Assembly (NCBI RefSeq): GCF_009664855.1
Contig: NZ_CP045928.1
Location: 5,294,119-5,358,118 of the forward strand
Source of the DNA: Flavobacterium sp. SLB02
GTDB taxonomy: Bacteria > Bacteroidota > Bacteroidia > Flavobacteriales > Flavobacteriaceae
Reading direction: 5' to 3'
DNA length: 64,000 bases
The notes under the pieces were generated by a model. It searched no databases. It worked only from the letters and a program-made list of their open reading frames with translations, and was not told the origin of the DNA. Positions 1-64,000 of the stretch are shown piece by piece; within the stretch, counting starts at the first letter, position 1, and each line of letters opens with the position of its first letter. The position numbers and the translations under genes were made by a program.

Positions 1-1285
1 TCTTCAGGCAAAATTAGCTGCCGATGCTAAAGCCAAAGCTGATGCAGCAGCACTACAAGCTAAATTAGCTGCCGATGCTAAAGCGAAAGCCGATGCAGAA
101 GCTCTTCAGGCAAAATTAGCTGCCGATTCTAAAGCCAAAGCTGATGCAGAAGCTCTTCAGGCAAAACTAGATGCGGATGCTAAAGCGAAAGCCGATATGC
201 AAGCTGCACAAGCTAAGTTATTGGCAGATCAAAGAGCAAAAGCGGATGCCGAAGCTACAGAAAGATTACAAGCTGAAGAAGAAACAAGACAATTGAGATT
301 AGCAGAAGAAGCGCGTGAAGCAAAATTATTGGCCGATGCCAAAGCGAAAGCGGATGCCGAAGCACTTCAGGCAAAATTAGCCGCAGATGCAATTGCAAAA
401 GCAGCTTCAGCTCCAAAAGACGATACAGCAAAAGCGATAGATGATTTAACACAATCTATCGAGAATTCGGTTAAAAATCAAAAAGATTTATTGTCTCAGT
501 TCAATACCACTGTGGCTAATAAACAAAGAGATTTGAATGACTTAAAAGAAGAGAATGATTTAAGTGAAAAAGGAATCTATAAAGAGCCAAAACCTTTCAA
601 AAGTGTTGCGGCCGAAAACAGCCAGTTAGAGGCTTTAAAAACACAACTTGCGGATGCTAACAGAATCCAAAAAGATGAAATCGCTAAGCTGACTAATTTA
701 TATAACGAAAGACTTAAAAAATTCCCGAATAAAAATGATGCTTTAAATAAGGCATATCTGGATAAGATCAACCAGTTGAAAGCAGCACAATTAAAAATGG
801 AAGAAGACAGTGCCACTTTACTTTCGAATTTAGAACGTATTAAAGCTGAAACTGAAATTGAGAAAAAACGTAGAATCAAACGTGCAGCGTACGAAAATGA
901 TCAGGGAAGATATGCGCAGGACGTTGCCGCTCTTAAACGCATTAAAGAAACGACTAAGATAAGCAGTACACCATTAACCGCAAGTGATTTTGATTTTGGT
1001 GAAGACCAGTCGAATATGCAGATTATCAAGAATATTAAAAATTCTGATAGCGGTTATTATTTAATTATTGCAGTTCACAATAGTGTAGAAAAACGTGATC
1101 AGTTCCTTGCAAAAGCAGTTGCAGCAGGACGTTCAGATGTTAATTTCTTTTACAATGTAACAACAAGTAAATATTATATCTATTACGAGAAATTCGAAGG
1201 TTTATCTGAAGCAACTAAGGCATTAGAAGCAAAAGGAACCAAGCCATATAACGGGAAAATGGCCATCGTAAAAGTGGAGAATTAA
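1..1285 (+). CDS. sprD: SprD-like gliding protein, 3' end only
   Basis: The frame is open from base 2, so the gene starts left of the window; an internal ATG at 197 is not the true start. The visible part begins with an Ala/Lys-rich helical repeat of 17 residues (type LQAKLAADAKAKADAEA), followed by a long charged coiled-coil-like region. The last 80 or so residues (DSGYYLIIAVHNSVEKRDQF onward) form a mixed alpha/beta SPOR-like domain ending in MAIVKVEN. It lies directly upstream of sprB on the same strand. In Flavobacterium johnsoniae the operon order is sprC-sprD-sprB-sprF, so sprD is the expected gene; the name rests on synteny rather than on sequence recall. SprD is needed for normal SprB-dependent motility there. 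A structural coiled-coil protein of the cell envelope is the cautious description. Confidence 0.6.
   Translation, partial: LQAKLAADAKAKADAAALQAKLAADAKAKADAEALQAKLAADSKAKADAEALQAKLDADAKAKADMQAAQAKLLADQRAKADAEATERLQAEEETRQLRLAEEAREAKLLADAKAKADAEALQAKLAADAIAKAASAPKDDTAKAIDDLTQSIENSVKNQKDLLSQFNTTVANKQRDLNDLKEENDLSEKGIYKEPKPFKSVAAENSQLEALKTQLADANRIQKDEIAKLTNLYNERLKKFPNKNDALNKAYLDKINQLKAAQLKMEEDSATLLSNLERIKAETEIEKKRRIKRAAYENDQGRYAQDVAALKRIKETTKISSTPLTASDFDFGEDQSNMQIIKNIKNSDSGYYLIIAVHNSVEKRDQFLAKAVAAGRSDVNFFYNVTTSKYYIYYEKFEGLSEATKALEAKGTKPYNGKMAIVKVEN
2..415 (+). repeat. 51-bp in-frame tandem repeat coding for a 17-residue helical unit
   Basis: Five head-to-tail 51-bp units run at 2-52, 53-103, 104-154, 155-205 and 206-256. 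After a 57-bp interruption (257-313) two more units follow at 314-364 and 365-415. Units at 2-154 differ at only a few bases; those further 3' are more diverged. The period is a multiple of three, so unit gain or loss keeps the frame. The array runs off the left edge, so its full copy number is unknown. Confidence 0.9.
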
Positions 1286-1311
1286 TTGAAAATATATAAT
1301 TAAAAATTTCA

Positions 1312-1335
1312 GTCCTTCTGAATTTTCAGAAGGAC
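1312..1335. other. Perfect 11-bp hairpin in the sprD-sprB spacer, without a T-tract
   Basis: GTCCTTCTGAA pairs perfectly with TTCAGAAGGAC across a 2-nt loop. The downstream strand continues AGTAAAATAAATG, so the U-run of a rho-independent terminator is missing. The sprB operon is co-transcribed in F. johnsoniae. A partial attenuator, an RNA processing site or an mRNA-stability element are all possible. Confidence 0.6.
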
Positions 1336-1410
1336 AGTAAAATAAATGTTTAGAACGCTTTAATTTATTTTTTAATGCCCCTTAAAAAATTTCAGGACAA
1401 GCAAAACAAA

Positions 1411-4400
1411 ATGAAGACTATGAAAAAACCTACTATTTTTAAAGTATTTATTGCAGCGGTACTTGTATTGCTAAGTATCTCTTCTCACGCCCAGTTAAGA
1501 AAGGGTTTTACTCCAAGAAAAACAACCAGTTTAAATGGAGATATTTTAGTTATTGGAAACAATATTCTCAATAGAGATAATGGAAATGGTGAGCGTCCTA
1601 AAGATCCTTACGATGTAATTGGTGAAGACAGTAAGTTAAATGACGATTTCACTATGAAATATATTGATATTGATAATAATACTGATACATATAATTCAAG
1701 TTCTGCAAAATTAACAATTCCGCAAGCTAGTAAAACTTGTTATGAAATTGTGTATGCTGCTTTATATTGGGGCGGAACTTATCGTGGTACGGATAGGAGT
1801 AAGATTAATCAAGTCAAATTTAAGAGTCCCACAGCAGCTTATAAAACTATCACAGGAGAATTGCTTTTTGATGAAGGTGGTGCTGGTGTATCAAATCCAT
1901 ACGTAGCCAAACCATATGCTTGTTTTAAAGAAATTACAAATGAAGTTATTGCTGCTAAAGAGGGAGATTATACTGTAGGAGATATAGTTTGTACTGAAGG
2001 GAAATTTGCTCCAGGAGCCAGTGCAGCAGGTTGGTCTATTTTTATAATCTATAAAGATCCTTTACTGCCTAATAAATATATTACTAGTTTTGATGGTTTT
2101 AGTATTATTAGAAGTAGTGATGGTCCATTAGATATTCCTATTTCAGGTTTTAGAACGAATCCTTTTGGAGATGTAAATGTAAAATTAGCTTTTAGCGCTT
2201 TAGAGGGCGATAACCCATTAGAGGGCGACGGTCTGGAAATTAAAGGAGCAAAATCTGCTGCATTTGGAGCTATATCATCACTGGTAAGACCAATTAGAGT
2301 TACAACCGGAAGAAATCCTAAGTCTATACCGAACTTTTTTAATAGTAGTATTTCAGATGGAGATACTTATATGATGGATCGTAATCCTAAAAGTATAAAT
2401 ACACTTGGTTATGATGCTGGTGTTGTAAAAATAGATAACAAAAATAATTCAATAATACAGAACGACGAAACTAATGCAACTCTTAGAATTAGTACTTCTT
2501 CAGATTCTTATTATATGTTTTTTAATGCGTTAGCAGTAGAGATTATTGCTCCAAAAATAGTACTTAGGAAGAATGTGCTAGATAAAGACAATAAGAATAT
2601 TAATGGGAAGCCTGTAACACTAAGTCAGGATCTACAATACGAGATTAATTTTAGGAATGAAGGAAATGATGATGCTAAAAATTTTACAATTACAGACAAC
2701 CTTCCTAAAAATGTAATTTTCGGAGGTCTTAATAGTATTACGATGGACTCCAGAATTACCGCAGCTTATGACCCTGTGGCAAGAAGACTCGTTTTTACTA
2801 TACCTGATGCGTTGGTTGTTGCAAATGGTCCACTAATACCTTACTCAATTAAATTTAAAGTAAAAGTGGTAGATGATTGTAATGAGCTGATTGATGCTTG
2901 TGCCAACAAAATTGAAAATATAGCATTTTCTAAATATTATGGTGTAAAAAATACCACTCCTGAAGGATTTGGAGAAGGAAGTTACTCTACGATTTCGGAA
3001 TGTAATGTTGGAGAACCAACAGCAACAAACTTTTTAGTAGGTATAGATAAATGTTTGTTTAGTAGAGATGTTTCGCTTTGTGGTACCACAACTTTAACGG
3101 CTGCTTTGGGCTATAATACTTATGTATGGAAAGATCCAAACGGAGTTGTTTTTGGTGGTAACAACAGAACAGTTACAATTAACAAACCTGGAAAGTATAC
3201 GGTTGACAATAGTGGCGCAGCCAATTGTGAGCCAATACAACAAACATTTAATGTAACAGATTATCTTGCTTCAACTATTAAAAATCCGATCAAAGGAGAC
3301 AATATTGATCCGGCTACAGGAGAAGCTTTCACATGTGTTAGGGATAAAAAACCGTTTCCTAAAATTTTCTTATGTGGACTTAATGACAAGAGAGACATTG
3401 ATACACAGATTACCGGAGCTACAAAAGTAACGTGGCAGGAAACAACAGATGTGCCTTCAAAAGATGAGCCTAATCCGGAGAGCTGTCCTTATGAAGGAGC
3501 AACAAATTGGACAACAATTGTTGAAAATAGTACTAAATTTACTGCTGACAGACCGGGAGTTTTTAGAGTTGTTGTAAATTATGGGAACACTTGTGTGGTG
3601 ACACATTATTTTAATGTTTACCAAAACAAACTGGATTCTAAAGCTGAAAAGCAAGATATCATTTGTAATACCAAAGGATGGATTAAAGTTACAAATCCAC
3701 CTGAAAATACAGGTTATAATTATAGCCTTGATGGGGTTAATTATCAACCTGAAAGTACTTTCTATAATGTTCCGAAAGGAAGTTATAAAGTTCAGATTAG
3801 ACAGACTGTATTAATAGATGGTCAAATCTCAGCATGTCCTTTCTTTGTGGATGTTAATGTTGAAGAACTTGAATTTAAAACAGATCTTAAAGCAACTAAC
3901 CCAATTTGTACAGGAGATTTAGGAACTATAACTGCAACTATAAGTAATGTTCCAGGAAATTATAAATTTATTCTTAGAAAAAAAGGAACTACAGCTGAAA
4001 TTCAAAATACAGGATTAATAACAGATAATTACAAGGTATTTACTGGTGTTGAACCAGGTTTTGTATATGAGGTAATTATGTCTACTGCCAATAATGGCTG
4101 TAGTGTAATTAAAGAAGTAGAAGTTTTTGATTATCGTTTAACAGCTGAAGCTAAAGTTACTAAAACACTATCAGAATGTGGTGCGGGAGAAATTCTGGTA
4201 ACGGTAAAAGGAGGAACTCCAAGACCGGGACCACCACCATATTATATGTATTACATAAACGGGAATGTTAATTATGTTACAAATCCTAAAATAGTTGTTA
4301 CAGCGGAAACTTTACCTGCAGATGGTATCTTCAATATAGAGGTTGTCGATGACAAAGGATGTAAAGTTATGGCGCTTCCGGTAAAAATGGTTATGGTTCC

Positions 4401-7400
4401 AAAACCTACTATTACAGTTACACCTAGTAATGTTGATTGTTACGGAACTAACGGAGGTCAGATTAAAATTGATGTTTCACCTGCAGACTCTGGTTATGCC
4501 GTTTCATACAGCCTTAATAACGGAGCATTTAATTCTATTTCACCAATAACTAATCTTGCACCGGGAAGTTATTCACTTGTTGTAAAATATGTATATGAGG
4601 GTGCAGAATGTTTAGATGAGCCAAGAATAATAAAAATTACAGGTCCAGAAAATGCATTAAGTGCTTCTGCAGGAGTCTCTGAACTGGCTGGTTGTGGTCT
4701 GCCAGGATTTGAACATCAGGGAAAAATCAGAATTACAAATGTACAAGGAGGAACACCTCTTTATACTTATAGTTTTGATGATCAAAAAACCTGGATAAAT
4801 GAGAACGAAGCTTTTGTGGATCCGGGAAAATATACTGTATACGTTAAAGACAGTAAAGATTGTGTTTACGCAATGAAAGATATTGTTTTAGATCCTAAAC
4901 CAGCAGATCCTTCTATTGAGCCAAACCCTAAAGTAGTTTACAATTGCAACGGAACCGGAAATGCAACTATTGTAGTAAACAATACAGGTGGAGCAAATTA
5001 TACTTATGAGTACTATATTGATACCAAACCAAATACCCCTATTACCAGCAATGTATTTAATAATGTTCCTGTAGGGAAACATGTAATATCAGTAAAATAC
5101 AAAGCTGTTTCGGCAGCAACATATAGTAACTTATTACAAGAAGATTTTGGACAAGGAGGATATACTACAACTCCTGGAATCAGCCCGAAATATTGTTTTG
5201 AAGATGAAACGACTCCACATCCGGCAACTTTTCCATCGATATGTGGTAACATCAATGATTATCAGATAAACGATGGTAAATATGCTGTTGCAAGTAGTAT
5301 AAAAACAACTTTTGGAGGTACTTGGGTAGTTGCAAAAGATCACACTTTACCTGCTGATAAATTTGGAAGATTTTTATGTGTTAATATCGGAAGTTCAGCT
5401 GGAGTTGGAGGTATTATTTACAGTAAACCTATTAAAGATGTTATTGTAGATCAACCTGTAATTATTTCATTATGGGCAGAAAATTTAATGAAGAGTACTA
5501 CTGGATCCAATTATTACGATCCTGAATTAACTATACAATTAGTTAATGACCTAGGCGGACCAGGAGAAACTATCGTTGCAACAACCGATACGGCAAATCC
5601 TTGGAAAGTACCAAGAAATGAAATTTGGAATTATAAAGAATTGTCTTTAAATCCTGGTGCATACAATAATCTTAGTTTTGTAATTCGTTCTTATAATAAT
5701 AAATTCAGCGGAAATGATTTACTTGTAGATGATATTTGGGTTCGTCAATTACCTAAATCTTGTATAACAGAGAAGAAATTTGATGTTATTATCGAAACCA
5801 ACAAAGCATTTAAAGTTTCAGAACCTGTAATTGACAATGCCACTTGTAGTGATAAAAACGATGGTAAGATCACACTTACTGTTGAAAATTTTGATGCAAA
5901 AGATGGATTTAAATATTCTCTTGATAATGGTGGAACCTGGAATACAGCAACAACCTCACCATTTACCATTTCTGGATTAGCCAAAGGAAATTATAAAATT
6001 ATCGTTAAGAATGATGATGCTGGATTATGTCAAAGTTCTTTCGAAAAAGAAATAACAGCACCAACAACGATTACCACAACAGCAAGTGTTACAAAACCTT
6101 CTACATGTATTTTGGGAGCGTCAATTACGGCTATTCCGGTAGGAGGTTCGCCTAAATATACTTACGAACTTTATCATGCAAATGGTACGATTTACAGAAC
6201 CAGTGACAAAGCTACATTTGATGATGTACCAGAGGGATCCTATTTTGTAGTAGTTAAAGATAAAAACTCTTGTGCTTCTTCAGCTTCAGATCCTGTAGAA
6301 GTAAAAGATCCGACTAAACCAAAAATAACCTTGGACGAGTCTTCTGACTTATGTTATGATGCTGCCAATAAAGCCACTATTGTTGTTAAAGTAGAGGGAG
6401 GAATAGCGCCTTTCTATTACAGCTTGAACGGAGCAACAGCTCAAAAAGATAATAATAAATTTGAAGTTGGGCCAGGAACATACTCAGTTGTAGTAACAGA
6501 CGGTAACGGATGTATTGCTGATGCAATTACAGGAATTCAAATTGGAAAACAAATTATTGCAAGTCCTCGTATAACTAAATTAATAGACTGTACATTAACA
6601 CCGGAAGCTGAAATCACAATTGTTGCTTCAGAAGGAATTGCGCCTTATACTTATAAAGTATCAGAAGACGGTGGAACTACTTTTGCTGATATGACTAGTA
6701 ATATCTATAAAACATCTAAAGTAGGTAGTTATGTATTTAAAGTTACAGATTCAAAAGGATGTTCTGTAGTTACTGCTGCTGCAAAAGTAGATACAAAACT
6801 AACTCCAACAGCTTCAATAGCAAGCCAGACAAATCCAAAATGTAATAATGACTCAAATGGTTCATTTACAGTTTTACCAGCAGGAGGATCAGGGCCAACT
6901 TACCAATTTAAATTTAATGGTGGTAGTTATGGTACATCTGCTACGTATTCAAACTTAAATGCGTTTGTAGGTGCAGTAAATACCAGAAAATATACGTATC
7001 AGGTAAAAGACAGTAAAGGTTGTGAATCAATAGTTTATGAAGTTACTTTAACTAACCCAACAAAAGTTGCAGTTAAAGGTAGTTTCCCGGCTAATACAAC
7101 TTGCAGCACCAGCACGGTAATCACTATTATCGGTGAAGGTGGAGCAGGCGGTTACAAATATAATTTTGATGGTGGCACAAGTTATAATGATGTAACTACC
7201 AAAACAGTTACAAATACAACTTCTGAGCAAACGATTAAATTTTATGTAAAAGATGCTAACGGATGTACAGCCGAAAATGAAATTAAAGTTCCGGCATTTA
7301 ATCCGCCAACTTTAATTAATTTTTCTGTACCGGCAGCAATTACTTGTAATAAAAACAACACAAGTCTAACGCTTACAACAACTGGCGGAATTGCTCCAAT

Positions 7401-10400
7401 TACTTATGAAGTAACAGGAGGACCAACTTCACCACCTTCAAACACTACAGGTATTTTTACAGGATTAGTGGCAGGTGAGTATTCATTTAAAGCAACAGAT
7501 GCGAGAGGATGTAGTGTAAATGATAAGAAAACTATTGACCAAGCAGTTAAAATCAAAGCTGAAGGTTCAAAAGTAGATGAAGTATGTTATGATGCTAAAA
7601 ATGGTAAAGCTTCATTTACAGTGTCTGACATAAGCAGTACAGGTAACTTTAGCTATACTTTTTCTCCAAATACTGGTACTCCAAACGTCAACGGAAATGT
7701 AGTAACCTATACTAATTTAGCTCCGGGAACCTATACTTTTGTTGCAACTGATCTTGCAACAGGATGTAGTTCAGATAGCAAACAGGTAACTGTGGGTACT
7801 GCAACTGCAATTAATTTTACTGTTAATGCATCAAAAATTAGTTGTAATAATAAAATTGCAACGCTTACAATAACAGGTATATCAGGAGGTAGCGGTAACT
7901 ATACTTATGCTTATGCAAAAAGTCCGTCTACTGTTCCAAGTACCCCTTACGGAACAATTTTAACAGTTGATACAGCTGTTTTAACAACTAGTATAGATGT
8001 TTATGTAAAAGATGTAAATAATTGTGCGGTTAAGAAAACAATTGCAATACTAACAGAAGATCTTCCAACTATCAATCCTATTGCAGCGCAATGTTATCCA
8101 GGAAGTCCTGTTTCTGTAACAATTACAGGAACTTTTGCAACACCGGCAACATTTAGTAAAAATGGTACTGATTTTGGAGATTCAGCTACATTTAGCTTAA
8201 CTCCTGGAAATTATAAATTAACAGTAAAAGATAAATTTGGTTGTGAAGCTTTTATCAATTACATAGTTGCTCAGCAGTTAACAATTACACCAGAGGTAGT
8301 CGTAGATACTGATTGTACATCAGAAACAACTATCAAGTTAACTTCTGGCGGTGGTAAAGGTATTCATACTTTTGCAGTTTCATTTAATGGAGGAAGCTAC
8401 TCAACAGTTGCAAGCCCTTATACTGCAACTGCAGCGGGAACTTACAAGTTTAGAGTTAATGATAGTGCTAATCCAGTTTGTTATGCTTATACAGCAGATA
8501 TTCCGGTAACACTTAAAGCAACTGTTTTAACATTTGATACAAGTCATAAGGATGTTAAATGTTTTGGTGGTGCCACGGGAAGTATTTTAGTTACACCAAC
8601 TTCCGGAAAAGCGCCACATACATACTCTATTAAGAGAGTTGGAACTCCGGCTACAAATTATACAATAAATAATCCTTCTGGATTAATAGAAGGAACTTAT
8701 AATATCGTTGTTAAAGATGCCATAGGTTGTGAGGGTACTACACAAGTGGTAATTAAGCAGCCAACAGAACTTAAAGCAGATGCAAAAATTGATGCATTTA
8801 CTTGTAATACTTCAAATACTAAAGAATCTAAAGATGTTGTTATAACAGCAATAGGAGGAATATTACCATACACTTATAGTTTTAATAACGGATCATATGG
8901 TAATTCAAATACTTTACAAGTAGCTGATAACACTAAAGTACAAACCGTTAAATATTCTGTAATGGATGGTAATGGTTGTGAGACAGGTATACAAACACTT
9001 ACAATACAACCGCTTAATCCGCCTAAAATTGAAAAAGTTGTTGCAACTCCTATCTATTGTAATCCTACTGCAAGTCAAAAAAGTACAGCTACAATTACTT
9101 TAGTTAACGGTAGTGGTGCAGTAACTTCATATACAATTGTTTCAGGACAAACTAATACAACTGGTGCTACAAATGGAATTTTCACTGATCTTGTTTCAGG
9201 TAACTATACTTTTAGAGCAACAGCTGCTAATGGTTGTTATGATGAATTCAATATAAATATTCCTCCATTGGTTTCAATGACTGCAATAGCAACTAAACTT
9301 AATGATGTTTACTGTTTTGCAATTCCAAAAGAAAAAACAGGAAATATTAGATATAATGTTGGAAAATTTACAGGTTCATACAGCTACTCAATAAACGGTG
9401 CAACTCCTATAGCAAATCAAACATTAAATACTTTTACCTTATCTAATCTTGAGGAAGGTCAGTATGATGTATTATTTACAGATGAAACTACAAATTGTAC
9501 TGTTTCAACAAAAATTACAATTGTTCAGCCTGCAAATCCTTTAGAGTTATTTTTAGATTCTAATGTAAATGCAAATTGCGGAAAAGCGACTTCTAAAGTA
9601 ACAGTTCATGCTACAGGAGGAACGCTTGACTATAAATATGCTTTCGTGCAAAATAATGTTACTCCAGCAGATTCTGATTATAAAGATGCTGCAAGCGCTG
9701 ATCTAAATCCAACAACAAATGCAAATTGGGATGTTTGGGTAAAAGACGGTAATAAGTGTACCGTTAAAATAGATGTACCTATTGCTAAAGATTTAGCACC
9801 AACGGTTACTGCTGAAGTAAAAAATCAATGTACTGCTTCTGGAAATGCATTTATAATTGAAGCTGAAGGTCATGGTGGTGTTGCGCCATATACTTTTACA
9901 ATTAATACAGGTGTTGTACCAAATCCGTCAAATACATTTACGGTAGGAGCAGGAACTTATACCATTACTGTAAAGGATGCTAACGGTTGTACGGGAACTA
10001 CAAGTGTTACTGTTTATGATGCAATGACTGTAAGTGCAGAGTTGACTACGGGGCTTACATGTACATTAGTTACTCCAATTGATGGTAATATAAGAGTTAA
10101 AGTTGTAAGTGGAGGTAAACCAGGTTTCACTTATAAAGTAAAAGTTGATGCAGGTACTTATCCAGTTACAGGAAATACTTTTACAGGAACATTTTTCGAT
10201 TATCCAGTTTCAACAGCTGGTATCTATCAATTCGAAATTACTGATGCAAACGGATGTAAAAAAGAAACAGTTGCAGTTGAAGTTAAAGATCCTGAAGCAG
10301 TGACAGCTAAAGTAACCCTTGTAAGTCCTACTTGTAATGGGGATAAAGACGGATCAGTAAAACTGGAAGCATTAACAGGAGTTGGGCCATTTAAATATAG

Positions 10401-13400
10401 TTTTAATGGCGGAGCTTTCATTGATCAATTTGTTTACGGTGGTTTAGCAGCAGGAAGCTATGCTTATGTTGTTAGAGATAGTAAAAATTGTGAAGTTAGT
10501 GGTACAGCGAATGTCTTAGCTCCTGCAGCGATTGATACTGATATTAATTTAAATGGAATTACATGTAACAGCACACAACCAGGAAGCATAGATATTAAAC
10601 TTAAAACTACTTCTGGAGGTACGGCGCCATTTACGTATTATTTATATGATAATACTATGACACAAATAGATACCTACACTGCAAATACAATTGCAGATGC
10701 AAAGACATACCATAATTTCCCTAATTTAGTTTTCGGTGATTATTTCATTAATATAGTAGATGCAAAAGGATGTAAGTTTGAAAGTACTGCATTAAGAATT
10801 GCACCGCCTCCTTATTTAAAATTTAAAGCGCAAGCAATAGGTCTAAATTGCGATGAAGGTATCTCTGTTAAATTAGAGCTACTAGCTGGTTCAGGTGTTC
10901 CGGATTTCACATATTCTATTTATGGACTTGGTACTTCATCTGGTGCTATACCAGACAGAGAATACACTTTTGTTGGTTTAGAACAAAATACGAACTACAC
11001 TTTTATGGTGGTAGATGCCAATGGTTGTCCATCTTATTTCGATTATAAAACACCTAAGATTTCAAACATGACCGTTACGGCTACACCAAAAAATGTAACT
11101 TGTTACGGCTCTGGTAATGGTGAGGTAAGTTTTGAAGTAACTGATTTAGGAGGGACTGCAATTTATTATGAAGTAAGAGATAATTTGACCAATTTGCCAA
11201 TTGCAACTCCAAAATTTGGTAATATTACAACAGCTCCATACAGTGCAACAATAACAGGTTTATTGCCTGGTAATTACACGCTTTATGTGAAAGAAAACAT
11301 AACTAATTGCTCATCTACCGCTGTTTTCCAAATAAAACAGCCAGCATCAGCACTGAAAGCGTCAGTTACGAATGTGATAAATGCAAATTGCAACAAAGGT
11401 GCGATTGTAACGGTTACTGCTGGTGGTGGAACAGGGCCATATCAATATGGTATTTACGATCCGCTTACAGCTACAGCGCCAACTTCGTTTGGTGATGAAA
11501 ATGTTTTAGAATTGCCTTATAGTGCTACTACTACAAATTGGAATATTGTAGTAAAAGATAGCCAGGGTTGTCCTGTTACTTTAGGTCAGGTGATTACTAA
11601 AGATCCAAGTCCGGAAATTACTTTAGCTGTAGCTAATAAATGTGTGGCTCAGGATAAATACGGAATTGAGGTTACTTTAAGCAACGCAGGAATAGCGCCA
11701 TATTATATAAAATTGGATAATGGTTTATTTGAAAAATATACAGGTACTTTCCCTTATACGATAACTGATCAACATTCAGGAAGTCATAAAGTTACAATCA
11801 AAGACAAAAATGATTGTGAATATGAACAAACTATTACTATTGATGAGCCTCTTAAATTAGTGCCATCTCCATCTTTACTACCTGATTGTGGTATTAGTAA
11901 TGGTGCAATATCATTTGTTCCAACTGGTGGCTCAGGTGACTACAGTTATAATATTAGTCCAAATAACCCTGGTATGTTAATAGATCCTATTGCTAAAACT
12001 GTTACAGGTCTTACAGAAGATATTACGTATACCTTAACGATGACAGATAATGTTAATACGGGTTGTTCTACTAGTGCAGAATTTAAATTAGAAAAAGGAA
12101 CTGATGTTACTTTTGATGCTGTGGTAACTAATGTACTTTGTAAAGGTGGAGCTACTGGAACAATTACAGTAAATTTATTGGCAGGAAATAATGATCCGGC
12201 TTATACTTATGCTATTTCATTAGTCTCAGGTGCAGCTTTACCGGCAGGTATTGTACAAACAGATAATGTATTTACAAATCTTCCTAAAGAAAACTATAGA
12301 ATTACCGTGACTTCTAAGAGAAAATGTTCGCTATACTTAGATTATCAAGTTGGGGAACCAACAGATGATTTAGAAGTTAAGCATACTCTTAAAGATTTTG
12401 GATGTCTTACAGGAAATAATCCGGAAGAAGCTGAAGTAACATTTGAAGCAACTGGAGGAACAGGTTCATATAAATATCAATATAGTTTTGATGGAGGCTT
12501 AAATTCTGACGGTAGTAAAGTGATTATTCCAAATGATAAAAACTCGCATACAGTAGATTATTTTGTAACTGATGCCAATGGTTGTACAGCAAATGGAAGT
12601 GTAACAGTTAGTCCTTTCATACAATTAACAGATATTGATTTTGATGTAACAGTAGAACCTACTTGTCCAGATGAATTAACAGAAGTTACTTTAACGGCAG
12701 TTGGTGGTTATGCAATTGATAAATACGAAATGATTGCTCCAACGTATCATGATAACTTAACTTCACCAGTATTTGCTGGCTTAAGTGCAGGTACTTATAT
12801 GTTTAGAGTGACAGATGCTAGAGGATGTTCTGTAGAAAGACCATATACAATTAAAAATTTAACTAAAATTAATATTGTTAAGACATCATCAGTTAATGTA
12901 AGCTGTAATACAGCAAACGGAACTGATAATAATGGAGAAGCAACTTTTACAGTTTCTGATTTTAGTTCAACTGGAAACTATTCGATTGCAGTAACAAGTA
13001 ATCCAACCGGATTGGCTTATAACCCACCAACTCAAGCTAATGATGTTATTACATTAACAGGACTTGAACAAGGAGAGTATACAGTAACAATAACAGATAC
13101 TAAAACACAGTGTTCTAAATCGGCTAATGTTATAATTACAATGCCGGCTCCAATTGACTTTACGCCAAATGCGACTAAAGTATATTGTTCACAAGCAGAC
13201 TCAGAAATTACGGTGTCTGGTATAACAGGAGGAACTGCAAATTATACGTATGCTGTTGTTAAAGCTGGTGAAGAAGTTCCTGCTACAACAGAATTCAAAG
13301 ATGTTACTATACCTTTTACAGCTCATACAAATTTAACAGATCTATCATGGGATGTTTATGTACGTGATGTTAAGGGATGTACATCTGTACTTAAACCAAT

Positions 13401-16400
13401 TACAGTTGTTTACAATGCAGCTCCAGAACTTAAGGTGCCGGCACAGAAATGTTTTGTAGATGCAGATATTACAATTGATTTTGCTGATGCTGCAATATCT
13501 ACAACTTACAATGGTATTAAAATATTTACTGTAAATGGTTTACCAACAACTAATAACATAACATTTACAAAAGCAGGTAAATACAAAATTGTCTTAACTG
13601 ATGATAACGGATGTACTGATGATATAGAATACATAATTGAAGAGCGTTTAATTGCTACTGCAACAGTAGATAAAGATCTTTTCTGTACAGGTGATGTACC
13701 AGCAAGAATTGTTGTTGAAATTCAAGGTGGTAAAAAGGATTACGCCTACCAAATGTACTTAGACGGAAACGCAGTTGGTGGTCCAAAAACAACTACGGGT
13801 AATTTTACAGAATCTGTAACTGCTTTCGGGGTTTATACTTTTGAAATTTCAGATAGTAATCTCCCATGTACGGTTACAACCACTCCTATAACAGTTAACG
13901 AGCCTGTAATTCCAACACTTGCAGATTCACAAACTAATGTAAGATGTTTTACTGAAAGTAACGGTAGTTTAACTGTTGTACCATCAGGTGGAGTTGGACC
14001 TTATAAATTTGTACTTACAAGTGTAAAAGGTATAGTTAATACTACTGGTGATACAAGCGGAGCTTATACAGGTTTACCTGCGGATATTTACACAGTAGTG
14101 GTAACAGATGGAAAAGGTTGTTCTTCATTAGCAAGTACAATTACAATTACAGAGCCACCTTTATTAGAGGCAGATCATTCAGTTACACCAAATACATCTT
14201 GTAGCACACTTACAGAAATAGTGGTAGAAGGTAAAGGTGGTACTGGAGCAGGAACATATCAGTATAACTTTGATGGTAAAGGATATGATTCACTAGATCG
14301 TATTTCAGTAAGTAATGATGGTTCAATTGCATCAGTTACCTATACAGTTAGAGATGCTAATGGATGTGAAACAAGTCCGGTAACAGTTCCGATTGTTCCG
14401 TTAAACAAGCCAAGTGCTTTAACATTCTCACCAACAGCTATTACTTGTGCTGCTGTAAATAGTAATGTTACAGTGAAAGCTACAAATGGTGTAGGTGCAT
14501 TAGAATTTAAAATTATAGAATTCAATGGAGTACCAACAACACTTTATGCACCAATCACAACATCAGGAAGTGCGGTTCCGGCTGTATTCAGCGGATTACC
14601 ATTTGGTGATTATAAATTTGAGGTAACTGATAGTAATAAGTGTTCATTGAGTGATGTATTAACTATAAAAGATGTAGTTAGAATCATTGTAGATGGTGAG
14701 TCTTTCGCTAAGACTTGTATTGGTAATAATGATGGTAAAGCAATATTTACGGTTTCTAATTTCAAAGGAACTTATACTTATACAATAACTAAAGACACTG
14801 ATGCTCCTTCGGCACCAGTTACAACTTCTAATGCTGTAGTTACTTTATCTAACTTAGCTACGGGATCTTACAAAATTGATATCCTTGATGATATCACAAG
14901 TTGTCCAACAACTTTCACAGTTGTTATAAACGATCCTGTTGTTGTTACAGTTACAGAAGAAGATAATGATAATGCTAATTGTACAACTGGAGCTCTTGTT
15001 ACAGTTGCAGGTCACGGTGGAACACCTGATTATACCTATTCATTTGTTCCTGTAAGTCCAACAGCAACACCTGGAGTATTCTTGCCAGATGCTACAAGAG
15101 AGTTAGATCCTGCAACACCAGCATGGTATGTTTATGCAAAAGATCAAAACGGATGTATTTCTGTTCCGATAATTGTAAACATTCAAAAAGATCCGTTACC
15201 AGCAGGATTTACTGCTAGTGTAACATCACAATGTGCTGATGCTTTAGGAAATTATGAAATTGTAATAGATGATTCTGCTGCAGTTGGAGTAGGACCATTT
15301 ACTTACAGTGTTGGAGACGGATTCCAATCTGGTTTGAAGTTCAGTGTAAAAGCGGCTAAAACTTATGACATAGTTGTAAGAGATAAATTTGGTTGCGAAA
15401 CTACATTCCCGGCATTGATCACTATTTTACAACCTGTAATTTTAGAGGTGAAAAAAGATATCTACCCAACATGTGTAGACGGTGACGGACAAGTTACTGC
15501 AAGTGCAACTGGAGGATCAGGTAACTTTAGTTTTACTATTGATGGGGTTAGAACAATAACAGGAACACCTGCAGTATTTGATAAGTTATTTGCTGGTTCA
15601 CATACTATTATTGTTACTGATTTAGGAACACCAAGTAATTGCACAGATGAAGTTGTATTTGTTTTAGATGCAGCAACAAAAGTTACCGGATTTGATGCAA
15701 TTCCTACTATGGTTTCTTGTAATGGTGGAAATGATGGAACAATTACAGCAAGTCTTGCTCCAACAAGTCCTGGAGTAAACGATAACCCTAAATACATGTA
15801 CAGTCTAAATGGTGGAACACCACAAGAGAGTCCTGTATTTAAAGGATTAATAGCAGGAACATATACAGTTTCTGTACTTTCAGGAAGAGGTTGTCCTGCT
15901 GATAAAACTGTTGAAGTGAAGCAACCATTGGAAATTAAGGTACCAAACCCAGTTGTAACTCCTTATGGTTGTACTACTGATAACATTAGTAACTATGCAA
16001 CTATAACGGTTAATGGTGTTACAGGTGGTACAGGAGAGTATACTTATGAGTTTATAAATGGTGTAACACAGGTTTATAAAGGACCAAGAAATGTCTTTAT
16101 AGAAAAAGACTACAAAGGTGGTTCTTATACAATAAACGTTTATGATGAAAACGAATGTATTGGTACTGCGGTTGGAACATATGAAATCGTTCCATTTACT
16201 GCAATGGATAATGTGGTTATCAAAGTTGATAATGCGATTACTTGCGTAGACAATGAAGATATCACAGTAACAGTAAAATCAGTAACAGGAGCTGTTATTA
16301 CCGGATTAAACTATAGTTTAAGCGGAACAAACGGAACTGTTTATGGTCCGACTCCTAGTACAGACGGAATCTTTACAGATTTAGGAATTGGTAATTATAT

Positions 16401-19014
16401 CGTGACAGTAACGAATCCTGCTACAAATTGTACGATTCAGGCAGTTCACTTTATCAATAATCCAAACACATTCGATATCATCGCTAAACCTGAAAATGAG
16501 AATGTTTGTTTTGGAACAACTACAAGAGTACAATTAACTTTCGTAGACAATCAGTTAATTCCAGATAATGATGCAGGTCCGTTCGAGTATACAATTACGG
16601 GTGGAGTTTTACCAATCACAGGTACAACAACAAGTGCAGGTCCAATTTGGGTTGATAACCTGGCAGCAGGTCAGTACAAAATTGTAGCTAAACTGGTAAA
16701 CAAACCAGAATGTACAGTTGAGACAACATTTACAATCAACCAGCCAACAGCTGCATTAACGGTTACTAAAACGCAGTCAGAAATTACTTGTATTAAAGAT
16801 AATAATGATGGTGTAATCGTTGCTACAGCAACTGGAGGATGGCCAGGTGAGTACTTATACGAATTAAGATCAGGTACAACTATTATTAAAGCATATAGCG
16901 ACTCGCCAATTTTTGACAAGTTAACAGCTGGAGATTACAGAATATATGCTAAAGATGCCCTGGGTTGTGAAAGTTTTGTTGATGCTAAATTAGAAAACCC
17001 AACACCAATTAGTATTACAATTAGCGCTACACCAATGCTTACTTGTTTCGACAATGAAGATGGCGTAGTAACGATTAATACAATTAACGGAGGTTCAGGA
17101 AACTATAGCTATACATTACATGGTGTATTAACTGACGGAACTGTTACAGTTGAGCAATCACAAGGAGGAAACCAGTTTAGAGGTCTAAAAGCAGGAACAT
17201 ATTATGTTACTGTAAATGATACCTGGACTTGTACAAATGACTCTAATAAAGTGACAATTGATCAGCCAGAAATTGTAAAAGCAAATTTAGAAATTCAAAA
17301 AACTGAAAGTTGTAAACAAGTTCCGGTTGTGAGGTTAACAGCTACTGGAGGAAATGCTCCGTACTATTATAGTGCAGATGGAATTAATTACACAGGACCA
17401 TTTAACTCTTTTGTAGATATTACATTACCTGTAACAACAGCAAAAACGGAATACAAATATTTTGTAAAAGATGCTAACGATTGTAAGAGCTACGTGTCTA
17501 ATACTAGTGAATTCTCACCAGTTCCTGCATTAGGATTTGAGCGCTCTAGCGAAATTGATATTAAGTGTAAAGGTGGCGCTACGGGTTCTATCAGTGTGTT
17601 AGCAAATGGAGGTTTAGGAAACTATGTTTATACCTTACAAAATGCTGCAGGTGTTGATATTACTCCAGCTCCGGCACAGGTTATTCCAGGTACATTTACA
17701 GAATTGCCAATTGGAACTTATATCGTAAAAATTACAAGCTTAGATTGTGATACAGTATCTACTTTGTTCGAGTTAACAGAACCGGATACTTCATTGACAG
17801 CTGATGCTATTGCAACACCTTTAACTTGTAATGGTTATAACAATGGTAAAATTACTGTAAACGCAACTGGTGGTGTAGGAGCATATAAATATGCAATCGA
17901 ACCAGAATTTAAACAGTTCTTTGACAAAAATGTATTCGAAAACCTTAAACCAGGTTTCTACGATGTATTAGTTCAGGATGAAAACGAATGTTATGTATTC
18001 CTTAAAGACGTAGAAGTAAAAGAACCAGCACCGCTTTCGGCCGTGGAGATTCCAAATTCTATGATTCCAGAGGTTTGTGTTGGAGACAAAAATGGTGTAT
18101 TTGCGATTCAGATTATTGGAGGAACAGCGCCTTATACAGCAAGTCTTGATAATGACAAAGGTCCATTCCTTCCGGTTGATGGAGATACAGAAGATTATAA
18201 TGGATTATCAGGAGGTAAGCATATAGTTTACATTATCGATAACAGCGGATGTATGACTGAAGTTACAATCGATATGCCGGAACCAGTAAAGCTTGATCCA
18301 ACTGTAGAGGTAAATTACGATTGTGTAAACAATTCACAATCTAATATGGTTACAGTAACAGTTGATGAGAGTAATACAGATCTTACACAAGTAGATTATG
18401 CACTTGATAGTGATGTAGGTCCTTTCCAGCCAGGGAACATCTTTACAAATGTTGCTCCTGGAAAACACTTTATCGTGGCAAGACATACTAACGGATGTAA
18501 AGTGCCAACGGCTAGTTTTGATATCAAAGCATACGATCCGTTAACACTTATAAAAACTCCAGGTCAGGAAGAAATGAATATCCTTTCAGTTACTGCAGCT
18601 GGTGGAGCTCCTGGTTACGAGTATAGCTTCAACGGAGAGCCGTTTACATCTTCAAACAAATACAAATACTACAAAACTGCAGATTATGTTGTAATTGTGA
18701 GAGATAGAAACGGATGTACAGCGACCATAACTCTTCCTGGAATTTACACAGACGTTTGTCTTGATAATTACTTTACTCCTGGTGGTGCTACAAACACAAC
18801 ATGGGGTCCTGGTTGTACGAATATTTACAACAACCTTGAGTTCTCTATCTTCGACAGATACGGTCGTGTAATTGCCAAGTATCACTACGGTCAAAAATGG
18901 GATGGTAGATACAACGGTGCGGAATTACCTTCAGGAGATTACTGGTATGTTCTTAAACTGAACGATGCTAAAGATGACAGAGAGTTTGTAGGACATTTCA
19001 CTTTATACAGATAA
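1411..19014 (+). CDS. sprB: SprB giant gliding-motility adhesin
   Basis: About 5,867 residues. A frame start exists at 1375, but ATG 1411 (MKTMKKPT) or 1420 gives a clean signal peptide ending at SSHAQ; 1411 is chosen. Order: signal peptide; N-terminal globular region (to ~375); a DUF11-like domain (~377-500, LQYEINFRNEGNDDAKNFTI); early repeats; a jelly-roll-like insert (~1240-1450); then some fifty ~85-residue Ig-like SprB repeats, each with an early Cys and ending in a D-x-NGC-type motif. The last ~85 residues (from about 5780, including EFSIFDRYGRVI and GHFTLYR) are a type B type IX secretion sorting domain, the gliding-associated C-terminal family. In F. johnsoniae SprB is a similarly huge mobile surface adhesin (about 6,500 residues) propelled by the Gld motor. 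sprF follows immediately. The repeats are diverged at DNA level, so this is not recent slippage. Confidence 0.95.
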   Translation: MKTMKKPTIFKVFIAAVLVLLSISSHAQLRKGFTPRKTTSLNGDILVIGNNILNRDNGNGERPKDPYDVIGEDSKLNDDFTMKYIDIDNNTDTYNSSSAKLTIPQASKTCYEIVYAALYWGGTYRGTDRSKINQVKFKSPTAAYKTITGELLFDEGGAGVSNPYVAKPYACFKEITNEVIAAKEGDYTVGDIVCTEGKFAPGASAAGWSIFIIYKDPLLPNKYITSFDGFSIIRSSDGPLDIPISGFRTNPFGDVNVKLAFSALEGDNPLEGDGLEIKGAKSAAFGAISSLVRPIRVTTGRNPKSIPNFFNSSISDGDTYMMDRNPKSINTLGYDAGVVKIDNKNNSIIQNDETNATLRISTSSDSYYMFFNALAVEIIAPKIVLRKNVLDKDNKNINGKPVTLSQDLQYEINFRNEGNDDAKNFTITDNLPKNVIFGGLNSITMDSRITAAYDPVARRLVFTIPDALVVANGPLIPYSIKFKVKVVDDCNELIDACANKIENIAFSKYYGVKNTTPEGFGEGSYSTISECNVGEPTATNFLVGIDKCLFSRDVSLCGTTTLTAALGYNTYVWKDPNGVVFGGNNRTVTINKPGKYTVDNSGAANCEPIQQTFNVTDYLASTIKNPIKGDNIDPATGEAFTCVRDKKPFPKIFLCGLNDKRDIDTQITGATKVTWQETTDVPSKDEPNPESCPYEGATNWTTIVENSTKFTADRPGVFRVVVNYGNTCVVTHYFNVYQNKLDSKAEKQDIICNTKGWIKVTNPPENTGYNYSLDGVNYQPESTFYNVPKGSYKVQIRQTVLIDGQISACPFFVDVNVEELEFKTDLKATNPICTGDLGTITATISNVPGNYKFILRKKGTTAEIQNTGLITDNYKVFTGVEPGFVYEVIMSTANNGCSVIKEVEVFDYRLTAEAKVTKTLSECGAGEILVTVKGGTPRPGPPPYYMYYINGNVNYVTNPKIVVTAETLPADGIFNIEVVDDKGCKVMALPVKMVMVPKPTITVTPSNVDCYGTNGGQIKIDVSPADSGYAVSYSLNNGAFNSISPITNLAPGSYSLVVKYVYEGAECLDEPRIIKITGPENALSASAGVSELAGCGLPGFEHQGKIRITNVQGGTPLYTYSFDDQKTWINENEAFVDPGKYTVYVKDSKDCVYAMKDIVLDPKPADPSIEPNPKVVYNCNGTGNATIVVNNTGGANYTYEYYIDTKPNTPITSNVFNNVPVGKHVISVKYKAVSAATYSNLLQEDFGQGGYTTTPGISPKYCFEDETTPHPATFPSICGNINDYQINDGKYAVASSIKTTFGGTWVVAKDHTLPADKFGRFLCVNIGSSAGVGGIIYSKPIKDVIVDQPVIISLWAENLMKSTTGSNYYDPELTIQLVNDLGGPGETIVATTDTANPWKVPRNEIWNYKELSLNPGAYNNLSFVIRSYNNKFSGNDLLVDDIWVRQLPKSCITEKKFDVIIETNKAFKVSEPVIDNATCSDKNDGKITLTVENFDAKDGFKYSLDNGGTWNTATTSPFTISGLAKGNYKIIVKNDDAGLCQSSFEKEITAPTTITTTASVTKPSTCILGASITAIPVGGSPKYTYELYHANGTIYRTSDKATFDDVPEGSYFVVVKDKNSCASSASDPVEVKDPTKPKITLDESSDLCYDAANKATIVVKVEGGIAPFYYSLNGATAQKDNNKFEVGPGTYSVVVTDGNGCIADAITGIQIGKQIIASPRITKLIDCTLTPEAEITIVASEGIAPYTYKVSEDGGTTFADMTSNIYKTSKVGSYVFKVTDSKGCSVVTAAAKVDTKLTPTASIASQTNPKCNNDSNGSFTVLPAGGSGPTYQFKFNGGSYGTSATYSNLNAFVGAVNTRKYTYQVKDSKGCESIVYEVTLTNPTKVAVKGSFPANTTCSTSTVITIIGEGGAGGYKYNFDGGTSYNDVTTKTVTNTTSEQTIKFYVKDANGCTAENEIKVPAFNPPTLINFSVPAAITCNKNNTSLTLTTTGGIAPITYEVTGGPTSPPSNTTGIFTGLVAGEYSFKATDARGCSVNDKKTIDQAVKIKAEGSKVDEVCYDAKNGKASFTVSDISSTGNFSYTFSPNTGTPNVNGNVVTYTNLAPGTYTFVATDLATGCSSDSKQVTVGTATAINFTVNASKISCNNKIATLTITGISGGSGNYTYAYAKSPSTVPSTPYGTILTVDTAVLTTSIDVYVKDVNNCAVKKTIAILTEDLPTINPIAAQCYPGSPVSVTITGTFATPATFSKNGTDFGDSATFSLTPGNYKLTVKDKFGCEAFINYIVAQQLTITPEVVVDTDCTSETTIKLTSGGGKGIHTFAVSFNGGSYSTVASPYTATAAGTYKFRVNDSANPVCYAYTADIPVTLKATVLTFDTSHKDVKCFGGATGSILVTPTSGKAPHTYSIKRVGTPATNYTINNPSGLIEGTYNIVVKDAIGCEGTTQVVIKQPTELKADAKIDAFTCNTSNTKESKDVVITAIGGILPYTYSFNNGSYGNSNTLQVADNTKVQTVKYSVMDGNGCETGIQTLTIQPLNPPKIEKVVATPIYCNPTASQKSTATITLVNGSGAVTSYTIVSGQTNTTGATNGIFTDLVSGNYTFRATAANGCYDEFNINIPPLVSMTAIATKLNDVYCFAIPKEKTGNIRYNVGKFTGSYSYSINGATPIANQTLNTFTLSNLEEGQYDVLFTDETTNCTVSTKITIVQPANPLELFLDSNVNANCGKATSKVTVHATGGTLDYKYAFVQNNVTPADSDYKDAASADLNPTTNANWDVWVKDGNKCTVKIDVPIAKDLAPTVTAEVKNQCTASGNAFIIEAEGHGGVAPYTFTINTGVVPNPSNTFTVGAGTYTITVKDANGCTGTTSVTVYDAMTVSAELTTGLTCTLVTPIDGNIRVKVVSGGKPGFTYKVKVDAGTYPVTGNTFTGTFFDYPVSTAGIYQFEITDANGCKKETVAVEVKDPEAVTAKVTLVSPTCNGDKDGSVKLEALTGVGPFKYSFNGGAFIDQFVYGGLAAGSYAYVVRDSKNCEVSGTANVLAPAAIDTDINLNGITCNSTQPGSIDIKLKTTSGGTAPFTYYLYDNTMTQIDTYTANTIADAKTYHNFPNLVFGDYFINIVDAKGCKFESTALRIAPPPYLKFKAQAIGLNCDEGISVKLELLAGSGVPDFTYSIYGLGTSSGAIPDREYTFVGLEQNTNYTFMVVDANGCPSYFDYKTPKISNMTVTATPKNVTCYGSGNGEVSFEVTDLGGTAIYYEVRDNLTNLPIATPKFGNITTAPYSATITGLLPGNYTLYVKENITNCSSTAVFQIKQPASALKASVTNVINANCNKGAIVTVTAGGGTGPYQYGIYDPLTATAPTSFGDENVLELPYSATTTNWNIVVKDSQGCPVTLGQVITKDPSPEITLAVANKCVAQDKYGIEVTLSNAGIAPYYIKLDNGLFEKYTGTFPYTITDQHSGSHKVTIKDKNDCEYEQTITIDEPLKLVPSPSLLPDCGISNGAISFVPTGGSGDYSYNISPNNPGMLIDPIAKTVTGLTEDITYTLTMTDNVNTGCSTSAEFKLEKGTDVTFDAVVTNVLCKGGATGTITVNLLAGNNDPAYTYAISLVSGAALPAGIVQTDNVFTNLPKENYRITVTSKRKCSLYLDYQVGEPTDDLEVKHTLKDFGCLTGNNPEEAEVTFEATGGTGSYKYQYSFDGGLNSDGSKVIIPNDKNSHTVDYFVTDANGCTANGSVTVSPFIQLTDIDFDVTVEPTCPDELTEVTLTAVGGYAIDKYEMIAPTYHDNLTSPVFAGLSAGTYMFRVTDARGCSVERPYTIKNLTKINIVKTSSVNVSCNTANGTDNNGEATFTVSDFSSTGNYSIAVTSNPTGLAYNPPTQANDVITLTGLEQGEYTVTITDTKTQCSKSANVIITMPAPIDFTPNATKVYCSQADSEITVSGITGGTANYTYAVVKAGEEVPATTEFKDVTIPFTAHTNLTDLSWDVYVRDVKGCTSVLKPITVVYNAAPELKVPAQKCFVDADITIDFADAAISTTYNGIKIFTVNGLPTTNNITFTKAGKYKIVLTDDNGCTDDIEYIIEERLIATATVDKDLFCTGDVPARIVVEIQGGKKDYAYQMYLDGNAVGGPKTTTGNFTESVTAFGVYTFEISDSNLPCTVTTTPITVNEPVIPTLADSQTNVRCFTESNGSLTVVPSGGVGPYKFVLTSVKGIVNTTGDTSGAYTGLPADIYTVVVTDGKGCSSLASTITITEPPLLEADHSVTPNTSCSTLTEIVVEGKGGTGAGTYQYNFDGKGYDSLDRISVSNDGSIASVTYTVRDANGCETSPVTVPIVPLNKPSALTFSPTAITCAAVNSNVTVKATNGVGALEFKIIEFNGVPTTLYAPITTSGSAVPAVFSGLPFGDYKFEVTDSNKCSLSDVLTIKDVVRIIVDGESFAKTCIGNNDGKAIFTVSNFKGTYTYTITKDTDAPSAPVTTSNAVVTLSNLATGSYKIDILDDITSCPTTFTVVINDPVVVTVTEEDNDNANCTTGALVTVAGHGGTPDYTYSFVPVSPTATPGVFLPDATRELDPATPAWYVYAKDQNGCISVPIIVNIQKDPLPAGFTASVTSQCADALGNYEIVIDDSAAVGVGPFTYSVGDGFQSGLKFSVKAAKTYDIVVRDKFGCETTFPALITILQPVILEVKKDIYPTCVDGDGQVTASATGGSGNFSFTIDGVRTITGTPAVFDKLFAGSHTIIVTDLGTPSNCTDEVVFVLDAATKVTGFDAIPTMVSCNGGNDGTITASLAPTSPGVNDNPKYMYSLNGGTPQESPVFKGLIAGTYTVSVLSGRGCPADKTVEVKQPLEIKVPNPVVTPYGCTTDNISNYATITVNGVTGGTGEYTYEFINGVTQVYKGPRNVFIEKDYKGGSYTINVYDENECIGTAVGTYEIVPFTAMDNVVIKVDNAITCVDNEDITVTVKSVTGAVITGLNYSLSGTNGTVYGPTPSTDGIFTDLGIGNYIVTVTNPATNCTIQAVHFINNPNTFDIIAKPENENVCFGTTTRVQLTFVDNQLIPDNDAGPFEYTITGGVLPITGTTTSAGPIWVDNLAAGQYKIVAKLVNKPECTVETTFTINQPTAALTVTKTQSEITCIKDNNDGVIVATATGGWPGEYLYELRSGTTIIKAYSDSPIFDKLTAGDYRIYAKDALGCESFVDAKLENPTPISITISATPMLTCFDNEDGVVTINTINGGSGNYSYTLHGVLTDGTVTVEQSQGGNQFRGLKAGTYYVTVNDTWTCTNDSNKVTIDQPEIVKANLEIQKTESCKQVPVVRLTATGGNAPYYYSADGINYTGPFNSFVDITLPVTTAKTEYKYFVKDANDCKSYVSNTSEFSPVPALGFERSSEIDIKCKGGATGSISVLANGGLGNYVYTLQNAAGVDITPAPAQVIPGTFTELPIGTYIVKITSLDCDTVSTLFELTEPDTSLTADAIATPLTCNGYNNGKITVNATGGVGAYKYAIEPEFKQFFDKNVFENLKPGFYDVLVQDENECYVFLKDVEVKEPAPLSAVEIPNSMIPEVCVGDKNGVFAIQIIGGTAPYTASLDNDKGPFLPVDGDTEDYNGLSGGKHIVYIIDNSGCMTEVTIDMPEPVKLDPTVEVNYDCVNNSQSNMVTVTVDESNTDLTQVDYALDSDVGPFQPGNIFTNVAPGKHFIVARHTNGCKVPTASFDIKAYDPLTLIKTPGQEEMNILSVTAAGGAPGYEYSFNGEPFTSSNKYKYYKTADYVVIVRDRNGCTATITLPGIYTDVCLDNYFTPGGATNTTWGPGCTNIYNNLEFSIFDRYGRVIAKYHYGQKWDGRYNGAELPSGDYWYVLKLNDAKDDREFVGHFTLYR
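5806..16560 (+). repeat. Seven-domain super-repeat within sprB (period 1.73-1.81 kb)
   Basis: Seven repeat types (called a to g here) recur in fixed order. The first Cys codon of type a lies at 5845, 7585, 9313, 11101, 12904, 14716 and 16507, giving periods of 580, 576, 596, 601, 604 and 597 residues. Type b ends in a W/D-x-V-(Y/W)-x-(K/R)D motif, for example WDVWVKDGNKC and WDVYVRDVKGC. Type c follows at once with a second early Cys (VKNQC, VANKC, VTSQC). Type f usually ends in V-x-Y-x-V-x-DANGC. Type g often opens with NPP or a similar proline linker before another ITC. Six full periods are followed by a partial seventh and irregular repeats up to the sorting domain. Confidence 0.8.
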
Positions 19015-19058
19015 CAAAATAAGAGCCCCTAATGATGTTGTCTAAAAAATTAATTACA

Positions 19059-20033
19059 ATGAAAAAGTTTATTTTATCTTTAGTACTCATGGCTGTAACA
19101 ACAAGTTACAGCCAAGAGTTAAACCTACCAGTATTTACACAATATTTAGCAGACAATCCTTTTGTTATTTCACCTGCCTTTGCCGGTATCGGGGATAATC
19201 TTAGAATTAGAGCCAACGGTCTTACACAATGGGTGGGTATTAAAGATGCACCGCAAAACCAGTCACTTTATGCTGATTTTAGAATTCTCGATCGTTCCGG
19301 AGTGGGTATTTCGCTTTATAATGACAGAAACGGTTATACGCGTCAAACGGGAGCTAAAGTTTCCTTTGCGCACCATATCATTTTAGATTATTATTCAAAG
19401 CAATATCTTTCTTTTGGACTTTCATACAACTTCAATACATTTCGTATCGATACAGACGAGTTCAATACTACAATCGAGCATCCGGTTATAGATCCATCTG
19501 TAACAGACAATCGTTATAATGCCAATAACAACTTTGATATTAGTGCTTTGTATCGTAATAAAAGCTTCTATATAAGTTTTAATGCCAATAACGTTTTAAA
19601 GAAAAACACCGATAAATACAGAGGAGTAGAACCTAATTTACTTTCAAACTATCAGGTATATACCGGATATGTTTTTAGAGATGGAGAAAACAGCCGAATC
19701 GAATATGAACCATCTGTTTACTACCAGTATTTTGCAAGTGATAAACGTTCTACAACCGATTTTAACTTCAAGTACAGACGTTACAACCGTTACGAAGATT
19801 ACTATTGGGTAGGAGTTTCATATCGCTTCTTAAACGACCAGTTCCCAAAACCATTATCAGTTGGGCCAATGGTAGGTTTCATGAAATCTAAATTTTACTT
19901 TGGGTATTCGTATCAGGTAATGTTCAACGATTTAGGAAACTATAACACAGGAACGCACTCGGTAACTATTGGTTTCGATTTCTTACAATCCATCAGTAAC
20001 TGTCCTTGTACGCAAAGTCCGGTTCACGATTAA
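19059..20033 (+). CDS. sprF: SprF, PorP/SprF-family outer-membrane protein
   Basis: About 324 residues. The frame allows ATG at 19032, but ATG 19059 gives a textbook signal peptide (MKKFILSLVLMAVTTSYSQE) and is chosen. The mature protein starts with LPVFTQYLADNPFVISPAFAG, cut here to the family hallmark NPFVISPAFAG, and continues with alternating aromatic/polar strands typical of an outer-membrane beta-barrel. It ends with an SxxxG-F-x-F strand and a short Cys-containing tail. PorP/SprF proteins work with the type IX system; SprF is needed to place SprB on the surface. The start lies 45 nt after the sprB stop on the same strand with no terminator between, consistent with the sprB-sprF operon. 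Confidence 0.9.
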   Translation: MKKFILSLVLMAVTTSYSQELNLPVFTQYLADNPFVISPAFAGIGDNLRIRANGLTQWVGIKDAPQNQSLYADFRILDRSGVGISLYNDRNGYTRQTGAKVSFAHHIILDYYSKQYLSFGLSYNFNTFRIDTDEFNTTIEHPVIDPSVTDNRYNANNNFDISALYRNKSFYISFNANNVLKKNTDKYRGVEPNLLSNYQVYTGYVFRDGENSRIEYEPSVYYQYFASDKRSTTDFNFKYRRYNRYEDYYWVGVSYRFLNDQFPKPLSVGPMVGFMKSKFYFGYSYQVMFNDLGNYNTGTHSVTIGFDFLQSISNCPCTQSPVHD

Positions 20034-20139
20034 GGAGTATTTTTATCATTTTAGAGGCAAATTTGTTTTTTTTCTTAACTTATAACGTTTTCGCTGTTAT
20101 AGATAGGTTATTTTTATATTTATGATACTTTAAAAGTTC

Positions 20140-20147
20140 TATATTTG
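20140..20147 (+). promoter_or_regulatory. Candidate -7 box TATATTTG for pgk
   Basis: Exact match to the Bacteroidota -7 consensus TAnnTTTG, 34 nt before the pgk ATG at 20181. No clear TTG -33 element stands at the usual spacing. Confidence 0.45.
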
Positions 20148-20180
20148 TTTTTCTTTCAAAAAAAACTAAAAAACTATATA

Positions 20181-21368
20181 ATGAAAACTTTAAACGATTT
20201 CGATTTTAAGAATAAAAAAGCAATTATCCGTGTTGACTTTAATGTACCATTGGATGAAAATTTTAATGTAACTGATGCTACACGTATCGAAGCTGCAAAG
20301 CCAACAATTGATGCTATTTTAGCACAAGGCGGAAGTGTAATTTTGATGTCGCATTTAGGAAGACCAAAAGGAGTAGAAGAAAAATATTCTTTAAAACATA
20401 TTTTAAAAACAGCTTCAGAAATTTTAGGAGTTAAGGTTAAGTTTGCCGAAAACTGTGTTGGAGAAGTTGCTCAGGCTGCAGCCCAAGATTTAAAACCAGG
20501 AGAAGTTTTATTGCTTGAAAATTTACGTTTTCATGCTGAAGAAGAAGCAGGAGAAGTTGCTTTTGCAAAAGAATTAGCATCACTTGGAGACATCTATGTA
20601 AACGATGCTTTTGGTACTGCTCACAGAGCGCATGCTTCAACAACTATTATTGCACAATTCTTTCCAACAGAAAAATGTTTCGGAACATTGTTGGCAAAAG
20701 AAATAGAAAGCTTAAACAAAGTACTTAAAAATAGCGAAAAACCGGTAACAGCAGTTCTTGGAGGATCTAAGGTATCATCTAAAATTACCGTTATCGAAAA
20801 TATCTTAGACAAAGTAGATCACATGATCATTGGAGGCGGAATGACTTTTACATTCATTAAAGCACAAGGTGGTAAAATTGGAGATTCTATTTGCGAGGAT
20901 GACAAACAAGAATTAGCACTTGAAATTTTAAGATTGGCGAAAGAAAAAGGAGTTCAGATTCATATTCCGGTTGATGTAATTGCTGCAGATGATTTCTCAA
21001 ACACAGCAAATACTAAAGTGGTAGATGTAAGAGAAATTCCTGACGGATGGCAAGGTCTTGATGCAGGTCCTAAATCTTTAGAGAACTTCAAAAAAGTAAT
21101 TTTAGAGTCAAAAACTATTTTATGGAATGGTCCATTAGGAGTTTTCGAAATGGAATCATTCGCAAAAGGAACAATTGCTTTAGGTGATTATATCGCCGAA
21201 GCTACAGAAAATGGAGCGTTTTCATTAGTAGGTGGTGGAGATTCAGTTGCTGCTGTAAAACAATTCGGATTCGAAGATAAAATGAGTTATGTATCCACTG
21301 GTGGTGGGGCTATGCTTGAAATGTTAGAAGGAAAAGTTTTGCCTGGAATCGCTGCGATTTTAGACTAA
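20181..21368 (+). CDS. pgk: Phosphoglycerate kinase
   Basis: 395 residues, the normal family length. A TTG at 20145 extends the frame, but ATG 20181 (MKTLNDFDF) is the natural start. It catalyses the reversible transfer of phosphate from 1,3-bisphosphoglycerate to ADP in glycolysis, in the cytoplasm. Visible motifs: the N-domain substrate site VDFNVPLD (from residue 18), [34 protein letters not shown], the C-domain GGSKVSSKI, and near the end [13 protein letters not shown] and [14 protein letters not shown]. It appears to be a single-gene unit between the gliding operon and the transglycosylase gene. Confidence 0.97.
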
Positions 21369-21416
21369 AAAATCACAATTAACATTTTTTTAGATAGTTT
21401 ACATGCATAAACTGGT

Positions 21417-21424
21417 TAAGTTTG
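21417..21424 (+). promoter_or_regulatory. Candidate -7 box TAAGTTTG for the lytic transglycosylase
   Basis: Exact TAnnTTTG match 54 nt before the ATG at 21479. TTTA at 21398-21401 is a one-mismatch -33 candidate at slightly short spacing. Confidence 0.4.
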
Positions 21425-21478
21425 CAAAAGTAAGGTTTCTGTAATTGTTTGAATTATAGAATTTTAAAAAAATGTTAT

Positions 21479-23326
21479 ATGATTGTAAAAAAAATATCAA
21501 TAGTAGTTTCGGTGTTTTTTTCTATGTCGATCTTTGCGCAGGATATTACAAAGACAGATGTTGAAATTAAGCCAATTGTAAAGATATCGTATTTAGATTC
21601 TGTTAAAAATACTTTCAAAAGAGATGTAATGGCAACCCGCGTTGACAGTCTCTGGATGAACGAATTAGTAAGTTTAGATATTTACGATGATCTTACAAAA
21701 GACATTCAAACCATCAATACAGATGTTACTGTAGATGAAGAACTGCCAACAGAATTGCTTAAACAGCGTCTTCAGGCAATGAATGAGAAATCACCTTTTG
21801 ACATTGAATACAATCAGGGTTTAGAAAACATAATAAAGTCATTTCTTAAAAATCGTAAAAAATCGTTTTCAAGATTAATGTCTTTATCAGAATATTATTT
21901 CCCCATTTTCGAAGACGCTTTTGCCAGACAAAACGTGCCTTTAGAAATTAAATATTTAGCCGTTGTAGAATCTGCTTTAAATCCTAAAGCAGTTTCTAAA
22001 ATGGGCGCCACCGGACTTTGGCAATTCATGTACGGAACCGGTAAACAATATGCCCTGAAAATCGATTCCTATATCGATGAGCGCAGTGATCCTCTTAAAG
22101 CTACAGCCGCTGCATCAGAATACATGAGCAAGATGTTCAATATTTTTGGCGATTGGGAGTTAGTTTTGGCATCATACAATTCAGGACCTGGAAATGTTAC
22201 CAAAGCAATTCGTCGCTCTGGCGGAAAAACAAAATACTGGGACATTCGTAACCATCTTCCAAAAGAAACTCAAGGTTATGTTCCCGCTTTTTTAGCTACA
22301 ATGTATCTTTTTGAATACCATAAAGAACACGGAATAAATCCGCAAAGAGCTGTAGTTAAAAACTTTGAAACAGATACAGTACAGATCAAAAATCAAATGT
22401 CATTCAAGCAAATTGCAGATTTGTTAGACATGCCGCAATCTCAGATTCAGCTTTTAAATCCTTCGTATAAATTAAACGTAGTTCCTTTTTATCAAGGCGA
22501 ACCGCATTACCTGCGTTTGCCAAAAGATAAAATCGCCACATTTGTTTCAAACGAAGACAAGATTTATGACTACGTAGCGTATCAATCACGAAATAAAACA
22601 ATGCCTACACAGTTGGCTTTGAAAGTTACGCCTAAAGCAAAAGCAAAACTGGAGAGAACAATTGAGCCAGTGGATACCGATCTTAAATGGTATAAAGTTC
22701 GAAAAGGAGATAATTTAGGTGCTATTGCTGCCAGGTACAATGTAAATGTGATTGACTTAAAAAAATGGAATAATCTTAAAACAAACTCGGTTGCACTGGG
22801 CAGAAATTTAAAGATTAAATCAGATATCGATGCCGCTGTTAAAAATCCAAAAGAAGTAAAAGCAACTCTTGCAATAGAGAAAAAAGCTGAAGAAGCCGTT
22901 GCAGTTGTCGATGATAAAGATAAAGCTTCCAAAGTATACGATGTATATGTAGTAGCAAATGGTGATAACTTAGGAAGCATTGCAAAAAAATTCGGTATGA
23001 ATATTGCTGAATTAAAAGAGCTTAATAGTTTAACTTCAAATAATATTGGTTTAGGAAAATCTTTAACGGTTTCTAAAAATGTACCGGATATTATTGATGA
23101 ACATGCTGTAAATACTGCAGTAGCTTCAAATTCTTCGATTGATTCATTCAAGAAAAAAGCAACTTCAACTAAAGATCTTGGAGAAGACTATTACGTTAAA
23201 AAAGGAGATTCGTTATATAGTATTTCTAAAAAATATCCAGGTGTTACCATTTCGGATATTAAAAAATGGAATAATATTAAAGACGGAGACATTAAACCAG
23301 GAATGAAACTTAAAATAAACGGATAG
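21479..23326 (+). CDS. MltD-like lytic transglycosylase with LysM domains
   Basis: 615 residues from ATG 21479, which gives a signal peptide (MIVKKISIVVSVFFSMSIFAQD); the TTG at 21449 is ignored. The SLT/GH23 domain spans roughly residues 110-290 with catalytic Glu164 in AVVESALNPKA, followed by GATGLWQFM and SYNSGPGNV. A degenerate LysM-like stretch follows (about 305-360). Three clear LysM domains come next, starting YKVRKGDNLGAIAARY, VVANGDNLGSIAKKF and YYVKKGDSLYSISKKY, the last at the C-terminus. It should cleave peptidoglycan glycan strands in the periplasm, with LysM holding it to the wall. The DUF4837 lipoprotein gene follows 47 nt downstream. Confidence 0.93.
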   Translation: MIVKKISIVVSVFFSMSIFAQDITKTDVEIKPIVKISYLDSVKNTFKRDVMATRVDSLWMNELVSLDIYDDLTKDIQTINTDVTVDEELPTELLKQRLQAMNEKSPFDIEYNQGLENIIKSFLKNRKKSFSRLMSLSEYYFPIFEDAFARQNVPLEIKYLAVVESALNPKAVSKMGATGLWQFMYGTGKQYALKIDSYIDERSDPLKATAAASEYMSKMFNIFGDWELVLASYNSGPGNVTKAIRRSGGKTKYWDIRNHLPKETQGYVPAFLATMYLFEYHKEHGINPQRAVVKNFETDTVQIKNQMSFKQIADLLDMPQSQIQLLNPSYKLNVVPFYQGEPHYLRLPKDKIATFVSNEDKIYDYVAYQSRNKTMPTQLALKVTPKAKAKLERTIEPVDTDLKWYKVRKGDNLGAIAARYNVNVIDLKKWNNLKTNSVALGRNLKIKSDIDAAVKNPKEVKATLAIEKKAEEAVAVVDDKDKASKVYDVYVVANGDNLGSIAKKFGMNIAELKELNSLTSNNIGLGKSLTVSKNVPDIIDEHAVNTAVASNSSIDSFKKKATSTKDLGEDYYVKKGDSLYSISKKYPGVTISDIKKWNNIKDGDIKPGMKLKING

Positions 23327-23341
23327 TTAAAAAATCTTACA

Positions 23342-23349
23342 TAAATTTG
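23342..23349 (+). promoter_or_regulatory. Candidate -7 box TAAATTTG for the DUF4837 gene
   Basis: Exact TAnnTTTG match 24 nt before the ATG at 23374, a typical Bacteroidota spacing, placed in the short spacer after the transglycosylase gene. Confidence 0.4.
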
Positions 23350-23373
23350 GGTTTTATTTCATAAATTAAGAAA

Positions 23374-24339
23374 ATGAATAAAACCCATTTTTTATTGCTG
23401 TTAATTCCGTTTCTCTTGATTTCTTGTTTAAAAAACGAGAAACCCCAGCCCGTATCAGGTAAAACCAACTCGATTTCTATTATTATAGACGATCAGTTGT
23501 GGTATGGAGAAGTAGGAGATAGTATTCGAAATAAATTTGCATCACCCGTTTTAGGCCTGACCCAGGAGGAACCTCTATTTACCATAAATCAATATCCCGC
23601 ACGTTTGCTTGAAGGTTTTGTTACCGATAGCCGAAGCATTATTGTAGTTAAAAAAGCAACTACAGAAAAATTCGAAATTACCCACAGTAAATCCTTACCC
23701 CATAACACCTTTCGTATTTACGGAAAATCAGTCGATGATATTATTTGCAGTATCGAACTCAATTCGGCACAAATTATTAAAATCATTCGCGATGCCGAAA
23801 TTCAGAAAATCCAGGAAGATAATAGCAAATCGTTATTGAACCCGACTGTTATAAAAAACAAATTCCATATCGATTTGCAAATCCCGACCGGTTATGAATA
23901 CATGCTGCACAAAAAGAATTTTATCTGGCTTAAAAAAGACATTATAAGCGGTAATACAAGTTTACTTATTTACCAGATTCCCATACGTAGTTTTAAGAAA
24001 AGCTCAGATCTTGTAGATAATATTATCAAAATGCGCGATTCGGTTGGTTTTTATATCAAAGGCCGCGAACCCAATACCCGAATGATAACAGGTGAAGCTT
24101 ACGCGCCTTATTTTTCGACTATAATGTTAGACGGCAAACAAGCCTATGAAACCAAAGGAAACTGGGAGCTAAAAAATGACTTCATGGCCGGACCATTTAT
24201 TAATTACGCCATTGTAGACAAAATGTACAATCGAATTTTGGTCATCGAAGGATTTTGTTATTCGCCATCTAATCAGGAAAGAGATTTAATGTTCGATTTA
24301 GAAGCCATTATAAAATCAGTAAAAATTGATAAACGATAA
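23374..24339 (+). CDS. DUF4837-family lipoprotein
   Basis: 321 residues. The N-terminus MNKTHFLLLLIPFLLISC is a lipoprotein signal with lipobox LISC (Cys18). Just after it comes the DUF4837 hallmark, an SISIIIDDQLWYGEVGDSIR-like segment followed by a TQEEPLFTINQYP-type stretch. A second half (from IPTGYEYMLHKKNFIWLKKD) repeats a similar fold and ends in LMFDLEAIIKSVKI. The molecular role of the family is unknown; it is widespread in Bacteroidota. It lies beside a cell-wall lytic enzyme, which suggests an envelope role, but that is inference. Confidence 0.8.
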   Translation: MNKTHFLLLLIPFLLISCLKNEKPQPVSGKTNSISIIIDDQLWYGEVGDSIRNKFASPVLGLTQEEPLFTINQYPARLLEGFVTDSRSIIVVKKATTEKFEITHSKSLPHNTFRIYGKSVDDIICSIELNSAQIIKIIRDAEIQKIQEDNSKSLLNPTVIKNKFHIDLQIPTGYEYMLHKKNFIWLKKDIISGNTSLLIYQIPIRSFKKSSDLVDNIIKMRDSVGFYIKGREPNTRMITGEAYAPYFSTIMLDGKQAYETKGNWELKNDFMAGPFINYAIVDKMYNRILVIEGFCYSPSNQERDLMFDLEAIIKSVKIDKR

Positions 24340-24404
24340 AAGTCTAAATGGTTAGATCACTTTTTGAAATAAAATAATCAATAGGAACAAGGAATAAATA
24401 CAGA

Positions 24405-24851
24405 ATGGAATTAAAATGGAAAATAAAGCCGTTTGAAGCATTAACGGTTCATGAGTTATATGATTTACTCAAACTAAGAAGTGAGATCTTTGTATTGGAG
24501 CAAAATTGCGTCTATTTAGACCTTGACGGAAAAGATAAGAAAGCATTACACCTAATTGGCGAATACGATGGTAAAACGGTCGCTTATGTACGTTTATTCG
24601 ATGCCGGAATTAGTTTCGACAATGCCTCGATTGGCAGAGTCGTAGTCGATGCCAATTATCGCGACAGAAAATGGGGACATGACCTGATGCGTGAAGCTAT
24701 TGCTGCCATAAAATCGAATTTCGATAAAGATAAAATTACCATAGGTGCACAACTGTATTTAAAGAAATTCTATGAAAGCCACGGATTTGTGCAAAGCAGC
24801 GAAATGTATCTTGAAGATGATATTCCGCACATCGAGATGGTTCGCGGTTAA
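24405..24851 (+). CDS. ElaA-type GNAT N-acetyltransferase
   Basis: 148 residues, matching ElaA-family length. The start MELKWKIKPFEALTVHELYD, the segment LRSEIFVLEQNCVYLDLDG and the acetyl-CoA-binding part IGRVVVDANYRDRKWGHDLM are characteristic. The C-terminus carries YLKKFYESHGFVQSSEMYLE and DIPHIEM. Such enzymes transfer acetyl groups from acetyl-CoA; the substrate of ElaA proteins is not settled. The gene stands alone, 65 nt after DUF4837, and is closed by a strong terminator. Confidence 0.85.
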   Translation: MELKWKIKPFEALTVHELYDLLKLRSEIFVLEQNCVYLDLDGKDKKALHLIGEYDGKTVAYVRLFDAGISFDNASIGRVVVDANYRDRKWGHDLMREAIAAIKSNFDKDKITIGAQLYLKKFYESHGFVQSSEMYLEDDIPHIEMVRG

Positions 24852-24908
24852 TTTCTAAAAAAGATAAAATCAGGTTTTTAAGTTTCTAAAACCTTTTAAA
24901 TTTCAATT

Positions 24909-24952
24909 AAGCCTTCATTTGTTTTGTAAACAAATGAAGGCTTTCTTATTTT
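24909..24952 (+). terminator. Rho-independent terminator after the ElaA gene
   Basis: Perfect 16-bp stem, AAGCCTTCATTTGTTT against AAACAAATGAAGGCTT, with loop TGT, followed by a T-rich tail. Confidence 0.85.
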
Positions 24953-25038
24953 TTGCACATTTATGATTACAATAACATTTTCTAAAAGACAGTTTCTTTA
25001 TTTTAGTTTTTTTGAAATTTTAAGAAAAAGTCTAATAA

Positions 25039-26697
25039 ATGGGTAGATTAAAATGGGTTTTAGTGTTTTGTATTTGTGGTTTTGTGACTTTTGGTCAGAA
25101 TCATTCGGTTACTAAAGTAGATGATAAAAAAAGTGAAAATCTGGCAAGTCTGGCGAAAGTTTGGGGATTTTTAAAATATTATCACCCCAATGTTGCAAAA
25201 GGAAATTTTAATTGGGATGAACAATTAATTCAAATGATTCCAAAAGTCGAACAAGCTCAAAACAAAGACGATTTATCCAGAATATATTTAGAATGGATTG
25301 CTGCTTTAGGCGTTGTAAAAGAATGTAAATCCTGCAAAGAAACTTCAAAAGAGAAATCTTTCGATAAAAACTTTGATCTCTCCTGGATAAATAATTCAAT
25401 TATTTTTACAAATGAACTTTCTCATAAATTGAAATACATTGAAGAAAACAGGTTCCGGGGAGAAAATTACTATGTTACCAAAAGTTCGGTAGGAAATATT
25501 AAAGTGAGAAATGAAATCAATTATACTGATTTTGATTATCCTGATCAAAATCATAGGTTATTGAGCTTGTTTCGATATTGGAATACCGTTGAATATTTCT
25601 TTCCATACAAATATTTAACAGATCAAAATTGGGATTCTGTTTTAATCGAAATGATTCCGAAATTTAAAAACGCAAATGATGCATTAGAATATCAATTACT
25701 AATGCAGGAAACGGTTGTTAAACTCGATGATACTCATGCAAGCTTTTATTCAGATAAGAATTTTGATTTTTTTGGGCGAAAGTATATTCCTGCATTCATT
25801 AATGTAATTGAAGATAAAGTTGTTATTGCGGGATTTTATAATGATTCTTTGGCAAAATTAAATGATATCAAAAAGGGTGATATTATTGAAGAAGTTGACG
25901 GTAAAAGTGCTTTAGAAATAATGTCAGAAAGAAAAAAATATGTAAATGGTTCAAATAACAATACCAAAGCTAAAAATTACGATTATTTTATATTTAATGG
26001 TTCAACAGATTCTGTAAAAGTTAAAATTAGAAGAGATAATCTTATTTTCGTAAAAACTATAAAACGTTATTCTGGAATTGATTTTCAACCAAAAGGATTG
26101 TATAACAAGGAAAAATTTAATGTTGATCAAAATAATATTGCATATATTAATTTGGATAATTTAGAAATGAAGGATCAGAATATAGTAATGCAAAAGATAA
26201 ATAAAACCAAAGGCTTAATTATTGATTTTAGAAATTATCCTGATTTTATGCCGTATTTAATCGCCAGAAGATTAATTAAAGAGGATAAGGAGTATGCGCG
26301 GCTTATAGAACCAGATTTGACTTTTCCCGGCAAATTTAATTGGAAAAAAACAAAAGTTCTTGATCCTATTAAAAATGAGTATTATGCCGGAAAAGTAGTT
26401 GTTTTGGTAAACGAAGAAACTCAAAGTATGGCTGAATATTGTACAATGTTTTTGCAAACAGGAGATAATGTGGTAACTATTGGAAGTCAGACTGCTGGAG
26501 CTGATGGTGATATATCTAGAATTGAATTTTTAACTTTTAAATCAGCAATTAGTGGTCTGGGAGTTTTCTATCCGGATGGAACGCCAACACAAAGAGTAGG
26601 AGTTAAAGTTGATATTCTTGTTCGTCCTACAATTAAAGGAATTCAGGAAGGTCGAGATGAGTTGCTTGAAAAAGCAAAAGAATATCTGGCAAAATAA
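25039..26697 (+). CDS. Exported S41-family protease-like protein
   Basis: 552 residues with an N-terminal signal (MGRLKWVLVFCICGFVTFGQ). An N-terminal helical region (about 30-230) contains two similar LW/W-Y-hP segments (VWGFLKYYHPNV and LFRYWNTVEYFFPYKY). A PDZ-like stretch follows (about 250-335, including NDIKKGDIIEEVDG), and then the S41 core from residue 350. The nucleophile is most likely Ser463 in EETQSMAEY. The lysine-containing FGKG loop of CtpA proteins is replaced by QTAGADGD, so this belongs with the tricorn/IRBP-like branch. It probably acts in the periplasm or on the surface. No T9SS tail is visible. Substrate unknown. Confidence 0.85.
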   Translation: MGRLKWVLVFCICGFVTFGQNHSVTKVDDKKSENLASLAKVWGFLKYYHPNVAKGNFNWDEQLIQMIPKVEQAQNKDDLSRIYLEWIAALGVVKECKSCKETSKEKSFDKNFDLSWINNSIIFTNELSHKLKYIEENRFRGENYYVTKSSVGNIKVRNEINYTDFDYPDQNHRLLSLFRYWNTVEYFFPYKYLTDQNWDSVLIEMIPKFKNANDALEYQLLMQETVVKLDDTHASFYSDKNFDFFGRKYIPAFINVIEDKVVIAGFYNDSLAKLNDIKKGDIIEEVDGKSALEIMSERKKYVNGSNNNTKAKNYDYFIFNGSTDSVKVKIRRDNLIFVKTIKRYSGIDFQPKGLYNKEKFNVDQNNIAYINLDNLEMKDQNIVMQKINKTKGLIIDFRNYPDFMPYLIARRLIKEDKEYARLIEPDLTFPGKFNWKKTKVLDPIKNEYYAGKVVVLVNEETQSMAEYCTMFLQTGDNVVTIGSQTAGADGDISRIEFLTFKSAISGLGVFYPDGTPTQRVGVKVDILVRPTIKGIQEGRDELLEKAKEYLAK

Positions 26698-26751
26698 ATA
26701 ACGACATAAAACTTCAAAAGACAACAGAATTCAATATTAATTTCGAAATAA

Positions 26752-26790
26752 AAAAGCCTTTACTGACATTGAAATCAATAAAGGCTTTTC
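26752..26790. terminator. Bidirectional terminator between convergent S41 genes
   Basis: AAAAGCCTTTA pairs with TAAAGGCTTTT across a 16-nt loop, with T-rich flanks on both strands. It separates two convergent genes. Confidence 0.8.
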
Positions 26791-26813
26791 TGTATATTAG
26801 AAATATTTTCTAA

Positions 26814-28451
26814 TTACATTTTCAAAATCGTTTTATACTCAGTTTGATTGTTTAAAACACTTATGGCTTTCTTAATCTCAGAGTTGTTTTTGATGTAATA
26901 TTGATACAAACCTTCCTGATACTGATATCTTTTTATTAATTCCTCCTGAATCAGGTTTCTAATCTCTTTTTGATTTTTATCGAGCAAAGTCGTTTCGCTT
27001 TTTTCAAGAGCAGCCAATAATTGCTGATATTCCGGAGCTATGGTTTCATCTATTTTTTCATTTTTGGCTGCAGCCAAAGTATTCTTCAAAGCGACTTCCG
27101 TTTCAGTATCGAAACTGATTTTGTTGGCTTTCAGGTATTGCTTGAAACTAGCATAGTCGGCATCAGAAACTGTTGGAATTTTATCTCCTAAATTTGGATT
27201 CTTGTAGTAATACGTTGTGGCGTAATCAAAAATTCCGTCATTCTTTAATAATGCAGTCGTAATAGGGCTCATTTTAGATTCGTCTAATTCGATATCCGGC
27301 AAAACACCACCACCATCATACACTGTTCTTCCTTTTCTGGTCTTAAAAGCATTAAAGTTTTTGGCATCTGTTTTTTGAGCAACACCATTTTTATCCTTAT
27401 GTGCATAATCCAAAGCCTGAATACAACGGCCCGATGGAGTGTAGTAGCGAGAAATAGTTACTTTTAGCTGAGTTCCGTAAGTCAAATCAACAGAACGTTG
27501 TACCAGACCTTTCCCGAAACTGCGGGTTCCTAAAATCACCGCGCGATCTAAATCCTGCAAAGCACCCGAAACAATTTCAGAGGCAGAAGCACTTCTTCCG
27601 TTTACTAAAATAGCCAGCGGAATTTGAGTATCTACAGGTTCTTTGGTCGTTTTATAAGTATTGTTGTGTTTCTCGATTCTTGATTTTGTAGTTACAATAA
27701 CTTCATTTTTTGGTACAAACAAATTACAAATATCAATAGCTTCGTTAAGCAAACCACCAGGGTTTCCTCTTAAATCAAGAACAATTTGTGTAGCGCCATC
27801 CGCTTTTAGTTTTTCAAGAGCTTCTTTTACTTCATTTGATGCCTTTCGGCTAAAGTGAGCCAAAACAATATAACCCGTTTTGTCGTCGATTTTCCCATAA
27901 AAAGGAACCGATTTAATATCCACTTCATCCAAAATCAGCTCCGTTGTAAAGGTTTTTCCCTGACGAAGGTATTTAATCTGGATTTTGGTATTTTTTGTTC
28001 CTTTCAATAATTGCGAAGCATCATCTTTAAAGTCAGCAATCAAAACATCGCCAATCTGAATAATTTCGTCACCTGCTTTTAGTCCGGCTTTATCAGCAGG
28101 ATAATTTTTATAAGGTTCACGCACAATTAAGCGGTCTTTTTTTCTGGAGATCAAAGCGCCAATTCCGGTATATTCTCCCGTATTATTGATCTTGAAATTT
28201 ACAACATCCTGTTCGTTAAAGTAAACCGTGTAAGGATCTAAACTTCCCAACATGCTTTTAATGGCTTTGTCCATCAAATCACCCGGATTGGTTTCATCGA
28301 CATAATTGGTGTTAACAGCTTTAAACAATGTCGTAAAGATTTCGATTTGTTTGGCAATTTCAAAAAAGTCGTCTTTGAAACTGGTTCCAATAAATAAAAA
28401 TCCTGCCGCAACAGTGGGTATGATGAATTTCTTTTTGAAATAAGGATACAT
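26814..28451 (-). CDS. Carboxy-terminal processing protease (S41A, CtpA/Prc family)
   Basis: 545 residues. An N-terminal hydrophobic segment (residues ~8-25) anchors or exports it. The N-terminal helices carry YVDETNPGDLMDKAIKSML and LDPYTVYF. The PDZ domain is at about 90-170 (GEYTGIGALI, PADKAGLKAGDEI). The catalytic core contains LDLRGNPGGLL, Ser289 in GRSASASEI, and Lys314 in SFGKGLVQ, 25 residues later, with Gln318 four residues on: the expected Ser/Lys/Gln set. A helical C-terminal region follows. It processes or degrades periplasmic proteins from their C-termini. The start lies 2 nt after the stop of the DUF4349 gene, so the two are probably co-transcribed and coupled. Confidence 0.93.
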   Translation of the reverse strand: MYPYFKKKFIIPTVAAGFLFIGTSFKDDFFEIAKQIEIFTTLFKAVNTNYVDETNPGDLMDKAIKSMLGSLDPYTVYFNEQDVVNFKINNTGEYTGIGALISRKKDRLIVREPYKNYPADKAGLKAGDEIIQIGDVLIADFKDDASQLLKGTKNTKIQIKYLRQGKTFTTELILDEVDIKSVPFYGKIDDKTGYIVLAHFSRKASNEVKEALEKLKADGATQIVLDLRGNPGGLLNEAIDICNLFVPKNEVIVTTKSRIEKHNNTYKTTKEPVDTQIPLAILVNGRSASASEIVSGALQDLDRAVILGTRSFGKGLVQRSVDLTYGTQLKVTISRYYTPSGRCIQALDYAHKDKNGVAQKTDAKNFNAFKTRKGRTVYDGGGVLPDIELDESKMSPITTALLKNDGIFDYATTYYYKNPNLGDKIPTVSDADYASFKQYLKANKISFDTETEVALKNTLAAAKNEKIDETIAPEYQQLLAALEKSETTLLDKNQKEIRNLIQEELIKRYQYQEGLYQYYIKNNSEIKKAISVLNNQTEYKTILKM

Positions 28452-28453
28452 GA

Positions 28454-29278
28454 TTATAATTTTTTTCTTTTAAATCTTCTTCTAATAAAATAGGCAATTA
28501 CACAAAATAGTATAATAAATGGCCAAAGGCTAATAATGGAAATTAAAAATTCTGAAAGGCTAAAAAATCCGGATTGAATCGCCGCCCAGATTTTAGATCC
28601 GTACGAAGCTTTGACTCCTTCTTTTTGAGCAATGGTTTTGTAAAATTCAATGCTTACAGTACTTTCCGAAACACGATTTTCCAGATATTTCAATTGCCCT
28701 TCCTTAGCTTCAATTTCTTCACGAATGGCTGAAATCTGTTTTTCGATTTCTAAAATCTCACTTATTTTGGTTGCTTTTTGTAATATCTCTAAGTAACGTG
28801 CTTCAAGTTTTCGTTTCGTTTTTAGTCTTGTCGTTAAATCAATATATTCTTCGGTTACATTTTGCGAAGTAATATCTTTTCTTTCAAAATAAGAAACCCC
28901 TTTTGAAATAGCATTTATAAAAGCATCAAAATTTTGACTAGGAACACGAACAGTTAAATTTCTATAAACATTGTTGTAATCTTTTCCTTCAGAATCATTT
29001 TGTATGCTAGCCTTATTCGCTGCAATTGCAGTTTGAATTTGATTGAAAGTATCTTGTAGATCATTAGTTTCAAATCTAAGGGAAGCTTCTTTAATGATTT
29101 TTTGAGGAATTTGAGGAGAAGCAGGGTCGGCCATGTCATCTTTTAGATCTGAACTGGCAGCAGATTCATTTTTTGGAGGTAGTTTAACGGCACTAACCAT
29201 CATATTAGCTGGTTCCTCGTGTTTACTGCAACCTGAAAAGGTCAAAAGGACAAAGAATAAAAAGAAAAAATATTTCAT
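28454..29278 (-). CDS. DUF4349-family lipoprotein
   Basis: 274 residues. Lipoprotein signal with lipobox FSGC (Cys17). The middle carries the DUF4349 pattern: IIKEASLRFETNDL, then NLTVRVPSQNFDAFI, then a long helical hairpin (about 150-215, TRLKTKRKLEARYLEIL to LENRVSESTVSIEF). The C-terminus has one or two membrane segments (LISIISLWPFIILFCVIAYF) and a basic tail RRRFKRKK. The function of DUF4349 proteins is unknown. It precedes ctpA with only 2 nt between them, so one could assist or be a target of the protease; this is inference. Confidence 0.85.
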   Translation of the reverse strand: MKYFFFLFFVLLTFSGCSKHEEPANMMVSAVKLPPKNESAASSDLKDDMADPASPQIPQKIIKEASLRFETNDLQDTFNQIQTAIAANKASIQNDSEGKDYNNVYRNLTVRVPSQNFDAFINAISKGVSYFERKDITSQNVTEEYIDLTTRLKTKRKLEARYLEILQKATKISEILEIEKQISAIREEIEAKEGQLKYLENRVSESTVSIEFYKTIAQKEGVKASYGSKIWAAIQSGFFSLSEFLISIISLWPFIILFCVIAYFIRRRFKRKKL

Positions 29279-29359
29279 ATCTATTTCAAATTAAATCTAA
29301 AACTACAATTTTTTTATAATTCTTGGTCTAATTTGATCAATAAAGTTGTCATCGAAGGA

Positions 29360-29764
29360 TTACAAATCAGTTTTATCTTCAGAATCATTGGTTTTGTTTA
29401 CTTGCAGAAGGAATTTCTCGAACAACTGAATCGTTTTGGTATTGATTTCTTGGTAAGATAATTTGTCTTTAGTCTGATAAAAAAACATCACAGAATAAGG
29501 TTCCTGAATATTATCTAAAAGCAAATGTTTATTCAATCGGTACGTTTCCCTTAAAACACGTTTGAAGTAATTGCGATCAACCGCTTTTTTAAAATATTTC
29601 TTAGAAACCGAAACCCCCATTTTAATTTTTTCGTCTGAACCTTCTTCCGTTTGACGGTAAACCAAACGCAACGGATATTTAGAAACTGATTTTCCTTCAG
29701 AAAACAGTAAACCTATTGTCGTTTTGCTCTTTAAGCGTTCCTTTTTTGGGTAAGTGAAGTTCAT
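29360..29764 (-). CDS. rnpA: Ribonuclease P protein component
   Basis: 134 residues, with a start at MNFTYPKKERLKSKTTI. The family's RNA-binding signature is clear in KKAVDRNYFKRVLRETYRLN, preceded by GVSVSKKYF. RnpA binds the RNase P RNA and helps it mature tRNA 5' ends. The C-terminal tail (VNKTNDSEDKTDL) is acidic. rpmH is not adjacent, as is common in Bacteroidota. A well-spaced promoter lies just upstream; the DUF4349-ctpA pair follows 81 nt downstream on the same strand. Confidence 0.93.
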   Translation of the reverse strand: MNFTYPKKERLKSKTTIGLLFSEGKSVSKYPLRLVYRQTEEGSDEKIKMGVSVSKKYFKKAVDRNYFKRVLRETYRLNKHLLLDNIQEPYSVMFFYQTKDKLSYQEINTKTIQLFEKFLLQVNKTNDSEDKTDL

Positions 29765-29794
29765 TTAATTCAGAAAAAAATTGCAATTATGTGG

Positions 29795-29823
29795 CAAAGG
29801 TACAATTGTATTGCAAAAGCAAA
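29795..29823 (-). promoter_or_regulatory. rnpA promoter, TTTG-N17-TACCTTTG
   Basis: Read on the minus strand: -33 element TTTG (29820-29823), 17-nt spacer, -7 box TACCTTTG (29795-29802). Both elements match the Bacteroidota consensus at near-standard spacing, about 30 nt before the rnpA ATG. Confidence 0.65.
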
Positions 29824-30085
29824 CGAATATTAGGCAATTACTTTGTATTCAAATTTGTGCCAGGCTATAAATAATAAAAGATTTACTGGTACAAATGTGG
29901 TTTTTATAACTTAAAGATGATTTTCTATAAACAATAAGGCCCATGTCATGCGTATATTTGTAAGATTCAATATAAAAAGCCATTATAAAGCGTGTAAATT
30001 TGTACGATTTGTAATCGATTTATTTTGGTAACTAGCATATTTATTGGTAGTTATATAATTTTTATATAGCTAAAAATTTATTTAT
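29824..30085. other. Gene-free spacer between divergent rnpA and plsC
   Basis: No convincing gene. It contains a near-direct repeat, GCGTATATTTGTAAGATT at 29950-29967 and GCGTGTAAATTTGTACGATT at 29989-30008. Each copy holds a TAnnTTTG match (29953-29960 and 29995-30002). These could be extra promoters or an operator pair. Confidence 0.4.
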
Positions 30086-30093
30086 TACTTTTG
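30086..30093 (+). promoter_or_regulatory. Candidate -7 box TACTTTTG for the PlsC gene
   Basis: Exact TAnnTTTG match ending 18 nt before the ATG at 30112. No clear -33 element. Confidence 0.4.
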
Positions 30094-30111
30094 GGCATTA
30101 ATTTTTTAAGC

Positions 30112-30852
30112 ATGCAAAAAATAATTTCCTATCCAATATCTGTCATATACTACATAATTTTTAGTTTGTGCCTGCTTGTATTTCATCCAATACAATGGAT
30201 TTGCCTAAATGTTTTTGGCTATCAGGCTCATAAAAAAAGTGTCGATTATTTAAATTTTTTCCTTTTAAGATGTACCAATCTTGTGGGAACAACTTATAAA
30301 ATCGAAAACAGAGAAACAATCCCAACAGGAGTGCCAATTATTTTTGTTTGTAATCACCAAAGTATGTATGATATCATTGCAATGATTTGGTATTTTAGAC
30401 GTTTTCATTGTAAATTTGTAAGCAAGAAAGAGTTAGGTAGCGGAATCCCAAGTGTGTCTTATAATTTGAAACATGGAGGATCAGTGCTAATTGACCGTAA
30501 AGACCCTAAACAAGCTATTCCGGCAATTAAAGGTTTGTCTGAATATATTGAAAAATACAAAAGAGCAGCTGTTATTTTTCCTGAAGGAACGCGTAGTAAA
30601 ACAGGAAAACCTAAAGAATTTGCTCAAAATGGTGTGAAAATTCTATGTAAATACGCACCTTCTGCCTACGTAGTACCGGTGAGTATCAATAATTCATGGA
30701 AAATGGTAAGATTTGGTTTTTTTCCTGTAGGTTTAGGAAATCGCCTTACCTTTACCGTTCATAAAGCTTTGGCTGTAAAAGACTATAATTTTGCCGATTT
30801 AATGGAGATGACAGAGAAGGCAGTTGTAGAAGGAGTAAACGAGTATAAATAG
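30112..30852 (+). CDS. 1-acyl-sn-glycerol-3-phosphate acyltransferase (PlsC family)
   Basis: 246 residues from ATG 30112 (MQKIISYPISV); the upstream TTG at 30091 falls in the promoter. An N-terminal membrane segment (about 8-35) is followed by the acyltransferase core. Block I is NHQSMYD (HX4D), block II has GSVLIDRKD, block III is FPEGTRSKTGKPKEF, and block IV is VVPVSINNSW. It acylates lysophosphatidic acid to phosphatidic acid at the inner membrane. The acyl-ACP desaturase gene follows 53 nt downstream on the same strand, so the pair probably forms a lipid-synthesis unit. Confidence 0.92.
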   Translation: MQKIISYPISVIYYIIFSLCLLVFHPIQWICLNVFGYQAHKKSVDYLNFFLLRCTNLVGTTYKIENRETIPTGVPIIFVCNHQSMYDIIAMIWYFRRFHCKFVSKKELGSGIPSVSYNLKHGGSVLIDRKDPKQAIPAIKGLSEYIEKYKRAAVIFPEGTRSKTGKPKEFAQNGVKILCKYAPSAYVVPVSINNSWKMVRFGFFPVGLGNRLTFTVHKALAVKDYNFADLMEMTEKAVVEGVNEYK

Positions 30853-30905
30853 ATTTTTGATTTCAGCAATATAACTGAAACAGAAATCCCAATCTTAAAT
30901 AAGTA

Positions 30906-31898
30906 ATGTCTATAAAAAACATTAGATTAGAAGTAATGCAGTTTTTGGAAAAAAACGTGGATAGCTTCGTTGAACAGTATTTAATTCCGGTAGAAAAAAT
31001 TTGGCAGCCGTCAGACTTTTTACCTAATTCTGAAGGAGAAAATTTCTTTGAGGAGGTAAAAGAGTTACGTGAAATTGCCAAAGAATTACCATATGATTTC
31101 TGGGTTACGCTTGTAGGTGATACCATCACTGAGGAGGCTTTGCCAACATACGAATCATGGTTAATGGATGTAGAAGGTATAAATCAGATAGAAAATGGTG
31201 GAAATGGCTGGTCGAAATGGATCAGACAATGGACCGGAGAGGAAAACCGCCACGGTGATTTGCTTAATAAATACTTGTATTTGTCTGGTCGTGTAAACAT
31301 GCGTGAAATCGAAATGACAACACAGCATTTAATCAACGACGGTTTTGATATTGGAACTGGATCTGACCCATACAAAAACTTTGTATACACAAGTTTCCAG
31401 GAATTAGCAACTTATGTTTCGCACAATAGAGTAGCTCAAATGGCTAAAAAATTTGGTGATAACAAGTTGTCTAAAATGTGTAAAATGATTGCTGGTGACG
31501 AAATGCGTCATCACCATGCGTATAGCGAGTTTGTTACCCGTATTTTTGCAGTAGATCCTAGCGAAATGATGTTGGCTTTTCAGTACATGATGAAACAAAA
31601 AATCGTTATGCCGGCACATTTCTTAAGAGAATCTGGCCAAAAAATCAGTTCTGCTTTCGAACAATTTTCTGATTCAGCACAACGTATTGGGGTGTATACC
31701 GCAAGCGATTATGTAGATATCATGCAGAAATTAATGGACAAGTGGGAAATTGATAAAATGACCGGTTTAACAGATGAAGCTGAAAAAGCACGTGATTATT
31801 TAATGAAATTACCAGCTCGTATGGCAAGAATCTCAGAAAGATTAGTAATTCCGCAGGAATCACACATCTTTAAATGGGTAGAACCAGCGAGATTGTAA
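30906..31898 (+). CDS. Acyl-ACP desaturase (ferritin-like di-iron family)
   Basis: 330 residues. Start MSIKNIRLEVMQFLE. Di-iron ligands of the soluble stearoyl-ACP desaturase family are visible in the two EExxH-type motifs: WTGEENRHGDLL and GDEMRHHHAY, with additional Glu residues in EALPTYESW and FQELATYV. The plant-type order of helices is kept. It introduces a double bond into ACP-bound fatty acids using oxygen and reduced ferredoxin, which suits membrane fluidity control in an aerobe. It follows the PlsC gene on the same strand and is closed by a terminator at about 31980. Confidence 0.92.
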   Translation: MSIKNIRLEVMQFLEKNVDSFVEQYLIPVEKIWQPSDFLPNSEGENFFEEVKELREIAKELPYDFWVTLVGDTITEEALPTYESWLMDVEGINQIENGGNGWSKWIRQWTGEENRHGDLLNKYLYLSGRVNMREIEMTTQHLINDGFDIGTGSDPYKNFVYTSFQELATYVSHNRVAQMAKKFGDNKLSKMCKMIAGDEMRHHHAYSEFVTRIFAVDPSEMMLAFQYMMKQKIVMPAHFLRESGQKISSAFEQFSDSAQRIGVYTASDYVDIMQKLMDKWEIDKMTGLTDEAEKARDYLMKLPARMARISERLVIPQESHIFKWVEPARL

Positions 31899-31902
31899 AA
31901 AT

Positions 31903-31934
31903 TTTAGATTGCAGATTTCTGATTTTAGATTAAA
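31903..31934. repeat. TTTAGATT-type low-complexity intergenic repeat
   Basis: Built from variants of TTTTAGATT, GCAGATTTCTG and TTTTAGATT. Related stretches occur at 43851-43880 and 35509-35520, always in spacers. Confidence 0.5.
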
Positions 31935-31979
31935 ATTGATTTTTGTAATTAATATTTGATATTGATATTTAAAACATAT

Positions 31980-32024
31980 TGTTGATTGTTGAGGTTGAAA
32001 AACTTTGACAATCAACATTTTTTA
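31980..32024 (+). terminator. Terminator after the desaturase gene
   Basis: TGTTGATTGT pairs with ACAATCAACA (31980-31989 with 32008-32017), followed by a T-run. Confidence 0.7.
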
Positions 32025-32059
32025 TTCAATAAGGATTTTCGAAAGACGCAATTAAAAAA

Positions 32060-32095
32060 TAATCTGCGTAAATCCGTTTAATCCGCAAAATCTGT
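32060..32095. repeat. Dispersed CCGTTTAATCCG element, copy 1
   Basis: AATCTGCGTAAAT followed by CCGTTTAATCCG. A related stretch with TATCTGCGAAAA and the same CCGTTTAATCCG core lies at about 56658-56692. Both are intergenic. Confidence 0.5.
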
Positions 32096-32131
32096 CTGCC
32101 ATTAACTATGCAGATAAACACATAACAAACT

Positions 32132-32785
32132 ATGAAGAATTCTGAACTGATAAACAAAACAATTGCTTTTGTAAAAGAAAAACTAAATGATGCCGAAGGC
32201 GGACACGATTGGTTTCATATCGAACGCGTCTATAAAAATGCGCTATTAATCGCAAAAGATACTGATTGTGATCTTACGGTTGTTCAATTAGGAGCTTTAC
32301 TTCACGATATTGCCGATAGTAAATTTCATAACGGAGATGAAACGATTGGCCCAAAAACCGCACGTTTGTTTTTAGAATCAGAAAATGCTTCAGAAGAAAT
32401 TATTCAGCATGTAGTGAATATCATCGAAAACATCTCATATAAAGGCGGAAATTTTGAAAAGAAGTTCTCCTCTATAGAATTGGATATCGTTCAGGATGCG
32501 GATCGTTTAGACGCAATAGGCGCGATTGGAGTGGCAAGAGCGTTCAATTATGGCGGATTTAAAAACAGAACCCTTCATGATCCTGAAATTGCCCCAATAA
32601 CCAATATGACCAAAGAAGAGTATAAAAAGAATAATGCACCCACGATAAATCATTTTTACGAAAAGCTTTTACTCTTAAAAGATAAAATGAATACCGAAAC
32701 CGGAAAACAAATCGCTGCCGAAAGACATCGTTTTATGGAGTTATTCCTGGCTCAGTTCTACGCAGAATGGGAGGGGATTAAGTAA
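32132..32785 (+). CDS. HD-domain phosphohydrolase
   Basis: 217 residues. The metal-binding HD motifs are plain: an N-terminal GGHDWFHIERVYKNA, the central LLHDIADSKFHNGDE, and the distal DIVQDADRLDAIGAIG. This pattern matches the YedJ-type HD superfamily. Members hydrolyse nucleotides or phosphodiesters, but the substrate cannot be read from the sequence. The C-terminal ~50 residues are helical. It stands alone between two spacers rich in dispersed repeats. Confidence 0.88.
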   Translation: MKNSELINKTIAFVKEKLNDAEGGHDWFHIERVYKNALLIAKDTDCDLTVVQLGALLHDIADSKFHNGDETIGPKTARLFLESENASEEIIQHVVNIIENISYKGGNFEKKFSSIELDIVQDADRLDAIGAIGVARAFNYGGFKNRTLHDPEIAPITNMTKEEYKKNNAPTINHFYEKLLLLKDKMNTETGKQIAAERHRFMELFLAQFYAEWEGIK

Positions 32786-32786
32786 G

Positions 32787-32815
32787 TTTTCAGTCTCAGT
32801 CTCAGTTTTCAGTAA
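32787..32815. repeat. CAGTCTCAG-family intergenic repeat, copy 1
   Basis: TTTTCAGTCTCAGTCTCAG continuing into TTTTCAGT. The same words recur at 51371-51430 and 58445-58503. Confidence 0.65.
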
Positions 32816-32820
32816 TAAAA

Positions 32821-32850
32821 AAAGGCTTCATAATTGAAGCCATTTTTTTA
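32821..32850 (+). terminator. Terminator after the HD gene
   Basis: GGCTTCA pairs with TGAAGCC across loop TAAT, with A-rich 5' and T-rich 3' flanks. Confidence 0.7.
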
Positions 32851-32929
32851 TGTTTTAATTCTAATTCTACCTTTAGGGATAGCTTTGGGAGCTTCTCGCG
32901 CAGCGGGGATTATGGAGAATCAATAGAAA

Positions 32930-32985
32930 TCTTTGTAGAACTTTGTGAGTCTCTGTGAAACCTCCGTGAATCTCTGTGGTACAAA
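32930..32985. repeat. TCTCTGTG-family intergenic repeat
   Basis: Stretch made of near-repeats of CTTTGTGAGTCTCTGTGAAA and CCGTGAATCTCTGTGGTA. The same words make the long inverted repeat at 60789-60882 and partial copies near 61420 and 62170. Confidence 0.55.
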
Positions 32986-33026
32986 AAACTAATCCACTTA
33001 GAATCTCAGCAACTGAGAACCTTCCT

Positions 33027-33149
33027 CTAAGAACACCCACAATTCCCTTCACCGCAATCTTTCTTCTTCTTAGATTTCCAAAAGAACTTTTTGATCAAAA
33101 AACCAACGGCGATAAATAATATGACAAAGGCAATAATTTCTTGTACCAT
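33027..33149 (-). CDS. FeoB-associated Cys-rich small membrane protein
   Basis: A 40-residue protein. It begins MVQEIIAFVILFIAVGFLIK, a single membrane helix, then FFWKSKKKKD, and ends with the Cys-rich CGEGNCGCS. This is the layout of the small FeoB-associated protein family found after feoB in many Bacteroidota. It starts 6 nt after the feoB stop on the same strand. The cysteines may bind Fe(II) at the membrane or assist FeoB; the exact role is not established. Confidence 0.85.
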   Translation of the reverse strand: MVQEIIAFVILFIAVGFLIKKFFWKSKKKKDCGEGNCGCS

Positions 33150-33155
33150 GATCGT

Positions 33156-35255
33156 TTATTTTAAAAGTTGATACGCAAAAAGCGCTACAAAGTAAGCAAG
33201 CCCACTCATCAGGAAAAGCTGCATTGCAGGCCATTTCCATGAATTCGTTTCTTTTTTGGTAATTGCCAATGTACTGGCACATTGCATCGCAAAAGCGTAG
33301 AATAATAGTAATGAAATTCCCGAAGCAAAATTGAAGATCTTCTGACCCGTTTCAGGATTTATTTCTTCCTGCATTTTACTTTTTATAGTGGCTTCGTTAT
33401 CACTGCTTCCTACACTGTAAATTGTCGCAAGAGTTCCTACGAAAACTTCACGCGCCGCAAACGAACTGATAATCGCAATACCTATTTTCCAGTCGTAACC
33501 CAAAGGAGAAATAGCAGGTTCAATAGCTTTACCCATAATCCCGATATACGAATTCTCTAATTTCTGAGAAGCCACTTCATTTTCGAATTCAGTTTCGTCA
33601 AGTGGAGTATCCACAAATCTTTCTTTTACGATAGATTCAGCTTCGTTAAAATCTTTTCCGGGACCGTACGACGCTAAAAACCATAAAATAACAGATATCG
33701 CTAAGATGATTTTACCGGCTCCAACAACGAAAGCTTTTGTTTTTTCGACAACATTAATGGCAACATTCTTGAAAAGAGGTAATTTATAACTCGGCATTTC
33801 GACAACGAAATACGTTTTGGCACTTATTTTTAATATTTTGTTTAAGATATAAGCTGATAAAATGGCTGTTCCAAAACCTAATAAATATAACAACATCAAG
33901 GCCAAACCTTGTACATTTAAAAATCCAAACAAACGTTCTTCTGGAATTACCAATGAAATGATAATAGTATAAACCGGTAATCTCGCAGAACAAGTCGTGA
34001 ATGGTGTTACTAATATCGTAATAAGGCGTTCTTTCCAGTTTTCGATATTTCTGGTCGCCATAATTGCGGGAATCGCACAGGCAGTTCCAGAAATCAAAGG
34101 CACAACACTTTTCCCGGAAAGACCAAACTTACGCATGATTTTATCCATCAAAAAGACCACACGACTCATATAACCGCTTTCTTCCAGAATCGAAATAAAC
34201 AAGAACAGAAAGGCAATTTGCGGAATAAAAATAATAACACCGCCAATTCCCGGTACAATTCCCTGCGAAAGTAAATCAGTTAGAATACCGCTCGGTAATT
34301 CCTGAGCTACCCAGCTGCTTAAAGAAGCAAAAGTGGTGTCGATAAAATCCATTGGGATGGTTGACCAACTGAAAATAGATTGGAAAATCAAAAATAAAAT
34401 GGCCAGGAAAATAACATAACCCCAAACTTTGTGGGTTAAAACACGATCAAGTTTAGCTCTAAAATCTTTTGCCATCGAGGCATCAACTTTTAAACCTTCT
34501 TTCAAAACATCATTGATGAATTGGTAACGTTTAATAGTTTCTTTTTGCTGTAAACGCTTTAATTCAGAATGCGATTTAGTAAAAGTACTTCTGATTTCGT
34601 TTCGCTCTAAGTTCAAAAAGTTCACGTCCTGCGTAATGACCAACCATAATTTATATAATAACTGGTTAGGAAAAGCTTGCTGTAATTTTTCAAAATATTC
34701 TTCGTCAATAACCGAAGCATTCATACAAGGTTCATGCGGAATCGTTTTATAAGAAACAATTAGTTCCTTTAATTCCTCAATTCCCAAGCCTTTGCGTGAG
34801 CTTACCAAAGCAATTTTGGTTTTTAATTTTTCTTCAAGATACGGAATATCTAAAGTTATCCCTTTGCTTTCCATACGATCCGACATATTAATGACTAAAA
34901 TCGTCGGAATTTCAAGGTCTTTTATTTGCGTGTAAATCAGTAAATTTCGTTTTAGATTTTCAACATCTGTAACCACTACTGCTACATCCGGATATAATTT
35001 ATCGTTTTTGTTTAATAAAAGTTCAATAACCACACTTTCATCCATAGAACTTGCGTTTAGGCTATAAGTTCCAGGTAAATCCAGAATATTGGCTTTGATG
35101 TTGTGTGGTAATTTACAGAACCCTATTTTTTTCTCAACAGTAATTCCGGGATAATTCCCCACTTGTTGATTTAGTCCTGTAAGCTGATTAAAAACGGAAG
35201 TTTTTCCTGTGTTAGGATTCCCAATAAGGGCAACATTGATATTTTGAATGCTCAT
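33156..35255 (-). CDS. feoB: Ferrous iron transporter FeoB
   Basis: 699 residues, a full-length FeoB. The cytoplasmic G domain has G1 GNPNTGKTS (residues 12-20), G2 in NYPGITVEKK, G3 DLPGTYSL and G4 NMSD. A helical GDI-like domain follows (about 170-270). The C-terminal membrane part has the Gate-type segments with Cys in SGTACAIPAIMATR and FTTCSARLPVY. FeoB takes up Fe(II) across the inner membrane. Its start codon overlaps the feoA stop by one base, so translation is coupled. The iron supplied would feed the nearby haem genes. Confidence 0.97.
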   Translation of the reverse strand: MSIQNINVALIGNPNTGKTSVFNQLTGLNQQVGNYPGITVEKKIGFCKLPHNIKANILDLPGTYSLNASSMDESVVIELLLNKNDKLYPDVAVVVTDVENLKRNLLIYTQIKDLEIPTILVINMSDRMESKGITLDIPYLEEKLKTKIALVSSRKGLGIEELKELIVSYKTIPHEPCMNASVIDEEYFEKLQQAFPNQLLYKLWLVITQDVNFLNLERNEIRSTFTKSHSELKRLQQKETIKRYQFINDVLKEGLKVDASMAKDFRAKLDRVLTHKVWGYVIFLAILFLIFQSIFSWSTIPMDFIDTTFASLSSWVAQELPSGILTDLLSQGIVPGIGGVIIFIPQIAFLFLFISILEESGYMSRVVFLMDKIMRKFGLSGKSVVPLISGTACAIPAIMATRNIENWKERLITILVTPFTTCSARLPVYTIIISLVIPEERLFGFLNVQGLALMLLYLLGFGTAILSAYILNKILKISAKTYFVVEMPSYKLPLFKNVAINVVEKTKAFVVGAGKIILAISVILWFLASYGPGKDFNEAESIVKERFVDTPLDETEFENEVASQKLENSYIGIMGKAIEPAISPLGYDWKIGIAIISSFAAREVFVGTLATIYSVGSSDNEATIKSKMQEEINPETGQKIFNFASGISLLLFYAFAMQCASTLAITKKETNSWKWPAMQLFLMSGLAYFVALFAYQLLK

Positions 35256-35494
35256 TACAAATTGGTTTTGATAAGTTCAACTTCAATTTCACGAGCAGTT
35301 TCAACACGGATGGCTACGTGTGAACCATTAATATCTAAATATAATGGATCTCCAAAAGGAGCAATTTGAAGCAATTCGACTAAGTTGCCTGGCAAGCAGC
35401 CCATTTCTAATAATTTTAGAGGAATAAGATCGATATCAAAATCTTTGATAATGGCTTTCTCGCCTTTTTTTAGAGTGTGGATAGTATTTTGCAA
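35255..35494 (-). CDS. feoA: FeoA, SH3-like iron-transport accessory protein
   Basis: 79 residues, normal for FeoA. The SH3-like fold motifs include LKKGEKAIIKDFD, LLEMGCLPGNLVELLQIAP, FGDPLYLDINGSHVAIR and the end REIEVELI. FeoA binds or stimulates FeoB; it has no transport activity of its own. It is the first gene of feoA-feoB-small Cys protein and carries a consensus promoter just upstream. Confidence 0.93.
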   Translation of the reverse strand: MQNTIHTLKKGEKAIIKDFDIDLIPLKLLEMGCLPGNLVELLQIAPFGDPLYLDINGSHVAIRVETAREIEVELIKTNL

Positions 35495-35520
35495 AGCTTA
35501 TTTAGATTGAATTTAGATTG

Positions 35521-35549
35521 CAAAAGTAGGCAATTATTCTTTATTTCAA
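35521..35549 (-). promoter_or_regulatory. feoA promoter, TTG-N18-TACTTTTG
   Basis: On the minus strand TTG (35547-35549) is separated by 18 nt from the -7 box TACTTTTG (35521-35528), which lies 27 nt before the feoA ATG. No obvious Fur-box palindrome is visible beside it. Confidence 0.6.
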
Positions 35550-35598
35550 GGCATTTAACACTTTTGTAAATGCTAAATGTTTCTAAAAATAAGGGATT

Positions 35599-36264
35599 TT
35601 ACTCCTGACACAAGAAATTGATGTCCTCTAAAAGGCGCTGAATTTCCTCTTTGTTCGTTCCGTCATAAAAACCACGAACACGTCGTTTTTGATCGACCAA
35701 AACAAAATTCTCTGTATGTACCATATCGTACAATTGATCAGGGCGACCCAACTTTACCGCCAGATAGGATTTTCGGGCCATAGAGTAGATTTCTTTTTTG
35801 TCTCCGGTAACCAAATTCCATTTACTGTCAACAACATGATGTTTGACAGCATATTCTTTGAGAACCGGAATACTGTCAACTTCAGGAAAAACGGTATGCG
35901 AAAGCAACATTACTTTAGGGTTGTTTAAAATGGCTTTTTGAACATCTTCAAGATTTGTCGTCATTTTTGGACAAATAGATCCGCAAGTCGTAAAGAAAAA
36001 GTCGGCGACATAAATTTTGCCTTCGTAATTCTTTTGGGTAATCGTATCTCCGTTTTGATTTACAAATTTAAAATCTGCTATGGTATGGTATTTACTTTTG
36101 TACTGCACCGTACTATCTACCAATTCAGGATTTACATCAGCCGGATTATAAATTGGCAATGTTTTTTGTGGCTTTAAAGCCGAATAAAATAAAGATATGG
36201 TTACAGCTGAAAATACAATGAGAACAATAAAAAATTTACGGTATTTATAAAGAAACGATTTCAT
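35599..36264 (-). CDS. SCO1/SenC-family copper chaperone
   Basis: 221 residues from ATG 36264 (MKSFLYKYRKFFIVLIV); a GTG at 36297 is disregarded. One N-terminal membrane anchor is followed by a periplasmic thioredoxin fold. The copper-binding CxxxC is in FFFTTCGSICPKMT and the distal His ligand in VHTENFVLVD. SCO proteins deliver copper to the CuA site of cytochrome c oxidase. No oxidase gene is in the window. A candidate -7 box lies 15 nt before the start. Confidence 0.92.
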   Translation of the reverse strand: MKSFLYKYRKFFIVLIVFSAVTISLFYSALKPQKTLPIYNPADVNPELVDSTVQYKSKYHTIADFKFVNQNGDTITQKNYEGKIYVADFFFTTCGSICPKMTTNLEDVQKAILNNPKVMLLSHTVFPEVDSIPVLKEYAVKHHVVDSKWNLVTGDKKEIYSMARKSYLAVKLGRPDQLYDMVHTENFVLVDQKRRVRGFYDGTNKEEIQRLLEDINFLCQE

Positions 36265-36279
36265 AAAAATAATTTGGCG

Positions 36280-36287
36280 CAAAAATA
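36280..36287 (-). promoter_or_regulatory. Candidate -7 box TATTTTTG for the SCO gene
   Basis: Exact TAnnTTTG match on the minus strand, 15 nt upstream of the ATG at 36264. No clear -33 element. Confidence 0.4.
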
Positions 36288-36349
36288 CAAAAAGCACATT
36301 TTAAAAAGCGAATAATGTGTTGTTTTTAACAGGATAGTGGAAGTAAATC

Positions 36350-36397
36350 GCCACGAATTCACAAAATACTTTTTATTTTAATTCGTGAATTTGTGGC
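36350..36397. repeat. Imperfect inverted repeat between the EamA and SCO genes
   Basis: GCCACGAATTCACAAAAT (36350-36367) is nearly complementary to AATTCGTGAATTTGTGGC (36380-36397), with three mismatches over 18 positions. Downstream of the EamA gene on the minus strand it could act as a weak terminator; the words belong to the dispersed CGTGAATT family. Confidence 0.5.
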
Positions 36398-36413
36398 AGA
36401 AATCGTATTTGAT

Positions 36414-37337
36414 CTACTTCTTAACCTTTCTAATAGATTTATTGACCAAATAAACTCCGGTTAATGTGACAACTGCACCAATTGCAACTGCCTTTGTAAG
36501 TATTTCTCCAAAAATAAAAGACCCTAAAACCATAGCCACAATCGGGTTGATATAAACATAAATACTGCTAATTTCTGTTGGAAGGTTTTTCAATGAATAG
36601 ATAAAAGCGATAAAAGTTAAAACCGAACCAATAATAACTAAATAGGCAATTGCCCACCATGAAGGCATTGGGATTTCAGCAAATGGAATATTAATTCCTG
36701 CAGCTTCAGTAATTCCAAATAAAAATATACTGGAGATCAGCATCTGTAATCCTAAACTAAAATAAGGGTTAAAACTTGCTGCTTTTTTCTTTGTTTGTAA
36801 AATTCCAAAAGCCCATGTAATAGTAGATATAGTCATTAAAACAATCCCGAATTGAAATTCTGGTTTTAATATATCAGCAATATAATCGATGAAAACAATA
36901 CAAATACCTCCAAAACTAATTAAAATTCCAAGCAAAGCCATTCTTGCAATTTTGTAGCCGTTAAAAAAATTAATAATAATGATAAAGATGGGGAAAAGCG
37001 CAGTAATTATGGCACCTAATCCGCTACTCATATATTTAACACCCCAGGTACTTAGGCCATTACTAAGCATAAAGTTTAAAATTGCTAATACGAATATTGT
37101 TCGCCATTCTTTTCCTTTTGGCCAGGGTTCTTTCTTTATTAAAAAATAACCTACATATAAGATTCCACCTAAAAACTGACGAATGGTTACCAATTGCAAA
37201 GCTGGCATATATCTAACACCCTCTTTTGAGGCAAGCCAGGTTGTACCCCAAAAAAAACTTACCCAACATAACGCCAATATCGGTAATCCGATGGCATCGA
37301 TTCTTCCGGAAACAGCATTTTGTATTTTGGCTCTCAC
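36414..37337 (-). CDS. EamA/DMT-superfamily transporter
   Basis: About 307 residues from GTG 37337; the frame runs to a TTG at 37370, and no ATG exists before residue 50, so the start is not certain. Ten membrane segments are predictable by eye in two EamA halves. The first half begins LPILALCWVSFFWGTTWLAS, typical of the family, and the second starts near GIVLMTISTITWAFGILQTK. The last segments carry PTEISSIYVYINPIVAMVLG. It is an inner-membrane exporter of small metabolites; the substrate is unknown. It is divergent from the M13 peptidase genes. Confidence 0.88.
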   Translation of the reverse strand: MRAKIQNAVSGRIDAIGLPILALCWVSFFWGTTWLASKEGVRYMPALQLVTIRQFLGGILYVGYFLIKKEPWPKGKEWRTIFVLAILNFMLSNGLSTWGVKYMSSGLGAIITALFPIFIIIINFFNGYKIARMALLGILISFGGICIVFIDYIADILKPEFQFGIVLMTISTITWAFGILQTKKKAASFNPYFSLGLQMLISSIFLFGITEAAGINIPFAEIPMPSWWAIAYLVIIGSVLTFIAFIYSLKNLPTEISSIYVYINPIVAMVLGSFIFGEILTKAVAIGAVVTLTGVYLVNKSIRKVKK

Positions 37338-37505
37338 TTTTATTTGAATTATTTGTAACAAATATTCCAAAAACTATTCTAATATTCAGTTAGAAACCGG
37401 TAATAAATACATGAAAATATTTGATGATATCTATAAAATGTTAGAATAACCTGATTTTTTGCGATTATTTCAATAATTTTAACATAGCATTTCAGATATT
37501 AGGAA

Positions 37506-37513
37506 TACGTTTG
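37506..37513 (+). promoter_or_regulatory. Candidate -7 box TACGTTTG for the first M13 peptidase
   Basis: Exact TAnnTTTG match 26 nt before ATG 37540. The upstream part shares an ATTTTAACATAG-like stretch with the promoter of the second copy. Confidence 0.5.
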
Positions 37514-37539
37514 TATAAAGACCAAAAACTTAAATATAA

Positions 37540-39600
37540 ATGAAAAAACAACTTAGCAGACCATTGTTCTGCGCCTTTTTTGTAGCGGTTTCATTTACAG
37601 CTGTTAAAGCTCAAAATGCAAATCCAAAGGAACCCGGTATTAATGTGTCATACATGAATACTAAAATTAGTCCAAGTGAGGACTTTTTTCAATATGTAAA
37701 CGGGACATGGCTTAATCAAACTGAAATTCCAAGTGATCGTACCACATGGGGAAGTTTTAATGAATTGATTAAGAAAACAGACAAAGATGCAATGTCTATT
37801 CTGAAAGAAGCATCTAAAAATCCAAAGTACAAATCAAATACAGATCAGGGAAAAGCGGTTAATTTATTTTCAACGATTTTAGATACAGTTGGAAGAAATA
37901 AAGCCGGAATTGCTCCTTTGCACCCTTACTTTAAAAAGATTGACGCTATTAAAAACGTGGCTGATCTGCAAAAGTATTTAGTTGAGGTTGAACCGGAAGG
38001 TACAGCTGCTTTTTTCGGAATCTATATTGGTGCCGATGAAAAAAACAGTTCTAAAAACTCCGTAACCCTTGGCGTAAGTCAATTAGGTTTACCGGACAAA
38101 GATTACTATACATCTGAAGATAAAGATTCTAAAGAAAAAAGAGCAAAATATGAGCTTCATGTAGCGAAGATGATGCAGTTTATTGGCGAATCTCCGGAAA
38201 AAGCAAAACAAAGCGCAGCCACAATTTTAGCTTTGGAAACAGAATTGTCTAAGCCAAGATTAGATCGCGTAGAAAGCAGAGATAGCCGTTTGCAATACAA
38301 CCCGATGACAATTGCTGAACTTCAAAAAATAACACCGGCAATAAAGTGGGATGCTTATTTTACAGGTCTTGGACTGGCGAAGTTAGATACAGTGGTAGTT
38401 ATGGAGCCAAAGTATATGAAAGCTTTGCAAACTATTTTTACTCAAAATAAAGTTGCACAGTGGAAAGAATACTTAAAATGGGATTTATTAAATACCGTTG
38501 CTACAAAATTATCAACAGATATCGAAACGGCTAATTTTAATTTTTACAGTAAAACTTTAAGAGGAGCTATAAAACAATTACCACGCGAAGAAAAAGCATT
38601 ACAGGTAGTAAACACAACTGTTGGTGAAGCACTTGGTAAATTATATGTAGAAAAAGTTTTTCCTGCAGAAGCAAAAGCCAAAGCTGTAGATATGATTCAT
38701 AATATTATTTTGGCGTACCAAAATCGTATCAACAATTTAACCTGGATGTCTGCGGCAACTAAAGTAAAAGCGATCGAAAAGTTAAACAAGATTACTATAA
38801 AAGTTGGTTATCCGGACAAATGGAAAGATTATTCAGCGCTTGAAATTAAAAGCGTAGCCGAAGGCGGAAGTTATTTTGATAATGCCCGTAACCTGAGCAA
38901 ATGGAATTTCAAAAAAGGAATCGAAAAACTAAACAAACCGGTTGATAAAACAGAGTGGGGAATGTCGCCACAAACTGTAAATGCGTATTACAATCCATCT
39001 TATAACGAGATTGTTTTCCCTGCAGCAATTTTGCAACCGCCTTTCTACAATTACCAGGCTGATGAAGCGGTTAATTATGGCGGAATTGGAGCTGTTATTG
39101 GTCATGAAATCTCTCATGGTTTTGATGATTCAGGAGCACGTTATAATGCCGAAGGAAATTTGGTAGACTGGTGGACACCAGAAGATTTAACACAATTTAC
39201 GGCACTTGGTAAAGCTTTGGCAGATCAGTACAGTGCTTTAGAGCCATTACCTGGAATTCACGTAGACGGTAATTTTACTTTAGGTGAAAATATTGGTGAT
39301 TTAGGTGGTATCAATGCTGCTTACGATGGTTTGCAATTGTATTTAAAAGCACATCCAAATCCGGGATTAATTGACGGATTCACTCCACAACAACGTTTCT
39401 TTATTTCATGGGCAACCGTATGGAGAACAAAAACAAGAGACGAAGCGATTAAAAATCAGGTAAAAACAGATCCGCATTCTCCTGGAATGTACAGAGCTTA
39501 TGTTCCACTTCAAAATGTTGATGCTTTTTATGATGCTTTCGGTATCAAAAAAGGAGACAAAATGTATGTTGATCCAGCTAAACGAGTTAAAATCTGGTAA
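37540..39600 (+). CDS. M13-family metallopeptidase (PepO/neprilysin-like), copy 1
   Basis: 686 residues. A signal peptide is present (MKKQLSRPLFCAFFVAVSFTAVKAQ). The M13 N-terminal domain begins SPSEDFFQYVNGTWL. The catalytic zinc site is HEISH (His522, Glu523, His526) in VIGHEISHGFDDSGA; the third ligand is Glu583 in GENIGDLGG, with Asp587. The substrate-binding NAYYNPSYNEIVFPAAIL and the C-terminal KTDPHSPGMYRA are also present, and it ends VKIW. It is a periplasmic or secreted zinc endopeptidase cutting small peptides. A terminator follows, and then a second copy of the same length. Confidence 0.95.
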   Translation: MKKQLSRPLFCAFFVAVSFTAVKAQNANPKEPGINVSYMNTKISPSEDFFQYVNGTWLNQTEIPSDRTTWGSFNELIKKTDKDAMSILKEASKNPKYKSNTDQGKAVNLFSTILDTVGRNKAGIAPLHPYFKKIDAIKNVADLQKYLVEVEPEGTAAFFGIYIGADEKNSSKNSVTLGVSQLGLPDKDYYTSEDKDSKEKRAKYELHVAKMMQFIGESPEKAKQSAATILALETELSKPRLDRVESRDSRLQYNPMTIAELQKITPAIKWDAYFTGLGLAKLDTVVVMEPKYMKALQTIFTQNKVAQWKEYLKWDLLNTVATKLSTDIETANFNFYSKTLRGAIKQLPREEKALQVVNTTVGEALGKLYVEKVFPAEAKAKAVDMIHNIILAYQNRINNLTWMSAATKVKAIEKLNKITIKVGYPDKWKDYSALEIKSVAEGGSYFDNARNLSKWNFKKGIEKLNKPVDKTEWGMSPQTVNAYYNPSYNEIVFPAAILQPPFYNYQADEAVNYGGIGAVIGHEISHGFDDSGARYNAEGNLVDWWTPEDLTQFTALGKALADQYSALEPLPGIHVDGNFTLGENIGDLGGINAAYDGLQLYLKAHPNPGLIDGFTPQQRFFISWATVWRTKTRDEAIKNQVKTDPHSPGMYRAYVPLQNVDAFYDAFGIKKGDKMYVDPAKRVKIW

Positions 39601-39612
39601 TTATAAAATAAG

Positions 39613-39643
39613 AAACGACGCTGATAAAGCGTCGTTTTTTGTT
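39613..39643 (+). terminator. Terminator after M13 copy 1
   Basis: AAACGACGCT pairs with AGCGTCGTTT across loop GATAA, followed by TTT. It makes the two paralogues separate transcription units. Confidence 0.85.
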
Positions 39644-39775
39644 TAAATACTTTTCTAAAGAATAGATTTTTATAATTTTAGAAGACATTTGGGTTAAAAT
39701 ATCTCTTTTAATTGCATTAGAATTCTTCAAATTAATTATTGATAAAATTTAACATAGAATTCAAAATAATAACAA

Positions 39776-39783
39776 TATGTTTG
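39776..39783 (+). promoter_or_regulatory. Candidate -7 box TATGTTTG for the second M13 peptidase
   Basis: Exact TAnnTTTG match 26 nt before ATG 39810, the same distance as in copy 1. The upstream region again contains AATTTAACATAG, suggesting that the promoter was duplicated with the gene. Confidence 0.5.
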
Positions 39784-39809
39784 TATATATACTAATACTA
39801 TAAATAAAA

Positions 39810-41870
39810 ATGATAAAACAGCTTAACAAATCTGTGTTTTGTGCATTTTCAGCAATGCTTTGTTGTGTGACAATCGAGGCACAAAATGCGAAACCAAAAG
39901 AACCGGGTATCAACCTTTCTAATATGAATACGAAAGTAAGTCCTGGTCAGGATTTTTTCCGTTACGTAAATGGAGCCTGGTTAGATAAAACTGAAATTCC
40001 AAGTGACAGAAATTCATGGGGAAGTTTTAATGAACTGCGTCAAAAGACAGATAATGACGCTCTTGCTATTTTAAAAGAAGCTTCAAAAGATCCTAAGTAC
40101 AAATCGAATACAGATCAGGGTAAAGCAATTGCTTTATTTAATACTATTATGGATACTGTAGGACGTAATAAAAACGGTATCAAACCACTTCAGCCTTACT
40201 TAAAGAAAATCGATGCCATTAAAAACGTAACTGATTTGCAAAATTTCTTTATAGAAATGCAGCCTCAGGGCGGAATTGGATTCTTTGCAGTGTATGTTGG
40301 AGCTGATGCAAAAAACAGTAACAAAAACTCAGTGAACTTAAGCCCGGGAGGTTTAGGATTATCTGATAAAGATTACTATAACGCAGATGATAAGGATTCG
40401 AAAGAAAAACGTGAGAAATACGAAGTACACGTTGCCAGAATGTTGCAGTATTTGGGAGAATCTCCTGCAAAAGCAAAAGAAAGTGCAAAACAAATCCTGG
40501 CTTTAGAAGTTGAATTGTCTGCTCCGAGATTAGACCGTGTTGAGCGTAGAGATCGCAGAAAACAATACAATCCAACTGCTGTTGCTGATTTAAAAAAGAA
40601 TACACCGTCAATTCAATGGGATAAATATTTCACAGGAATTGGTATGACAAAACTGGATACAGTAAATGTAGCTCAGCCACGTTATATGATTGCTTTAGAA
40701 AAAACATTAACAGAGAAAAAAGTAGATGCCTGGAAAGAATACCTTAAATGGACTTTATTAAACAGAACAGCTTCAACTTTAACGACTGATATTGAAAATG
40801 CTAATTTCGATTTCTACGGAAAAACATTAACAGGAGCGTTAAAACAACGTCCGCGTGAAGAAGTAGCTTTACAAGTAATCAACGGTGCAACCGGAGAAGC
40901 TTTAGGAAAACTGTATGTAGAGAAATTATTCCCTGCTGAAGCAAAAGACAAAGCAAAGAACATGATTGCTAATGTAATGTTGGCATACGAAAACAGAATC
41001 AATGCATTGCCTTGGATGTCTGCAGAGACTAAGACAAAAGCAATCGAAAAGTTGAAAAAACTGACCATTAAAATTGGATATCCTGATAAATGGAAAGATT
41101 ACTCTAAATTAGAACTTAAAAATGTTAACGAAGGCGGAACTTATTTTGATAATTCAAGAAATATATCAAAATGGGCTTACGCAGAAAACTTAGCAAAATT
41201 GGGTAAACCAGTTGATAAAACAGAATGGGGAATGTCTCCGCAAACTGTAAATGCTTATTTCAACCCATCTTACAACGAGATTGTTTTCCCTGCTGCGATT
41301 TTACAACCTCCTTTCTACAATTACCAGGCTGATGAAGCAGTTAATTATGGCGGAATTGGTGCTGTAATCGGACACGAGATTTCTCACGGATTTGATGATT
41401 CTGGTGCACGTTACAACGCAGACGGAAACCTTGTTGACTGGTGGACAGCTGATGATTTGAAACAATTTACTGCATTAGGTACAAAATTGGCAGATCAGTA
41501 TAGCGCTTTAGAGCCTTTGCCGGGAATTCACGTAGATGGTAAATTTACTTTAGGTGAAAACATTGGTGATTTAGGTGGAATTAACGCTGCTTACGACGGT
41601 TTGCAATTGTATTTAAAAGCAAATGGAAATCCAGGATTAATCGATGGATTTACGCCGGAACAACGTTTCTTTATTTCATGGGCGACAGTTTGGAGAACTA
41701 AATCAAGAGATGAGGCTATTAAAAGCCAGGTTAAAACTGATCCGCATTCACCAGGAATGTACAGAGCGGTTGTGCCAATACAAAACGTAGATGCTTTTTA
41801 CCAAGCTTTTGGAATCAAAAAAGGAGATGCAATGTATGTTGAACCTGAGAAGAGAGTTAAAATCTGGTAA
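39810..41870 (+). CDS. M13-family metallopeptidase (PepO/neprilysin-like), copy 2
   Basis: 686 residues, exactly as long as copy 1 and alignable to it without gaps. A signal peptide is present (MIKQLNKSVFCAFSAMLCCVTIEAQ). The zinc site is at the same positions (His522, Glu523, His526; GENIGDLGG). The last ~230 residues are close to identical between copies, whereas the N-terminal domain differs at many positions (for example SPGQDFFRYVNGAWL). This suggests a tandem duplication with conserved catalysis and a drifting N-terminal domain. It has its own promoter and terminator. Confidence 0.95.
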   Translation: MIKQLNKSVFCAFSAMLCCVTIEAQNAKPKEPGINLSNMNTKVSPGQDFFRYVNGAWLDKTEIPSDRNSWGSFNELRQKTDNDALAILKEASKDPKYKSNTDQGKAIALFNTIMDTVGRNKNGIKPLQPYLKKIDAIKNVTDLQNFFIEMQPQGGIGFFAVYVGADAKNSNKNSVNLSPGGLGLSDKDYYNADDKDSKEKREKYEVHVARMLQYLGESPAKAKESAKQILALEVELSAPRLDRVERRDRRKQYNPTAVADLKKNTPSIQWDKYFTGIGMTKLDTVNVAQPRYMIALEKTLTEKKVDAWKEYLKWTLLNRTASTLTTDIENANFDFYGKTLTGALKQRPREEVALQVINGATGEALGKLYVEKLFPAEAKDKAKNMIANVMLAYENRINALPWMSAETKTKAIEKLKKLTIKIGYPDKWKDYSKLELKNVNEGGTYFDNSRNISKWAYAENLAKLGKPVDKTEWGMSPQTVNAYFNPSYNEIVFPAAILQPPFYNYQADEAVNYGGIGAVIGHEISHGFDDSGARYNADGNLVDWWTADDLKQFTALGTKLADQYSALEPLPGIHVDGKFTLGENIGDLGGINAAYDGLQLYLKANGNPGLIDGFTPEQRFFISWATVWRTKSRDEAIKSQVKTDPHSPGMYRAVVPIQNVDAFYQAFGIKKGDAMYVEPEKRVKIW

Positions 41871-41883
41871 TATCAAACCATAA

Positions 41884-41915
41884 AAAAACGGCGCTAAATT
41901 TAGCGCCGTTTTTGT
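41884..41915. terminator. Bidirectional terminator after M13 copy 2
   Basis: Palindrome centred in AACGGCGCTAAATTTAGCGC with the stem extended by A/T runs on both sides; it lies between convergent genes. Confidence 0.85.
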
Positions 41916-41924
41916 TTCTATATT

Positions 41925-42374
41925 TTATTGCAGTGCGATATAGATATCAACTTCTGCATTTTCCGGGTTTTGGGTTTTCTCACCATAAACCTCAAAATCT
42001 GCAGTAAAACTTCTATCTAAATCTGAATTCCAGATTTCCAGCCATTTATTATAAACAAGACCTTCGGCTAAATTCCCTTTGGCAATCAATTCTTCATAAT
42101 TTGCTGATTCAATTGTTTTACCAATCATGTTTTCAGGTACAACATCCAGACTTTCAACTTTACAACCTAAAATAGTGGTGTAAGGTTTGGTATGATCTTT
42201 TTCGTAATCTGTATAAATACAAAAAATATCCTCCGAAACTTTATTTGGAATTTTACGCTGAATTTCTTCGCTCATAAATTTGTTCCAAAGAGCCGGAATG
42301 TCTTCTCCGGACTTGCCATTTTCGTTTGTAGTTCTTACCGAAATACCAATTACACTGAATTTTTGAATGATCAT
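41925..42374 (-). CDS. GyrI-like / effector-binding-domain protein
   Basis: 149 residues, a single GyrI-like (AraC effector-binding) domain without a DNA-binding part. Features: an N-terminal strand VIGISVRTTNENG, the middle IFCIYTDYEKDHTKPYTTIL, the SESLDVVP-like stretch VESLDVVPENM, and the C-terminal VYNKWLEIWNSDLDRSFTAD with FEVYGEKTQNPENAEVDIYI. Stand-alone members bind small hydrophobic ligands or act as protein inhibitors. The ligand is unknown. It is a single gene 73 nt downstream of the cytochrome c gene. Confidence 0.8.
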   Translation of the reverse strand: MIIQKFSVIGISVRTTNENGKSGEDIPALWNKFMSEEIQRKIPNKVSEDIFCIYTDYEKDHTKPYTTILGCKVESLDVVPENMIGKTIESANYEELIAKGNLAEGLVYNKWLEIWNSDLDRSFTADFEVYGEKTQNPENAEVDIYIALQ

Positions 42375-42447
42375 TTTACTTCATTTATGTTAAGCTGTAA
42401 ATGTAAAACCATGCAATGACAACAGCATGTCAGCAGAAATGATAATA

Positions 42448-42855
42448 TTACTTTAAATGGCTGTAAATATAAGTCTCAATAGCTTTTAACTCATCATCAG
42501 ACATTGCCTGAGTGATTGGTAAATTGGTTTTCATAACCGCAAACTGACTTGGGTCTACAATTGGTTCGGCATTTCCTTTTAAGAAAGTAACCATATCGCC
42601 TTTTTTGTCTTTGTAAATTTTGGCAATTTCCTTAATACTTGGACCAATTACTTTTTGATCAGCCTGATGGCACGAGGTACAATTTCCTGGTCCTTCAAAA
42701 ATTTGTTTTCCTAAAGCTTCCGGAGTTTTGGCTTCCGCCGAATGTCCTTCAGAGTACGTTTCTGTTGTTGGATCCTGAACCGGATCTTCTGTTGCTTCTT
42801 TTTTACATGAAGTCAACGCTAAAAGGGCTGATAAGAATAATACGTTTTTCATCAT
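42448..42855 (-). CDS. Monohaem cytochrome c lipoprotein
   Basis: 135 residues. A lipoprotein signal ends at LTSC, then a flexible acidic linker (about 20-45) and a small class I cytochrome c domain: haem-binding CTSCH in GPGNCTSCHQAD, IGPSIKEIAKIY, and an axial Met candidate near FAVMKTNLPITQAMSDDEL. The C-terminus is LKAIETYIYSHLK. It is a membrane-tethered periplasmic electron carrier. Its start codon overlaps the hemB stop by one base, so synthesis of a haem protein is translationally coupled to a haem-synthesis enzyme. Confidence 0.92.
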   Translation of the reverse strand: MMKNVLFLSALLALTSCKKEATEDPVQDPTTETYSEGHSAEAKTPEALGKQIFEGPGNCTSCHQADQKVIGPSIKEIAKIYKDKKGDMVTFLKGNAEPIVDPSQFAVMKTNLPITQAMSDDELKAIETYIYSHLK

Positions 42856-43847
42856 TATTTATTTAATAGTAAAGCTGCTTCTTTTGCAAAATAAGTAGAG
42901 ATAATACTGGCACCTGCACGCTTAATGCAATACAGTTGCTCTATCATAATTTTATCATGATCTAACCATCCTCTTTCTGCTGCGGCCTTTACCATAGCGT
43001 ACTCACCAGATACTTGGTAAACGGCAACTGGAACGTGAACGGCATTTTTTACCTCACGAACAATGTCTAAATAGGCAATTCCCGGCTTTACCATAACGAT
43101 ATCTGCGCCTTCTTCTACATCTAATAATGCTTCGCGAATTCCCTCAATTCGGTTCGCATAATCCATCTGGTATGTCTTTTTATCTTTAGGAATATTTTGA
43201 GAATCTACCGGAGCAGAATCTAAAGCATCGCGAAAAGGGCCGTAAAATGCCGAAGCATATTTAGCACTATAACTCATGATTCCCACATTGTGATGTCCGT
43301 TTTCTTCTAATGCTTTTCTGATCGCTAAAACACGTCCGTCCATCATGTCGCTTGGTGCCACAAAATCGGCTCCGGCTTCAGCATGGCTTAAACTCATTCT
43401 GGTTAAAGCATCAACAGTTGCATCATTGATCAATTGACCATTTTCGATAATTCCGTCATGGCCGTAAATAGAATACGGATCTAAAGCTACATCCGGCATT
43501 ACAATCATTTCAGGAACTGCATCTTTGATGGCGCGAATCGTTTGTTGCATCAAACCATCCTTGTTCCAGGCTTCAACACCTTTATTATCTTTTAGACTGT
43601 CACTAACTTTTACATAAATATTCACCGCTTTGATTCCTAAATCCCAGGCCTCTTTTACTTCTTTGATGGTGTTGTCTAATGAATGACGGTAGATTCCGGG
43701 CATTGACGGAATAGCTACTTTTACATCTTTTCCTTCGGCAACAAACATAGGAAGCATAAAATCCTGTGGACTCAAACTTGTTTCACGAACTAAAGAACGA
43801 ATAGATTCATTGGTTCTTAAACGGCGGTTTCTTTGTAGTGGGAACAT
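42855..43847 (-). CDS. hemB: Porphobilinogen synthase (delta-aminolevulinate dehydratase)
   Basis: 330 residues. It condenses two 5-aminolevulinate molecules into porphobilinogen in the cytoplasm. The Schiff-base lysines are in SYSAKYASAFYGPFRDA and in VMVKPGIAYLD. The position of the zinc-binding cysteines of animal/yeast enzymes reads DVALDPYSIYGHDG, with no Cys, so this is the zinc-independent, magnesium-type class. It lies about 5 kb from hemF and is co-transcribed with a cytochrome c gene. A possible -7 box is 138 nt upstream. Confidence 0.97.
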   Translation of the reverse strand: MFPLQRNRRLRTNESIRSLVRETSLSPQDFMLPMFVAEGKDVKVAIPSMPGIYRHSLDNTIKEVKEAWDLGIKAVNIYVKVSDSLKDNKGVEAWNKDGLMQQTIRAIKDAVPEMIVMPDVALDPYSIYGHDGIIENGQLINDATVDALTRMSLSHAEAGADFVAPSDMMDGRVLAIRKALEENGHHNVGIMSYSAKYASAFYGPFRDALDSAPVDSQNIPKDKKTYQMDYANRIEGIREALLDVEEGADIVMVKPGIAYLDIVREVKNAVHVPVAVYQVSGEYAMVKAAAERGWLDHDKIMIEQLYCIKRAGASIISTYFAKEAALLLNK

Positions 43848-44188
43848 ATAATTTTAGATTTTTAGATTTTAGATTTCAGATTGTAACCTAATTTTTTTGA
43901 AAGCAGATTGGTTAAGTCCTGTTCTAAAAGCTACAGTTGTTTTTTTGTTTTTTTTGAAGATTGTTTTACTTTTATGAAGCAGTGCAAAGTTAAAGAAAAA
44001 TGAACAGAATAAGGCTGTTAGCTCAGTATAGAATGCGTTAATATTATCTAAAAATTTACTGATTCTTTAGTTTTAGACTTTAATTTTTAAAACTTCTCAA
44101 AACGTCCTTGTGTTTTTCATTTTATAAATAAGTTTCAGGAATTTTGTAATGTCATGGTTTTTAAAAATTTTCCAGTTAAATTTGTCTA
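43848..44188. other. Gene-free spacer upstream of hemB
   Basis: No gene seen. It holds a TTTAGATT-type repeat next to the hemB start (43851-43880: ATTTTAGATTTTTAGATTTT followed by AGATTTCAGATT) and the candidate hemB promoter box at 43985-43992. Confidence 0.5.
43985..43992 (-). promoter_or_regulatory. Candidate -7 box TAACTTTG for hemB
   Basis: Exact TAnnTTTG match on the minus strand, 138 nt before the hemB ATG; this would leave a long 5' leader that contains the TTTAGATT repeat. Confidence 0.35.
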
Positions 44189-44821
44189 ATGAAGAAATTT
44201 CTCGCTTTATGCTGTTGTTTGCTTTTAACAAGTTGCTTTGAAATAACAGAAAGAATCAAACATCACGACGATCAAAGTGGTGAATATACTCTGATGGTCG
44301 ACTTTTCGAAATCCTGGTTTAAGACCAAATCGGCAATTTGGCTGGAAGAAATAGATGGCGTAAAAATCCCTAACGAACAGGAAATCACCAAGAAACTCGA
44401 AGATTTTAAAATAAAAGCTTCAAAAATCGACGGAATTACAAATGTAACGACCAAGACTGATTTTGAAAATTATGTTTTCATCATCAAACTTAATTATGCC
44501 AATTTAAAAGCACTCAATGCGGTTGTTAATACCATAAACAATCAGCACGATCAGATTCACTTTAGCGGAAGCGGAAAAAATTTCGAAAGAATTGCCTCTT
44601 ATCCGGTTCCTGAAAAATTGGTTAAGGACCCCAAGAAAAAGAAAGATCTTGAAGAGGCGAATATTATTGCCATTTATACATTCGATAAAGATGTTCAGGC
44701 GGTGCAAAACCCAAACAGTAAAATTTCACAAAATAAAAAGACCGTATTTTTAAAACAAAGTATGTACAGCGTACTTAAAAAATCGGCCCTAATGAACAAT
44801 ACAATCCAATTAACTCTCTGA
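44189..44821 (+). CDS. Lipoprotein of unknown function
   Basis: 210 residues; I do not recognise a named family. A lipoprotein signal is clear (MKKFLALCCCLLLTSC, with extra cysteines in the core). The mature part is mixed alpha/beta: YTLMVDFSKSW, KKLEDFKIKASKIDGITNV and YVFIIKLNYANLKALNAVV, then a basic KDPKKKKDLEE and IIAIYTFDKDVQAV. It ends LKKSALMNNTIQLTL. It is translated 3 nt before the next gene, so the two are surely one operon and may act together in the envelope. Confidence 0.75.
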   Translation: MKKFLALCCCLLLTSCFEITERIKHHDDQSGEYTLMVDFSKSWFKTKSAIWLEEIDGVKIPNEQEITKKLEDFKIKASKIDGITNVTTKTDFENYVFIIKLNYANLKALNAVVNTINNQHDQIHFSGSGKNFERIASYPVPEKLVKDPKKKKDLEEANIIAIYTFDKDVQAVQNPNSKISQNKKTVFLKQSMYSVLKKSALMNNTIQLTL

Positions 44822-44824
44822 TTT

Positions 44825-46654
44825 ATGAAGCACTTTTATACTTTATTTTTATTATTCGCCACTTATTTAACTTTTGGACAAATCAATAAAAGCGAATACG
44901 ATTATTTTGTTCAGTTTAACGGAAACCAGCTTTCTAAAAAAGTAAGCGTTGCCGAAATCCTGAATCATCCCATCATAACCAAATACAGCGCTAAAAAGCC
45001 TGACTTAGATTTTACAAAATATACCGAGCTTATTCAGTTAGATCAAAAAATAACCATTCACGGAAAATTCTCAGACAGTATTCCGTATTATCAGGTTACA
45101 ATTCCCGTAAAGAGCAGAGAAGCGGTTAAACAATTTATAATAAAGGAATTTGGGAATGGTTCAGCCGAAAATGTACAGATTCAGGATGCAGGTAAATATG
45201 CTGTTTTTAATACAAAAGGTAAAAACAAAACTTTGGCATGGAATGATAACTACCTGGTTATTCTGGAACTGACACAAAGACTTCCTTCGAGGTTTTATAC
45301 AACCGAAAGTCAAACTGTTTGGCAAGATTCTGTTGCTGTTGATGAGGTTTACGAAGAAACAAAAACGGAAGAGCCTTCTATCATAATCGATACCCCAATA
45401 AATGATGCTCCGGTTGCGGTTGAAGAAGCTCCGGTTCCGTACAATGGAGAACAAGAGTATACCGCAAACGCACCGTACACGATTCAGGAAGCTACTTTTA
45501 ATCTGGAACAAACAGAAAAGCTGAATAAGATTATAAAATCGCTATTCGAAAATGAATTTACTGCACCAAGTTCAGAAAAAATAAACGCTAATGCCGATAT
45601 TTCGTCCTGGATAAATTATAGCGCTGCAATGACAAGTTTATATTCTATGTCCAATTATCCAATGGCCATTTTTGGAGGTTATGATAAGTTTTTGCCTATG
45701 CAGAAAAGCTTTGGAAATTTTATAAAAGGCATCAATCTTGATTTTTATTTTGATAATAATAATGCACGTGTAGAAGAGGTTGTCGAATATTCGTCAGAGC
45801 TTGCTGAAGTTGTGAGTAAAATCACGAATAGAAAAATAAACAAGAATGTTTTTAATTATTTCCCTGCACAAAAGCCTTTGGGGTATATGTCTTATCATGT
45901 TAATACAAAAGCGGCGCTGGAAAATTTCCCGTCTCTAATACCAGATATATTTCAGAGTCCAAAACTGGTAAAAGAGGATATTGCTGTTGTTACCGATTTA
46001 ATTTCGACAATTGTTGATGAAGAAGCCACCGCAACACTTTTTGATGGTGATTTAAGCGCATTTCTATACGGTTTCAAGGAAATTGAAGTTATGACCAAAT
46101 CATACGAATACGATGAAAACTATGAAGAGAAAATAATTGATAAAAAGACTAAGAAATCAGTTCCGTTATTTTCTGTAATTTTTACTTCGACACATCCTAC
46201 TTTTGCTGATAAATTGATGCAGTTAGGGGTTCGCAAAAAAGTACTGTTGCAAAAAGACAATTATTATGTTATTACCGGAACCAAAGAATACGGAGATATC
46301 TTCATCAAAAAAGACAAAGATGTTATTGTAATAGCCAATACATTTGACTATTTTAATGCTGGTAACGGTACATTTTCTGGCGAAGCCAAAAAGGATTTGA
46401 AGAAAAACTATATGTTCGGAAAACTGAATATGGCTGAGCTAATCAATGCATTTGGAAAATCAGGTGAAGCTAACCCTGCGGATTTAGGAAAATTCAGCAA
46501 GTTTTCGGAGCAATTTTCAGACATCACATTTGAATCTCCTAAAAAGTTAATCAACAATAAATTGGTTTTTGGATTTAAGTTAAACTCGTTGAAATCTGAT
46601 AAAAATATTATTCTGCAAACTTTAGATTTAACTCAGGAATTAACCTCTAAATAG
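44825..46654 (+). CDS. Large exported protein of unknown function
   Basis: 609 residues with a signal peptide (MKHFYTLFLLFATYLTFGQ). I cannot name a family. The first half contains a short alpha/beta domain (IHGKFSDSIPYYQVTIPVK) and an acidic low-complexity linker around residues 165-220 (VYEETKTEEPSIIID, PVAVEEAPVPYNGEQEY). The second half has FGGYDKFLPMQKSFGNFIKG, FNYFPAQKPLGYMSYHVNTK and YYVITGTKEYGDIFIKKDKD. The C-terminus (FGFKLNSLKSDKNIILQTLD) is not a T9SS signal. Forms an operon with the lipoprotein gene upstream. Confidence 0.75.
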   Translation: MKHFYTLFLLFATYLTFGQINKSEYDYFVQFNGNQLSKKVSVAEILNHPIITKYSAKKPDLDFTKYTELIQLDQKITIHGKFSDSIPYYQVTIPVKSREAVKQFIIKEFGNGSAENVQIQDAGKYAVFNTKGKNKTLAWNDNYLVILELTQRLPSRFYTTESQTVWQDSVAVDEVYEETKTEEPSIIIDTPINDAPVAVEEAPVPYNGEQEYTANAPYTIQEATFNLEQTEKLNKIIKSLFENEFTAPSSEKINANADISSWINYSAAMTSLYSMSNYPMAIFGGYDKFLPMQKSFGNFIKGINLDFYFDNNNARVEEVVEYSSELAEVVSKITNRKINKNVFNYFPAQKPLGYMSYHVNTKAALENFPSLIPDIFQSPKLVKEDIAVVTDLISTIVDEEATATLFDGDLSAFLYGFKEIEVMTKSYEYDENYEEKIIDKKTKKSVPLFSVIFTSTHPTFADKLMQLGVRKKVLLQKDNYYVITGTKEYGDIFIKKDKDVIVIANTFDYFNAGNGTFSGEAKKDLKKNYMFGKLNMAELINAFGKSGEANPADLGKFSKFSEQFSDITFESPKKLINNKLVFGFKLNSLKSDKNIILQTLDLTQELTSK

Positions 46655-46674
46655 TTTTAAAATTATAAAAAAGC

Positions 46675-46712
46675 AAATCCCCGAAAATTGAAACTTTCGG
46701 GGATTTTTTTTA
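46675..46712. terminator. Terminator between convergent genes
   Basis: AAATCCCCGAAA pairs with TTTCGGGGATTT across an 8-nt loop, followed by a run of T on the plus strand and A-rich sequence on the other side. Confidence 0.85.
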
Positions 46713-46731
46713 TGTAGTAAAGAGTATTCGA

Positions 46732-47634
46732 TTATGTGATCGAAGCGGCATAAATTTCTTTGATGGTTTTGCCCAGTTTAGTATTAAAATCATCATCAGA
46801 CTGACCAGCTGCAAGGCCTTCGGATAATGCTCTTGAGAAACTGGCGATCAATCCGTGGTTTTGCGAAAGCTTATCATTGGCTTCATCCTGACCGTATCCG
46901 CCGGATAATGCCACAACACGTACCACATGTGGATCTGACATCAATTCTTTGTAAAAATCATTTACAGTTGGAAGAGACAATTTCAGCATTACTTTTACGT
47001 CTTTTCCCAATAAATCAAGTTGTTTTTTGATTTCTTCTTTCAAAATTTCTTCTGATTTTTCTTTGTCAGGGCTGTAAATATCAACCTCAGGTTCTATAAT
47101 TGGTATAAGCCCTTTTTCGAAGATTTGTAAACCTACCGCAAATTGCTGCTCGACTACTTCGCGAATTCCTGTTGCATTGGCTTCTTTTATTACAGAACGC
47201 ATCTTAGTTCCAAATACATTTCGTTCTACGGCACGAGTCAGCAATTCGTCTAAATTAGCAATAGGTTTCATCAATTGTACGCCATTGGCAATGTCAGCAA
47301 GTCCTTTGTCGACTTTTAGAAAAGGAACTATGTTTTTTTTCTCCCACAAATAATCGGCTGTCCATTGATCGTCGATTTTACGGTCCATGGTGTTTTCAAA
47401 CAAAATAGCACCCAGTATATATTCGCGATCAAATGCAGGACTTTTTATAATGCGGGTTCTCATTTCATGCACAAGTGTATACATTTCTTCGTCATTCGTA
47501 AAACTGCTTTCTTCTACACCGTATTGCGCTAAGGCTTTTGGGGTACTTCCACCACTTTGATCCAGGGCAGCAATAAATCCTTTTCCGGAATGCATACGGT
47601 TTAATTGTGCTATGTATCTTTCTCTATTTTTCAT
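46732..47634 (-). CDS. Class I fructose-bisphosphate aldolase
   Basis: 300 residues, the length of the bacterial class I enzyme. The start region [20 protein letters not shown], the segment [25 protein letters not shown] (active-site Lys region), PIIEPEVDI and [14 protein letters not shown] (Schiff-base Lys candidate in VMLKLSLP), then [14 protein letters not shown] are diagnostic. It cleaves fructose 1,6-bisphosphate without a metal. Together with pgk it represents glycolysis in the window. A -7 box lies 30 nt before the start, inside the tail of the gene upstream. Confidence 0.94.
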
Positions 47635-47660
47635 ATGTGTTGTTTTAAATTTAATGACTA

Positions 47661-48599
47661 TTACAAACCTATTTTCTGATTTACTTTATTATAAACCTCT
47701 TTTACTTTTTTTGGTGGATCAAATCGGTAACCTGCAGAAAGTTTTAAAGTGGCAATATTATCATTCAAGCGGGGATTGACTTTTTCGTCCTGAGCAAAAC
47801 TTACAGCGTTAATACTTGCAAAGGCAAAGAAACGATCGTTATTATACGCCAATTTTAAATTGAAATCGGCTTGATATAAGGCAGATGTGTCTCCGTTGAT
47901 ATCATTAATTCCAACGCCTAAAGCAACTCCGGCACCAATTAAAACCCTGTCACTAATTACAAAATTATAGTAGTAGGATGGAGCCAAAGTAAATACATAA
48001 ATATCTCCGGGTGGTGTATCGGGAGTGTTTAAGTCGATATTGGTGTAGTAAAATGAAAAAGTTGGGATAAAGCTTCCGGAGCTTTTGGTCTGCCATTCGT
48101 TTTGACTAACCAAGGTTTTAAAAGAGAATTTATTATTGAAAACATAAGATGTTGATCCGCCAATTTTCATAGTACGCATATCCGGCAATTGTACCGTTAT
48201 ATTATCATCACTGATATAAAATCCCTTTTGATTGATGAAAGTAAACGATTGCATCCATTTTTTATAGTAGAAACGGGTATTGAAATTAAAATGTTTGGAA
48301 TGATAATCGCCTTTGTTCTGACTTAGAAATTTTGGTGCAAAACCAACAGAAATATCAATAATTTTATAATTCAGATTAAAACCAATCTGTTCTCTTCTAT
48401 TTGGTATAAGATTAACAAATGTTTCCGAATCCTGAGTGCCTGAAGCAATCTGAAAACTGTTTGAAGTATCTAAATAATAAATACTTCCAGTAATTTTATC
48501 ATTATACGATTTAAAATAGGGATTTTGCAGCGAATCATTCTGGGCAAAACACCCAAAAATGCTGGCAAAAAATGCTATGTAAATCAGTTTGAAATTCAT
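47661..48599 (-). CDS. DUF4421-like outer-membrane beta-barrel protein
   Basis: 312 residues from ATG 48599, giving a signal peptide ([20 protein letters not shown]); a TTG at 48626 is ignored. The protein is a succession of amphipathic strands with many aromatic residues ([13 protein letters not shown]-type strand [13 protein letters not shown] region, [24 protein letters not shown]-type strands). It ends with a barrel strand [16 protein letters not shown] and a short helical tail. The early segment [20 protein letters not shown] resembles the DUF4421 start. Function unknown; outer-membrane location inferred. It is 27 nt upstream of the aldolase gene. Confidence 0.6.
47664..47671 (-). promoter_or_regulatory. 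Candidate -7 box TAGGTTTG for the aldolase gene
   Basis: Exact TAnnTTTG match on the minus strand, 30 nt before the aldolase ATG and just inside the end of the upstream gene. No clear -33 element. Confidence 0.35.
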
Positions 48600-48689
48600 T
48601 CGTTTATTTTTAATACCCAAAAACAAGCCTAAATTACAATTTTAAATCTATGTTTTTAGGTATTAAAATAAAATATTGGGATCAATATA

Positions 48690-49592
48690 TTAAATCCAAT
48701 CAACAGGATTTTCTAACACATTCACCAATTTTTCTTCGTCACTTCCGGCTTCTGCATGATGATCGTAAACCCATTGTACGTGCGGAGGTAAACTCATCAA
48801 AATACTTTCAATTCTCCCGTTGGTTTTTAAACCGAATAAAGTGCCTTTGTCATGAACCAAATTAAATTCGACATAACGACCACGACGGATTTCCTGCCAT
48901 GTTCTGTTTTCAGGAGTGTATTCCAAATTTTTTCTTTTTTCCACAATTGGAACATAGGCTTCTAAGAAACTATCGCCAACTTCGGTAACAAAATTGTACC
49001 AATCCTCCATAGACATTTGCTCATTTGCTTTGCAATAATCAAAGAATAAACCGCCAATTCCGCGCGCTTCGTTTCTATGTGCATTCCAGAAATAAGCATC
49101 ACATTGTTTTTTATATTTTGGATAAAACTCCGGATTGTGTTTATCGCAAGCCGTTTTACAGGTTTGATGAAAGTGTTTTGCATCTTCTTCAAACAAATAA
49201 TAAGGCGTTAAATCCTGTCCTCCACCAAACCATTGTTCGATTACTTTTCCGGATTCGTCGTACATTTCAAAATAACGCCAATTGGCATGAACCGTTGGCG
49301 TCATTGGATTTTTAGGATGTAAAACCAAACTTAATCCGCAGGCAAAAAAATCAGCTTCACCAACGCCAAACATCTTTTGCATCGCTTCCGGTAATTTCCC
49401 ATGAACGGCCGAAATGTTGACACCGCCTTTTTCGAAAACATTTCCGTTTTCAATAACGCGCGTTCTTCCGCCGCCGCCCTCTGGGCGTTTCCAAAGATCT
49501 TCACGAAATTTCGTTGTTCCGTCAACGGCTTCTAATCCGGTGCAAATCTGATCTTGCAATTTTTGTATGTATGCGTAAAATTTATCTTTCAT
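48690..49592 (-). CDS. hemF: Oxygen-dependent coproporphyrinogen III oxidase
   Basis: 300 residues, normal for HemF. Signature stretches: EGGGGRTRVIENGNVFEKGG, VNISAVHG, GLSLVLHPKNPMTPTVHANW, WFGGGQDLTPYYL, RGIGGLFFDY and FNLVHDKGTLFGLKTNGRIE, ending PPHVQWVYDH. It decarboxylates two propionate groups to form protoporphyrinogen IX, using oxygen, so haem synthesis here is aerobic. It is the last gene of the minus-strand haem run, 135 nt after the GNAT gene. Confidence 0.97.
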   Translation of the reverse strand: MKDKFYAYIQKLQDQICTGLEAVDGTTKFREDLWKRPEGGGGRTRVIENGNVFEKGGVNISAVHGKLPEAMQKMFGVGEADFFACGLSLVLHPKNPMTPTVHANWRYFEMYDESGKVIEQWFGGGQDLTPYYLFEEDAKHFHQTCKTACDKHNPEFYPKYKKQCDAYFWNAHRNEARGIGGLFFDYCKANEQMSMEDWYNFVTEVGDSFLEAYVPIVEKRKNLEYTPENRTWQEIRRGRYVEFNLVHDKGTLFGLKTNGRIESILMSLPPHVQWVYDHHAEAGSDEEKLVNVLENPVDWI

Positions 49593-49727
49593 TGTTATTG
49601 TAATTCTTTTTTATTCTCCAAATAATCAATAGCATTTAATTTATTGACTACTTTTTTACCTATTTTCTTTTAAGATTTCAGTTAGTTACAATTTGTAACC
49701 CACTAATTTTCCATGTTTTTAATAAGC

Positions 49728-50273
49728 TTACTTTTTATTATATTCTGATTTAAGCAGTCCAAAGTAAACAGTATTTTGCAATTCGCCGTCACCATTTCTA
49801 AATTCGTCTCGTAAAATTCCTTCTTGTTTAAAATTATGTTTTAATGCAATTCGCTGGCTTGCTAAATTGATTTCTGAAGTACATATAAAAACCTTGTTCA
49901 ATATTAATTTATTGAAACAAAAATCAAGCGCATCCGAAACCATTTTTGATGTAATTCCTTTTCCTTGATAATCTTCATCAACAAAATAACCTAATTCACA
50001 TTTTGAAATGCGGTAATCAATGGTTTTTACACACAAATAACCAATTAAATTGTTGGTTTGGATATCTCTTGCGTAAAAATAAAAACCTTCCTTGGTTTTT
50101 TCTTTATTACTACTGACTTCCAAAAAATCTTCTGCTTTTTTTAATGAATCGGAATTGACCAGAGTTACTGGGAAAGTTTTTCCAATATGATTGCTGTTTT
50201 TATCTACTAAATTGTAAAATTCTTTAGGCAAAACATGTTCAATTCGGTCTATTTTCCAATCTGTAAAACTCAT
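49728..50273 (-). CDS. GNAT-family N-acetyltransferase (RimJ/RimL-like)
   Basis: 181 residues. The GNAT core is seen in NLIGYLCVKTIDYRISKCEL, the acetyl-CoA loop YFVDEDYQGKGITSKMV, and the later FICTSEINLASQRIALKHNF plus KQEGILRDEFRNGDG. This matches the RimJ/RimL type, which acetylates ribosomal proteins or other amines. The substrate is unknown. It begins 2 nt after the end of the 125-residue gene, in a three-gene set lying inside the haem cluster. Confidence 0.88.
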   Translation of the reverse strand: MSFTDWKIDRIEHVLPKEFYNLVDKNSNHIGKTFPVTLVNSDSLKKAEDFLEVSSNKEKTKEGFYFYARDIQTNNLIGYLCVKTIDYRISKCELGYFVDEDYQGKGITSKMVSDALDFCFNKLILNKVFICTSEINLASQRIALKHNFKQEGILRDEFRNGDGELQNTVYFGLLKSEYNKK

Positions 50274-50275
50274 GT

Positions 50276-50653
50276 CTATTTGTTTTTAGCCGAAGCAATT
50301 TTAGTATTTATTCCAAAAGAAAAAACTTTGCTTTCTTTTTGGATATATTGGTAAATAGCAAGTGCTTTTCCGAAAAAATCAAATTGTTTTTCCTGAGACA
50401 AACCTATTAAAATATCTGCAAATTGTTCCTGCTGATTCCAGTCGAGATGACATTGTTGTAAAAGAAGAATCAGTTCTTCCTCCGGTATTTCGATTGTTCT
50501 TTCTAAGCTTAATCCAAAACCCTTAAGTTGTTCATCTATCAGACTTGTATCTTCGGCGTTCCAAAACTTTGGAACAAAAATTAACGCATGCAAGGTTCTT
50601 AGAGTATTCTCTATTCTGATACTTTCCTCATCTCTTAAGCCTTTGTTGAGCAT
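50276..50653 (-). CDS. Small helical protein of unknown function
   Basis: 125 residues, no signal peptide and no recognised family. It is mostly helical and acidic: RDEESIRIENTLRTLHAL, DEQLKGFGLSLERTIEIPEE, ELILLLQQCHLDWNQQEQFA, and the tail FGKALAIYQYIQKESKVFS. Probably cytoplasmic. It lies 6 nt after the membrane-protein gene and 2 nt before the GNAT gene on the same strand, so all three are likely translated from one mRNA with hemE upstream. Confidence 0.7.
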   Translation of the reverse strand: MLNKGLRDEESIRIENTLRTLHALIFVPKFWNAEDTSLIDEQLKGFGLSLERTIEIPEEELILLLQQCHLDWNQQEQFADILIGLSQEKQFDFFGKALAIYQYIQKESKVFSFGINTKIASAKNK

Positions 50654-50659
50654 GATTTC

Positions 50660-51355
50660 TTATCTTTTATCCGATTTTAACTTCTGATTGTATGTTGTTT
50701 TGCTAAAGATTAATCTCTCTTCCTGAAAAGTATCGTTATTATTTTTGCCAAAGCTTTTAATGGTTCGGTAGATAAAATACAAAACTGGTAAAGAGTAGTA
50801 TATAAAACCCATACATATTGGTACATAAGGTTTTTCAATAAACAATCCGCTTGATTTTACAGTGTCAAAATACTTGGATTTTTCTAAAAATTCATCTGTT
50901 AATCCAAATTTAGGAATTATACTATTTCCAAAACAAACTGCAAAAATTAAAAAGAAATACAACATTGCCTTCGCAACAGATTTGCCAATTTGCACTGCCC
51001 GAACTTCCGGACTTACATCAGAAAAAGCAAATCGCATTCGGTTTAAAACCGTTAGCAAGTAAATATATAAAATATTGGTATTAATAACAGAATGATGAAA
51101 AGCCATTGCAAACAATCCATACATGGGAAAAAACACAAAAAGAGATAATTTTTTGGGCATAACCGCCATAAAAACTCCAGAGTGCACCATGATAAATTCG
51201 AAAGCCATTAAAATAGCCAGGTCATTTATCATACTCACATTTTGTTCTTCCGGATGCAGCCAAACCATCAAAAATACAGTCGCATAATACGCCTGAAATC
51301 CATATTCTACAAAAGAAAATGGTGAGTTTTTGGTGAAGTTTAGGTTTGCAAACAT
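50660..51355 (-). CDS. Polytopic membrane protein of unknown function
   Basis: 231 residues with about five or six hydrophobic segments: YYATVFLMVWLHP, LAILMAFEFIMVHSGVFMAV, LFVFFPMYGLFAMAFHHSVI, YIYLLTVLNRM, MLYFFLIFAVCFGNSII and VPICMGFIYYSLPVLYFIY. Several histidines lie in or near membrane segments (HSG, AFHHS), which could in principle bind haem or metal. The C-terminal tail is basic. No family recognised. Gene order hemE, this gene, the 125-residue gene, GNAT, hemF suggests a link to haem supply, but that is inference. Confidence 0.72.
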   Translation of the reverse strand: MFANLNFTKNSPFSFVEYGFQAYYATVFLMVWLHPEEQNVSMINDLAILMAFEFIMVHSGVFMAVMPKKLSLFVFFPMYGLFAMAFHHSVINTNILYIYLLTVLNRMRFAFSDVSPEVRAVQIGKSVAKAMLYFFLIFAVCFGNSIIPKFGLTDEFLEKSKYFDTVKSSGLFIEKPYVPICMGFIYYSLPVLYFIYRTIKSFGKNNNDTFQEERLIFSKTTYNQKLKSDKR

Positions 51356-51370
51356 CTAAGGTTTTTTTTA

Positions 51371-51430
51371 GTTTTCAGTCTCAGTCGCAATTTTCAGCTT
51401 AAAATGAGACTGAAAACTGCGACTGAAAAC
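51371..51430. repeat. CAGTCTCAG-family repeat forming an inverted repeat, copy 2
   Basis: GTTTTCAGTCTCAGTCGCAA on the left and GAGACTGAAAACTGCGACTG on the right are largely complementary across a short AT loop. It fills the spacer between hemE and the membrane-protein gene and may act as a hairpin in the mRNA. Confidence 0.65.
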
Positions 51431-51442
51431 CGAATACGATAT

Positions 51443-52468
51443 TTAGTTTCCGTATTCCTTCACTGCGTCAATAAACGCTTTTGCGTGGTCTACAGGTATA
51501 TTTGGTAAAATTCCGTGACCTAAATTTACAACATATTTATCTTTTCCGAACTCGTCTATCATTTCGTGAACCATTTTTTTGATGGTTGGAATTGGTGAAA
51601 GTAATCTTGACGGATCAAAATTTCCTTGTAAAGTGATGTTTCCACCAGATAAATAACGCGCATTTCTAGCTGAACAAGTCCAGTCTACTCCAAGAGCCGA
51701 AGCTCTACTTTTACCCATCTCGCCAAGAGCAAACCAACATCCTTTTCCGAAAACAATAACCGGAGCGTGATCAGCCAAAGCTTCAACGATTTGGTTGATG
51801 TATTTCCATGAGAATTCCTGATAATCAACCGGAGAAAGCATTCCTCCCCATGAATCAAAAATCTGAACGGCATCAACTCCAGCTTTTACTTTTTCTTTTA
51901 AGTATAAAATAGTAGTGTCTGTAATTTTTTGTAATAAAGTATGTGCTGCAGCAGGATTTGAAAAGCAAAAACCTTTAGCCGTATCAAAACTTTTAGATCC
52001 TTTTCCTTCAACAGCATAACAAAAGATTGTCCAAGGTGAACCAGCGAAACCAATTAAAGGCACTTCATCGTTCAGCATTTCTTTAGTCAATTTAATGGCG
52101 TCCATTACATAACCTAAACTTTCCTGAATGTCCGGAACATAAACTCTGTGAACATCTGCTAAAGAACGAATTGGATTTGGTAAAAACGGACCAAAATTTT
52201 CTTTCATTAAAACTTCAATTCCCATTGCTTGCGGAACAACCAAAATATCCGAGAATAAAATTGCAGCATCCGGCGCAATTCTGCGAATAGGCTGAACTGT
52301 GATTTCCGCAGCCAACTCAGGAGTCTGACAACGGGTGAAAAAATCGTATTTATCACGCAAAGCGATAAATTCCGGTAAATATCTTCCGGCTTGACGCATC
52401 ATCCATACTGGCGGACGCTGAACTGTTTCTCCTTTTAATGCTTTTAAAAATAAGTCGTTTTTTAACAT
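51443..52468 (-). CDS. hemE: Uroporphyrinogen decarboxylase
   Basis: 341 residues. The N-terminal active-site signature [17 protein letters not shown] is intact (residues ~18-34), followed by [47 protein letters not shown] and the C-terminal [10 protein letters not shown]-type stretch [20 protein letters not shown]. It removes four acetate carboxyls to give coproporphyrinogen III. A 30-nt repeat lies immediately upstream of its start codon, and the same repeat is found before hemH. Confidence 0.97.
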
Positions 52469-52477
52469 TTTTTTATG

Positions 52478-52507
52478 GCTTTAGGCTTTAAGCTTTAGGC
52501 TTTAAGC
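52478..52507 (-). repeat. 30-nt direct-repeat element just before hemE
   Basis: Read on the minus strand it is two copies of GCTTAAAGCCTAAA plus GC, ending 9 nt before the hemE ATG. The identical 30 nt stands at 56802-56831, before hemH. A related fragment overlaps the hemD stop at 52536-52552. Confidence 0.85.
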
Positions 52508-52544
52508 GTTTGTTTGTGTTATTTTTTTGCTTATTGCCTAAGGC

Positions 52545-53219
52545 TTAAAGCGTATTGCTATATTCAACAATTACATCTTCAATTACGTCTTCAACCGTTG
52601 GCTGATCTGCAATAATGATGTTTTTTGTAATTTTATGTAAAGCTTCTGCGGTTGTTTCTCCAATGCAAAAGCACTTTTCTTTCTTGATTGTGTTGTCTTT
52701 CAAATAACTTTCAACGCCCGAAGGACTAAAAAATAAGATTCCGTCAACAGTAGCTTTTATTTTTTGTGGCGTTAATGACGTATCATAAACCTGAATTTCA
52801 TTGAATTTCACATCAGCATCTTTTAGAGCTTGTGGTAAAGTTTCTCTACGAAGATTTCCGCTAAAGAAAGTATAACTTTCATTACGGTAAATCAAAGTAA
52901 TGATTTCGGCTAAATCTGTTGCATAACCGGTATAAGCTACAACGTTGAAACCGTTTTCAGATAAAAGAATTTTGGTTTTTAAACCAACACAAAAAACATT
53001 TTTGGTTTTCAGTGCTTCAGATTTTGGATCAGATAAAACGCTATGAACCGCATTCTGACTAGTGAAAATCAGATTCTCGTTGAGGTCTTTAAGTTCGAAA
53101 GGTTTGTTTTGGGTTTGAATAAAATCAGATTCGGTTACTTCAATATTGGCTTTTACCAATGCTTGTTTTTGTTCGCCCGATAGCTTTTTTGTAGATAGTA
53201 TTTGAATTGATTTCGCCAT
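52545..53219 (-). CDS. hemD: Uroporphyrinogen-III synthase
   Basis: 224 residues. HemD sequences are poorly conserved; the call rests on length, position and pattern. It has IQILSTKKLSGEQ, LNENLIFTSQNAVHSVLS, NVFCVGLKTKILLSENGFNV, TFFSGNLRRETLPQALKDAD, EIQVYDTSLTPQKI, GILFFSPSGVESYLKDN and KCFCIGETTAEALHKIT, the classic two-lobed layout. It closes hydroxymethylbilane into uroporphyrinogen III. Its start overlaps the hemC stop by one base. Confidence 0.93.
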   Translation of the reverse strand: MAKSIQILSTKKLSGEQKQALVKANIEVTESDFIQTQNKPFELKDLNENLIFTSQNAVHSVLSDPKSEALKTKNVFCVGLKTKILLSENGFNVVAYTGYATDLAEIITLIYRNESYTFFSGNLRRETLPQALKDADVKFNEIQVYDTSLTPQKIKATVDGILFFSPSGVESYLKDNTIKKEKCFCIGETTAEALHKITKNIIIADQPTVEDVIEDVIVEYSNTL

Positions 53220-54142
53220 TATTTTTTTAGAGATTCTTTAATAGATGCCATCAATTCTGCTCCGCCATTGTTTAAAATTTCCTGAGCGGCGAAGAAACCT
53301 AGTTTCTTCCATTCTGAAATATCAACGGTTTTGTCGATTTCCAGTTTTTGTTTTCCATCAACCGAAAGTAAAACGCCTTGAAAATGCAATGTGTCTTCCT
53401 CTTCATTATATTTCACCAAAGCTCCAATTGGCGCCGTACAGCCACCTTCAAGAGTTCTCAAAAACTGACGTTCGATATAGGTACAGATTTCAGTTTCGAT
53501 ATGATTCAATTGCGAAAGTGCATCAAGCGTATAATTGTCGTTTTCCATTGCTACAACCAGCATTGCACCTTGTGCCGGAGCCGGAATCATCCAATCAAGA
53601 TCGATATAATTTCCTGGTTTCAGGTTAATGCGCTCTAAACCTGCAGCAGCAAAAACAGCTCCGTCCCAGTTATTGTCTTGTAGTTTTTGCATACGGGTGT
53701 TTACGTTTCCGCGTAAATCAACCACAGTATGATTAGGGTATTTATTGAACCATTGCGCCTGACGACGTAAACTTCCGGTTGCAATAGTACTTGGATTTGC
53801 AAAATCAGGATTACCTTTATGCACTAAAATGTCCAGAACATTAGCTCTCTCCAAAACTGCTGCCTGAACAATCCCTTTTGGTAAAGCCGTTGGAACATCT
53901 TTCATAGAATGCACTGCAATATCAATACTGCCATTGATCATGGCAATGTCTAAGGTTTTAGTAAATATTCCGGTGATTCCCAGTTCGTATAGCGGTTTGT
54001 CAAGAATAATATCGCCTGTAGATTTTACCGCAACAATTTCGGTTTTATAACCTAAATCATTTAGTTTTTTTTCGACAGTATGTGCTTGCCAAAGTGCTAG
54101 TTCGCTATCGCGAGTTCCAATTCTGATTGTTTTTTCAGCCAT
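53219..54142 (-). CDS. hemC: Hydroxymethylbilane synthase (porphobilinogen deaminase)
   Basis: 307 residues from ATG 54142 (MAEKTIRIGTRDSELALWQA), the usual family start; an ATG at 54160 adds six residues. The dipyrromethane cofactor is carried by Cys235 in LEGGCTAPIGA. Other motifs: TGIFTKTLDIA, HSMKDVPTALP, TGSLRRQAQW and DLRGNVNTR. It polymerises four porphobilinogens. The gene is 120 nt after hemA; that spacer contains a perfect 18-bp inverted repeat whose inner arm covers the alternative start. Overlaps hemD by one base. Confidence 0.97.
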   Translation of the reverse strand: MAEKTIRIGTRDSELALWQAHTVEKKLNDLGYKTEIVAVKSTGDIILDKPLYELGITGIFTKTLDIAMINGSIDIAVHSMKDVPTALPKGIVQAAVLERANVLDILVHKGNPDFANPSTIATGSLRRQAQWFNKYPNHTVVDLRGNVNTRMQKLQDNNWDGAVFAAAGLERINLKPGNYIDLDWMIPAPAQGAMLVVAMENDNYTLDALSQLNHIETEICTYIERQFLRTLEGGCTAPIGALVKYNEEEDTLHFQGVLLSVDGKQKLEIDKTVDISEWKKLGFFAAQEILNNGGAELMASIKESLKK

Positions 54143-54156
54143 TTTGTTGAATTTCA

Positions 54157-54250
54157 CCATATAAGTTATATAAGATAATTTAAGCAGTTAGGTTAAGGTT
54201 GAAAAAGAATTAACCGTTTGCTATTAAATGAACTTATATAACTTATATGG
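54157..54250. repeat. Perfect 18-bp inverted repeat in the hemA-hemC spacer
   Basis: CCATATAAGTTATATAAG (54157-54174) is the exact reverse complement of CTTATATAACTTATATGG (54233-54250), with 58 nt between. The arm next to hemC contains the upstream ATG at 54160 and lies 14 nt before the preferred start. Confidence 0.85.
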
Positions 54251-54262
54251 TTTAAATTTTAT

Positions 54263-55513
54263 TTAAGATGCTTTTATTTTAAAGACTTTCTCGATCCATT
54301 CGATGCTTTCATCGACCATGGTGTCGTCGTCTTTTAAGTGGTTTGCGAAATGCGTAGTGATTTTCTGGATGATTCTGTTGCTGATGATTTCAGCCTGAGC
54401 TTCATTAAAATCTGCAATTTTTTTACTTTGAAAATCTAATTCTGAAACTTTAATAGCATTCAGTTTTTCTTTTAAAGCATTTATGGTTGGAGCAAATTTT
54501 CTTCCTTTTGTCCAGGTGATGAATTCCTCTTTTACTTCTTCGATAATCGCTTCGGCAGCAGGAATGTGTAATTTTCTATTTTCAAGAGTTTCATCTGTCA
54601 GTTGAGACAAATAATCCATGTGAATCAAAGTTACACCTTCTAATTCCTCTACGTTTTCATTCACGTTTTTTGGAATCGATAAATCTAAAATCAATAAAGG
54701 TTTCTTTAGATTTAAAATCGCTTTATCAACTGTTGGGTTTTGAGCACCTGTAGCGACAACAACAACATCGGCTTTTTGAAGTTCTAAGTGTAACTCAGAA
54801 TAATCTTTAACAATCAAATTGAGTTTTCCGGCCAATTTCTCAGCTTTGTCTTTCGTTCTGTTGATTAAAGTAATGTGTTCGTTTTTGGTATGTTTTACAA
54901 GATTCTCGCAAGTATTTCTTCCGATTTTTCCTGTTCCGAAAAGTAAAATATTTTTATTGCCAATATCCTCTACATTTTTAAGAATGTATTGTACCGATGC
55001 AAAAGACACCGAAGTCGCTCCAGAACTAATTTCTGTTTCGTTCTTAATTTTTTTGCTGGCCTGGATTACAGCATTTACCAATCTTTCTAAAAACGCATTG
55101 GCCAAACCTAAAGATTTTGAATGTGCAAAACTGGTCTTGATTTGAGAAATAATCTCAAAATCGCCTAAGATCTGACTGTCTAAACCAGTTCCTACACGAA
55201 ACATATGACCAATAGCTTCCTGATTTTTGTAAACAAAACCAACTTTCTGAAAAGCATCAACTGAACCGTTGCTGTTATCACAAATTAGTTTTATCAATTG
55301 AAACGGATGTTCTGCAAAACCATAAATCTCGGTTCTGTTGCAGGTCGAAGTGACAATCAAACTTTCAATTCCTTCTTCTTTAGCTTGTTCCAGCAAACGC
55401 GTTTTTGCAATTGCATCCAAACTAAATTTACCTCTTACCTCAGCATCAGCTTTTTTATAACTCAAACCAACTGAGTAAAAATAAAGATGTTTAGGTACGT
55501 TATTGTTTTCCAT
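54263..55513 (-). CDS. hemA: Glutamyl-tRNA reductase
   Basis: 416 residues from ATG 55513 (MENNNVPKHLYFYSVGLSYK); a TTG extension to 55576 is not credible. The catalytic Cys58 lies in VTSTCNRTEIYG. The NADPH domain has LLFGTGKIGRNTCENL, followed by TLINRTKDKAEKLAGKL, VVVVATGAQNP and LILDLSIPKNVNENV. The helical dimerisation domain ends KVFKIKAS. It makes glutamate-1-semialdehyde from glutamyl-tRNA, the committed step; the partner aminotransferase hemL is not in the window. It heads the minus-strand haem run and faces the AraC gene. Confidence 0.97.
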   Translation of the reverse strand: MENNNVPKHLYFYSVGLSYKKADAEVRGKFSLDAIAKTRLLEQAKEEGIESLIVTSTCNRTEIYGFAEHPFQLIKLICDNSNGSVDAFQKVGFVYKNQEAIGHMFRVGTGLDSQILGDFEIISQIKTSFAHSKSLGLANAFLERLVNAVIQASKKIKNETEISSGATSVSFASVQYILKNVEDIGNKNILLFGTGKIGRNTCENLVKHTKNEHITLINRTKDKAEKLAGKLNLIVKDYSELHLELQKADVVVVATGAQNPTVDKAILNLKKPLLILDLSIPKNVNENVEELEGVTLIHMDYLSQLTDETLENRKLHIPAAEAIIEEVKEEFITWTKGRKFAPTINALKEKLNAIKVSELDFQSKKIADFNEAQAEIISNRIIQKITTHFANHLKDDDTMVDESIEWIEKVFKIKAS

Positions 55514-55537
55514 AAATTCACTTTCATAAAAGTGCAA

Positions 55538-55545
55538 CAAAATTA
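55538..55545 (-). promoter_or_regulatory. Candidate -7 box TAATTTTG for hemA
   Basis: Exact TAnnTTTG match on the minus strand, 24 nt before ATG 55513. TTTG at 55574-55577 is too far for a standard -33 element. Confidence 0.45.
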
Positions 55546-55639
55546 TCACTATAGTCTTTATAAAAGTAACGCTCAAAGTACTTTTTGTATCGCTATGTGA
55601 TTTTTTGTTTCTAAACGACTGTTTTTATGCAAAAAGAAG

Positions 55640-55647
55640 TATTTTTG
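55640..55647 (+). promoter_or_regulatory. Candidate -7 box TATTTTTG for the AraC gene
   Basis: Exact TAnnTTTG match about 93 nt before ATG 55741; lies in the divergent hemA-AraC spacer. Confidence 0.35.
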
Positions 55648-55740
55648 TAGCAAAATCAATTGGTTAGAAATGTTTTGTTTAGAGTGATTCTAAATAACAA
55701 AATGGAATTATCTTGATTTTTGTACTAAAAAAATATCGCT

Positions 55741-56613
55741 ATGAGTTCTCAGGAAATTATTAAAATTGAAGACGACTTTACGCTTATTCGTTTTCAAAAT
55801 GACAGTTCAGAGCCCTTTTTCGGACAGCACGAAGTAGGTAGTGGCCTGATACAGTTTCATTTCGGGATAAAAGGCAATGCCAAATTCTTATTCAATCAGG
55901 GCAGCTATGCTTTAGATTTGAAAGAAGAAAAATCACTGCTTTTATACAATCCGCAGAAAGAATTACCATTGAATTTAGAGTTGGCTCCAAATTCCTGGGT
56001 GATCTCCGTGATTGTTTCGATTAAGAAATTTCACGCGTTGTTTTCTGCCGAAGCCGACTATATTACTTTCCTGAGTCCGGATAATAAGGACAAAAAGTAT
56101 TATAACGAAGGAAATATTAGTCCGTCGATGGCGATTGTTTTAAGTCAACTGTTTCATTATAACTTACATCCGTCGATAAAGAATCTTTATTATAAGGGAA
56201 AAGGATACGAATTGTTAAGCTTGTATTTTAATAGAACTGAAGATCCAAACGCAGAACAATGTCCGTTTTTGATTGATGAAGATAACGTTTTGAAGATTAG
56301 AAAAGCCAAGGAAATCATCATCGCCAATATGGCCGAACCACCGGGATTACAAGAACTGGCAGATGAAATTGGTTTGAATTTGAAGAAACTCAAAATGGGT
56401 TTCAAACAAATTTACGGCGATACCGTTTATGGATTTCTATTTGATTATAAAATGGATTTCGCCAGAAAACTATTAGACAGTGGATCATATAATGTAAACG
56501 AAGTAGGGTTGAAGATTGGTTACAGTACTGGAAGTCACTTTATAGCGGCTTTCAAGAAAAAGTTTGCGACAACTCCAAAGAAGTATTTGATGTCGATAAA
56601 TACGAATGTTTAG
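55741..56613 (+). CDS. AraC-family transcriptional regulator
   Basis: 290 residues. The N-terminal ~170 residues form a cupin-like sensor (QHEVGSGLIQFHFGIKGNAK, LLLYNPQKELPLNLEL). The C-terminal AraC DNA-binding domain has two helix-turn-helix units: LQELADEIGLNLKKLKMGFK, then YNVNEVGLKIGYSTGSHFIA followed by FKKKFATTPKKY. It lies between the divergently read hemA and the co-oriented hemH, so it may regulate haem synthesis; the ligand is unknown. Such regulators in Bacteroidota often respond to iron sources or siderophores, but nothing here proves that. Confidence 0.92.
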   Translation: MSSQEIIKIEDDFTLIRFQNDSSEPFFGQHEVGSGLIQFHFGIKGNAKFLFNQGSYALDLKEEKSLLLYNPQKELPLNLELAPNSWVISVIVSIKKFHALFSAEADYITFLSPDNKDKKYYNEGNISPSMAIVLSQLFHYNLHPSIKNLYYKGKGYELLSLYFNRTEDPNAEQCPFLIDEDNVLKIRKAKEIIIANMAEPPGLQELADEIGLNLKKLKMGFKQIYGDTVYGFLFDYKMDFARKLLDSGSYNVNEVGLKIGYSTGSHFIAAFKKKFATTPKKYLMSINTNV

Positions 56614-56632
56614 AGTTTTATCAAACACTAAT

Positions 56633-56692
56633 TTCATGAATTAGCACGAATCAATTATCTGCGAAAACCAGCTTAACCCGTTTAATCCGTGT
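56633..56692. repeat. Dispersed CCGTTTAATCCG element, copy 2
   Basis: Contains TTCATGAATTAGCACGAATC, TATCTGCGAAAA and CCGTTTAATCCG. The same words occur at 32060-32095 and, for the CGTGAATT part, at 36350-36397. Confidence 0.45.
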
Positions 56693-56801
56693 GCCAATAG
56701 CTAGCAAATTGATTTTCTATATTCAACAATAAATAAAAAATAATAATTATCATATTTCTAAGAAGTGGCTAGTGCTACTTTTGACGAAAATTTAAACAAA
56801 T

Positions 56802-56831
56802 GCTTAAAGCCTAAAGCTTAAAGCCTAAAGC
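56802..56831 (+). repeat. 30-nt direct-repeat element just before hemH
   Basis: Two copies of GCTTAAAGCCTAAA plus GC, ending 12 nt before the hemH ATG. Identical in sequence and in orientation relative to the gene to the element before hemE. Confidence 0.85.
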
Positions 56832-56843
56832 AAGAAAATTATA

Positions 56844-57860
56844 ATGAAAGGCGTATTATTAGTAAACTTAGGATCTCCAGAAAGTCCGGAACCAAAAGAT
56901 GTAAAACCGTATTTAGATGAATTTTTAATGGATAAATACGTGATCGATGTTCCGTATTTATTAAGAGCTTTGTTGGTTCGAGGAATTATTTTAAGAAAAA
57001 GACCGGAAGAATCAGCACATGCGTATAAAAAAATCTGGTGGGATGAAGGTTCTCCTTTAGTAGTACTTTCAGAAAGAATGCAGAAAAAAGTACAACCTTT
57101 AGTAAATGTTCCTGTGGCGCTTTCTATGCGTTACGGAAGCATGACCATCGAGAAAGGACTTCAGGAATTGCACGATAAAGGAGTTACAGAGGTATTGCTT
57201 TTCCCATTATATCCGCAATATGCAATGGCTTCGACTTTAACAATTTTAGTAAAAGCCGAAGAAATCCGTAAAAAGAAATTTCCACAAATGACTTTTACTG
57301 ATGTTCCTGCGTTTTATAACAAACCGGATTACATCAAGAATTTGGCCGATTCAATTCAGAAACATTTAGTTGGTTTTGATTACGATCATTTATTATTCTC
57401 GTATCACGGAATCCCGGAACGTCATATTCGCAAAACCGATGTAACCAAATCACATTGTAAAATTGATGGTTCTTGTTGTAGTACCCCTTCACCGGCGCAT
57501 GATTTCTGTTACCGTCACCAATGTTATGAAACTACCAGACAAGTCGTAAAATTATTAGGACTTCCGGCAGATAAATACAGTTTGACATTTCAGTCACGTT
57601 TAGCGGGAGACAAATGGTTAGAGCCTTATACAGATGTTGAAATCGATAAAATGCCGGCAAAAGGAATCAAGAATCTTGCAGTTGTAACACCAGCTTTCGT
57701 TTCAGACTGTTTAGAAACGCTGGAGGAAATTGCTATGCGCGCCAAAGAAGATTTTGAAGCCAATGGAGGTAAAGAGTTTTTAGCAATCCCATGTTTGAAT
57801 GACGATGACGAATGGTGTGAAACAGTTGGGAACTGGATTAATGATTGGGCGGCTAAATAG
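56844..57860 (+). CDS. hemH: Ferrochelatase (protohaem-forming)
   Basis: 338 residues. Start MKGVLLVNLGSPESPEPKDV. The active-site His188 is in LFSYHGIPERHI; the acidic partner is in VSDCLETLEEI; LLFPLYPQYAMAST and LTFQSRLAGDKWLEPYT are conserved. It inserts Fe(II) into protoporphyrin IX. A Cys cluster, Cys205, Cys211, Cys212, Cys222 and Cys227, follows the active-site loop; clustered cysteines in other bacterial ferrochelatases hold a [2Fe-2S] centre, so one may be present. hemJ follows 36 nt downstream. Glu/Asp-rich tail NDDDEWCETVGNW. Confidence 0.97.
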   Translation: MKGVLLVNLGSPESPEPKDVKPYLDEFLMDKYVIDVPYLLRALLVRGIILRKRPEESAHAYKKIWWDEGSPLVVLSERMQKKVQPLVNVPVALSMRYGSMTIEKGLQELHDKGVTEVLLFPLYPQYAMASTLTILVKAEEIRKKKFPQMTFTDVPAFYNKPDYIKNLADSIQKHLVGFDYDHLLFSYHGIPERHIRKTDVTKSHCKIDGSCCSTPSPAHDFCYRHQCYETTRQVVKLLGLPADKYSLTFQSRLAGDKWLEPYTDVEIDKMPAKGIKNLAVVTPAFVSDCLETLEEIAMRAKEDFEANGGKEFLAIPCLNDDDEWCETVGNWINDWAAK

Positions 57861-57896
57861 AAAATAGAATAAAGAGTAAAGAAAAAAGACTTTATA

Positions 57897-58445
57897 ATGG
57901 AATACTATAACTACTTAAAATCATTACATCTTATTTTTGTAATCACCTGGTTTGCCGGATTGTTTTATATTGTGCGTTTATTTGTGTACCAAATCGAAGC
58001 CAATGAAAAACCTTCGCCTGAAAAGGAAATTTTACAAGCGCAATACAAAATAATGACCTACCGGTTGTGGTACATTATTACGTGGCCATCAGCAATTTTG
58101 GCTAGTATTTTTGCTTTTTGGATGTTGTTTTTTACAGAATTAGGACAAGCCTGGCTTAAAATGCCGTGGATGCATGTAAAGCTGGCTTTCGTGTTCTTAT
58201 TGTATTTATATCATTTAAAATGCCATCAAATTTTCAAGCAATTGCAAAACGATGAGGTAAAATATTCCAACAATTTTATGCGTTTATGGAATGAAGGCGC
58301 CACGATTATACTTTTTGCGGTGGTTTTTTTAGTAATTTTAAAAAGTGCCATCAACTGGATTTTCGGCGTTATAGGAATCATTGTATTCTCGGTTTTAATA
58401 ATGCTTGGTTTCCGATTTTATAAAAGAATTAGAGAAAAAAAATAG
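57897..58445 (+). CDS. hemJ: Protoporphyrinogen IX oxidase HemJ
   Basis: 182 residues, an integral membrane protein with four to five helices. The HemJ (UPF0093) hallmark YLKSLHLIFVITWFAGLFYI is present, with the conserved His11, followed by RLFVYQIEA. Other conserved parts: MTYRLWYIITWPSAILAS and WMHVKLAFVFLLYLYHLKCH. It oxidises protoporphyrinogen IX to protoporphyrin IX at the membrane and replaces HemY/HemG, neither of which is seen here. It follows hemH in the same operon, so the last two steps are made together. Confidence 0.93.
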   Translation: MEYYNYLKSLHLIFVITWFAGLFYIVRLFVYQIEANEKPSPEKEILQAQYKIMTYRLWYIITWPSAILASIFAFWMLFFTELGQAWLKMPWMHVKLAFVFLLYLYHLKCHQIFKQLQNDEVKYSNNFMRLWNEGATIILFAVVFLVILKSAINWIFGVIGIIVFSVLIMLGFRFYKRIREKK

Positions 58446-58503
58446 TTTTCAGTCTCAGTTTTCAGTTATGCTGAGACTGAGACTGAATACTGAGACTGAA
58501 TAC
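58445..58503. repeat. CAGTCTCAG-family hairpin after hemJ, copy 3
   Basis: CAGTCTCAG (58450-58458) pairs with CTGAGACTG (58471-58479); further GAGACTGAATACT words follow directly. It fills the 67-nt spacer before the histidine kinase gene. Confidence 0.7.
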
Positions 58504-58512
58504 TAAAAATAT

Positions 58513-59985
58513 ATGCTAAACAACTTCAAAATGTCGATGCTTTCATTGCGTGTCAGGATTTTCCTTTCGATGATTGTATTGATTGTTGTGGCATCATTTT
58601 TATTAGCTTCCATTTCGATTATTCAGTTTAAAAACGAAGCCAAAGAATACCATCAGGAACGCCTCGAACGTAAAGAAAATGCGGTAAAAGAACATATCAA
58701 TTATGTTTTATCGACGACAACTTATCCTTTAAAAACCGGAAATCTGGATCTTATTTTTAAAGATAAAATCCACGAACTGGCCCAGATTCACAAAATCGAA
58801 ATCAATATTTACAGCCTTGACGGGAAATTACTAAAATCATCAAAAGAATCTTTTGCGGTTGATAAAGTAGCACCGCCAATTCCGGAATACATCCTGAAAT
58901 TAGTGCGCTCCTCAATCGAAAAGAGATTTGTAGATATTAAAACTATAGATGGAGTTAAAAACCGATCCTCCTACAGTTTAATCAAAGACGAAAAATTCAA
59001 ACCACTTGGAATTTTAAATCTTCCTTATTTAGAAGACGACGGTTATTATGATAACGAATTGAATACCTTTCTGATTCGTTTAAGTCAGGTCTATTCGTTT
59101 ATGTTGGTGGTAGCTTTTGCTTTGGCGTATTTCCTTTCAACTTATATTACAAAATCACTAAAAACCATTTCAGATCGTTTAGAAGAAACCAATTTAGATC
59201 AGAAAAACGAAAAGATCGTATTAGAAGCCAATAGCAAAGAAGTAAACTTCCTGATAAAGGCTTATAATGGAATGGTCGATAAACTTGAAACCAGTGCCAT
59301 AAAACTAGCCCAAAGCGAACGTGAAGAAGCCTGGCGCGAAATGGCAAAACAGGTGGCGCACGAAATTAAAAATCCGCTTACACCAATGCGCTTGACGGTG
59401 CAGAGTTTTCAACGGAAGTTTGATCCAACAGCGCCTGACGTAAAGCAAAAACTAAACGATTATTCCGAAACTTTAATTCAGCAAATCGATACGATGACAG
59501 CGGTAGCTTCGGCATTTTCGAATTTTGCCTCAATGCCCGCACAGCAAAACGAAACCTTAAATGTGGTTGAAGTGGTCGAATTAGCATTAGATATCTTCAA
59601 CGAGGATTATATTGTGTTTGAAAGCGAAGAAGAGGAAATCATCTCAAAAATGGATCGTACACAGTTGATCCGTGTGATTACCAATCTCGTTAAAAACGCA
59701 ACTCAGGCCATTCCGGAAAGTCAGTTTCATAAATCTATTGTGGTTACGGTAAAACGTAGAGATAATAATGTAGAAATTGCCGTAAAAGACAACGGAATAG
59801 GAATCCAGAAACAAGATACAGGCCGAATTTTCGAACCAAAGTTTACCACTAAAACCAGCGGAATGGGACTTGGTCTCGGAATTATAAAAAACATCATAGA
59901 AAATTACAAAGGAACAATTACCTTTGAATCAACATACGGAAAAGGAACCACTTTTAGGGTTTCTTTGCCCATTACAAACTCATAA
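58513..59985 (+). CDS. Sensor histidine kinase (NtrY-like), without adjacent response regulator
   Basis: 490 residues. Two membrane helices (about 12-35 and 195-215) flank a periplasmic sensor (about 36-190). A HAMP-like linker follows (TYITKSLKTISDRLEETNL). HisKA has phospho-acceptor His283 in QVAHEIKNPLTPM. HATPase has the N box NLVKNATQAI, G1 KDNGIGI and G2 GMGLGLGII. It should autophosphorylate and pass phosphate to a response regulator, but none is encoded nearby. The signal is unknown. The enoyl-CoA hydratase gene starts 10 nt after its stop, so the two are co-transcribed. Confidence 0.93.
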   Translation: MLNNFKMSMLSLRVRIFLSMIVLIVVASFLLASISIIQFKNEAKEYHQERLERKENAVKEHINYVLSTTTYPLKTGNLDLIFKDKIHELAQIHKIEINIYSLDGKLLKSSKESFAVDKVAPPIPEYILKLVRSSIEKRFVDIKTIDGVKNRSSYSLIKDEKFKPLGILNLPYLEDDGYYDNELNTFLIRLSQVYSFMLVVAFALAYFLSTYITKSLKTISDRLEETNLDQKNEKIVLEANSKEVNFLIKAYNGMVDKLETSAIKLAQSEREEAWREMAKQVAHEIKNPLTPMRLTVQSFQRKFDPTAPDVKQKLNDYSETLIQQIDTMTAVASAFSNFASMPAQQNETLNVVEVVELALDIFNEDYIVFESEEEEIISKMDRTQLIRVITNLVKNATQAIPESQFHKSIVVTVKRRDNNVEIAVKDNGIGIQKQDTGRIFEPKFTTKTSGMGLGLGIIKNIIENYKGTITFESTYGKGTTFRVSLPITNS

Positions 59986-59995
59986 ACTAACCGTC

Positions 59996-60778
59996 ATGAA
60001 CTACGAAAATCTTTTAATCTCGATTGAAGACAAAATTGCGACCGTAACCATTAATCGACCTACAAAGTTAAATGCTTTAAACAAAGCGACTATCAGTGAC
60101 TTGAGTAAAGCCATTAAATTATTAGGTAAAAACGATGATGTCCGAGTAATTATACTAACAGGATTTGGCGAAAAAGCATTCGTTGCCGGAGCCGATATCT
60201 CAGAATTTGCCAATTATACCATTATTGAAGGCGCGCAATTAGCCGCCGAAGGACAAGAATCATTATTTGACTATATCGAAAACCTAAAGAAACCCGTAAT
60301 TGCTGCCGTAAACGGTTTTGCTCTTGGTGGAGGATTAGAATTAGCAATGGCATGTCATTTTAGAGTAGCTTCAGATAATGCCAAAATGGGATTGCCGGAA
60401 GTAACTTTAGGATTAATTCCAGGTTACGGCGGAACACAGCGTTTGCCACAATTAGTAGGTAAAGGACGCGCAATGGAAATGATCATGACCGCAGCCATGA
60501 TTTCTGCCGAAGAAGCTAAACAATACGGTTTGGTAAATCACGTAGTGCCGCAAGTCGAGTTGTTGGATTTTACCAAAGTAATTGCCCAAAAAATCATTAA
60601 AAACGCTCCTTTTGCCATTAGCAAAGCGATAAAAGCAATCAATGCCAATTATAAAGACGGTAAAGACGGTTTCGAAACCGAAATAAAATCATTCGGAAAA
60701 TGCTTCGGAACTCAGGATTTTAAAGAAGGAACAACGGCATTCTTAGAAAAACGTAAAGCTGAATTTACAGGGAAGTAA
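59996..60778 (+). CDS. Enoyl-CoA hydratase/isomerase (crotonase family)
   Basis: 260 residues from ATG 59996 (MNYENLLISIEDKIATVTIN); the frame extension to 59924 lies inside the kinase gene. Crotonase features: NRPTKLNALNKATI, the oxyanion-hole GEKAFVAGADISEF, then FALGGGLELAMACHF and GLPEVTLGLIPGYGGTQR, which hold the two glutamates used for hydration. It hydrates 2-enoyl-CoA in fatty-acid beta-oxidation or a related route. Closely linked (10 nt) to a histidine kinase gene. A long inverted repeat follows. Confidence 0.92.
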   Translation: MNYENLLISIEDKIATVTINRPTKLNALNKATISDLSKAIKLLGKNDDVRVIILTGFGEKAFVAGADISEFANYTIIEGAQLAAEGQESLFDYIENLKKPVIAAVNGFALGGGLELAMACHFRVASDNAKMGLPEVTLGLIPGYGGTQRLPQLVGKGRAMEMIMTAAMISAEEAKQYGLVNHVVPQVELLDFTKVIAQKIIKNAPFAISKAIKAINANYKDGKDGFETEIKSFGKCFGTQDFKEGTTAFLEKRKAEFTGK

Positions 60779-60788
60779 AGTTTTATAG

Positions 60789-60882
60789 CACAGAGTTGCA
60801 CAAAGTATTTACGCAAAGCTACACAGAGCTTTGCCTTAAATTTTCTTTGTGAATCTCTGTGAAATCTTTGTGCAACTCTGTG
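60789..60882. repeat. Long inverted repeat with a nested hairpin after the enoyl-CoA hydratase gene
   Basis: CACAGAGTTGCACAAAG (60789-60805) is perfectly complementary to CTTTGTGCAACTCTGTG (60866-60882). Inside the loop GCAAAGCT (60813-60820) pairs with AGCTTTGC (60827-60834). The words match the TCTCTGTG family at 32930-32985. Confidence 0.85.
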
Positions 60883-60907
60883 GTAAAATTACACAACGGT
60901 AAAAGAC

Positions 60908-60915
60908 TACTTTTG
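60908..60915 (+). promoter_or_regulatory. Candidate -7 box TACTTTTG for the 133-residue gene
   Basis: Exact TAnnTTTG match 27 nt before ATG 60943. Confidence 0.4.
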
Positions 60916-60942
60916 CGGTTAAATAACTCAATACAAATATCC

Positions 60943-61344
60943 ATGTCCTACATACCAATATTTGCCCTTTTTTGCGAACGCGTCAAAGAAAGCATCAAAG
61001 CCGGAACTTTTGCCAAACTAACTCTGGCAAAAACCATCGGTGATACCGAGATCAAAAACATCTATTTCCGTTTGGCGATAAACGAAGATAATACCTATTC
61101 AATAGCATTAACAACCCGTTATAAAACTGAAGAAATCGAAAGTACACATACTTTAGATGAAGCTTTATTGGTTTTGGGAACCTACATCAAAAATCCGTTT
61201 TTGACAGCGCTTTTATTTACAACAGATAATGATGTGACGTTTAAAGTAAACAAAAAGAACGCAGGAAGCATTATCGAGCAAGAGCCAACATTCAAGAATG
61301 CGTCTCCGGTAATGTTAGAAATGATCGAGAAGGGAATTGTTTAA
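60943..61344 (+). CDS. Small conserved-looking protein of unknown function
   Basis: 133 residues from ATG 60943 (MSYIPIFALFCERVKESIKA); the frame runs back to a GTG at 60859, but that lies in repeat DNA. No signal peptide and no recognised family. It has a helix-rich start, then strands (YFRLAINEDNTYSIALTTRY), a helical EALLVLGTYIKNPFLTALLF and a strand DVTFKVNKKNAGSI, ending PVMLEMIEKGIV. The fold looks like a small alpha/beta domain. It stands alone and a palindrome follows. I cannot assign a function. Confidence 0.7.
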   Translation: MSYIPIFALFCERVKESIKAGTFAKLTLAKTIGDTEIKNIYFRLAINEDNTYSIALTTRYKTEEIESTHTLDEALLVLGTYIKNPFLTALLFTTDNDVTFKVNKKNAGSIIEQEPTFKNASPVMLEMIEKGIV

Positions 61345-61362
61345 AATTTAAAACTTTGTGGT

Positions 61363-61382
61363 CAACGGATTAAAATCCGTTG
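61363..61382 (+). terminator. Palindrome CAACGGATTAAAATCCGTTG
   Basis: A perfect 9-bp stem with a 2-nt loop, 18 nt after the stop of the 133-residue gene. No T-run follows (CTACAAAATGG), so it may be a repeat-family palindrome rather than a terminator. Confidence 0.4.
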
Positions 61383-61460
61383 CTACAAAATGGTTCGTTG
61401 CTCCGGAACTTTATAAAAAACTTCGTGAACCTTCGTGCAATTCTCCGCAAAATAACCCTT

Positions 61461-62114
61461 TTAAACTAGCTTCACAAATAAATTAGAAGCAATTTTATTC
61501 GATATAGACAATTCGCGACCATCAATCTTAATCTTAACAGATAAATCAAAAGATTCTTTAGATAAAAGTTCAATTTGAGAACCCAAAGCAATTCCTTGCT
61601 TGTCCAGATATTGTAAAAATTCAGAAGAAGTATCTTTTACGCCCACGCAAACTCCGGTTTGGTTTTCTGTTAATTCAGAAAGTAAATGTTTCTCGATCTT
61701 AACAATTCTTCCATTCGCATCCGGAATCGGGTCACCATGCGGATCTTCAGTAGGATTTCCCAGAAAATCATCCAGACGATTAATCAATTGTTCGGATTTA
61801 ATGTGTTCCAGTTGTTCTGCAATATCATGAACCTCATCCCAGGAAAAATTCAGTTTTTCAACCAAAAACACTTCCCAAAGGCGATGTTTTCTCACGATCA
61901 TTTTAGCCGCTAATTTTCCGTTTTCCGTCAAAGAAACACCCTGGTATTTTTTATAATTTACCAAATCCTTTTCAGAAAGCTTTTTAAGCATATCCGTAAC
62001 CGATGAAGCTTTAGTCTCCATCATTTCCGCAATAGCGTTCGTGCTTACTTCTGAATCATTAGAAGTAGTAAGATGATATATCGATTTTAGATAATTTTCT
62101 TCTGAGAAAGTCAT
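61461..62114 (-). CDS. DtxR/MntR-family metal-dependent regulator
   Basis: 217 residues from ATG 62114 (MTFSEENYLKSIYHLT); the extension to a TTG at 62138 is rejected. The N-terminal winged helix-turn-helix is in VSTNAIAEMMETKASSVTDM and LKKLSEKDLVNYKKYQGVSL. The dimerisation and metal-binding part has VRKHRLWEVFL and IAEQLEHIKSEQLI, with His and Glu in the expected places. A C-terminal SH3-like FeoA domain follows (about 140-217). It should repress metal uptake when Mn or Fe is plentiful. It lies 91 nt downstream of the Nramp gene and probably controls it. Confidence 0.92.
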   Translation of the reverse strand: MTFSEENYLKSIYHLTTSNDSEVSTNAIAEMMETKASSVTDMLKKLSEKDLVNYKKYQGVSLTENGKLAAKMIVRKHRLWEVFLVEKLNFSWDEVHDIAEQLEHIKSEQLINRLDDFLGNPTEDPHGDPIPDANGRIVKIEKHLLSELTENQTGVCVGVKDTSSEFLQYLDKQGIALGSQIELLSKESFDLSVKIKIDGRELSISNKIASNLFVKLV

Positions 62115-62146
62115 TTTTTTTATTTTTTGAGGGGGCAAAGGTTCAG

Positions 62147-62207
62147 AGGCTCAAAGGTTCAAAGGTTTTAAATCTTTGTGTCTTTGTCGTTCTGTCACTT
62201 TGAGCCT
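62147..62207. repeat. Inverted repeat in the Nramp-DtxR spacer
   Basis: AGGCTCAAAG (62147-62156) pairs with CTTTGAGCCT (62198-62207), which overlaps the stop codon of the Nramp gene. The loop holds AAAGGTT and CTTTGTG words. It could be a hairpin between the two genes on the minus-strand mRNA. Confidence 0.6.
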
Positions 62208-64000
62208 ATCTTTTAACAATCAACAAAGGTATTGAAATTTTATGTCTCAATTTGTCTACTGTTGTACCAAATAAAATATCTTTTAATCCAGTGTGGCCGT
62301 GGGTTCCCATTACTAAAATATCAAAACTTCCTGCATTAATAATCTTCGGAATCACGGTGTTAGGTTTTCCGAAACCAAGTTCTGTTTCGATCCTGAAGCC
62401 CTTCTGCGAAAGCATCTCTTTATATTCTAATAATAATTTTTCGTCTATAGTTGTTTCGTGATCGTCAACATGACCGCCGTACATTAAAGCACCAACGGTT
62501 TCTACAATATGAATTAAGGTGTATTGCGCATCGATTCCGCCCAGTTCAAAGGCATTGTTAAGTGCAGCTTCATCGGCTTTGGAAAAGTCTACAGAAATCG
62601 CTATATTTTTCTTGCCGTAACTTTCTTTTGGCGTATAAACTAATTTTAAATGATGAGGTGAATGATTCTCGATATTCGATTTTGCTTTTGCAATAAACGG
62701 TTTTGCAATAATATACAATAGCAAAGCAAGGAATGCAAAGGCAAGCGGAACAACCGTTAACCATAGAATTACGGGATAATCTGAGTTTTCAAGCCATGAA
62801 GTAATTTCGTCGTAAACTAATTTTGCATTTAGCGAAACAATAATCAAAGCAATAATCCAGGCGGCAATTTGAGTGGTTCTTGAAATATGAAAACCTTTCA
62901 TTTTAGATTTATCACTCACAAAATGAATCAGCGGGATAATTGCAAACCCTAATTGCAAACTTAAAATCACCTGACTCAAAATCAGTAATTTTCCGGTTAC
63001 ACTGTCTCCGTAAATTAAGATCACAACAACGGCAGGGACAATGGCAATCAAACGTGTTATAATGCGTCTTACCCAAGGCTGAATCCTTAAATTCAAATAT
63101 CCTTCCATTACGATTTGTCCGGCCAAAGTTCCCGTTACGGTTGAGCTTTGTCCCGCGGCGATCAAAGCAACGGCAAATAAAATAGGAGCCCATTTAGTTC
63201 CTAACAAAGGTTCGAGAAACTGATGTGCATCCTGAATCTCGGCAACTTCAAACATTCCGTTTTTGTAAAATGTGGCTGCAGCCAAAATTAAAATCGCAGC
63301 ATTGACAAAGAAGGCAAGGTTTAAAGCGATTGTAGAATCGATAAGATTATATTTCAAAGCCTGTTTGATTCCTGCAGGAGTTCGGTCGAATTTACGGGTT
63401 TGAACTAAAGAAGAATGTAAATATAAGTTGTGAGGCATTACCGTTGCTCCAATAATTCCGATAGCGATATACAAAGCAGCTGAATTAGGCATTGACGGAA
63501 TAAGTCCGTAAAAAACTTTGTCCAGTTCCGGTTCGGCAAAAATCATTTCGAAAATGAAAGAGAAACCAATGATGGCAACTAGTACAATAATAAAGGCCTC
63601 CATTTTTCGGATTCCTTTATTGATTAAGAATAGTAATAAAAAAGTATCTAAAACCGTGATCAAAACACCTTCTATGAGCGGAATATCAAAAAGAAGGTTG
63701 ATACCAATCGCCATTCCTAATACTTCGGCAAGATCACAAGCCGCAATGGCAATTTCGGCCAGAAAGTATAAAATATAGTTGATGAATTTCGAATATGTTT
63801 CTCTTGAAGCCTGTGCTAAATCGCGTTGCGTAACGATTCCGAGTCGGGCACTTAAGCTTTGAAGCAACAAAGCCATTAAGTTACTCATTAACAAAACCCA
63901 AAGTAGGGAATACCCAAATTGACTACCGCCGGCAATATCTGTTGCCCAGTTTCCCGGATCCATGTATCCTACACTTACTAAATATGCCGGGCCTAAAAAG
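62206..64000 (-). CDS. Nramp divalent-metal transporter fused to a universal stress domain (partial)
   Basis: The frame stays open to the window edge, so the N-terminus is missing; the residues just before Met at 63963 read FLGPAYLVSVGY, the known Nramp start. The metal site is visible in DPGNWATDI (membrane helix 1) and GATVMPHNLYLH (helix 6). About eleven helices follow to residue ~430 of the visible part. The last ~140 residues are a UspA domain (KKNIAISVDFSKADEAALNN, ending DILVMGTHGHTGLKDILFG and PLLIVKR), with the GxxG-type nucleotide-binding motif. It imports Mn(II) or Fe(II) with protons. The DtxR-type gene follows on the same strand. Confidence 0.93.
   Translation of the reverse strand, partial: FLGPAYLVSVGYMDPGNWATDIAGGSQFGYSLLWVLLMSNLMALLLQSLSARLGIVTQRDLAQASRETYSKFINYILYFLAEIAIAACDLAEVLGMAIGINLLFDIPLIEGVLITVLDTFLLLFLINKGIRKMEAFIIVLVAIIGFSFIFEMIFAEPELDKVFYGLIPSMPNSAALYIAIGIIGATVMPHNLYLHSSLVQTRKFDRTPAGIKQALKYNLIDSTIALNLAFFVNAAILILAAATFYKNGMFEVAEIQDAHQFLEPLLGTKWAPILFAVALIAAGQSSTVTGTLAGQIVMEGYLNLRIQPWVRRIITRLIAIVPAVVVILIYGDSVTGKLLILSQVILSLQLGFAIIPLIHFVSDKSKMKGFHISRTTQIAAWIIALIIVSLNAKLVYDEITSWLENSDYPVILWLTVVPLAFAFLALLLYIIAKPFIAKAKSNIENHSPHHLKLVYTPKESYGKKNIAISVDFSKADEAALNNAFELGGIDAQYTLIHIVETVGALMYGGHVDDHETTIDEKLLLEYKEMLSQKGFRIETELGFGKPNTVIPKIINAGSFDILVMGTHGHTGLKDILFGTTVDKLRHKISIPLLIVKR

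What the first reader, a model, noticed from the sequence alone, without database searches (positions are those of the whole stretch)
5806..16560. SprB repeats follow a seven-domain super-repeat, not a simple array
Reading the ~85-residue units in order, seven types (a to g) recur in the same sequence six times. The period measured between the first Cys codons of type a is 580, 576, 596, 601, 604 and 597 residues. The type f end (V-x-Y-x-V-x-DANGC) gives nearly the same periods: positions 7264, 8978, 10771, 12582, 14365 and 16155. The adhesin therefore seems to have grown by duplicating a seven-domain block, and keeping the order suggests that a fixed rod pitch or spaced binding sites matter. 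I am not aware of a description of such a higher-order period in SprB.
Basis: seen in the sequence. Interest (0 to 1): 0.75.

Follow-up and report, generated by a model that had tools for sequence, protein, structure and literature searches.

The report
Giant gliding adhesin with mirror-matched arms
The giant surface protein that lets Flavobacterium glide is built of seven-domain blocks arranged as two equal arms around a special domain pair at its exact middle, and both arms gain or lose blocks together, which suggests that it folds back on itself like a hairpin with the adhesive tip in the middle of the sequence.

Summary
The seven-domain super-repeat is real: domains at lags 7, 14, 21, 28 and 35 are alike, z = 15, 0 of 1000 shuffles. 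Relatives show that it is half of a stronger rule. In 105 full-length SprB arrays the number of blocks is 2, 4, 6 (this window), 8, 10, 12 or 16 (one of them read by labels). In 113 non-redundant arrays it changes at least 36 times on a tree and is odd once. A tip profile made from six-block arrays has its best match at the exact midpoint in 63 of 63 other even arrays, so the two arms have equal block numbers. Long arrays carry tandem duplications in both arms; in the F. johnsoniae-type protein both pairs are 99-100% identical in DNA. Mirror-placed domains co-diverge. The midpoint domains are the longest and, averaged over close pairs, the most divergent. Best explanation: the rod folds back as an antiparallel, paired hairpin, with the adhesive tip at mid-sequence and both ends near the cell. 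Equal arms are shown; pairing is inferred. No structure was seen, two recent swaps are one-sided, and one Arenibacter array is 3+2. The papers searched gave no earlier description.

The parts
1375..19014 (+). sprB, giant gliding adhesin, 5879 aa
   Evidence: ORF; PF13573 SprB repeats and PF13585 type IX C-terminal signal; synteny with the F. johnsoniae-type locus
1375..3384 (+). N-terminal unique region (residues 1-670): signal-peptide-like start (by eye) and a DUF11-type repeat
   Evidence: the G136 (F. johnsoniae-type) SprB matches residues 40-750 only over the query's 593-710
3385..5808 (+). N-cap: seven domains; the last (4909-5808, residues 1179-1478) is 300 residues long through an insertion, used as landmark
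5809..7548 (+). N-arm block 1 (abcdefg)
7549..9276 (+). N-arm block 2
9277..11064 (+). N-arm block 3, next to the tip
10528..11352 (+). tip module: domains at offsets -2, -1 and 0 around the array midpoint (midpoint between bases 11064 and 11065); offset 0 is usually the longest domain, and these offsets are on average the most divergent in close relatives
11065..12867 (+). C-arm block 1 (its first domain, 96 residues, is the second half of the tip pair and the longest domain of the window apart from the landmark)
12868..14679 (+). C-arm block 2
14680..16470 (+). C-arm block 3
16471..18759 (+). C-terminal stalk: one aberrant block (labels AEEfEEE) plus two domains
18760..18975 (+). CHU_C type IX secretion C-terminal domain
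19032..20033 (+). sprF (PorP/SprF family), expected anchor and carrier of SprB
   Evidence: 92% identical to the neighbour of sprB in G136

Best explanation
SprB is a fold-back (hairpin) adhesin. Shown: the repeat array has two arms with the same number of seven-domain blocks, meeting at a conserved domain pair at the exact midpoint; block number differs between species by two or more, never by one except once; long arrays have tandem copies in both arms; and mirror-placed domains tend to diverge together. Inferred: the N-arm runs out from the base, the chain turns at the midpoint, and the C-arm runs back alongside in antiparallel register, so that each domain type in one arm faces the same type in the other. 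That would be why the order of seven is kept and why a block is not added to one arm alone. Both the N-cap and the C-terminal stalk, which SprF anchors, would then lie near the cell. The long, fast-changing domains at the sequence midpoint would form the distal adhesive tip. A two-stranded rod is stiffer than a single string of domains, which suits an arm that must carry propulsive force. Its reach would be set by block number, one block per arm adding seven domains.
For: (1) Block number even in 105 arrays (the one printed as 3 reads as 2 by labels), and in 112 of 113 non-redundant arrays with at least 36 changes on the tree. (2) Tip profile from six-block arrays has its best match at the exact midpoint in 63 of 63 other even arrays with 2-16 blocks, including Arenibacter and Maribacter, and in six arrays from six further genera, all 2+2. 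(3) Tandem copies sit in both arms, although arms of one protein are only 28-49% alike: G112 (16 blocks) N-arm neighbour identities 33,83,97,98,100,48,38 against C-arm read backwards 33,84,99,100,99,53,33; G397 31,83,100,89,36 against 36,83,100,99,36; G136 99.4% and 100% in DNA. (4) In 49 six-block proteins residual distance correlations between arms peak in the mirror register (r 0.27; first of 42 rotations and orientations), also beyond the first block from the tip (0.21 against -0.04 for non-mirror pairs). (5) In 26 close pairs, arm divergence profiles correlate in mirror register (0.33 at register -1, 0.29 at -2) but not with the opposite arm of other pairs (0.04 at -2), 0 of 5000 permutations at -2; parallel orientation -0.17. 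(6) Midpoint domain longest in 75 and second in 25 of 104 arrays; over 21 close pairs the mean divergence is greatest at offsets -2, -1 and 0. (7) Arm lengths differ by 1.8% on average. (8) F. johnsoniae SprB, about 71 domains by profile (G136), is stated to be a ~150 nm filament. At ~4 nm per domain (recalled) a straight chain would be ~280 nm; nine stalk plus 28 arm domains gives ~148 nm. (9) Weak: the four-domain tip model has pTM 0.78, and offsets -2 to 0 fit straight fibronectin rods badly (22-25 A over three domains) while offsets 0 to +2 fit well (8.3 A).
Against: The 14-domain model has pTM 0.40. The bend is inferred from superposition errors alone, and N-arm stretches outside the tip also fit rods poorly (15.7-19.9 A), so bending is not unique to the tip. 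Two close pairs show one-sided segment swaps in the N-arm (G006/G217, G049/G344). Of 22 long arrays the mirror order of neighbour identities fits better than the parallel one in 12: 9 of 11 with ten or more blocks but only 3 of 11 with eight; in G103, G289, G357, G389, G393 and G396 some copies are much less alike in one arm than in the other. Mirror-tree signals are weak in the eight- and two-block sets (0.12, 0.09); the best register is -1 in two sets and -2 in three. Beyond the first block the parallel diagonal of 21 also gives 0.19 in six-block arrays (all seven such pairs join mirror-partner blocks 2 and 5), against -0.03 over the whole arms. In 9 of 21 close pairs the most divergent three-domain window lies more than four domains from the midpoint. 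Single pairs range from r = -0.66 to 0.94, and a few of the proteins paired there are near-identical to each other. Arenibacter palladensis (L074) has 3+2 blocks: its C-arm block is a chimera of two blocks of its sister, hence a recent deletion or a draft-assembly error. G008 (masked bases) is unresolved. The 150 nm figure comes from secondary statements; the original paper was not held.
Confidence: 0.72

Rival explanations
1. Antiparallel homodimer: two SprB chains lie side by side, head to tail, so block i of one chain faces block n+1-i of the other. The midpoint pair would sit on the two-fold axis rather than at a tip.
For: Gives the same mirror constraints on duplication and co-divergence.
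Against: The C-terminal anchors would lie at opposite ends of the rod, which is awkward for a filament held by SprF on one cell. A full-length dimer of F. johnsoniae SprB would be ~280 nm at ~4 nm per domain, not ~150 nm. A midpoint on a dimer axis has no obvious reason to be the longest and, on average, most variable part.
Confidence: 0.11
2. Arch without pairing: both ends of SprB are held at the cell surface and the midpoint is the apex, so the arms must be equally long, but they do not touch along their length.
For: Explains equal arms and a variable apex, and tolerates one-sided swaps.
Against: Does not explain conservation of the exact seven-domain register, nor co-divergence of mirror-placed domains away from the tip.
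Confidence: 0.09
3. One reading: a single linear rod with a seven-domain pitch or spaced binding sites that grew by block duplication.
For: Period seven is real and blocks do duplicate.
Against: Predicts odd and even block numbers alike and copies at random places; observed 112 of 113 even, copies in both arms, and the tip central in 63 of 63 even arrays.
Confidence: 0.04
4. A mutational or technical cause: the array changes by a 14-domain unit, or segmentation or assembly makes counts look even.
For: Near-identical tandem blocks can collapse in draft assemblies; many draft sprB frames are short, as if cut at contig ends.
Against: The copies are not adjacent 14-domain units but lie in both arms, which are only 28-49% alike. 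By my reading of the tables counted arrays come from genomes in one or two contigs, and all are even.
Confidence: 0.03

Closest known systems
SprB of Flavobacterium johnsoniae (gliding adhesin carried by SprF)
   Same: Positional orthologue: flanking genes match G136, the F. johnsoniae-type genome, at 57-96%; G136 SprB has 6497 aa, the published length; 4+4 blocks with the tip at the midpoint.
   Different: The window gene has 3+3 blocks instead of 4+4 and a different, longer N-terminal region. The passages read call SprB a filament or adhesin and mention no super-repeat or arms.
GhpA, grappling hook protein of Aureispira (PDB 9flp and related entries)
   Same: Giant Bacteroidota surface protein; its solved domains match the SprB profile (E 8e-15) and rank first by Foldseek for both models.
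   Different: Solved fragments are numbered along one chain (neck, fragments, base). GhpA was not tested here for mirror arms; that it assembles as a multimer is recalled.
Giant rod adhesins with serial Ig-like domains (for example SiiE; also titin and fibronectin as rods)
   Same: Serial Ig- or fibronectin-like domains; such chains appear among the fold matches.
   Different: Recalled as single rods whose domain number varies freely; no paired, mirror-matched arms are known to me.
Filamentous haemagglutinin, once proposed to be a hairpin (recalled, no call)
   Same: Idea of a long adhesin folded back so that both ends are near the cell.
   Different: Different fold and secretion route; no mirror-matched duplications recalled.

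Membership tests
SprB gliding adhesin | SprB repeats (PF13573) along the chain | tested here: met
   144 and 186 bits for the two halves, cut-off 28
SprB gliding adhesin | type IX secretion C-terminal domain (CHU_C) | tested here: met
   38.4 bits, cut-off 27
SprB gliding adhesin | sprF immediately downstream | tested here: met
   window 19032-20033, PorP/SprF family 245.6 bits, cut-off 90.55
SprB gliding adhesin | same gene neighbourhood as F. johnsoniae sprB | tested here: met
   sprF 92%, pgk 93%, next genes 78 and 87%, upstream genes 57-96% against G136; that G136 is F. johnsoniae is inferred
SprB gliding adhesin | moves on the cell surface and is needed for gliding | not testable with these tools
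   experiment needed
simple tandem-repeat adhesin (uniform units) | units equally alike at all lags | tested here: not met
   only multiples of seven stand out; contrast L172 in the same genome, where similarity is highest at lag 1 and falls slowly
antiparallel hairpin rod | equal arms around a midpoint turn | tested here: met
   equal arms and a conserved midpoint: exception L074; the turn itself was not seen
antiparallel hairpin rod | direct contact between mirror-placed domains | tested here: inconclusive
GhpA-type grappling hook | sequence relation of the rod domains | tested here: met
   E 8e-15 over profile positions 121-597
GhpA-type grappling hook | multimeric hook assembly | not testable with these tools
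   no structure of SprB available

The most novel reading that the evidence does not exclude
SprB is a protein with two arms constrained like a palindrome: a two-stranded antiparallel rope of paired seven-domain blocks, whose length evolves by compensating duplications at mirror positions and whose adhesive end is a hypervariable cassette at the exact middle of the gene. The rule appears to hold across Flavobacteriaceae and lets the fold of a giant adhesin be read from genome sequence alone.
Probability: 0.63. Interest if true: 0.92.

Novelty: new variant of a known kind. Interest (0 to 1): 0.86.

Why it matters
The shape of SprB, the arm that pulls gliding Bacteroidota over surfaces, is not given in any passage I could read. 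A mirror-matched hairpin would say where the adhesive tip is (mid-sequence, not the N-terminus), where both ends are, and how reach is set. It would reconcile ~6500 residues with a ~150 nm filament and explain why a seven-domain order is kept. It would also be a case in which copy-number changes at two separate places in one gene compensate each other, with at least 36 changes of number on the tree. Each statement can be tested in a laboratory strain by deleting blocks in one arm or both.

Tried and rejected
Residue-offset self-comparison of the whole protein: no 575-605 offset among the 40 best. Parallel pairing of the arms (block i with i + n/2): fits worse in 9 of 11 arrays with ten or more blocks, but better or equal in 8 of 11 with eight, whose low-high-low pattern reads much the same both ways. 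N-arm and C-arm blocks as two clean sequence classes: not so in the window, where within-arm and between-arm identities are alike and block 5 resembles N-arm blocks of G136. AlphaFold of 14 central domains: pTM 0.40, no use for arm geometry. Solved SprB structure by sequence: none listed for the central region; only GhpA, two decoration proteins and a 32 kDa protein. Reading the hairpin from fold libraries: indirect only. A search for papers on the Aureispira hook listed nothing I used.

Arrays cut by contig ends, with masked bases or without the landmark were not in the 105. G275 is in the 105 but its landmark was a spurious early hit; labels read two blocks. For the tree, 13 arrays without the landmark plus G275 were given block numbers from labels; these 14 are also among the 64 arrays. 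A further 15 cut, masked or otherwise unused arrays were inspected with the tip profile: G130, G033 and G111 read as 1+1 arms before a longer stalk, G208 as 2+2, G008 (66 masked residues) has an irregular N-arm and is unresolved, the others are incomplete or masked. Of 30 genomes of other genera searched, 24 matched, seven were tried and six could be read across the array; in G497 the landmark insertion is lacking and labels were used.

Full report
What is there. Window 1375-19014 encodes a 5879-residue SprB with PF13573 repeats and a type IX C-terminal signal, followed by sprF. Flanking genes match those of G136, a one-contig 6.1 Mb genome whose SprB has 6497 aa, the published F. johnsoniae length; that G136 is F. 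johnsoniae is my inference. Cut at Cys pairs, domains D7-D48 show one period, seven: scores 63, 68, 75, 72 and 56 at lags 7 to 35 against 23-41 elsewhere, z = 15.2, 0 of 1000 shuffles. Profiles of the seven types read as ABCDEFG in order, with departures, in orthologues.

Even numbers. I fetched sprB genes from Flavobacterium genomes and named contigs from Flavobacterium, Arenibacter and Maribacter, and cut them with a profile of the window's domains. Counting from the N-cap domain with the long insertion, 105 complete arrays have 2 (10), 4 (20), 6 (52), 8 (11), 10 (9), 12 (1) or 16 (1) blocks, and one printed as 3 reads as 2 by labels. On a quick tree of 113 non-redundant SprB C-terminal regions (14 of the block numbers from labels) the number changes at least 36 times (38 with weak branches collapsed), with one odd state, Arenibacter palladensis L074. 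If odd and even changes were equally likely, at most one odd in 36 would have odds near 5e-10 (my arithmetic). L074's missing block is a recent fusion of two neighbouring C-arm blocks, as its sister L071 shows; in a draft genome this may be an assembly error. By my reading of the tables, 31 of the counted arrays come from genomes in one or two contigs, and all are even.

Equal arms around a tip. A two-domain profile built only from Flavobacterium six-block arrays was scanned over 64 other arrays. Its best match is at the exact midpoint in all 63 with even counts, scoring 122-238 bits against 86-129 for the runner-up; in L074 it sits after three blocks. In six further genera, read from overlapping search loci, the arrays are 2+2 with the tip central. 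A four-domain tip profile matches 72 of 119 genomes drawn from the family, window genome included; weaker matches there also fall beside the tip, so not every match need be a tip. The first domain after the midpoint is the longest in the array in 75 and second in 25 of 104 proteins. The two arms differ by 1.8% of their length on average, 6.5% at most.

Duplications in both arms. Neighbour identities along the N-arm and, read backwards, the C-arm: G397 31,83,100,89,36 and 36,83,100,99,36; G112 33,83,97,98,100,48,38 and 33,84,99,100,99,53,33; G049 48,84,43 and 41,83,45. In DNA the G136 copies are 99.4% and 100% identical. In the long arrays compared the two arms are 28-49% alike, so one tandem duplication cannot add to both. 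The match is not perfect: in G103, G289, G357, G389, G393 and G396 some copies are much less alike in one arm than in the other. Mirror order fits better than parallel order in 9 of 11 arrays with ten or more blocks (clearest in G357, G103, G289, G112), but in only 3 of 11 with eight, where both orders look much the same.

Co-divergence. In 49 six-block proteins, distance matrices of single domains were corrected for the mean of the others and correlated between arms. The mirror register has mean r 0.27 and ranks first of 42 rotations and orientations; beyond the first block from the tip it is 0.21 against -0.04 for non-mirror pairs. Sets with 4, 8, 10 and 2 blocks (27, 11, 8 and 9 proteins) give 0.30, 0.12, 0.20 and 0.09, with the best register at the mirror or one domain off. 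Block means are positive between mirror partners and near zero or negative otherwise in six- and four-block sets. Beyond the first block the parallel diagonal of 21 also reaches 0.19 in six-block arrays, over seven pairs that all join mirror-partner blocks 2 and 5; over the whole arms it is -0.03. In 26 close pairs, with no protein used twice though a few are near-identical to each other, divergence profiles of the two arms correlate in mirror register (0.33 and 0.29) but not with the opposite arm of other pairs (0.04; 0 of 5000 permutations), and the parallel orientation gives -0.17; single pairs range from -0.66 to 0.94. Examples: G159/G373 and G052/L057 differ over about five to six domains on both sides of the tip; G389/G396 over about ten and nine; G015/G345 at the bases of both arms. 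Against this, G006/G217 and G049/G344 each have a one-sided N-arm swap.

The tip. Averaged over 21 close pairs the three midpoint domains (-2, -1, 0) are 16-18 points below the pair's median identity, the lowest of the offsets listed (-14 to +13); G004/G385 have a median of 86% but 30, 28 and 36% there. The most divergent three-domain window lies within four domains of the midpoint in 12 of the 21 pairs and elsewhere in 9. A four-domain tip model has pLDDT 90 and pTM 0.78. Offsets -2 to 0 superpose badly on straight fibronectin rods (22-25 A over three domains; four domains 34 A), while offsets 0 to +2 superpose at 8.3 A and 0 to +4 on titin at 16.6 A; but N-arm stretches also fit poorly (15.7-19.9 A). 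This hints at a bend at the tip and no more; I could not see coordinates.

Mechanism. The simplest model that makes unequal arms costly, keeps a seven-domain register and makes mirror domains co-diverge is an antiparallel hairpin with paired arms and the midpoint as distal tip. Two papers state ~150 nm for F. johnsoniae SprB (passages in PMC13104615 and PMC4094633). At ~4 nm per domain (recalled) 71 domains would span ~280 nm, and stalk plus one arm (37 domains) ~148 nm. Contact between arms, the place of the N-terminus and the adhesive role of the tip are inferred.

Prior work. Searches with SprB and repeat/gliding, tandem repeats, filaments and 150 nm, hairpin, AlphaFold and immunoglobulin-like, sprC/sprD/sprF and repeat, antiparallel, and one with folds back (most lists were capped) gave no title or abstract opening that suggests a description of blocks, arms or even numbers. 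I read passages only, of PMC12635249, PMC9870892, PMC13104615, PMC4094633, PMC10202324, PMC10994853, PMC12618676 and PMC8400371. The last reports that F. psychrophilum isolates differ in the number of repeat units of a gliding motility-associated protein, which is related but not this rule. PMC5524665, listed, was not opened. PMC3704026, the filament paper that PMC13104615 cites, was not held.

Noticed in passing
L040+L039 (G130) and L034 (G033), region after the two blocks: These SprB proteins have only 1+1 arm blocks but a long C-terminal stalk; in G130 the 53 stalk domains compared form a period-three array (lag-3 score 281 against 65-70 at lags not divisible by three). In G033 the three-fold period is faint.
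   Followed up: partly
L172 (G000:C1:2660001-2671500): Another SprB-repeat protein of the window's genome (3096 aa) is a simple array: mostly ~76-residue units, most alike at lag 1, with no period of seven. A useful contrast to SprB.
   Followed up: partly
The genome search, for example G409, G437, G497, G513, G430: Several genera of the family carry a second tip-matching ORF of about 2740 aa some 9-14 kb from another (in G409, G437, G497 and G513 a longer one, in G430 one of like size).
   Followed up: no
L175:6929-10030: A 1033-aa ORF upstream of sprB has a PorP/SprF-like region at residues 1-301 and matches the gene at the same place in G136 at 79% over 547 residues.
   Followed up: partly
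window 1375-3384 against L044/L045 (G136): The N-terminal region of SprB seems exchangeable: the window's residues 40-750 match G136 only over ~118 residues near the end of that stretch, although the loci are syntenic.
   Followed up: no
G312:C1 around 684169: A long sprB-like frame (7924 aa) changes frame or stops near its C-terminal end.
   Followed up: no
window 37540-39600 and 39810-41870: Two neighbouring ORFs of exactly 686 aa on the same strand, perhaps a tandem gene pair.
   Followed up: no
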